Part shown: positions 1 to 20,553 of the stretch, piece by piece
Layout of the letters: every line of letters begins with the position of its first letter
How positions within the stretch are numbered: the first letter of the stretch is position 1
Virus record (IMG/VR): IMGVR_UViG_3300048436_000088
Coordinates: 1 to 20,553 of that record
Strand: one strand, 5' to 3'
DNA: 20,553 nucleotides
Source of the DNA: a virus
The notes under the pieces: model-generated
Database searches by the model: none
Seen by the model: the letters and a program-made list of their open reading frames with translations, nothing else
Told to the model about the DNA's origin: nothing
Program-made: the position numbers and the translations under genes

Positions 1-1
1 T

Positions 2-400
2 GAACTTGATATCTTTAAGCGAGAGCTTGAAACGACAATTTTGGAAGCACAAGAAAAGGTTAAGCTCATTAAGAGCGAAATCGAATCCAGATATCTTGAA
101 AGGGCTCAAGATAAACTGCGTCAAGAAGGCAAAGACTTTGGCAGCACCACTATTAATGACAATGGATACAAGGTTAAAGTCAATATTAAAAAGCGTATAG
201 AATGGGAGCCTGGTATGCTCATCAAAGTGCTTAACAGCATGGATGAAGATACTGCGCGTCACTATGCACAAATCAAATACACTATCCCCGAAGCTAAATA
301 TAACGCGGCTCCGCCAGACATTAAAGGCGCTCTGAGCGAGGCTCGCACTGTATTCCTGCAAGGTGTAAGTGTGGATTTAGAGAGGGATGATGATGCTTAA
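2..400 (+). CDS. Phage hypothetical protein, 5' end outside the window
   Basis: The reading frame is open from the first bases of the window, so the gene starts upstream and only its last 132 codons are visible. The visible N-terminal part is charged and probably coiled-coil (E/K/L-rich to about residue 45). It is followed by a segment containing DFGSTTINDNGYKVKV, which looks like a small beta-rich domain. A TTG lies in frame at 41 but nothing suggests it is the real start. The gene overlaps the start of the downstream ATPase by 8 nt, so the two are probably translationally coupled. Similar small proteins often sit just before Sak4-like ATPases in marine phages, which is recollection rather than a search result. 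The function is unknown; a role with the recombination genes is inferred from position only. Confidence 0.75.
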   Translation, partial: ELDIFKRELETTILEAQEKVKLIKSEIESRYLERAQDKLRQEGKDFGSTTINDNGYKVKVNIKKRIEWEPGMLIKVLNSMDEDTARHYAQIKYTIPEAKYNAAPPDIKGALSEARTVFLQGVSVDLERDDDA

Positions 401-1259
401 TATCATTACAGCAGAGCAAAGGCTCAAAGAAAAGAAGGGCCACAAGATGGTTATTTGTGGTCAATCAGGGGTGGGCAAGACTTCTCTTGCTCGTACCCTA
501 GACCCATCCAAGACATTGTTTATGGACTTGGAAGCGGGGGATGCGGCTATCGAAGGTGTAGCCATTGATGTTATCCGTCCGCGCACATGGCAAGAGTGCC
601 GCGACTTCGCAGTATTCTTAGGCGGTCCGAACCCATCCTTGGGCGAAGAGGCTACATATAGTCAGGCACACTATGAGTATGTATGTCAGACATATGGCGA
701 CCCAACAGATACGCTAGCGAAGTACGATACTATCTTTGTGGACTCGATTACAGTAGCTGGTCGCTTATGCTTTACGCATTGTCAAAACCAGCCAGAGTGT
801 AAATCAGAGCGAACTGGCAAGCTAGACACTCGCTCTGCATATGGTATGCAAGGCAGAGAGATGATGGGCTGGCTATCTCACCTTCAACATATTCGTGACA
901 AGAATGTTATCTTTGTTGGCATTCTTGACGAGAGAGTTGACGATTACGGGCGGCAGACTTACGAACTTCAGATTGAGGGTTCTAAGACGGGTCGTGAATT
1001 GCCTGGAATTGTTGACGAAGTTATCACTATGGCCTTAATGCCAGATGATAGCGGAGCGCCATATCGCGCTTTTGTTTGTCAGACTTTGAACCAGTGGGGT
1101 TATCCCGCCAAGGACAGGTCTGGTAGGCTAGACCTTTTAGAAGAGCCACACTTAGGTAAACTTCTGGAAAAAATGTCAGGCGGAAAACCACAGGTTGAAC
1201 GTCAGATGAATTTTGTAAACCCAAATGAAATTAAAGTAGAGGACGAAACCAATGCTTAA
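393..1259 (+). CDS. RecA-fold ATPase, Sak4/AAA_24-like recombination protein
   Basis: This 288-aa protein is probably a phage single-strand annealing or recombination ATPase of the Sak4 / AAA_24 type, acting on ssDNA during replication and recombination. Visible motifs are a Walker A GQSGVGKTS at residues 23-31 and a Walker B strand TIFVDS ending at Asp117. Family knowledge: Sak4 proteins are minimal RecA cores that work with a phage ssDNA-binding protein. The next gene could be that partner. Three in-frame ATGs (387, 390, 393) are stacked; 393 is chosen because the GAGAGGG ribosome binding site at 380-386 sits 6 nt before it, whereas it would abut 387. The gene overlaps both neighbours by about 8 nt. 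The ATPase fold is secure; the exact recombinase class is less so. Confidence 0.85.
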   Translation: MLNIITAEQRLKEKKGHKMVICGQSGVGKTSLARTLDPSKTLFMDLEAGDAAIEGVAIDVIRPRTWQECRDFAVFLGGPNPSLGEEATYSQAHYEYVCQTYGDPTDTLAKYDTIFVDSITVAGRLCFTHCQNQPECKSERTGKLDTRSAYGMQGREMMGWLSHLQHIRDKNVIFVGILDERVDDYGRQTYELQIEGSKTGRELPGIVDEVITMALMPDDSGAPYRAFVCQTLNQWGYPAKDRSGRLDLLEEPHLGKLLEKMSGGKPQVERQMNFVNPNEIKVEDETNA

Positions 1260-1905
1260 TCTAAATGAAGTACCCGTATCAAGCGGAAGCAACGAACCAT
1301 TACAGCTTATCCCAGATGGCACAGTAGTTCGCGGCGTATTGATGTTCCAAGGCGGCGACCAAATGATGCCAGAGTTTTCACAGAGCGCTATGTTCTTTAA
1401 AAAGTCTGCACATACTAGCGCCGTGTGGATGCCAATCGAAATGACCATCGTAGGCGGTCAGTTTGACAAGCGTAAAGTATGGCAGAACATCTTTGTTCAT
1501 GGCGATGCTATTGATGAAGCTAGCGGCGTGTCAAAGGCACGGTTAATTGGCTTAGACACAATCCGTAAGATTATTAATAGCGGTCACAATCTTACCGCAA
1601 CGGACATGTCACCAGAAGCTCAGGCCAAGCGTCAAATCAATGGCGTTGAGGAATTACAGGGCTTGGAAGTGTGTTTTGTAATTGGCATTGAAAAGAGCAA
1701 TGACCCACAATATGCAGACAAGAACCGCATTAAAACTTTCTTGTCACCAGACAGTGGAGACTTTATTGCTTCAAATGGCTCTGGAGCCGCGCCAGCGGCC
1801 TCACCATTGTCTCCTATGCCGCCACAGGTGCAACAGGCTATGAACGCACAAATGCCAGCCCAGCAAGCTCAGGCGAGCGTTGCACCAGCTTGGGCACAGA
1901 AGTAA
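1252..1905 (+). CDS. Putative ssDNA-binding partner of the ATPase (DUF669-like position)
   Basis: This is a 217-aa protein with a predicted beta-rich N-terminal two thirds (about residues 1-165) and a low-complexity tail rich in Pro, Ala, Gln and Met (about 170-217), ending PAWAQK. A compact domain followed by a disordered P/Q/A tail is the architecture of many ssDNA-binding proteins, but the acidic DDDIPF tip of bacterial SSB is absent here. The start codon overlaps the end of the ATPase gene by 8 nt, so the two are co-expressed. Proteins in this position next to AAA_24/Sak4 ATPases are often DUF669 or SSB-like; that link is established for the neighbourhood, and assigning this protein to it is inference. 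No catalytic motif was seen. Confidence 0.8.
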   Translation: MLNLNEVPVSSGSNEPLQLIPDGTVVRGVLMFQGGDQMMPEFSQSAMFFKKSAHTSAVWMPIEMTIVGGQFDKRKVWQNIFVHGDAIDEASGVSKARLIGLDTIRKIINSGHNLTATDMSPEAQAKRQINGVEELQGLEVCFVIGIEKSNDPQYADKNRIKTFLSPDSGDFIASNGSGAAPAASPLSPMPPQVQQAMNAQMPAQQAQASVAPAWAQK

Positions 1906-1922
1906 GAAATTCAATGCTTCGT

Positions 1923-2199
1923 TTCCCTAAAGGGTTTCTGGCATTGACTAGGGAAGAGCCTCGTAGTCGCCTGTGCGTACTAGGGCACAATGAGGGGGTT
2001 TGGCTCTTCCCGCCAATAATTTTCTGGAAGTTAGGATTACAGCGAAAGCTGTGCATCTCCAGAAACAGGGGTACACATGTACATGGTTTTCCAACGTATC
2101 AAACCTAATCATTGTACTCCGCTTATTAAAGGCATACTAACGGCATCCTTAGTTGGTCGTTAGCTGGTTTGGGTGGCACCAGTGCCGTAAAGCCACCCA
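1923..2199 (+). ncRNA. Candidate structured RNA in a 322-nt gene-free gap
   Basis: No convincing gene fills 1906-2227, but the gap has dense inverted repeats. GGGAAGAGCC (1951-1960) pairs with GGCTCTTCCC (2002-2011). TTTCTGGA (2021-2028) pairs with TCCAGAAA (2058-2065) and encloses ACAGC-GAAA-GCTGT (2039-2052), a hairpin with a GNRA-type tetraloop. TGGGTGGC (2170-2177) pairs with GCCACCCA (2192-2199). A short CCCT/AGGG hairpin lies near 1925-1935. Each stem is perfect over 5-10 bp. The strand is assumed to be that of the flanking genes. It could be a regulatory RNA, a structured leader of the gene at 2228, or an RNA-processing site. No known riboswitch, tRNA or intron core was recognised. Confidence 0.45.
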
Positions 2200-2227
2200 C
2201 CTTATTAACGAAAGAAAGGGCAATAAA

Positions 2228-2512
2228 ATGCGTAATGCAAATAAACTTATTAATGAGATTCGTGAAAAGCTAGATGAGCTAGAGTCATTTCTAGAAAATA
2301 GCGAAGCATCAAATAAAATTCCTAACAATGCTATGGGTACTTTTAACCTTTTAAAAAGGGGAAAGTTTTCTGTGCTGTCTCTGGCTAAAAAGTTAAAGAA
2401 AACAGAAAAAACCATTTACACAGAAATGTCGGTTATTCGTAAAGCTGGTTACGCTCTGGGTAAGGAGTACAACAAGCGCAAGCGTTTACATGAATATCGC
2501 TTAGACAAATAA
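2228..2512 (+). CDS. Small basic HTH-like DNA-binding protein
   Basis: This is a 94-aa basic protein. Residues 1-25 form a probable amphipathic helix (charged, with leucines). Residues about 38-75 (GTFNLLKRGKFSVLSLAKKL, then TEKTIYTEMSVIRKAGY) read as a helix-turn-helix or winged-helix unit in which KKTEKTIYTEMSVIRK would be the recognition helix. It may regulate transcription or bind phage DNA. The ATG at 2228 is preferred over earlier in-frame codons because AGAAAGGG (2214-2220) is properly spaced before it; earlier starts would fall inside the structured gap. A strong terminator follows 13 nt after the stop. The family was not recognised by name, and HTH is inferred from the pattern of hydrophobic and polar residues. 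Confidence 0.75.
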   Translation: MRNANKLINEIREKLDELESFLENSEASNKIPNNAMGTFNLLKRGKFSVLSLAKKLKKTEKTIYTEMSVIRKAGYALGKEYNKRKRLHEYRLDK

Positions 2513-2525
2513 TGTTTAAGCATTG

Positions 2526-2555
2526 GGGCGGGTTTATATAAGCCCGCCCTTTTTT
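2526..2555 (+). terminator. Rho-independent terminator
   Basis: A perfect 7-bp stem GGGCGGG (2526-2532) / CCCGCCC (2543-2549) with a 10-nt loop is followed directly by six T residues. It closes the first operon after the small HTH-like gene. Confidence 0.9.
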
Positions 2556-2577
2556 ATTAAAAAAAGTAGATTACAAT

Positions 2578-2943
2578 ATGGATTATAATAACGATTTTAG
2601 CCACGACCTTCTTGTCGGGCAAATAGCCGAACAATTTTTAGGGGCCCTTTTACAGAACAAAAAGATAGAAGTAAAGCATGACATGATAGCCCATACTACA
2701 GGCAGAGTGTTTGTTGAATATGCCTGTCGAGGCAGAAACTCCGGCATAACAACAACACAGGCTGATTTTTGGGCTTTTGTGTTGCTTACTGGGGCGGTTA
2801 TAATAATAGATAAGGATAGACTTGTAGGGCTATGCAACGTAGCCTATCAGGATGGTAAAGTTATAAATGGCGGCGACAGCAATGCTGCCAGTGGGTTTTT
2901 AATCACATTGGATGATTTGGTTAGGAGAAAAAAAGATGTTTAA
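2578..2943 (+). CDS. PD-(D/E)XK-like nuclease-fold protein
   Basis: This 121-aa protein has, near residues 30-65, a segment with EVK followed by GRVFVEYACRGRNSGITTT and ADFWAF. This arrangement (acidic residue, E-x-K, beta strand, then a conserved GI-x-T-T motif) recalls a compact PD-(D/E)XK nuclease family common in phages, related in fold to Holliday-junction or VRR-NUC enzymes. Its substrate cannot be told from sequence; branched or recombination DNA is a reasonable guess given the neighbours. The ATG at 2578 lacks a good Shine-Dalgarno, which is odd since it begins a transcription unit just after a terminator. It overlaps the next gene by 8 nt. It could instead be a non-catalytic member of the fold. 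Confidence 0.7.
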   Translation: MDYNNDFSHDLLVGQIAEQFLGALLQNKKIEVKHDMIAHTTGRVFVEYACRGRNSGITTTQADFWAFVLLTGAVIIIDKDRLVGLCNVAYQDGKVINGGDSNAASGFLITLDDLVRRKKDV

Positions 2944-3133
2944 AGAAGGGCCTGGACAGAAGAGACTAAGAGAAGATTCTAGGCGCAAAATGGACGAATG
3001 GGACGCGATGATACCTGATGGCGCGTTCCAAGACGCAGAGATTACTGAGAATTTATCTGGCAGACATATAAACAAAACAGAAAGCAACAAGGCGGTGGGC
3101 ATTAGTTCTTTGGAGCGGTGTCGTGAGAGTTGA
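2936..3133 (+). CDS. Small charged hypothetical protein
   Basis: This 65-aa protein is highly charged (Lys/Arg/Glu/Asp-rich) with no recognisable domain and no membrane segment. The ATG at 2936 is chosen over an upstream TTG because AGGAG (2922-2926) lies 9 nt before it. It overlaps the upstream PD-(D/E)XK-like gene by 8 nt and the downstream gene by 11 nt, which supports coding. Its function is unknown. Confidence 0.6.
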   Translation: MFKEGPGQKRLREDSRRKMDEWDAMIPDGAFQDAEITENLSGRHINKTESNKAVGISSLERCRES

Positions 3134-3419
3134 AATTGACTTAGTGTTATTTTTTGCTGACAAGACTATGAAGAAAATAAACGGATTTTTAACTGTCAGC
3201 GATGCGGCTGATGATGATGATGTATTAGATGAAATGGCTGGGTTTATTGAAAGAGCAACAGAAGAACATATGGCAGAATTTACCACAGGGGTAGCTAACT
3301 TAATTTTAAGAGAAGATGAATTGTTTCAGGTTTCATTTGCCAACCCTAAAAAAGAACCTGGGACGGAGGGCAAAAATTTATGCAACATAATAATACCAGA
3401 CGAGATAATAGTGCACTAA
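3123..3419 (+). CDS. Acidic hypothetical protein, GTG start
   Basis: This is a 98-aa acidic protein with a poly-Asp stretch (DAADDDDVLDE, about residues 27-37) and a helical middle part. It has no recognised family. The GTG at 3123 is supported by GGAG at 3112-3115, about 7 nt upstream, and by the 11-nt overlap with the preceding gene. It in turn overlaps the next gene by 40 nt, a long overlap that makes either start slightly uncertain. It is probably part of the same DNA-metabolism operon. Confidence 0.6.
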   Translation: MRVEIDLVLFFADKTMKKINGFLTVSDAADDDDVLDEMAGFIERATEEHMAEFTTGVANLILREDELFQVSFANPKKEPGTEGKNLCNIIIPDEIIVH

Positions 3420-3622
3420 AAGATGTGGTTGATTGTTTCGGTACGATAGGGTGGCACAGAAGATTGTGCGACTTACAAGAGCATGAAGTGTTAGGGCTTA
3501 TAGCCGTTATACAAAAAGCGAGGGATTTGACAGATGACTATACAGAACAAGGCGCTCTTGAATTTGAACAGAGTGTCACCAATGCTAACGAACCCTTCTT
3601 TGATGACGAAATTCCATTCTGA
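3380..3622 (+). CDS. Small protein with SSB-like C-terminal tip
   Basis: This 80-aa protein has a helical N-terminal region containing WHRRLCDLQEHEVLGLIAVI (residues 25-44). It ends in PFFDDEIPF, closely matching the acidic DDDIPF tip by which bacterial SSB recruits exonucleases, primase, PriA and other repair proteins. There is room for only a helical domain, not an OB fold. A role as an adaptor that docks host SSB-interacting proteins, or mimics them, is inference. GGAGG (3364-3368) supports the ATG at 3380. The gene overlaps the acidic gene upstream and runs into the nuclease gene downstream, so all three are likely coupled. Confidence 0.7.
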   Translation: MQHNNTRRDNSALKDVVDCFGTIGWHRRLCDLQEHEVLGLIAVIQKARDLTDDYTEQGALEFEQSVTNANEPFFDDEIPF

Positions 3623-4325
3623 CGCAATAGAGCTTATATCCTACGAAATAGACAAAGCAATGTGCCAGCAGAATGACGAGCAGCCAAAGCGAACGTATCT
3701 TGGCGGCTCCTCATTGGGTAATGCTTGCGCTCGTCAAGTCCAATATAGGTACATGCAAATAAAACCTGACGAAGACAAAATGTTCCCCGCTCGTACTCTG
3801 CGTATATTTGACATGGGGCATTTTATAGAAGACCTGATGGCTAAGTATATTAGAGATGCTGGTTTTGAATTAAAGACGCACGACTCTGACGGCAAGCAGT
3901 TCGGGTTTTCCGTAGCTGATGACCAAATAAAAGGTCATATAGATGGGGTATTATGTTCGGGCCCAGTGGCTATGGGATACCCAATGCTATGGGAATGCAA
4001 GTCAGCTAACAGCAAAAAGTTTTCTGAATTTGTTCGTAAAGGTGTGGCGGAGGCGAACCCTGTTTACGCCGCACAGATAGCCTTATACCAAGCCTACATG
4101 GATTTAAATGAGAACCCAGCGCTGTTTACAGTGCTCAATAAAGATACTAGCGAAATATATTACGAGCTTGTTCCATTTGACAGAGGTCTTGCTCAACGCG
4201 TTAGCGACAAGGGCGTGGATATACTAAAGGCAACAAAAGCAAACGAGGTATTGCCTAGAGTGGCTGCTAACTCAGATTATTTTGCTTGCAAATTTTGTGA
4301 GTTTCGTCAAACTTGTTGGTCATAG
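3603..4325 (+). CDS. Cas4/RecB-like PD-(D/E)XK nuclease with Fe-S cluster motif
   Basis: This protein (240 aa from 3603) carries the PD-(D/E)XK core: GHIDG with Asp114, then WECKSAN with Glu131 and Lys133, then QIALYQAYM as the Q-x3-Y motif. Four cysteines, Cys42 plus Cys229, Cys232 and Cys238 (C-x2-C-x5-C at the C-terminus), match the split 4Fe-4S ligand set of Cas4 and AddB-type nucleases. It is expected to be a single-strand or end-processing exonuclease that makes ssDNA for the upstream Sak4-like annealing system. The start is uncertain: ATGs at 3534, 3585 and 3603 are all possible and none has a strong Shine-Dalgarno. 3603 is chosen because the next residues begin the conserved helix. 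No CRISPR array or cas1/cas2 is nearby, so a Cas role is unlikely. Confidence 0.88.
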   Translation: MTKFHSDAIELISYEIDKAMCQQNDEQPKRTYLGGSSLGNACARQVQYRYMQIKPDEDKMFPARTLRIFDMGHFIEDLMAKYIRDAGFELKTHDSDGKQFGFSVADDQIKGHIDGVLCSGPVAMGYPMLWECKSANSKKFSEFVRKGVAEANPVYAAQIALYQAYMDLNENPALFTVLNKDTSEIYYELVPFDRGLAQRVSDKGVDILKATKANEVLPRVAANSDYFACKFCEFRQTCWS

Positions 4326-4332
4326 AAAAAGA

Positions 4333-4350
4333 GGCCGCTCGAAAGCGGCC
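4333..4350 (+). terminator. Hairpin after the nuclease gene, weak terminator
   Basis: GGCCGCT (4333-4339) and AGCGGCC (4344-4350) form a perfect 7-bp stem with a CGAA loop 7 nt after the nuclease stop codon. The following CCTTTAAG is a poor U-tract, so termination is likely partial and the primase-helicase could be transcribed by readthrough. Confidence 0.6.
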
Positions 4351-4408
4351 CCTTTAAGTGAGAACGAAATCAGAAAAAGGAAACAATCAGACTTCAGGAT
4401 ACAATATA

Positions 4409-6586
4409 ATGAGTGTTATACGTTTTGACAATACTAAATCTAGTACCGCGCACGAATTAGTGCAGAAAATAAGTGACGAGGTTCCTCGCTCTGTACAAAT
4501 AGATATTCTCAGAGAGACATACCCAAACGGCAAAATTCGGGGGCATGATTTCTTTATCGGGTCACTTGGAGGAGAGTCTGGCGAAAGCCTAAAGATTGAT
4601 ATAAACCCTAGCAGTCCACACTTTATGCGTGGTCAGGACTTTAATGGCGGTGATGGCATCGGGGGAATCGTAAAGATTCTAATGGAAGCTCGCGGAATGA
4701 GGCTGCCAGAAATTAAAGAAATGTTCGGGTCATATATATCAGAAGATACACGCAGGCCTGTAAGAGAGCCGTCTTGGAAAATGCCTAATGGCGGGCTAAA
4801 CCTGAACAACTTGCCAACACCTCCTAGCCCTCCAGCTCAGGAAAAGGTTCGTATTGATGCGAACACACAGCATAATGGGCAATGGGATTATATTAGTCGT
4901 GACGGCGAAGTATTAGTTACAGTGCGCCGCTACGACATTGATGGCAAGAAAGAGTTTCGCCCGTGGATTCCAGGGGTTGCCTATCCGAAAGCGCCTGATG
5001 TTCGCCCGCTATATAATATCCCGAACATTTTGAATGAGCAGCGGGTGGTATGGGTGGAAGGCGAAAAGTGCGCTCAGGCCTTGATTGATGCTGGCATACC
5101 AGCTACATGTACTCTGGGCGGCGCAGGGGCGTTAACAAGAAAGAACGCAGAGAAGTTTGACTTCACGCCGTTGCGCGGTAAAGAGCTTCTTATCTGGCCC
5201 GATAATGATGACGCTGGACGCAGGCTCGCAGAAATTGTTCGGGAAGTCGCGCTGGATTCTGACGCCGACAGTGTAACCGTACTGCAACCTCCATCTGGCA
5301 AACCTCCCAAATGGGACGCCGCAGATGCAATAGAAGAAAGTTTTGATGTTGAAAGGTTCATTGCAAATGGGACTGGTAACACTCGCCGTTCTATCAACCT
5401 TCTTAATGATAGTCTTCTTATCTCACGCTTTAGTGGTGCTGCGCCTGTCCAGCAGTTTCTTGTAGACGGTACATTTCCCCTCGGGGTTCCTATTATCTTT
5501 GCGGCGGCTGGCGACAGTGGCAAGGGCATGATGACCCTAGACTTAGCCATGAAGGTTGCAGCAGGCAAGCCAGTTCAAAACGCTTTCGGGGGAATTGTTC
5601 GGGAGTTTGGGGATGTTGTTATCTTCACAGCAGAAGATGATGAATCGGAGATGCACAGACGTATTGAGCGTCTTGATGAATCGGGCTTGCGCTTTGACTA
5701 CCCGAACAAATTGCATGTAGTTCCGCTGCCAAACGTAGGCGGTGTGTTTCCTATACTACGAGAGAACATGGGCGACTACAGCGAGACGGATGAGTTCAAG
5801 AAGATATACGAGCAAATGCTACAGCTCGACAACCTCAAGCTTATTGTGTTTGACCCGTTAGCATCATTCGTACACGCAGACGTAAACTCAGACCCTGCCG
5901 CAGGTGCGGCTTTAACGGGCTTGTTGGCTCGGGTCGCCACAGAAACGGGGGCGGCTGTTATCGTATGTCACCATATGACGAAGGTACAGGGCGACAAGGT
6001 TGTGTCAAAGCCAGAAGAGGCACGCAATCTTATTCGGGGTACGTCTGCGCTTGTTGACGGCGTGCGTTGTGCGTTTGCTATCTGGCAGTTAGACGAGAAA
6101 ACGGCTCGCGGTAGATGCAATGACTTAGGCATAGAATACCAGCGCAACAGATGTTTTGACGGCGCAGTTGTGAAGTCAAACGGACCTGCAAACCGGGATA
6201 TCCGTAATTTTGTTCGGGATACACTCAGCGGGCTACTGCAAGACAGAACCGAACAAGTTCGCAATTTAGGGCAAAGTAATCAGGCGTCAGCTCGTAAAGA
6301 AGCGATGTTCCGTTGGATTCAAGACTGCGAAGCTGGAGGTCGGGCCCTGTGTCAGCAAGGGGGCGCTGATAGCATAATTCAACGATTGACGGACCATGAT
6401 GCACCTGCCTCCATTCAAAGTATTGGGCAGTGGACAGTTGACCAAATTGTTCGGGATTTGATTTCGGAGCGCCGTATTCAAAAGTTTAGGTTTACTACTA
6501 CGGGTGGGCAGAAGTGGCTCGGAACCATAAATGGCGTTATGAGCCGTGGTGAATATGAAGCAGTAACAGCGAGGGACAATGTATAA
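4409..6586 (+). CDS. TOPRIM primase fused to RecA-fold (RepA/AAA_25) helicase
   Basis: This 725-aa replication protein probably unwinds DNA and makes primers at the phage fork. An N-terminal region (1-110) resembles a primase zinc-finger domain but lacks the CHC2 cysteines. A TOPRIM core follows, with VEGEK (216-220, Glu217) and PDNDDAG (264-270). The C-terminal half is a RecA-fold ATPase: Walker A AAAGDSGKG (365-373), a TAEDD segment, Walker B IVFDP with Asp482, and CHHMTK (520-525), as in RepA/AAA_25 helicases. The last 60 residues look like a winged helix. The ATG at 4409 is chosen over a GTG at 4358 because AGGA precedes it and conserved sequence starts there. It overlaps the next gene by 8 nt. 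Four TTGTTCGGG motifs lie in it on the + strand and one on the - strand. Confidence 0.9.
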   Translation: MSVIRFDNTKSSTAHELVQKISDEVPRSVQIDILRETYPNGKIRGHDFFIGSLGGESGESLKIDINPSSPHFMRGQDFNGGDGIGGIVKILMEARGMRLPEIKEMFGSYISEDTRRPVREPSWKMPNGGLNLNNLPTPPSPPAQEKVRIDANTQHNGQWDYISRDGEVLVTVRRYDIDGKKEFRPWIPGVAYPKAPDVRPLYNIPNILNEQRVVWVEGEKCAQALIDAGIPATCTLGGAGALTRKNAEKFDFTPLRGKELLIWPDNDDAGRRLAEIVREVALDSDADSVTVLQPPSGKPPKWDAADAIEESFDVERFIANGTGNTRRSINLLNDSLLISRFSGAAPVQQFLVDGTFPLGVPIIFAAAGDSGKGMMTLDLAMKVAAGKPVQNAFGGIVREFGDVVIFTAEDDESEMHRRIERLDESGLRFDYPNKLHVVPLPNVGGVFPILRENMGDYSETDEFKKIYEQMLQLDNLKLIVFDPLASFVHADVNSDPAAGAALTGLLARVATETGAAVIVCHHMTKVQGDKVVSKPEEARNLIRGTSALVDGVRCAFAIWQLDEKTARGRCNDLGIEYQRNRCFDGAVVKSNGPANRDIRNFVRDTLSGLLQDRTEQVRNLGQSNQASARKEAMFRWIQDCEAGGRALCQQGGADSIIQRLTDHDAPASIQSIGQWTVDQIVRDLISERRIQKFRFTTTGGQKWLGTINGVMSRGEYEAVTARDNV

Positions 6587-6806
6587 AGCAGATGGATTTG
6601 ACAAGGCGATAATAGGATATTGCCGCATATGTGGACGCGAGGATGTGCTCGCATATGATTATTGGAAGTGCATTGAAATACTTCAAGAGCGCGATGGCAT
6701 GACATCAGACGAAGCCGTTGAGTATATGGAGTTCAATGTAATCGGGGCTTATGTTGGCGACCTAACGCCTGCATTTATTTACGAAACGGAGATAGAGGAT
6801 GAGTAA
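6579..6806 (+). CDS. Small hypothetical protein with a single CxxC
   Basis: This 75-aa acidic protein has one C-x2-C pair (CRIC, about residues 15-18) and ends in a Glu/Asp tail. It overlaps the primase-helicase gene by 8 nt and the next gene by 8 nt (GATGAGTAA junction), so it is part of the replication operon. The segment EYMEFNVIGAYVGDLTP is typical of small phage proteins of unknown role. One CxxC is too little to claim a zinc site unless it dimerises. Confidence 0.7.
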   Translation: MYKADGFDKAIIGYCRICGREDVLAYDYWKCIEILQERDGMTSDEAVEYMEFNVIGAYVGDLTPAFIYETEIEDE

Positions 6807-7023
6807 ATCTGCTGCTGATATGACAGTAGAAGAGTTCGCGGAAGAGCTTAAATCTATGCGGGAGAGAACCGTAAATATTACAGGCATTGAACGCGACAAG
6901 AACAATCGTTCGTATTTGGGCAAGCAGTCCAATAGAAAAGTATCGGGTGTATTTGCGTCCAAGCAAACAAAGCTTGCGATGAATCGCGGTAATAACGGAT
7001 TTACGAAGGGAAAATTTTTATGA
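6799..7023 (+). CDS. Small basic hypothetical protein
   Basis: This 74-aa protein has a helical acidic N-terminus (residues 1-25) and a basic, Asn/Gly/Lys-rich C-terminal half that looks disordered and could contact nucleic acid. It starts at ATG 6799 inside the end of the preceding gene and overlaps the following start by 4 nt. Such coupling on both sides is the main support for coding. No family was recognised. Confidence 0.65.
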   Translation: MSKSAADMTVEEFAEELKSMRERTVNITGIERDKNNRSYLGKQSNRKVSGVFASKQTKLAMNRGNNGFTKGKFL

Positions 7024-7310
7024 TTGACGAAAAAGACTACGATACCATGAATCGGGCATATTTTCTCGACAAGGCAGAAGAGCTTATTAATGGGCAGCGG
7101 GCAAAAGATTACGGTGACGCTAAAGCAAACCACTACCGTATCGCTCAAATGTGGGAGGTTATACTTGGAGTGGAGGTAACACCCGAACAAGTGTGTGCCT
7201 GCATGATTGGCCTGAAGCTTGCTCGCCTAGCTAACGACATGCAACAGGACGACACATGGGTGGATATCGCGGGTTATGCCGCGTTGGGCGGGGAGATGTC
7301 TCAAGGGTAA
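7020..7310 (+). CDS. DUF6378-like phage protein
   Basis: This 96-aa protein contains KAEELINGQRAKDYGDAKAN near residue 20, then a middle part with TPEQVCACMIGLKLARLAND and the C-terminal DDTWVDIAGYAALGGEM. This layout matches the DUF6378 family found in many phages, which is helical and of unknown biochemical role. The ATG at 7020 overlaps the previous stop in an ATGA arrangement, and the stop is followed within 6 nt by a long hairpin. It probably closes the replication operon. A nucleotide-pool or MazG-like role has sometimes been guessed for similar helical families, but nothing here proves it. Confidence 0.8.
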   Translation: MIDEKDYDTMNRAYFLDKAEELINGQRAKDYGDAKANHYRIAQMWEVILGVEVTPEQVCACMIGLKLARLANDMQQDDTWVDIAGYAALGGEMSQG

Positions 7311-7315
7311 AAAAA

Positions 7316-7348
7316 CAGGCGAGTTGTTCGGGGTTGCCCGCTCGCCTG
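7316..7348 (+). terminator. Long bulged hairpin after the replication operon
   Basis: CAGGCGAG (7316-7323) pairs with CTCGCCTG (7341-7348). Inside, CGGG (7329-7332) pairs with CCCG (7337-7340) around a GTTG loop, leaving TTGTT as a one-sided bulge. The tail is only CTTTCC. It may end transcription weakly or protect the mRNA 3' end. A copy of TTGTTCGGG forms the bulge and inner stem. Confidence 0.6.
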
Positions 7349-7440
7349 CTTTCCGTAAAGACATTCGTAACTTGTGATATATGCTTAGACATAACATATA
7401 TTACGGCCTGCCTGAACATCAGACAGAAGGGTATAATATC

Positions 7441-7668
7441 ATGGCGAACAAGACTTACAAGCAAAAACAACAAGAAGAAGAATATAATAAGTGGAAGCGC
7501 GAGCAACAACATAAGCTGCATGATTCAGAAGATTTGTTCGGGTTAAAACAGACACATCATACTAGACACGTTAACAAATATTGTTCGGTTTGCGGTAGCC
7601 CACAGGCTTGGCGCTCTTCCGACCACGGGACAACATGGCAATGCTGGGCACACGCAAAAGAGTTATAG
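7441..7668 (+). CDS. Small zinc-ribbon-like protein
   Basis: This is a 75-aa protein. The N-terminal half is Lys/Gln/Glu-rich and helical (residues 1-35). The C-terminal half contains YCSVCGSPQAW and then WQCWAHA, giving Cys-x2-Cys plus Cys and His as a possible zinc site. The ATG at 7441 is supported by AGAAGGG about 10 nt upstream; an in-frame ATG at 7381 has no such signal. It stands alone between the hairpin at 7316 and the next small gene. Its function is unknown; a DNA- or RNA-binding accessory role is possible. Confidence 0.7.
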   Translation: MANKTYKQKQQEEEYNKWKREQQHKLHDSEDLFGLKQTHHTRHVNKYCSVCGSPQAWRSSDHGTTWQCWAHAKEL

Positions 7669-7761
7669 CAAGGTACGCGCATCGGGATTCGCCTTGCCCA
7701 TCGGGGTACGAGTCTGGTACATTTCTACACTTTGGCGGTCATCATGGAAGAGGAGGCTACG

Positions 7762-7929
7762 GTGCGTGGATTCAAGAACCCGAACAATTTTACGATAGTG
7801 CAGCGGAACCCGCTCGCCCGAACAATTCGAAGCGCGGGATTCAGGACGCGGGTTGTGAAAAGCAAAAAGGGAAAAGGTTCGTATAAAAGAAAAGGGCGGT
7901 TTCAAGACCGCCCCTTTTCGTTTGTGTAA
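7762..7929 (+). CDS. Short basic phage protein, GTG start
   Basis: This 55-aa, very basic protein begins MRGFKNPNNF and continues through RNPLARTIRSAG to KSKKGKGSYKRKG. Short basic proteins with an NP-x-A-R pattern are common in marine phages and have no known role. The GTG at 7762 is chosen because an excellent AGAGGAGG lies at 7750-7757; an ATG at 7744 has no such site. Unusually, the last 11 codons are the terminator hairpin at 7894-7913 and the stop lies beyond it. Two reverse-strand copies of TTGTTCGGG lie in the gene. A longer ORF in another frame (7608-7886) has no ribosome binding site and was not chosen. Confidence 0.65.
   Translation: MRGFKNPNNFTIVQRNPLARTIRSAGFRTRVVKSKKGKGSYKRKGRFQDRPFSFV
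7892..7918. terminator. Bidirectional terminator between converging genes
   Basis: GGGCGGT (7894-7900) and ACCGCCC (7907-7913) form a stem with a TTCAAG loop. It is followed by CTTTT on the + strand and by a T-rich run (CTTTTCTTTT) on the - strand. It sits where the + operon ending at 7929 meets the - operon ending at 7902, so it could stop transcription both ways. Confidence 0.8.
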
Positions 7930-8087
7930 TCTTCTTGTATCTTGCCCTGACCATGCAGATAAGTTCCATATGTTCCTGTTCGAGAGCGGTAACGCTGGTC
8001 AATCTCTTGACCATATTCCCACTCATCAAACTCTTTATCGAGCAATAAGATTTTTTCCCATGCCATTCCCTCTACCCAATATGTCAT
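7902..8087 (-). CDS. Small hypothetical protein coupled to the metalloprotease
   Basis: This 61-aa protein contains VEGMAWEKILLLDKEFDEWEY near its start and ends GKIQEDYTNEKGRS; it is acidic and mostly helical. Its ATG at 8087 overlaps the TGA of the metalloprotease gene (8084-8086) in an ATGA junction, so the two are co-translated. An upstream ATG at 8108 has no ribosome binding site. It ends inside the bidirectional terminator. The function is unknown; as the second gene of a two-gene reverse operon it may help or regulate the protease. Confidence 0.65.
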   Translation of the reverse strand: MTYWVEGMAWEKILLLDKEFDEWEYGQEIDQRYRSRTGTYGTYLHGQGKIQEDYTNEKGRS

Positions 8088-8455
8088 GCTGGAAATAATT
8101 CCCCCCATCTGTTCTTTTGTTTATCTGTCCAGCCATAACTGTCCATAGCTTGCCGCATGATGCGCTCGGCTGTATCTGTCCATACCAGAGCATTCTGTCG
8201 CGCCCATACCCATGCCCATAACTCAGCAGTTAGCCGTGAGCGGCTCTGATACTCGCCAAGGACATGCCCTAACTCATGCAGGGCCGAAACATAGTAGCCT
8301 GTATTCTTAGTCGGCCTAATGCAAATTTCTTTTGTTGCAGGACGCGCCCAATAGCGCGGTACTGCATCGTGCATAGATTGATACTTCACCTTAATATCAT
8401 TCTCAGCGCAAAGCTGTTGAACGTGTAAGGCCATTTCAATTCGTTTTACTGTCAT
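8084..8455 (-). CDS. ImmA/IrrE-like zinc metalloprotease
   Basis: This 123-aa protein has a zinc-protease motif HELGH at residues 60-64, with Glu78 (in TAELWAW) as a candidate third ligand. The small size and phage setting resemble ImmA-type proteases, which cleave XRE-family phage repressors to trigger induction. An XRE protein is encoded at 13484, so cleavage of that regulator is a testable guess. The start at 8455 has a good AAGGG site upstream. With its 61-aa partner this is the only reverse-strand transcription unit. Its promoter region is shared with the divergent GGCT-fold gene and has a perfect TTGACA -35 (8520-8525 read on the - strand). It could also be a general peptidase with another target. 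Confidence 0.75.
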   Translation of the reverse strand: MTVKRIEMALHVQQLCAENDIKVKYQSMHDAVPRYWARPATKEICIRPTKNTGYYVSALHELGHVLGEYQSRSRLTAELWAWVWARQNALVWTDTAERIMRQAMDSYGWTDKQKNRWGELFPA

Positions 8456-8471
8456 TTTCTTTTCCCTTCAA

Positions 8472-8483
8472 GAAATATGTTTC
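8472..8483. promoter_or_regulatory. GAAA-N4-TTTC palindrome in the divergent promoter region
   Basis: GAAATATGTTTC is an inverted repeat with GAAA/TTTC arms. It lies 17 nt upstream of the metalloprotease start codon (on the - strand) and just upstream of the + strand promoter. The same pattern recurs inside the promoters at 10712 and 13194, so it is a candidate binding site for one shared regulator. Confidence 0.5.
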
Positions 8484-8490
8484 TTTATGC

Positions 8491-8519
8491 TTTACATTAC
8501 TATTATCATATGTTATCAT
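8491..8519 (+). promoter_or_regulatory. Sigma70-like promoter of the GGCT-fold gene
   Basis: TTTACA (8491-8496), a 17-nt spacer and TATCAT (8514-8519) form a good sigma70-type promoter 42 nt before the start at 8561. The direct repeat TTATCATATGTTATCAT overlaps its -10. On the opposite strand TTGACA (8520-8525) is a perfect -35 for the metalloprotease, though the best-spaced -10 (TAGTAA) is weak. Confidence 0.6.
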
Positions 8520-8560
8520 TGTCAATAATAAAAGTGAAACAAATATCAAAAAGGAAAAGA

Positions 8561-9061
8561 ATGATGTTTAATAAAAAGTTAAAGCACGCCTGTAAGGCTT
8601 ATGACAAACGCCTGTATCTGGCCTACGGTTCTAACCTTAATGTGCGCCAGATGGCGTACCGCTGCCCTACTGCTAGGCCTGTGGGTGCGGCTATGATTTA
8701 CGGATGGGAGCTATGCTTTCGCGGCGTAGCTGATATTATTAAGTCTAGCGACCCTAAAATGGTATTGCCTGTGGGTATTTGGGAAATTGAGCCAGCAGAT
8801 GAATATGCGCTAGATGCATATGAAGGCTACCGACCTGACACTCCTAGTGAAGGGCTGTACGATAAGATTAAGGTGGCTGGTATTATGACCTACCAGATGA
8901 CGCGCAGAGACATTGCGAAGCCTAGCCAGCAGTATTTTAATACAATTTTAGAGGGCTACCACGATTTTGGTCTAGACACTAACTATTTGCTAGATGCGGC
9001 AGGTTGGGCGCAATATGAAGAAGAACAGCGTGATAACGTGTTCGGATTGGAGATTGCATAA
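8561..9061 (+). CDS. Gamma-glutamylcyclotransferase-fold protein (GGCT/AIG2-like)
   Basis: This is a 166-aa protein with the hallmark YGSNL loop (Tyr22-Leu26) that binds the gamma-glutamyl substrate, a middle beta-barrel (PTARPVGAAMIYGWELCFRG), and LDAYEGY with Glu88 as the likely catalytic acid. Family enzymes release 5-oxoproline from gamma-glutamyl peptides or amines. A phage copy could cut isopeptide or gamma-glutamyl linkages. An amidoligase is encoded about 2.6 kb downstream, and such pairs are known from comparative studies of amidoligase neighbourhoods. AAGGA (8551-8555) supports the ATG at 8561; the next codon is also ATG. The gene starts a + operon with its own promoter, divergent from the metalloprotease. 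Confidence 0.88.
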   Translation: MMFNKKLKHACKAYDKRLYLAYGSNLNVRQMAYRCPTARPVGAAMIYGWELCFRGVADIIKSSDPKMVLPVGIWEIEPADEYALDAYEGYRPDTPSEGLYDKIKVAGIMTYQMTRRDIAKPSQQYFNTILEGYHDFGLDTNYLLDAAGWAQYEEEQRDNVFGLEIA

Positions 9062-9074
9062 TGAGGGGGTACAG

Positions 9075-9329
9075 ATGAAACATTTCGATGAACTATTGCT
9101 GGAAGGGGGCTATCGAGCCCCCTCACCAGTTTGCAAAGCAGTTTATGAAGATATCAACGTAATGATTAGAAAAGCCAAAGAGGGGCTTTCTGACGCTGAA
9201 TGGAATGGTGCAGAATATTGGTTGCTAAATAATAAGCGCAACTGGCTAAAGTTTCTGCTCATGGAAAAGCGAAGAGGAGTAGAGCGGTTTATGATTGGTA
9301 TCGAAGCAATTAAGGGGATTACAAAATGA
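9075..9329 (+). CDS. Small hypothetical protein
   Basis: This 84-aa, predominantly helical protein is rich in Lys, Glu and Trp (AEYWLLNNKRNWLKFLLMEK in the middle). It has no recognised family and no membrane segment. The ATG at 9075 has a strong GAGGGGG just upstream; an earlier in-frame ATG at 8994 lies within the GGCT-fold gene and is unsupported. It overlaps the next gene in an ATGA junction at 9326. Confidence 0.7.
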   Translation: MKHFDELLLEGGYRAPSPVCKAVYEDINVMIRKAKEGLSDAEWNGAEYWLLNNKRNWLKFLLMEKRRGVERFMIGIEAIKGITK

Positions 9330-9517
9330 TTTATCGCGGTTTATCTTGGGGATGCCTTTTGTTCGGGTTATTCCTGTTCTGGTCATCTTGGGAAATTGTT
9401 CGGTTTCAGCAATCACCTAGCGAAATTATTGCCATGTTGTTTATCGGAATGATGGGTGCTGTAGTCGGCGCTTTTGGATTGTTCGGGTTGTGGGAATGCT
9501 GGCAAAAAAGAGGGTGA
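9326..9517 (+). CDS. Small two-helix membrane protein
   Basis: This 63-aa protein has two clear transmembrane stretches, about residues 4-22 (LSWGCLLFGLFLFWSSW and flanks) and 34-58 (IIAMLFIGMMGAVVGAFGLFGLW), joined by a short polar loop, and ends in QKRG. The size and topology fit small holins or other phage inner-membrane proteins, but no endolysin is adjacent, so a holin call is speculative. It overlaps the preceding gene by 4 nt. Two exact copies of TTGTTCGGG (9359 and 9479) and one TTGTTCGG lie within it. Confidence 0.7.
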   Translation: MIYRGLSWGCLLFGLFLFWSSWEIVRFQQSPSEIIAMLFIGMMGAVVGAFGLFGLWECWQKRG

Positions 9518-9520
9518 TTT

Positions 9521-9724
9521 ACTTTGGTACTTTGGGTTTGGAAAAACAAAGTAGATTTACCAAAGTTACTAATTGTTTGTTTTCAATGCCTTACAGAGCA
9601 ACTTTGGTAACTTTGGTTTTAACCCAATATCTCACCAAAGTTAGGTTAAGTAACTGAAAACATTTGTACTTTGGTAACTTTGGTAACTTTGTATATATAT
9701 ATATATATGGGGACATACCAAAGT
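9521..9724. repeat. Iteron-like ACTTTGGTA array with TA tract
   Basis: ACTTTGG units occur on the + strand at 9521, 9529, 9601, 9610, 9668 and 9677, with a partial unit at 9686. Inverted units (ACCAAAGT) lie at 9559, 9634 and 9717. Within clusters the period is 9 bp (8 bp for the first pair). A run of TA dinucleotides (about 9692-9708) follows the last + unit. The array fills the gap just before the small terminase gene. It could be a terminase recognition (pac/cos) site, a replication origin or an autoregulatory operator. Confidence 0.8.
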
Positions 9725-9735
9725 CCCCCATATAT
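9697..9735 (+). repeat. Strong hairpin upstream of the small terminase gene
   Basis: TATATATGGGGAC pairs with GTCCCC-C-ATATAT, leaving one bulged C. The GGGGAC (9709-9714) / GTCCCC (9723-9728) core closes a loop that contains an inverted ACCAAAGT unit. There is no U-tract, so it is not a terminator. It could extrude as a cruciform next to the repeat array or shape the mRNA leader. Confidence 0.7.
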
Positions 9736-9757
9736 TAGTTAGAAAGGAAGTGGCGAT

Positions 9758-10273
9758 ATGCCCAAAGTCGGAGAGAGTTTAACGAAGGAACAAACTGCTG
9801 TAGGCATGGAGCGATTAAAGCCTCAACAGCAAAAGTTTTTGGATTTGTATTTTAACGGAGATAAAACTCAAACCGCATCCGCGAGAGAAGCTGGTTACAA
9901 AAACCCTGCTGTAGCGGCTGTAAGACTGCTCAGAAACCCCATAGTGCAAGAACGCCTAGAGGAGATGCGCCTAGAGGCTAGAACGAAGTATGGCGTCACT
10001 GTAGACAAGTCTGTGCGCGACCTAAAAAAGATGCGAGACGAAGCGTGGGAGATGGGTAAATTTGGCGAAGCAATCCGCGCTGAAGAGCTTAGATTGAAGG
10101 CAACAGGGCTACTCGTAAATAAAAGCCATGTAATGCATGAAGATGTAACGCAGATGGGAAGGGAGCAAGTGCTTGAAAAGCTTGCAGAGTTTCAGCGCAT
10201 GGCAGAGCGTAGGATGAAGAACGTAACGCAAGAACAAGAAGATGTTGTAGAGATAACTGATGATAACGAATAA
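9758..10273 (+). CDS. Terminase small subunit
   Basis: This 171-aa protein begins with a DNA-binding helical domain: LKPQQQKFLDLYFNGDKTQT, then ASAREAGYKNPAVAAVRLLR (about residues 20-66), the classic small-terminase helix-turn-helix pattern of the Terminase_2 family. A helical oligomerisation region and an acidic tail (residues 155-171) follow. It would recognise phage DNA and start packaging with the large subunit. The large subunit is encoded 6.4 kb away, which is unusual. A good ribosome binding site (GAAAGGAAG) precedes the ATG. The repeat array immediately upstream is an attractive binding site, since small terminases often bind in or near their own gene. Confidence 0.85.
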   Translation: MPKVGESLTKEQTAVGMERLKPQQQKFLDLYFNGDKTQTASAREAGYKNPAVAAVRLLRNPIVQERLEEMRLEARTKYGVTVDKSVRDLKKMRDEAWEMGKFGEAIRAEELRLKATGLLVNKSHVMHEDVTQMGREQVLEKLAEFQRMAERRMKNVTQEQEDVVEITDDNE

Positions 10274-10670
10274 ACCCATAATCGGGCATATAATACCGTT
10301 TTCGCGGGGAGACGGGGAACATCGGGCCCAGAATCGGGGTTTTGTTCGGGTAATCGGGCCTCGGGGTGGCTGCCTCGGGGCCTTTTTTGCGTGCAGCGCT
10401 CGGTCGGGCCCAAATTGTTCGGGTTATCGGGGCCGGGGCAGCCCGGCGACCCGTAAAATTGTTCGGGTTAGGCCCCGGCAGCCTGGTGAATCGGGGTTCG
10501 AGCCAGGCGTGCAGCGCCGGGGAATCACGAGCTCATTAACAATTGTTCTGCTCAGGCCCCCCCGGCTCTCCTGCGGAACAATTGTTCGCCCCCCGCCCCC
10601 GGGCTGTCCTGCGGAACAATTGTTCGAGCTGCGCCGGGGAATTAGAAAGTCAGTTCCTGAATCGTCTGCT
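10274..10670. repeat. GC-rich non-coding block with palindromes and direct repeats
   Basis: This stretch is much richer in G and C than its surroundings and has many ATCGGG, TCGGGG and TTGTTCGGG elements. GAACAATTGTTC occurs perfectly at 10576-10587 and 10614-10625 and with one mismatch at 10537-10548. The two perfect copies lie in a 20-bp direct repeat, TCCTGCGGAACAATTGTTCG, at 10569 and 10607. Open frames across it have no ribosome binding site and translate to Gly/Pro/Arg-rich sequence, so it is judged non-coding. GGGGCCTTTTTT near 10376-10387 could be part of a terminator for the small terminase, but no clean stem was found. Confidence 0.65.
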
Positions 10671-10675
10671 GCGGG

Positions 10676-10691
10676 TGTCAAATGTTTGACA
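10676..10691. promoter_or_regulatory. Palindromic operator TGTCAAA-N2-TTTGACA
   Basis: TGTCAAATGTTTGACA is a perfect inverted repeat with 7-bp arms and a 2-nt centre, ending 20 bp before the -35 of the promoter at 10712. It matches the six-site cluster at 12947-13186 and is the best copy of that family. Confidence 0.7.
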
Positions 10692-10711
10692 TAAAAAAGT
10701 GCATTTTTTTC

Positions 10712-10740
10712 TTGATTGTGTGAAAATAGTTTCCTATACT
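10712..10740 (+). promoter_or_regulatory. Sigma70-like promoter with palindrome in the spacer
   Basis: TTGATT (10712-10717), a 17-nt spacer and TATACT (10735-10740) form a good promoter for the genes at 10781 and 11116. The spacer holds GAAAATAGTTTC (10722-10733), a GAAA-N4-TTTC site placed as in the promoter at 13194. Confidence 0.75.
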
Positions 10741-10780
10741 ATTATTATAGTGTGAACGAAACCAACTAAACGAGGACGAC

Positions 10781-11116
10781 ATGGACTACAAAAGAGAAGA
10801 GATTGAAGAGCACTTCGACGATTGGCTAGCCGAAACAATGCAGGCGCAAGGCCATGAGTGGATTAAAGATAACTTAGACGACCTACATCATCACGCTTTC
10901 AACACAGACTACTACATTATCGGCACAGAACGCGCCATTAACTGGATGGGCAGTTACGTATTCGACATCATTAACTTTATTAAAGAGTACGAGCAGGACA
11001 ACTTCGGCGAGGTGTCAACTGACCTTACCTCTCCTGAGCACATCGTTAACATGTACGCTTATATTATTGGCGAAGAAGTCGTAAGTAATTACCGCTGTGA
11101 GCAGGAGGCGGCGTGA
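10781..11116 (+). CDS. Acidic phage hypothetical protein
   Basis: This 111-aa strongly acidic protein is rich in Asp, Glu, His and Tyr. Features are LDDLHHHAFNTDYYIIG (about residues 32-48) and a helical C-terminal half including IKEYEQDNFGEVSTDLTSPE and VNMYAYIIGEEV. Similar proteins are widespread in marine phages and uncharacterised, as far as I recognise. GAGGACGAC just before ATG 10781 is a good ribosome binding site. It is the first gene of a two-gene unit driven by the promoter at 10712 and ended by the terminator at 11308. Strong acidity could suggest DNA mimicry, but that is a guess. Confidence 0.75.
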   Translation: MDYKREEIEEHFDDWLAETMQAQGHEWIKDNLDDLHHHAFNTDYYIIGTERAINWMGSYVFDIINFIKEYEQDNFGEVSTDLTSPEHIVNMYAYIIGEEVVSNYRCEQEAA

Positions 11117-11259
11117 TGAGAAATTACCTAGTTACATTGACTCGCGGCGGGCGGTCTTTCTACGTTACAGCTAGCAGCTCTCGTGCAGCAGAGCAAATTG
11201 TTCTGGATTTTGAGCCGTACTACAACCCAGATTGGGGGCTCGTGGTTCGGGATGCCTAG
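11116..11259 (+). CDS. 47-aa hypothetical protein
   Basis: This very short gene starts at ATG 11116, overlapping the last base of the preceding TGA, with an ideal AGGAGG at 11103-11108. The product begins MRNYLVTLTRGGRSFYVTAS and ends DWGLVVRDA. It reads as a small beta-alpha-beta protein with a helix around SSRAAEQIVLDF. The good ribosome binding site, stop-start coupling and sensible composition support it. The terminator lies 49 nt after the stop. The function is unknown. Confidence 0.65.
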   Translation: MRNYLVTLTRGGRSFYVTASSSRAAEQIVLDFEPYYNPDWGLVVRDA

Positions 11260-11307
11260 AAATGTTCGGGTCGGCGGCCCGTAATCCGCCGTGTTTCCTC
11301 CCAACTG

Positions 11308-11332
11308 GGCCCGCTTCGGCGGGCCTTTTTTT
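11308..11332 (+). terminator. Rho-independent terminator with TTCG tetraloop
   Basis: GGCCCGC (11308-11314), loop TTCG, GCGGGCC (11319-11325), then seven T residues. It closes the two-gene unit of 10781-11259. Confidence 0.93.
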
Positions 11333-11569
11333 GCTGCGGGCCAGGGAGGGTGAACAATTGTTCGGGGCCCGGGCAGCACAGCAGTTGGAGCTCGGGACAT
11401 CGGGGTATCGGGGATTTAGGTAATGGTATTTGTATAGGCTGCTAAACTGTTATTGGTAATGGTATAGGATGGAAAACCCGCCGAAATCCGCTGAAATCCG
11501 GCGCGAAAATTAATTTTCAGAAAAATAAAAAAGCCAATGTTTTCAGCAGGATAACCCGTACAATTGTTC
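11333..11569. other. Non-coding gap before the amidoligase with palindromes and short repeats
   Basis: No gene was found between 11260 and 11652. Beyond the terminator this stretch holds a perfect GAACAATTGTTC (11352-11363), GGTAATGGTAT twice (11419 and 11455), GAAATCCG twice (near 11483 and 11492), a perfect 14-bp palindrome GAAAATTAATTTTC (11505-11518), and a degenerate GTACAATTGTTC (11558-11568) abutting the promoter at 11570. The composition shifts from GC-rich to AT-rich across it. It appears to be a regulatory leader. Confidence 0.55.
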
Positions 11570-11598
11570 TTGTTTGCAACTTGTTTCTTTGATATACT
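11570..11598 (+). promoter_or_regulatory. Sigma70-like promoter of the amidoligase gene
   Basis: TTGTTT (11570-11575), a 17-nt spacer and TATACT (11593-11598) precede the amidoligase gene, leaving a leader of about 50 nt. The half-palindrome GTACAATTGTTC lies directly upstream of the -35. Confidence 0.6.
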
Positions 11599-11652
11599 GT
11601 GTAGGCTAGGGCTTGCCCTTGCATTGTGAAACGTAAAAAGGAAACAAAAACA

Positions 11653-12891
11653 ATGACTTACTGGAAGCAAGATTACACATTACCAACATTTGGCGCGGAA
11701 TTAGAATATTATTTTTCTAGCTCAGGGTGTCAGTCAATTCGCAAAGTTGAGGAAACCTTACATCAGGCTGGCTTTACATGGCTACAAGTTAAGCCAGATG
11801 GCACTGTTGAGGTAGACGTTGAAATAGTAACCCCTCCATTGCCAGACGTTCCGCAAGTGTGGGCTGATTTATCTGCTATTATGGAAATATGCAAAAGCCT
11901 AGGTTTGAAGTATCGCAAGAAATGCGGCTTGCATATCCATATTGGCAAGAAACGCCTAAAGCCAGCCGTTAATATTGACGCATACATTGAGCATGTAAAG
12001 CAACGCGCGTCTAGTGTTAGCTTTTTAATGCCTAGCGAAGATTGGTTTGCTGGCGCGGATATGTCACCCAAGCTTGTTAAAGACGTCATAAGACGCTATG
12101 CAATGCACCAAAGCGCTATAGACGATTTTATGCCGCTATCGCGTGGGGACAACAGCGCAGGGCGCGAAAACTATATGTTCAGGGGTATGGCAAGAGCGGT
12201 GAACGAATTCGCTTCGCGTTTTGAAGCTTGCCAGACTATATCAGATTTGCGCGATTTTAATTCAATAGGGCGTTCTGGCAAATATAACGCTATTAACCTC
12301 GAGACATGGAACAAGGGCACTGTTGAATTCCGCCAGCATCCTAGCACGTTATCGTCTGGCAAGGTTAGGAATTGGGTGCGGTTTCTGATTACTCTTATTG
12401 AGACATCAGATAGAGAGCGCGTAAACTATGGGCAAGTGATTGCCAGCCAGCCAGCACCCGTTGAAACTGAAACCACCTATCAAACGCCTGAGTGTCCTTA
12501 TCGTCATTCAAGCAATATTGGCATGTTATACCGCTCTTGCCGCATTGAGGGGGGCGCAACGGTACGCCAGCTAATGAATATCACTGGCATGGGTGCTGAT
12601 AATATCCGCGCCCGCATTTCTGAGATTAGAAACGCGATAGGGCAAGACGCTGTTCTAACTTATACGCAACAACAATACAATCACCGCTACGGCGCGTCTG
12701 GTGGTAGCCATGACCTAGGCGGCTATGAGATACTGCAAGAGGTAACAAGGCGCGAGATAGCCCCTCAAAACGCTGTAGAGGGTGATTTATTGCCTAGCGA
12801 TATAATAGGTAGCGATAGCATATGGCACGGCCTACCATATGATATCGTTCAATATTTTCAGTCAGGACGCGTAACATCAACGCGCCTATAG
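11653..12891 (+). CDS. Amidoligase (Amidoligase_2, glutamine-synthetase-like)
   Basis: This 412-aa protein is a COOH-NH2 ligase of the GS-like amidoligase family. Visible signature blocks are FGAELEYYF (from residue 13, Glu in the first metal site), KPDGTVEVDVEIVTPPL (47-63), CGLHIHIG (91-98), and NKGTVEFRQHPSTL (220-233, Glu225 and Arg227). These enzymes use ATP to form amide bonds between a carboxylate and an amine, and in phages are proposed to modify proteins, cell-wall peptides or metabolites. Residues about 300-345 (ATVRQLMNITGMGADNIRAR) look like an added helix-turn-helix-like domain. ATG 11653 is preceded by AAGGA about 11 nt upstream; an in-frame GTG at 11626 is less likely. It is transcribed alone, between its own promoter and a strong terminator. 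The likely partner is the GGCT-fold gene at 8561. Confidence 0.88.
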   Translation: MTYWKQDYTLPTFGAELEYYFSSSGCQSIRKVEETLHQAGFTWLQVKPDGTVEVDVEIVTPPLPDVPQVWADLSAIMEICKSLGLKYRKKCGLHIHIGKKRLKPAVNIDAYIEHVKQRASSVSFLMPSEDWFAGADMSPKLVKDVIRRYAMHQSAIDDFMPLSRGDNSAGRENYMFRGMARAVNEFASRFEACQTISDLRDFNSIGRSGKYNAINLETWNKGTVEFRQHPSTLSSGKVRNWVRFLITLIETSDRERVNYGQVIASQPAPVETETTYQTPECPYRHSSNIGMLYRSCRIEGGATVRQLMNITGMGADNIRARISEIRNAIGQDAVLTYTQQQYNHRYGASGGSHDLGGYEILQEVTRREIAPQNAVEGDLLPSDIIGSDSIWHGLPYDIVQYFQSGRVTSTRL

Positions 12892-12909
12892 GCTAACCCC
12901 AATGCTAAG

Positions 12910-12937
12910 AATAGCCCCCGAGAGGGGCTATTTTTTT
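12910..12937 (+). terminator. Rho-independent terminator after the amidoligase
   Basis: AATAGCCCC (12910-12918) and GGGGCTATT (12924-12932) pair perfectly around a CGAGA loop. The T-run continues to 12937. Confidence 0.93.
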
Positions 12938-12946
12938 GTCTTGTCA

Positions 12947-13186
12947 AGCCAAACATTTGACAGCTAATGCGCCAGATTATTGACATGTGCAGCCAGGGTG
13001 TCAAAAAATTGACGCGGCTTGCAGGCAATAAAAAGTGTAATGTTTACAGCGTTTTACAGGTACCCTAGGCCCTATTCTGAAAATCCAACGGGTCAAATTA
13101 TTGACGCCGCACCCCCCATTTAGGGGGTTGACTGTCAAAAAATTGACGCGCCCTGTTTTCCACTAACAATCGTCAACTTTTTGACG
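12947..13186. repeat. Cluster of six 16-bp TGTCAAA-type operator sites
   Basis: Sites begin at 12947 (14/16 match to a perfect palindrome), 12970 (more degenerate), 12999, 13091, 13133 and 13171. The copies at 12999 and 13133 are identical (TGTCAAAAAATTGACG); 13091 reads GGTCAAATTATTGACG and 13171 reads CGTCAACTTTTTGACG. The last site ends 7 bp before a promoter. No gene lies between 12892 and 13251. The array could be the operator region of the downstream XRE regulator or an iteron-type replication origin. A seventh copy lies at 10676. Confidence 0.8.
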
Positions 13187-13193
13187 TTACCTC

Positions 13194-13225
13194 TTGACTA
13201 TGTGAAATAAATTTCCTAGTATAAT
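13194..13225 (+). promoter_or_regulatory. Promoter of the XRE operon with palindrome in the spacer
   Basis: TTGACT (13194-13199) is followed either by TAGTAT at 17-nt spacing (13217-13222) or by a perfect TATAAT at 20-nt spacing (13220-13225). GAAATAAATTTC (13204-13215) fills the spacer. The block TGTGAAA...TTTCCTA is shared, in the same register, with the promoter at 10712. Confidence 0.75.
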
Positions 13226-13251
13226 AGAAACAACAGGTCATGGAGGGCAAG

Positions 13252-13503
13252 ATGACTAAGTATAAGATTACTGCCGGAGAAGAGTTCTCCTGGGAGGCGC
13301 ACACGGACGATGGTTTCGTTGACGGTTTGCGTAAGTATTCAAGGTATCCAAGTGATGACAATGTTAGGATGATGCGGACGATGGCAGCTAGCTTCTGCGA
13401 TTGGACGGGCAAATCGTTTCGCTTTTCTAGCGTGGATGATTTTGTTTCTGATTGCGTTCAGCATGGCGTTATGGAGGTTTCTGATGCAGAACGGACGCGG
13501 TAA
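13252..13503 (+). CDS. Small acidic hypothetical protein before the XRE gene
   Basis: This 83-aa protein contains EEFSWEAHTDDGFVDGLRKY and a helical C-terminal part with SVDDFVSDCVQHGV. No family was recognised. ATG 13252 is chosen because GGAGGG (13241-13246) is ideally spaced; an ATG at 13240 overlaps that site. It overlaps the XRE gene by 20 nt, so the two are co-expressed from the promoter at 13194. Small proteins next to phage repressors can be antirepressors or accessory factors, but nothing in the sequence proves this. Confidence 0.7.
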   Translation: MTKYKITAGEEFSWEAHTDDGFVDGLRKYSRYPSDDNVRMMRTMAASFCDWTGKSFRFSSVDDFVSDCVQHGVMEVSDAERTR

Positions 13504-13870
13504 GAGCAAGTATTCATCGTGGACGCCGGATGATTTAACTAATTTCCGTAAGGACGCGGGCCTTAGTCGCCGTGAGGTAGCGGAGAGCTTGGGTGTTTCG
13601 TACAGAATGTACTGCTATTATGAAAGTGGGCACACAAAAATAGACTTGCCGCTTGAGTATGCTGTGCGATGGTTGACCAGACCAAAAGAAAATAAACCTG
13701 TGGTTGAGAACAAAGGCCAAGGTACCCTGACCCCGTTTCAAAAAGAGCGGATAGACCGCTTGTTGAATGGAATTCGTGCATACCCCATAGGCGATATGGA
13801 TGAGAAGGGGCAGAAAATTTTATCACAATGCGTTGACGAGATTTCAACCTTGGTCGAGGTGGTTGCCTGA
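13484..13870 (+). CDS. XRE-family transcriptional regulator
   Basis: This 128-aa protein has an XRE/Cro-C1 helix-turn-helix at residues about 17-65: DDLTNFRKDAGLSRREVAES, then LGVSYRMYCYYESGHTKIDL, ending in a typical amphipathic helix. The C-terminal part (70-128) is helical and may be for dimerisation; no peptidase domain is seen, so self-cleavage is not expected. ATG 13484 has GGAGG about 7 nt upstream. The palindrome clusters flanking it (six sites upstream, one after the gene over the late promoter) are natural candidate operators. The ImmA-like protease at 8084 could act on it. Whether it is a lysogeny repressor or a late-gene switch cannot be decided from sequence. Confidence 0.85.
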   Translation: MQNGRGKSKYSSWTPDDLTNFRKDAGLSRREVAESLGVSYRMYCYYESGHTKIDLPLEYAVRWLTRPKENKPVVENKGQGTLTPFQKERIDRLLNGIRAYPIGDMDEKGQKILSQCVDEISTLVEVVA

Positions 13871-13891
13871 TAGGTGATTTTAGCATATGAT
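13863..13891 (+). promoter_or_regulatory. Probable late-operon promoter
   Basis: TTGCCT (13863-13868), a 17-nt spacer and TATGAT (13886-13891) begin inside the last codons of the XRE gene and lie just before the late genes. Transcription would begin near 13898, within the palindrome noted at 13897-13912. Confidence 0.6.
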
Positions 13892-13896
13892 TGTCG

Positions 13897-13912
13897 TGTC
13901 AAATTAATTTGA
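13897..13912. promoter_or_regulatory. Operator-like palindrome at the late start site
   Basis: TGTCAAATTAATTTGA contains the perfect palindrome TCAAATTAATTTGA and shares its TGTCAAA left arm with the operator family at 10676 and 12947-13186. The right arm departs from TTGACA. Its position at the expected +1 of the late promoter suggests repression. Confidence 0.45.
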
Positions 13913-13921
13913 GGCAGGCAA

Positions 13922-16633
13922 ATGATGCAAAATAACTTAATGGGTGGCGGGATGGCAGGTCCAACTACTGCTCCCGCCAACCCCACAGGTTTAAATTTCC
14001 AAAGCGACCCATCTATGAGAGCTCAGTTCAAGGGCTTTATGTCAGGGATGCAGGCTAAGCAGCCTGCTCCTATGGCTCCTTCTCCTATGCAGGCTCCTTT
14101 GCCGATGCCTGCGGCTATGCAGAATGTGGACATTTTTCAGCCGCAACCGATGCAGATGCAGATGGGCGGTGCTGTACCGCGTCAGGCGATGATGGGTGGT
14201 ATGCCGCACATGCTTTCTTACATTACTCCCGGTGAAGCTGCTGCGCTTAGCGCGATGGGCGGCACTGGTCAGCGTGGCCCTGGCGGTGTTCCGTCATTTA
14301 GTTATGAAGATGAAGCTTTTGGCGGGGCAAGTTCATCTGCGGGTTTTGGTGGCAGCACTAATTTCAGCTCTGGTGGGTATGAGGACGCGGCTTTTGGCGG
14401 TTCTGACAACGAGGGTAATGTATTTTACGACACGCTTGGTAATACTACAAACTTTAAAACTACAACACCTGACACATCATTATCTGCTGACAGAGCGGCT
14501 ACGCAGGATGCTTTGTCTACAATGTTGGCGGCTGAAGCTTTACAGCAAGACCGTGATAAGCAAGAGGCTTTGGCTAAAGAAATTACGGCTCTTGGTGGTG
14601 CTGCTGACATTACCGAGGGTTTTGGCCCGATGAGTCAGGTTATTGGCGCGTCTCAAATGCCGATGGACCCGACAGAGTTTGCCAGAGGCAATGTTAAGTC
14701 TATTCGTGATTCGATAGATTCTCTTGCTCAAGCGGACCTATTAAACGAAGTAGTTGGTACAGACTACAGTGACCCGACTTTAGCGCCGACAAATGCGCGG
14801 ACTGTTGACATTGCTGGTCCTTTATCGCGTCCTAGCACGTTAGTTGATTATTCTGACCCAACACAGGCTTCTAAATTTGTAGACATTACAGGTCCTGCTT
14901 CTCGCCCTAATTACGTTGCTCCAAACATCCCTACTATGACTCCTGACGAGCGCAGAGAGATGGAGCTTGACGAGCTTGGGATATCAGGCAACACAATTGG
15001 CGGCGTTGACCAAGTTGGCGTTACTGTAGGCGCACCTAGTGTTGGCCCGCAGCCTGGCAATTTAGGCGCTTTGGGCGAGGGTTCATTCCCCTCAGCTCCT
15101 AATGTGCCCACCTCAGACGGCATTGTACGCACAGAAGCTGGGTCTACTAATAGAATAGCTGATTCCGGGCTTGGTACTGGAGAAATTACCGATGCGGCTG
15201 GCTCTCGTCAGCCCGAGGACCGTCAAGGTTTCTTTACGACTTTGCTTGACACTATGACAGGCAGGGAGTTTCCTACTGACTTGCAAAAAGAGCAGAATAT
15301 TGTTGATGCCAATAACCGCCGCACCACCATTACGGGCGATGAGCGGCGTCAGGATATGAGCGCACTTGACCAGTTAGCAAAACGTGCTGGTCAAGAAGGC
15401 AGTGGTATTCTTGGCGCGTTTACAAATTTTGGCGCTAAAAATGCTGCTAAGATGTACAATGACATTGTGAACAACGGCTATGAGCCTGTTTATGATAACA
15501 AAGGTCAAATTGTAGCCACAAAAGTTCCTGGTACGAACATTCTAGGCAGTGGTTCTGTAGAGGGTCGTATTCCTGGTGCCAATACAGGCGGAGGTGGCGG
15601 TGGTTCATCGCGCCCGGCCCCAGCCCCGCAACCTTCTGTTGCTGATTTAGTTGCGGCAGAGATGGCGAAGTTACAGCCAGCGGCTCCGGCACCGACTCAA
15701 ACTGCGCCGACACCTATAATCCCTGCTGCTGTAAATGCAGGGCCTCGCGCTCCGGCTACTGGCGGGAGTCCTCTAGGGTTCGGTTATGGTCAGTTGCGTA
15801 GAATTCCGGGGATATCTTCTAACCTAAACACGGCTGCGGATGATTTCTTAAATCTTCTTGGCGGTTCTAACGTGCAGAATTTTGCTAGAGGCGGTAATGT
15901 CTCTAACGATTTGGATGCATTTGGTGGCGCTGGACCTGATGTGGGGTTTGAGGGTAGCGGCAGAGGCACTTTCTCTGGCGGCTCTTATTCTGAGAACCCT
16001 TTTGACAGTAGCGATGACGACAATGTGGCACCAACAGTAGCCCCTGGCAGTTTTATAACCAATCAATCGCCTCAAGACGATGGGTATAATATTAATACCA
16101 CTCAAGCTAACCAGATGAACCAGCAGGCGAACAGAGACAAGGTTGCTAGAGACATTGCGATGGATGAGCAGCGTAGGTCTATGGAAGCCGCGCAAAGAAA
16201 TCAAAGCCTTAAAGCCAGCATTGACCGTTTGAATCAATTGCAGGCGCAAGTTAATGCGCCTCAGCAGGGGATTATGAGCGCCGCTGCTGATTTGTTGGGC
16301 TTTGGCGGACAGCAAAACTTGTTAAGCGCTGACTTGGCTCAAGGTGGAGTATCACCGCAGAATATGACGCCTAATACATCTGTCATGGGTTACAACGACC
16401 CAACTGGTCAGGTACAGAATCAGACTGGCGCTGCGAATCAAAGCATATATCAAACCGCTGACCCAGCTCAAGCTGGCATTGCTGGAACAATGAATGTTCC
16501 TACATCTCGAGATACTGGCTTTTTTGATGCCTTGTCTGGCATGGCGAGCAACTTGCCTAGCCTTTCGCAAATAGGCAACCGCATTATGGGCACAAGGCCT
16601 GACTACGACATGAGTAGGATGAATTCTCAATAG
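13922..16633 (+). CDS. Large Gly/Pro/Ala-rich low-complexity protein, likely virion-associated
   Basis: This is a 903-aa protein, mostly predicted disorder and rich in Gly, Ala, Pro, Gln, Asn and Met, with no catalytic motif, signal peptide or membrane helix. An N-terminal block reads ITPGEAAALSAMGGTGQ then GPGGVPSFSYEDEAFGG. YEDEAFGG/YEDAAFGG is repeated near residues 127 and 153, and DYSDPT-x-A...VDI-x-GP-x-SRP near 281 and 308. A helical Gln-rich stretch lies near residues 720-780. Comparable proteins occur near the terminase in marine phages; an internal or structural virion role is inference. It is the first gene of the late operon, with GAGG upstream of ATG 13922, and ends 3 nt before the large terminase gene. 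Confidence 0.75.
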   Translation: MMQNNLMGGGMAGPTTAPANPTGLNFQSDPSMRAQFKGFMSGMQAKQPAPMAPSPMQAPLPMPAAMQNVDIFQPQPMQMQMGGAVPRQAMMGGMPHMLSYITPGEAAALSAMGGTGQRGPGGVPSFSYEDEAFGGASSSAGFGGSTNFSSGGYEDAAFGGSDNEGNVFYDTLGNTTNFKTTTPDTSLSADRAATQDALSTMLAAEALQQDRDKQEALAKEITALGGAADITEGFGPMSQVIGASQMPMDPTEFARGNVKSIRDSIDSLAQADLLNEVVGTDYSDPTLAPTNARTVDIAGPLSRPSTLVDYSDPTQASKFVDITGPASRPNYVAPNIPTMTPDERREMELDELGISGNTIGGVDQVGVTVGAPSVGPQPGNLGALGEGSFPSAPNVPTSDGIVRTEAGSTNRIADSGLGTGEITDAAGSRQPEDRQGFFTTLLDTMTGREFPTDLQKEQNIVDANNRRTTITGDERRQDMSALDQLAKRAGQEGSGILGAFTNFGAKNAAKMYNDIVNNGYEPVYDNKGQIVATKVPGTNILGSGSVEGRIPGANTGGGGGGSSRPAPAPQPSVADLVAAEMAKLQPAAPAPTQTAPTPIIPAAVNAGPRAPATGGSPLGFGYGQLRRIPGISSNLNTAADDFLNLLGGSNVQNFARGGNVSNDLDAFGGAGPDVGFEGSGRGTFSGGSYSENPFDSSDDDNVAPTVAPGSFITNQSPQDDGYNINTTQANQMNQQANRDKVARDIAMDEQRRSMEAAQRNQSLKASIDRLNQLQAQVNAPQQGIMSAAADLLGFGGQQNLLSADLAQGGVSPQNMTPNTSVMGYNDPTGQVQNQTGAANQSIYQTADPAQAGIAGTMNVPTSRDTGFFDALSGMASNLPSLSQIGNRIMGTRPDYDMSRMNSQ

Positions 16634-16636
16634 GCG

Positions 16637-18121
16637 ATGAACAAGCCATTTGATATACCTCTTGAGTATCTTACTGACGATGAAATAGCAGAGCTTAGTA
16701 AGGTAGTAGGGCGCTTAGATGAGGTATCTAAAAGGGATGAGTCGCAGGGCGACTTTATGTCCTTCGTAAAAAATGTTTGGCCTACCTTTGTTGAGGGCAA
16801 CCACCACAAGATTTACGCGGATAAGCTTCAGAAGGTTGCTGAAGGTAAAATCAAGCGTTTAATCGTAAATATGCCGCCCAGACATACAAAGTCTGAGTTT
16901 GCTTCGTATTTGTTTCCCTCATGGTTGATGGGCCGAAAGCCCGATACCAAGATTATTCAAGCCACACATACGGCTGAGTTGGCTGTGGGCTTTGGTCGTA
17001 AGGTCAAGAACCTTATTGACAGCGAGATATATAGAGATGTTTTTCCTGATTTAGCTTTAGCGTCTGACGCGAAGGCTTCAGGACGTTGGAGTACGAGTAA
17101 AGGCGGAGAGTATTATGCCGTTGGTGTTGGTGGTGCGCTTGCTGGTCGTGGTGCTGATTTGTGTATTATTGATGACCCTGTTTCTGAACAGGATGCGTTA
17201 TCACCCACAGCACTTGATAATATTTACGAGTGGTACACTTCAGGCCCCCGACAGCGCCTCCAGCCGGGAGGCTCAATAATTATCGTTATGACGCGGTGGA
17301 GTATCCGTGACTTGACGGCGAAGGTTTTGCAAAAGCAGGCAGAGGGTGGTGCTGACCAGTGGGAGGTCGTAGAGTTTCCGGCTATTTTCCCGAAAAATGA
17401 CAAGGTTTTATGGCCTGAATATTGGAAGAAAGAGGAATTAGAGGCTGTAAAGGCTTCTATTCCTGTTGCTAAATGGAACGCGCAGTATTTGCAGAATCCG
17501 ACTGCTGAAGAAGGTGCGATTATCAAAAGGGAATGGTGGAATGTATGGGATAGCGATAGCCCGCCAGCTTGCTCCTACATCATACAATCATACGACACCG
17601 CTTTTTCTCAGTCGGAGAGAGCGGACTATTCTGCTATTACTACTTGGGGCATTTTTGAACCTGTGGATGGAGATGGGGAAGCCATCATCTTACTTGACGC
17701 GCAACGAGGTAGATGGGATTTTCCAGAGCTCAAAGAGCAAGCGCTCGATTTGTACGATGAATTTGACCCCGACATGGTTCTGGTCGAGCAGAAAGCTTCC
17801 GGCACCCCTTTGACGCAAGAGCTTAGAAGAATGGGCATCCCTGTAACACCATTTACACCTTCTAGGGGGGCGGATAAATTTACTCGTATGAATGCCTGTG
17901 CTCCTGTGTTTGAATCTGGTATGGTGTATAGACCTGACATGAATTTTGCTGAAGAAGTGGTCGAGGAATGTGCGGCATTTCCTAATGGCGAACATGATGA
18001 CTTGGCGGATTCGATGACACAGGCTATACTGAGGTTCAGGCAGGGTGGGTTTATTGTTACCCCCTCTGATTATGACGAAGATGAATACAGAGATTATCGT
18101 AGAAAGCGGGAGTATTATTAA
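16637..18121 (+). CDS. Terminase large subunit
   Basis: This 494-aa packaging motor and nuclease has an ATPase half with a deviant Walker A NMPPRHTKSE (residues 78-87), Walker B CIIDDP (176-181) and MTRWS as coupling motif. Its RNase H-like nuclease half has QSYDTAFS (Asp320), VEQKASG (Glu384) and HDDLADS (453-459). PPRHTKS and the HDDLADS ending are hallmarks of the Terminase_6 / TIGR01630 (psiM2 ORF9-type) group. The stop codon overlaps the next start (TAATG). The small subunit is far upstream at 9758. Confidence 0.95.
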   Translation: MNKPFDIPLEYLTDDEIAELSKVVGRLDEVSKRDESQGDFMSFVKNVWPTFVEGNHHKIYADKLQKVAEGKIKRLIVNMPPRHTKSEFASYLFPSWLMGRKPDTKIIQATHTAELAVGFGRKVKNLIDSEIYRDVFPDLALASDAKASGRWSTSKGGEYYAVGVGGALAGRGADLCIIDDPVSEQDALSPTALDNIYEWYTSGPRQRLQPGGSIIIVMTRWSIRDLTAKVLQKQAEGGADQWEVVEFPAIFPKNDKVLWPEYWKKEELEAVKASIPVAKWNAQYLQNPTAEEGAIIKREWWNVWDSDSPPACSYIIQSYDTAFSQSERADYSAITTWGIFEPVDGDGEAIILLDAQRGRWDFPELKEQALDLYDEFDPDMVLVEQKASGTPLTQELRRMGIPVTPFTPSRGADKFTRMNACAPVFESGMVYRPDMNFAEEVVEECAAFPNGEHDDLADSMTQAILRFRQGGFIVTPSDYDEDEYRDYRRKREYY

Positions 18122-18351
18122 TGGCTCATTGCAATTCAAGCCCCAAGAAGATGAAGGATGGCGGCCCTGCTGCGCCTATCATGTCTGATGAAGTAAAAGA
18201 AATTCGCAAGAAGAAGCGTAAAGAGCGTAACGCAAGTCGTGAGCAAACTACGATGCCTTCAAAGAAGATGCGCGAAGATATGGCTAAGGGCTATAAAAAT
18301 GGTGGCTGCGTGATGTCTGGTCGCGGCGGTAAATTCAAGGGGATTTCGTAA
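18121..18351 (+). CDS. Small basic protein with RG/GK-G C-terminal motif (1 of 3)
   Basis: This 76-aa protein is Lys/Arg-rich in the middle (EVKEIRKKKRKERNASRE) and ends NGGCVMSGRGGKFKGIS. The ending resembles those of the next two genes (GG-x-V, then RG, then G-K-F/Y-x-G). Tiny proteins with this tail are common around terminase and portal genes of marine phages, and their role is unknown. Its start overlaps the terminase stop codon by 1 nt (TAATG). Confidence 0.7.
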   Translation: MAHCNSSPKKMKDGGPAAPIMSDEVKEIRKKKRKERNASREQTTMPSKKMREDMAKGYKNGGCVMSGRGGKFKGIS

Positions 18352-18542
18352 TGAACAAAAAAGTTCCTTCAAAATTTAAAGGATTTTCTAAGCTTCCTGA
18401 AAAAGTGCAGGAAAAGATAGACCCCAAACTAGCTCAAGAGTATGAGTATGGCGGTTCTGTAATGAAAATGAAAGATGGCGGTTCCGCTTGTCGTGGCATG
18501 GGCGCTGCGATGCGTGGCGGTAAATACACAGGTTGTAAGTAA
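18351..18542 (+). CDS. Small basic protein with RG/GK-G C-terminal motif (2 of 3)
   Basis: This 63-aa protein begins MNKKVPSKFKGFSKLPEK, with KFKG also present near the N-terminus. It ends with YGGSVMKMKDGGSACRGMG followed by AAMRGGKYTGCK. The tail is homologous to those of the two flanking small genes. TAATG junctions on both sides indicate translational coupling. It has two Cys, at positions typical of these short basic tails. The function is unknown. Confidence 0.7.
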   Translation: MNKKVPSKFKGFSKLPEKVQEKIDPKLAQEYEYGGSVMKMKDGGSACRGMGAAMRGGKYTGCK

Positions 18543-18769
18543 TGGACAAGATTGACGGCCTTACATTAAAGCAGATTATGGTTAAAGGTACGACACAGGG
18601 CGTGTCGAGCCTTACCAATGCTCAGTACGATGCTTTTAACAAAGGCACCGCGAACATTAAGGCTGGCGTTCCTAACTTTAGCAAGAAGCCGCGCAAATAT
18701 GCGTCTGGCGGCGCGGTTCGTGGTTATGGTGCTGCGACCTCTGGCACAAAGTTTAAGGGGATTTTCTGA
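18542..18769 (+). CDS. Small basic protein with RG/GK-G C-terminal motif (3 of 3)
   Basis: This 75-aa protein has a short N-terminal domain, MDKIDGLTLKQIMVKGTTQG, with SSLTNAQYDAFNKGTANIKAGV after it. It ends YASGGAVRGYGAATSGTKFK then GIF, the fullest version of the shared tail. Its N-terminus is unrelated to the other two, so the tail behaves like a portable module. It joins the next gene through TGATG. Confidence 0.7.
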   Translation: MDKIDGLTLKQIMVKGTTQGVSSLTNAQYDAFNKGTANIKAGVPNFSKKPRKYASGGAVRGYGAATSGTKFKGIF

Positions 18770-19182
18770 TGTCTGTCATCCGCATTGAAATCGACATGAA
18801 TAGCATCGAGGACATGATTCCCGGATACGGCGATGGGGATGATGACAACTTCGTGTGTCCTGTTTCTACGCAGGATGAGAATATAAACGAAGAAAACAAA
18901 CAGGCTGCTGTAGACGAGTATTCTTATGGGCCAACAACTGCGACTTGGGAAAACAAGAATGCGCGTTGTGGCACTTGTCAGTATTTTAACTTACAGTCAT
19001 CTATGTTGAATTGCATTTCAGAGGGCCTAGGGTTAGAAGAGGGTATAGGTTATTGCGATAAGCTGCACTTTGCCTGCTCTATGGAGAAAGTTTGTAATTT
19101 GTGGGAGCTGGGCGTTCCTAAAACAGATGGTGATTTAGATGACTATCCTTCAGATATGGGGAACCAGAAGGACATTATGTAA
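18769..19182 (+). CDS. Cysteine-rich, probable metal or Fe-S protein (HiPIP-like pattern)
   Basis: This 137-aa acidic protein has a Cys-rich core: ARCGTCQYFN (Cys67, Cys70), Cys82, GYC (Cys96), FAC (Cys103) and KVCNLW (Cys109). CxxC-YF, GYC and C-x-x-W recall small high-potential iron-sulfur-like proteins encoded before portal genes in some marine phages. Metal binding is likely; whether it is Fe-S or zinc cannot be decided from sequence. The acidic N-terminus (1-60) includes GYGDGDDDNF. It is coupled on both sides (TGATG, TAATG) and so expressed with head genes. Confidence 0.7.
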   Translation: MSVIRIEIDMNSIEDMIPGYGDGDDDNFVCPVSTQDENINEENKQAAVDEYSYGPTTATWENKNARCGTCQYFNLQSSMLNCISEGLGLEEGIGYCDKLHFACSMEKVCNLWELGVPKTDGDLDDYPSDMGNQKDIM

Positions 19183-20336
19183 TGGACGCAAAAGACCGTA
19201 TTTTAGAGCCATTTGACTTTAAAAAGTCACCTAGCATGAGCAGCCAAATGTTTGAGGCTGCTCCTGGTGTTTTTGGCGACAAAGACGGCGTTGGTCCCTT
19301 GCAGTCTGTAAACAGGGTTATGATTGGCGGTCCTGTTGATATTTTTGACTTTATTGGTCGCGCTGGAGAATCTGGGCTTCGCGGCGCAGCGGAGGTGGCT
19401 GGCGGTACCTATGAGGCATTAGGCGGTGGGCAAGGTATGTCGAGGCGGTTAACGCGAGACATTTACGGGTTGGGTCAGATTGGTGGATTAATGGCAGGGG
19501 CAAGCCCTTCGTCCCTGTCTAGCGCGAGGGTACCCTCCACTCGCCGCGCTGCCCCATCTGACTCAACACCTTCTGAAGGTATTATGAAGGCGTTAGAGGG
19601 CCCACCAAAACCTGCTGGTTTACTGCCTTCTCCAAAGCCCAGGAAGGCTTTAGAGGGTGAGATTGTATCAGGGCCTTCGGATAACTTTCTCCAAGCTCAA
19701 GCCAAAAGAGACAAAGCAATTTCCAATCAGGGCAAGGATGTCTATCAGGAGGAGATGGATTATCTTGGCTTAGAAGACTCTTTTCAGACAATTAAGGTAG
19801 ATATTGAGGACGGTCTGGAAGGCGCTGTTGGCAGAGGCTTTGAGCCTGTAGATGCAGATGGTTTCTTTGATACATTTCAAGACCGCGTTATGTATGAGCG
19901 CATGAAGGCTGAAGGTCGCGGAGAAACTCCGAATATGGGTGAGATTATTGCCAAAGAGCTTCCTGAAACAATAAATGATTTTGAACGCAGTTTTGGTTTG
20001 TTTGTAGACCCTACTGATATGGTAAACAAGATTGCTAAAACTGCCGATGATGCTTATGATTTCGGCGTAAGAAACGCCAAGAAGCGTATGGATGACGCTG
20101 AAGCCAACAGAAGAGATTTAGAGGCCCAGAGAAATGTAGCGCGTGCTAGAAACGAGCAGCGCGAATACTACAGGGGCATGGGCATTACTGACGATATGAC
20201 AGATGACCAAATAAGAGATATGCTGTACGAGCGTCAAACGGGTATGCAGCGTGATTTGGCAGGGGCAGGTATACCAGAGCCAAAGCAACAAAAACCCAAT
20301 CTGCGCGTTGTGATTGATAATGAGGACTTAGACTAA
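19182..20336 (+). CDS. Hypothetical late protein, possible virion component
   Basis: This 384-aa protein begins with an amphipathic Gly/Ala-rich region (about residues 40-115, with IGGPVDIFDFIGRAGESGLR and a following AAEVAGGTYEALGGG). A Pro/Ser-rich linker (115-165), an acidic middle domain (180-290), and a charged coiled-coil-like C-terminus (300-345, ANRRDLEAQRNVARARNEQR) follow. No enzyme motif was seen. Its place between the Cys-rich gene and the probable portal, with TAATG joins on both sides, suggests a head or internal virion protein. The Gly/Ala-rich segment could interact with membranes, but this is a guess. Confidence 0.7.
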   Translation: MDAKDRILEPFDFKKSPSMSSQMFEAAPGVFGDKDGVGPLQSVNRVMIGGPVDIFDFIGRAGESGLRGAAEVAGGTYEALGGGQGMSRRLTRDIYGLGQIGGLMAGASPSSLSSARVPSTRRAAPSDSTPSEGIMKALEGPPKPAGLLPSPKPRKALEGEIVSGPSDNFLQAQAKRDKAISNQGKDVYQEEMDYLGLEDSFQTIKVDIEDGLEGAVGRGFEPVDADGFFDTFQDRVMYERMKAEGRGETPNMGEIIAKELPETINDFERSFGLFVDPTDMVNKIAKTADDAYDFGVRNAKKRMDDAEANRRDLEAQRNVARARNEQREYYRGMGITDDMTDDQIRDMLYERQTGMQRDLAGAGIPEPKQQKPNLRVVIDNEDLD

Positions 20337-20553
20337 TGGCAGTTGAAAAAGGCATAGGTTCAGGCGGCGACAATGTAGTGCCGATGAATCCGCAAGAGCA
20401 GGCTGAAATTGATGTCATAGAAATGGCAGCCGAGCCGGGCCAGGTTTCTATGGAGGATGGCTCTGTTATTGTTGGTGACATATCAGAAGATATGATGATG
20501 ACAGAGGTTCCTTTAGAGATACCTTTTGGTGATAACTTGGTCGAATATATGGA
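20336..20553 (+). CDS. Probable portal protein, N-terminus only
   Basis: Only the first 72 codons are present and the gene runs off the window. The start is ATG 20336, overlapping the previous stop (TAATG). The visible part is acidic (EIDVIEMAAEP, then SMEDGSVIVGD) and ends EVPLEIPFGDNLVEYM. The final F-G-D-N-L-V-E-Y motif is similar to what precedes the conserved core of portal proteins in marine phages with this gene order. The portal call rests on that motif and on position, not on the core domain, which is outside the window. Confidence 0.55.
   Translation, partial: MAVEKGIGSGGDNVVPMNPQEQAEIDVIEMAAEPGQVSMEDGSVIVGDISEDMMMTEVPLEIPFGDNLVEYM

Follow-up and report, generated by a model that had tools for sequence, protein, structure and literature searches.

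A strand-oriented DNA signal with a TCGGG core fills one zone of a marine phage contig and may be tied to packaging initiation

The window analysed here is an entire viral contig of 20,553 bp, probably a fragment; a circular assembly of ~54 kb is known for one relative. The zone of interest runs from a helicase gene, through several small ORFs and the small terminase gene terS, to an amidoligase gene, and holds the following features.

4358-11625, no strand assigned: zone rich in TTGTTCGGG and in strand-polar TCGGG, ending abruptly on the right at the amidoligase gene (pooled density, zone-versus-outside counts)
5235-5243, plus strand: TTGTTCGGG in the helicase gene, which 30 of 33 near relatives have at the identical alignment column
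5595-5603, plus strand: TTGTTCGGG in the helicase gene, present in 6 of 33 near relatives
5701-5709, minus strand: TTGTTCGGG in the helicase gene, present in 33 of 33 near relatives
6210-6218, plus strand: TTGTTCGGG in the helicase gene, column common to 17 near and 8 far relatives
6447-6455, plus strand: TTGTTCGGG in the helicase gene, column common to 28 near and 10 far relatives
7182-7190, minus strand: exact TTGTTCGGG in the small ORF 7020-7310
7324-7332, plus strand: exact TTGTTCGGG, intergenic
7534-7542, plus strand: exact TTGTTCGGG in ORF 7381-7668
7779-7787, minus strand: exact TTGTTCGGG in the ArfA-like ORF
7817-7825, minus strand: exact TTGTTCGGG in the ArfA-like ORF
9359-9367, plus strand: exact TTGTTCGGG in ORF 9326-9517
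9479-9487, plus strand: exact TTGTTCGGG in ORF 9326-9517
9758-10273, plus strand: terS, small terminase subunit, putative reader of the signal (phrog_51, E=1.7e-14; Terminase_2, E=2.3e-6)
10282-10495, plus strand: dense TCGGG array after terS, 12 copies and 0 on the other strand, with TTGTTCGGG at 10342, 10415 and 10459
10356-10383, plus strand: intrinsic-terminator-like hairpin within the array
10538-10626, no strand assigned: 38-bp tandem repeat with palindromic AACAATTGTTC (10539, 10576, 10614)
11352-11366, plus strand: GAACAATTGTTCGGG, a full palindrome holding the last exact TTGTTCGGG (11358, plus)
11392-11412, plus strand: terminal TCGGG triplet (11392, 11400, 11408)
11555-11572, no strand assigned: CCCGTACAATTGTTCTTG, the final palindromic site, which precedes the amidoligase gene

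The 16 exact copies of TTGTTCGGG reported in an earlier sequence-only reading were recovered in full (12 on the plus and 4 on the minus strand), against a mean of 0.21 and a maximum of 2 in dinucleotide shuffles. Nor are many other 9-mers equally over-represented, the outcome which that reading had set against itself: TTGTTCGGG ranks first by count in the 20,553-bp window and, apart from its own overlapping variants, only ATATATATA (9) and ACTTTGGTA (6) exceed five occurrences, so that shuffles and ranking together exclude chance or k-mer bias as the source of the excess. The limits it had drawn, 5.2 and 11.4 kb, hold for the exact copies but not for one-base variants, which carry the zone further left (ATGTTCGGG at 4722, 5021 and 3954; TTGTTCGGC at 2627), and the zone is better described as beginning where the helicase gene does (4358) and reaching the promoter region of the amidoligase gene (~11.6 kb).

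Counts in relatives against a codon-shuffled null, the check that the same reading had proposed, gave a strong excess at shared alignment columns of the primase/helicase gene, with turnover between clades. The helicase gene of the window holds 5 copies where codon shuffles predict 0.26, and the pooled relatives hold 121 versus 6.6 and 32 versus 2.2 expected in this gene (15-18x), which upholds the claim that the word is independent of protein sequence. Its codons in the primase/helicase gene are synonymously frozen (0.92 versus 0.64, p=2e-9), and helicase-gene sites on the two strands are conserved equally. Codon-shuffle excess and synonymous freezing exclude protein constraint as the cause. 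In most IMG/VR relatives, at GC contents of 33-52%, TTGTTCGGG is among the commonest 9-mers. Judged from these comparisons, TTGTTCGGG is a real word, maintained by selection at the DNA level over ~150 related contigs.

TTGTTCGGG is the strong form of a larger, strand-oriented signal with the core TCGGG. Within the zone, TCGGG occurs 499 times on the plus and 78 times on the minus strand (104 kb, pooled), and outside it 38 and 54 times (162 kb, pooled). When pooled by distance, its density is highest in the arrays that follow terS and in those that precede the amidoligase gene, drops to ~0 at this gene, and fades leftward across ~10-13 kb from this right edge; the circular 54-kb relative likewise has a polar zone that ends sharply on the right. 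On the late side of four phages, plus-strand TCGGG was observed 0 times where ~12 were expected, and in this window none lies to the right of the 11392-11412 triplet. Individual positions turn over while density persists. In inverted genes the word is found on the genome plus strand 27 times versus 12.2 expected, and in gene sense once versus 2.0 expected; since polarity thus tracks the genome strand even there, it is probably as DNA that the signal is read. A genome search returned two full-length relatives only, both in MAG contigs (50-53% identity); among distant relatives polarity is 17:2 in a Maricaulis-labelled MAG contig and a weaker 25:10 in a Rhodobacteraceae-labelled one, binning being uncertain for these labels. 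The DNA-level signal proposed in the sequence-only reading therefore stands, in view of its conserved positions, synonymous constraint and gene-strand-independent polarity, while its suggestion of an uptake signal is unsupported, the word being confined to a zone rather than spread genome-wide; that reading had also overlooked the strand-polar core, the gradient across the zone, its abrupt end on the right and the dense arrays next to terS.

The array directly downstream of terS is present in all 40 distinct terS relatives (53-100% identity), each with at least 7 plus-strand TCGGG within 700 bp after terS, and adding up to 487 copies on the plus and 32 on the minus strand. Spacing is semi-regular and flexible, at 6-8 bp. 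No Rfam family was matched and the folding z over the array downstream of terS is -1.5, setting aside a structured RNA, and a G-quadruplex was set aside by inference, isolated single TCGGG words being selected within coding DNA. The noncoding sites combine a strong half (TTGTTCGGG) with a weaker mirror half, in keeping with the link to GAACAATTGTTC drawn earlier. These pseudo-palindromic sites have a gene end or a terminator on one side and the next promoter-like sequence on the other, the full palindromes adjoining promoter-like sequences, and a promoter-like site (10712-10740) lies downstream of the 38-bp tandem repeat. Noncoding sites are co-oriented with transcription (51:5); helicase-gene sites lie on both strands.

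A Terminase_2-family TerS is encoded alongside the repeats, and it also matches SF6 TerS structures (E about 5e-4). The SPP1 pac contains direct repeats near terS, and each DNA-binding domain (DBD) of SF6 TerS occludes 3-5 bp (PMC4737164). Akin to SPP1/SF6 pac, the window combines this TerS family with short direct repeats near terS and a site before the late genes; the differences from pac are that its word also occupies coding DNA for ~7-10 kb upstream, keeps a strict polarity and, further downstream, is avoided on one strand. A second likeness is found in a cousin lineage, the HTVC027P-type pelagiphages, whose TerS is related to that of the window (29% identity) and whose terS-terL interval carries a polar array of another 5-mer, CAAGC. 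The CAAGC array differs in its word, in its almost exact period of one word per 7 nt and in showing no spread into coding DNA; CAAGC avoidance elsewhere in HTVC027P was not significant, and the passages of the pelagiphage literature that we consulted make no mention of the array. HTVC027P and HTVC023P share a host strain, yet the CAAGC array is confined to the HTVC027P TerS lineage, and therefore a phage-encoded reader is favoured.

Most likely, the signal helps the phage to start packing its DNA or to protect it. Our leading but tentative reading, which we hold to be possible rather than probable, is that the words serve as sites for a DNA-reading system that the phage encodes and that is linked to the initiation of packaging, with the SF6/SPP1-type TerS as the likeliest reader. 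TTGTTCGGG would be the strongest recognition word of a system acting in the stretch that separates the replication genes from the terminase, and the arrays, densest immediately downstream of terS and immediately upstream of the amidoligase gene and late block, would form a pac-like region of packaging nucleation. The TerS ring, like that of SF6/SPP1 TerS, would present many weak helix-turn-helix domains, each spanning 3-5 bp, such that runs of 5-bp words raise affinity; polarity would fix the direction of packaging towards the late genes, and scattered upstream copies would be weaker sites. Several observations tell against this: (i) the DBD of SF6 TerS binds DNA nearly without sequence specificity (PMC4737164); (ii) pac has no obvious need of selected copies 5-10 kb away inside the helicase gene, nor of GTTCGGG conserved there on both strands; (iii) the 6-8 bp spacing mismatches the helical repeat; (iv) arrays are also found ahead of promoter-like sequences, as regulatory sites are; and (v) related TerS proteins occur in the HTVC023P and 023Pt lineages without a clear dense array there. 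The contig ends show no clustering, which speaks against fixed genome ends and is uninformative on packaging starts. A bolder version, which we regard as speculative, is a lineage-specific five-letter code read by TerS in one orientation (TCGGG here, CAAGC in HTVC027P relatives), in which arrays beside terS and, here, a fading coding gradient and downstream-strand erasure would specify one start and one direction; a rule by which every TerS lineage would carry an array of its own is unsupported, 2 of 4 TerS lineages lacking a clear one.

Rather doubtful, in our estimate, is a Chi-like reading, in which TCGGG would stop degradation and start recombination by a helicase-nuclease entering from a right-hand packaging cut, either a host enzyme of AddAB/RecBCD type or a phage Cas4-like exonuclease, GTTCGGG being a separate protein site. 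Strict genome-tied polarity, decay from a sharp edge and position turnover at kept density all suit it, as do the Sak4- and Cas4-type recombination proteins encoded by the phage and the concentration of Chi between replication genes and packaging site in lambdoid phages (PMC3784561). Orientation dependence, which Chi also has, is seen here as a bias of occurrence only (the 499:78 ratio and the inverted genes). Unlike lambdoid Chi, the window has its 5-mer in dense semi-regular arrays and a palindromic strong form, and this reading does not account for the rightward avoidance, for the spacing of 6-8 nt or for the GTTCGGG palindromes; retention of the word over GC 33-52%, and the array difference between HTVC023P and HTVC027P in one host strain, also count against it. 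For Chi in alphaproteobacteria we found nothing usable in the literature.

We find it similarly hard to favour a phage repressor or activator dimer that would bind GAACAATTGTTC palindromes beside promoters, with scattered half-sites acting as stoperator-like elongation blocks. The placement of the pseudo-palindromic sites and their 51:5 agreement with transcription support it, and cluster A mycobacteriophage stoperators are likewise numerous, short, asymmetric and oriented (PMC9283540), with transcription in noncoding DNA. The window differs in that its sites occupy one zone, rather than the whole genome, as also in the circular relative, lie in both orientations in coding DNA with equal conservation in the helicase gene, and come with extra 5-mer arrays. 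TCGGG polarity does not track gene strand. Moreover, a PHROGs scan of 20 ORFs of the circular relative gave no integrase or lysogeny gene, and the HTH gene at 13436 adjoins other inverted repeats (TTGAC type). The Gram-positive LexA box is GAAC-N4-GTTC, and the palindromic window sites read GAACAATTGTTC in the same manner, but the majority of copies consist of one half with GGG after it: exact GAACAATTGTTC occurs 3 times and the exact half-site 9-mer 16 times, at odds with a full GAACNNNNGTTC box. Nothing points to a Gram-positive host, the distant genome relatives being alphaproteobacterial MAG contigs, and the alphaproteobacterial LexA direct repeat (GTTC-N7-GTTC) occurs 0 times on the plus and once on the minus strand of the 20.5 kb.

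An origin or partition system, with an initiator or a ParB/omega-like protein on double-stranded 9-mers and neighbouring short-word arrays, seems improbable. The zone does encode a RepA-type primase-helicase, immediately before terS lie a TA tract and direct repeats of ACTTTGGTA, and the 5+2 heptad array of the cousin lineage resembles omega-type heptads; set against these are a spread across 10 kb, the lack of a TCGGG polarity switch at the candidate origin and the absence of a ParA/ParB gene among the families scanned. We give very little credence to a mark that acts on early transcripts at the mRNA level (UCGGG read by an RNA-binding protein or cut in RegB-like fashion), which would suit the strand polarity, late-gene avoidance and flexible spacing, but was dropped as leading reading once polarity proved to follow the genome strand (27 versus 1 in minus-strand genes), and conflicts with both-strand conservation of GTTCGGG. 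Type III restriction strand bias fits the polarity, not the enrichment.

Should the signal be Chi-like, it would point the way to a recombination signal in a marine bacterial group for which we found none described. As for packaging, little about pac signals is well defined, and SF6-type TerS is believed to recognise the shape of DNA and not its sequence. A strand-polar, codon-kept word in ~150 contigs, together with its different but analogous counterpart in a related pelagiphage family that is very abundant, would open the way in which TerS finds its genome to direct testing.

The 9-mer TTGTTCGGG, for which the sequence-only reading had reported 16 copies with fewer than one expected, indeed occurs 16 times in the window (12 on the (+) and 4 on the (−) strand) compared to 0.21 in shuffled sequence. 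It is the commonest 9-mer of the window and, rather than many equally over-represented words, only ATATATATA and ACTTTGGTA exceed five copies besides TTGTTCGGG and its overlapping variants. At most loci of relatives collected through HEL (the primase/helicase gene), TTGTTCGGG or its variant AATTGTTCG likewise ranks among the top 9-mers. The earlier claim that protein sequence does not explain the motif was upheld when codons were shuffled within each gene: for near relatives, HEL contained 121 copies compared to 6.6 expected, and for far relatives 32 compared to 2.2. In this and the other comparisons of relatives, many contigs are akin and only partly deduplicated, so that the counts do not represent independent events, and gene calls are mechanical ORFs. 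HEL sites share alignment columns across relatives (among near relatives, e.g., 5701(−) in 33/33 and 5235 in 30/33); the columns used by the far clade differ in part. Codons within conserved sites are synonymously frozen (0.92 vs 0.64 for other codons of conserved residues, p=2e-9). The TGTTCGG core was not enriched in the TerL relatives HTVC023P, HTVC027P, 023Pt_psg01 and DSL-LC04 (1 to 4 copies per 50 kb). The TTGTTCGGG excess is neither coding nor chance.

The window comprises a viral contig over its full length of 20,553 bp and is probably a fragment. Besides small ORFs, it carries genes for Sak4, a phrog_2300 protein and a Cas4-type exonuclease, together with the following features:

4358-6586, primase-helicase with RepA-type ATPase domain (HEL)
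9758 (start), terS, small terminase subunit
10356-10383, terminator-like hairpin inside the TCGGG array
11307-11326, terminator-like hairpin inside a TCGGG array
11626-12891, amidoligase, conserved in block, as is a gamma-glutamyl cyclotransferase-like gene (8477-9061)
13436, HTH protein
16637, terL

An ArfA-like ribosome-rescue ORF (7732-7929; PF03889, E=1.7e-10) carries a strong hairpin (~7890-7919) within its 3' end, resembling bacterial arfA, where such a hairpin mediates truncated-mRNA control. HTVC027P gp30, adjoining terS, is likewise ArfA (PMC12753301). Immediately 5' of terS (9519-9730), ACTTTGGTA/ACCAAAGT direct repeats and then a (TA)n tract form a possible origin of iteron-like character. 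In several relatives, (TA)n words rank among the top 9-mers as well. TGTCAA..TTGAC inverted repeats at 12945-13190, upstream of the HTH operon (13240-13870), and at 10673-10688, upstream of a gene at 10781, are likely operators of the HTH protein.

When the word-enriched zone, from HEL to the amidoligase promoter region, was compared with the remainder of twelve contigs (104 kb vs 162 kb, borders drawn after data inspection), the top zone word was TCGGG on the (+) strand (499 copies vs 38 outside). On the (−) strand it numbered 78 and 54, falling to background without GTTCGGG copies (29 and 50). In HEL, near relatives held 297 (+) copies (63 expected) and 70 (−) copies (38 expected), and far relatives 192 (51 expected) and 27 (29 expected). 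With GTTCGGG left aside, density was 6.8/kb over the final kb ahead of the amidoligase gene, dropped to 0.0/kb over the first kb of that gene, and decayed leftward unevenly over 10-13 kb. On the late side of four phages (+) TCGGG was avoided (0 observed vs 4.5, 2.9, 2.8 and 1.9 expected), and (−) copies showed no avoidance. A 54,137-bp circular relative has one main zone, at 8-17 kb, with 36 of its 46 (+) copies. This genome (L278-L280) closes through a 127-bp end overlap, has all ORFs of at least 100 aa on one strand, and encodes a DNA methyltransferase, an HNH endonuclease, a portal and a major head protein.

Minus-strand genes within the zone carried 27 TCGGG on the genome (+) strand (12.2 expected) and 1 on their own sense strand (2.0 expected). 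Because inverted genes thus keep the word on genome (+) and not in gene sense, the signal is most likely read as DNA, an argument that is strong but, as the counts are modest, not final.

At least seven (+) TCGGG lie within 700 bp 3' of terS in 40/40 distinct relatives (pooled, 487 (+) vs 32 (−)), and this array, whose spacing peaks at 6-8 nt, holds down to 53% TerS identity. Terminator-like hairpins are followed by palindromic ACAATTGTTC sites and then promoter-like sequences; the final cluster usually precedes an inverted or palindromic site shortly 5' of the amidoligase promoter region. In noncoding sites the right half is strong, and its mirror image on the left is weaker.

HTVC027P, a pelagiphage of a cousin lineage, and most of its IMG/VR relatives have strictly polar CAAGC arrays between terS and terL, with an almost invariant 7-nt period; GCTTG/CAAGC heptad arrays occur in 76/80 relatives found by TerS and 78/80 found by gp33. 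Those of HTVC027P (L090), two of which adjoin promoter-like sequences of gp33/gp34, are:

16506-16627, GCTTG/CAAGC polar heptad array
17396-17435, GCTTG/CAAGC polar heptad array
17719-17733, GCTTG/CAAGC polar heptad array

HTVC023P-type and 023Pt-type TerS lineages showed no clear dense array, although 023Pt itself has a GCTCG cluster; noncoding gaps at 15371-17826 of 023Pt_psg01 (L089) hold several GCTCG copies, then GGGCCCACCC..CCCC. HTVC027P and HTVC023P share one host strain, a point against explaining the CAAGC array by a plain host Chi.

A role in packaging would make the SF6-like TerS the candidate reader of an array that adjoins terS, points toward the late genes and is followed by (+) TCGGG avoidance downstream. 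In its favour, one SF6 DNA-binding domain covers 3-5 bp and SPP1 pac contains direct repeats; against it, binding by this domain is nearly sequence-independent (both PMC4737164). A Chi-like function would rest on the strand polarity and gradient of TCGGG, akin to lambdoid phages, in which Chi is concentrated between replication genes and packaging site (PMC3784561). Alternatively, the palindromes, which adjoin promoter-like sequences, may be regulatory sites, with oriented stoperators as precedent (PMC9283540). It is possible that more than one reader is involved, one for polar TCGGG and another for palindromic GTTCGGG.

Follow-up and report, generated by a model that had tools for sequence, protein, structure and literature searches.

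An intact amidoligase of the glutamine synthetase (GS) type, carrying a C-terminal winged helix, and an intact gamma-glutamyl cyclotransferase (GGCT)-like protein are kept together by purifying selection in a group of phages, across rearrangements of gene order. The window analyzed here, a stretch of 20,553 nucleotides, comes from one of these, an uncultivated and probably marine phage. Both genes lie on its plus strand, the GGCT gene at 8561-9061 and the amidoligase gene at 11653-12891. We tentatively propose that the two enzymes form a gamma-glutamyl or amide module that is used on the host cell.

Two intact enzymes and their linkage

The GGCT gene is an ATG-started frame encoding 166 aa, with a longer in-frame ATG at 8477. 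Its product matched PHROG 2520 ('gamma-glutamyl cyclotransferase', E 2.4e-25) and stayed below the gathering scores of Pfam GGACT (19.8 bits vs a cut-off of 22.8) and AIG2_2 (21.9 bits vs 27), both of which are exceeded by the GGCT of relative L023. Its structure model (pLDDT 88.6) aligned with human GGCT 2rbh over 130 residues (Z 17.2, rmsd 2.2). Since the Pfam cut-offs were missed while fold and residues agreed, we label the protein GGCT-fold or GGCT-like. A weak phmmer match to human GGCT 2pn7 (E 0.014) aligned the YGSNL loop (YGSN at residues 22-25) and placed Glu88 on the glutamate of the human LDEQEG segment, which we take to be the catalytic Glu98; the same column holds Q in chain 3cry. 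All five residues were intact in 37 of 40 GGCTs retrieved via the amidoligase, with gaps in the other 3.

The 412-aa amidoligase exceeded the Pfam Amidoligase_2 (PF12224) cut-off of 22 with 58.4 bits (E 1.3e-15), and a PDB sequence search with it gave no match. In its model (pLDDT 85.8) the catalytic part (11653-12484), the stretch that differs between close relatives, has a glutamine-synthetase-type fold (best Z 11.9). Alignments retained E16 and E18 in 166 of 169 rows, E57 and H94 in 168 and EFR (225-227) in 166; in the GGCT, YGSN was present in 132 of 139 rows and Glu88 in 136, the remainder in every case being gaps. These counts leave out rows below 100 bits (amidoligase) or 40 bits (GGCT) and are biased in that some search patterns included YGSN, LDxYE or EFRQH. 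The amidoligase residues presumably bind metal and ATP, roles that we assign from GS. Comparisons with near relatives gave dN/dS values of 0.08-0.13 (four comparisons). As a check for defence systems, PADLOC matched neither the amidoligase nor the GGCT, and NCBIfam gave no match.

Residues ~283-370 of the amidoligase (12499-12762) were modeled as a winged helix of the DUF3489 kind, with helices at 288-296, 304-311 and 315-329 and strands at 334-337, 357-360 and 363-370. The DUF3489 profile did not match the C-terminus of the window protein; among relatives it was subthreshold in L022, L114, L142 and G025 and reached 56.5 bits (vs 29.5) in L157. The original prediction had described a GS-like amidoligase with its signature blocks and an extra helix-turn-helix-like C-terminal region, along with a GGCT/AIG2-fold protein with YGSNL and Glu88. 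The profile searches and structure models that it proposed as checks bore out both enzyme assignments and the C-terminal domain, and alignment revealed no loss of catalytic residues in either protein. The conservation of the modeled winged helix is new beyond that reading.

Linkage was evaluated solely in loci retrieved by the partner gene, a count that replaced a mixed one (30/30 and 29/29, loci retrieved by either gene) in which some pairs were guaranteed. Where 6 kb or more of upstream sequence was available, every locus retrieved by its amidoligase contained the GGCT (23/23; 14/14 clusters), and where as much lay downstream, every locus retrieved by its GGCT contained the amidoligase (21/21; 15/15 clusters); with flanks shorter than 6 kb the partner-retrieved count includes misses. 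The pair is thus found together in related phages, where its absence had been named as grounds for rejecting the association. In most relatives the GGCT directly precedes the amidoligase; in the window the two genes are not adjacent and flank the terminase small subunit gene (TerS, 9758-10273, plus strand), which served as a syntenic marker.

Because the loci belong mostly to one lineage, part of this co-occurrence is common descent. It is nevertheless quite improbable that the linkage reflects nothing but the shared descent of one phage backbone, with two genes that do unrelated jobs. Among 100 two-gene loci, 87 share TerS with the window and 61 share, between or beside the pair, the 10781 ORF (10781-11116, plus strand; a 111-aa acidic protein, PHROG 10208), as such descent would have it. 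However, both genes stay while gene order shifts: the GGCT lies before TerS, directly before the amidoligase, or far upstream (L123), and in L138 the amidoligase is on the other strand with the pair retained. Furthermore, the same families occur in the opposite order, amidoligase directly before GGCT, on unrelated backbones (L023, L025, L026, L146, L147, L149, L150 and L155), and further pairs were annotated or found in L212, L214, L215, L204 and L207. The 111-aa protein was also considered as a Pup-like tag and rejected, its C-terminus being variable (...EQEAA vs ...EWR) and not Pup-like.

The association is not without exceptions: in a Porphyromonas phage no GGCT was detected beside the amidoligase gene it carries, and Bacillus phage G has the GGCT with no Amidoligase_2 found. 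A PF12224 scan of 21 records returned no match and carried no positive control; a later test covered 13 records, 5 of them common with the 21, and its controls matched. Among bacterial amidoligase loci a GGCT of the same type appeared in only 2 of 56, within the available flank.

A palindrome array and signals of amidoligase control

An array of near-invariant palindromes extends from TerS to the amidoligase, an observation that goes beyond the original prediction. The window holds 10 copies with at most two mismatches vs 1.05 expected. Three lie between TerS and the 10781 ORF (10537, 10576 and 10614; 10537-10625), an exact copy, GAACAATTGTTC, is at 11352-11363, and GTACAATTGTTC (11558-11569), at -95 to the ATG, adjoins promoter-like hexamers, TTGTTT-17-TATACT; all are on the plus strand. 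The hexamers can be read at 11570-11598, with TGA before the second, although the promoter-scan list does not include them. A terminator-like hairpin of 12 pairs with a T-run (12907-12935, plus strand) follows the amidoligase gene, and these signals support the separate control originally proposed for it.

Of 53 representatives, 50 carry the GAACAATTGTTC palindrome in the 700 nt preceding the amidoligase, and in ten diverged ones it lies at -94 to -97 relative to the start of the gene; L039, L040 and L123 have no site with at most one mismatch in those 700 nt. At that stringency, the 2,600 nt that precede the gene in the 53 representatives hold 225 sites, in an array that begins just after TerS. 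The stretch examined in L026 has no palindrome. The sites were considered as terminators, which was ruled out for most of them (terminator-like in 11 of 225, and in none of the 23 that lie at most 150 nt from the start). GAAC-N4-GTTC resembles the Gram-positive SOS box. The 52 best sites have A (45), T (5) or C (2) as second base and central bases that hardly vary, a pattern that we take to be unlike that of a LexA box, which these sequences are unlikely to represent.

The sites may serve packaging through TerS, a replication origin, or stoperator-like repression, with the amidoligase merely adjoining them; we regard this as a serious possibility, if a doubtful one. The start of the array just after TerS, the clustering of 5 of the 7 core positions of G025, a 56-kb contig, at 28.6-31.8 kb, the conservation of TerS far above that of the winged helix, and the absence of sites from the stretches examined in the nearest-TerL phages without the pair (4/4) are all consistent with it. 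However, the most constant position is the one nearest the amidoligase start, beside the promoter-like hexamers, and in L138, which has both TerS and amidoligase on the other strand, a site is still found upstream of the amidoligase.

BirA is both a ligase and a winged-helix repressor. By analogy, the winged helix of the amidoligase could bind GAACAATTGTTC in its own promoter, so that ligation state sets expression. The presence of a winged helix in the family, the palindromes upstream of the gene in 50 of 53 representatives and at near-constant spacing in ten, and the conservation of leader and winged helix where the catalytic half differs point in this direction, as do stand-alone winged-helix ORFs located behind palindromes just 5' of the amidoligase (L020, L043, L049 and L051) and a similar ORF just 5' of it in L106. 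We still judge such self-regulation rather unlikely, given that the putative DNA-reading helix varies (IRAR vs VRRT) while the site is constant, that the sites form an array from TerS onward instead of being confined to the amidoligase, that L146, L155 and L156-L158 have a winged-helix match without a site in the upstream stretch, and that L039, L040 and L123 lack a close site. A broader version, in which the amidoligase is an enzyme and a regulator acting on its own palindromic operators, and its catalytic domain is an exchangeable cassette set between an invariant promoter/leader and an invariant DNA-binding domain, appears slightly less probable still; the phage would then swap its host-directed chemistry while control and the GGCT eraser stay constant.

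Apparent exchange of the catalytic half and a proposed function

Nucleotide alignments of the window with near-collinear phages (L015, L019 and L076) stop at 11661, at most nine bases from the amidoligase start codon, and restart at 12466-12547, at the winged helix. The catalytic part is 35-56% identical in eight relatives whose TerS is 85-94% identical, and 30% identical in L020 and L022. Judged from sequence comparison, such low identity could reflect exchange or fast divergence; divergence is also seen in other genes downstream (Y132 at 13240, the 903-aa protein). An apparent replacement of the catalytic half between near-collinear phages was not part of the original prediction.

Relatives keep the pair and exchange the catalytic half, so the phage probably applies the pair as a tool to its host cell. 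The amidoligase would activate a carboxylate at the expense of ATP, the likeliest one being the gamma-carboxylate of glutamate, and would couple it to an amine of a host molecule, and the GGCT would remove or clear terminal gamma-glutamyl groups as 5-oxoproline. GGCTs act on glutamyl residues whose alpha-amino group is free. An action of both enzymes on one and the same bond ('make-and-break') would be plausible chemistry. Since the catalytic half is exchanged while GGCT, leader and winged helix stay, the target of the ligase is probably variable and host-side, such as receptor or envelope chemistry or a component of host defence, and the winged helix probably serves a phage-side constant, either DNA or a phage partner. 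A role in DNA hypermodification is made less likely by the Pfam scan of G025, which listed no thymidylate-synthase-like, kinase or glycosyltransferase family among 70 distinct ORFs.

Comparison with known phage and cellular systems

The analysis of Iyer et al. 2009 is said to be the founding one for this association. Earlier publications report the pairing of amidoligase and GGCT for RIO-1-like, LUZ24-like, Clostridium and Arthrobacter phages, mostly within a larger 'peptidoglycan modification' cassette. The amidoligase/AIG2-like association, which is borne out in relatives of the window, is therefore not new. Section 16 of PMC5498523 describes that cassette in RIO-1-like podoviruses, phiEco32 and LUZ24/PaP3, and passages of PMC11945000 also treat it. 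The window could carry a reduced form of it that builds or trims unusual amide links in host murein to block superinfection, a reading that is unlikely in our estimation. These phages, too, encode the two kinds of enzyme together; LUZ24 (NC_010325) has both within one gene row, with a COOH-NH2 ligase, a GATase and a RimK-annotated protein. The RIO-1/LUZ24 cassette nevertheless comprises 5-7 genes, with GATase, ATP-grasp and COOH-NH2 ligase among them, and a GGCT of the GGACT/UPF0131 type, whereas the module of the window phage consists of two genes, its GGCT being of the YGSN type and its amidoligase bearing a winged helix. The LUZ24 amidoligase is barely alike to ours, and its GGCT is of the GGACT/UPF0131 type. 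GATase_6 was found in 0 of 18 records (including the near relatives L010, L022 and L033 and excluding the window record, a fragment), although the model matches LUZ24 gp19, and no examined locus had relatives of gp16, gp19 or gp21. ATP-grasp gave no lineage match either, yet Pfam also misses LUZ24 gp21 itself. Moreover, the need for a free alpha-amino group would keep the GGCT from directly cleaving the internal gamma-D-Glu bond of murein.

For Phage-ZRK32, passages of PMC10945688 propose a nitrogen or glutathione role for enzymes of the same names. Such auxiliary metabolism is highly improbable for the window: exchange of the catalytic half between close relatives is not expected of a metabolic enzyme, the 18 records yielded no GATase, and the families listed for G025 include no glutathione synthase.

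The literature passages found name no demonstrated substrate for the phage amidoligase or GGCT, despite years of annotation. The two-gene version, with a built-in winged helix and natural variants differing mainly in the catalytic half, offers the simplest setting for identifying one, and the near-invariant palindrome array provides a handle on gene control, or on packaging in the lineage.

The gut phages PV036440 and PV036419 (Ca. Heliusvirales) encode GGCTs 44% and 33% identical to that of the window, and Terrisporobacter phage TPDSL_ph1, Bacillus phage 055SW001 and Clostridium clostridioforme prophages have an amidoligase close to a GGCT. Unlike in the window, the amidoligase comes first in PV036440, PV036419, TPDSL_ph1 and 055SW001. 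Among cellular proteins, human GGCT (2i5t, 2rbh and 3cry) and B. subtilis YkqA (2qik) share the fold of the window GGCT (Z 16.9-17.2), and human GGCT also shares the YGSN loop and the catalytic glutamate; identity is 21-32% over the aligned part, and the activity of the window protein is predicted. Glutamine synthetases and YbdK (1r8g) share the catalytic fold of the amidoligase (Z 11.9 and 11.7) at 9-16% identity, the winged helix being extra in the amidoligase. The ligase fold of BirA is unrelated to that of the amidoligase, and the likeness to BirA would lie in control of the amidoligase gene by the winged helix that it encodes.

Fold assignments and the named relatives of the phage

The protein encoded at 11653-12891 (+; 412 aa) was matched by Pfam Amidoligase_2, and the nearest folds to its structure model (pLDDT 85.8, 45 input sequences) were those of glutamine synthetases (Z 11.9) and YbdK (Z 11.7), with low Foldseek TM-scores. 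The amidoligase assignment of the original prediction is thus borne out, and the helix-turn-helix-like C-terminal region it described appears in the model as a three-helix winged helix at residues about 283-370 (12499-12762). We tie this domain to DUF3489 because amidoligases of relatives match that family, above cut-off in L157, which comes from a Spirochaetia MAG (E 3e-15), and below it in L022 (E 1.2e-5), L114 (1.5e-4), L142 (3.1e-4) and the 56-kb contig G025 (2.3e-5). A winged-helix profile matched 115 ORFs in 215 loci plus the window, all of which also matched the amidoligase profile; since the latter includes the winged helix, it also matches small ORFs consisting of that domain only. 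Five of the 115, all small, carry the winged helix alone directly upstream of the amidoligase (L020 5481-5762, L043 5183-5383, L049 3987-4196, L051 2656-2865 and L106 5328-5528).

The 166-aa gamma-glutamyl cyclotransferase-like (GGCT) protein (8561-9061, +) was matched by PHROG 2520, and Pfam models scored slightly under cut-off. Its AlphaFold2 model (pLDDT 88.6, 41 input sequences) fitted Bacillus subtilis YkqA (Z 17.2) and human GGCT (Z 16.9-17.2) better than GGACT and ChaC2 (Z about 8-10). Glu88 aligned with the catalytic glutamate of the human enzyme, which we take to be E98. The proposed GGCT fold stands. For the two enzymes together, make-and-break chemistry is a plausible proposal. Beside the GGCT gene lies a small HELGH metalloprotease-like ORF (8084-8455, -), with a counterpart in 17 of 100 two-gene loci.

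The window (an IMG/VR virus record of 20,553 bases, 46.7% G+C, no tRNA found by search) encodes a Sak4-type ATPase, a Cas4-type exonuclease, a primase/helicase and terminase subunits (Pfam, PHROG), a gene content typical of a tailed phage. The closest named relatives of its large terminase subunit (TerL) in the phage collection, at 60-61% identity, were phage 023Pt_psg01, Pelagibacter phage HTVC027P and phage DSL-LC04. Neither the GGCT profile nor PF12224 matched any of these three or Synechococcus phage MinM2 (0/4 each); the same PF12224 scan matched 8 of the 13 records examined. Directly before TerL, a 903-aa protein (13922-16633) had no match in Pfam, PHROG or NCBIfam and a counterpart in 35 of 100 two-gene loci. 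Three consecutive short ORFs (18121-18351, 18351-18542 and 18542-18769), ending in GGKFKGIS, GGKYTGCK and GTKFKGIF, look like tandem paralogues; they contain GGxV-like motifs, as does the 903-aa protein.

Linkage of the two genes

Both genes were present in 100 of the first 155 loci, GGCT only in 33, amidoligase only in 18 and neither in 4. Co-occurrence was counted only in loci retrieved with the partner gene as query. Amidoligase-fetched loci carried GGCT in 23/23 cases (14/14 clusters) with at least 6 kb upstream, in 37/38 with at least 4 kb and in 60/69 with at least 2 kb. GGCT-fetched loci carried the amidoligase in 21/21 cases (15/15 clusters) with at least 6 kb downstream, in 35/38 at 4 kb (all except L024, L122 and L154) and in 52/63 at 2 kb. 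The predicted link therefore holds in relatives, and these are the nearer ones, since the scans took the best 80 of 543 GGCT and the best 80 of 111 amidoligase relatives. Both genes are rare in the named phage collection, where the amidoligase query matched 12 and the GGCT query 43 of 50,697 records.

The window order is GGCT, small terminase subunit (TerS), a 111-aa acidic protein (10781-11116; PHROG 10208), amidoligase, two small genes, the 903-aa protein and TerL. Most relatives have TerS, the acidic protein, GGCT and amidoligase, the gap often being near 300 bases; GGCT follows the primase/helicase in L123, and the amidoligase lies on the opposite strand in L138. Eight loci (L023, L025, L026, L146, L147, L149, L150 and L155) have the amidoligase directly before GGCT and no other lineage genes. 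As separate observations, Bacillus phage G has two adjacent GGCT genes without an Amidoligase_2 match, Bacillus phage 055SW001 has a second, GGACT-type match elsewhere in its genome, and in Terrisporobacter phage TPDSL_ph1 GGCT is preceded by two proteins annotated as amidoligase, the first of which (242 aa) had no Pfam match.

The variable catalytic half and the palindrome array

The variable part of the amidoligase is its catalytic half (11653-12484), because nucleotide alignments break there and protein identities are lowest there. L015 and L019 align with the window in pieces at 71-85% (with a single exception, only 70-75 bases long, that reaches 94-96%) as far as 11661, 9 bases inside the gene; the alignment restarts at 12466-12484, runs through the winged helix to 12738, breaks, and restarts at 13092. 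In L076 it breaks at 11661 and restarts at 12547, and in L017 and L022 the amidoligase start has no nucleotide alignment to the window. The break is less sharp in L035, where weak alignment (66%) reaches 11993. Protein identities to the window for TerS, GGCT, catalytic half and winged helix were 94, 84, 40 and 79% in L016 and L019, 92, 80, 35 and 59% in L017, and 84, 73, 30 and 41% in L022 (TerL 91%). Our reading of these sequences is that the catalytic half has been exchanged between relatives. Alternatively, it may have diverged rapidly without exchange.

A palindrome, GAACAATTGTTC, was first noticed in the amidoligase leader. When 12-base palindromes were counted without presupposing it in 41 representative stretches upstream of winged-helix amidoligases, it was the commonest (22/41; the runner-up occurred in 3), and in 200 shuffles no palindrome occurred in more than 2 stretches. 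It preceded 2 of 58 amidoligases without a winged-helix match. A lineage-only recount with better start positions placed it at most 700 nt upstream, with at most one mismatch, in 50 of 53 representatives (exact in 41), at 1.27 per kb in the upstream stretch versus 0.11 elsewhere. In ten diverged representatives (L001, which is the window's own stretch, L004, L016, L017, L044, L045, L058, L065, L076 and L119) it lies at -94 to -97, directly followed by a promoter-like sequence. With one mismatch allowed, its copies are arrayed from TerS past the amidoligase, and its symmetry extends into the flanks, most commonly as AAACCC...GGGTTT. Its binder may be the winged helix, TerS or the HTH_3 protein encoded at 13436. 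A second palindrome, GTCAAnnnnTTGAC, lies at 12948-13185, 7998 and 10677, with 7 window copies at up to one mismatch versus 0.64 expected; 25 of the 155 loci have exact copies, many of them in the stretch that separates the amidoligase from the HTH gene, and the copies are probably operators of the HTH_3 protein (13436-13870).

Comparison with published pairs and cassettes

Published work places amidoligase with GGCT in the "peptidoglycan modification cassette" of RIO-1-like phages (PMC5498523), in a module of a Pseudomonas phage (PMC11945000), in C. clostridioforme prophages (PMC11318856), in Phage-ZRK32 (PMC10945688) and in Arthrobacter cluster AL (genes 97 and 98; PMC5513430). For OM43 phages, an amidoligase accompanied by a GATase has been described (PMC10580990). 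The full cassette is present in LUZ24, whose gp14-gp19, gp21 and gp22 were compared by phmmer with all loci collected. Besides LUZ24 itself, gp18 found distant amidoligases only, gp22 found two GGCTs, and gp14-gp17, gp19 and gp21 had no match. In G025, about as large as the genomes of the named TerL relatives, Pfam detected no ATP-grasp, GATase or nucleotide-modification family among 70 distinct ORFs of the 89 listed (71 aligned rows, 40 + 31, with the amidoligase in both sets); the primase/helicase and terminase homologues belong to the other 19. A literature search, with most subscription journals outside it, found no published mention of the amidoligase-winged helix fusion or of catalytic-half exchange. 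The window lineage differs from the LUZ24 cassette in GATase_6, which was found in none of the 18 records searched. The association of phage amidoligase with GGCT is already published; what is new, as far as this analysis shows, is an amidoligase that carries a winged helix, the apparent exchange of its catalytic half and the array of conserved palindromes.
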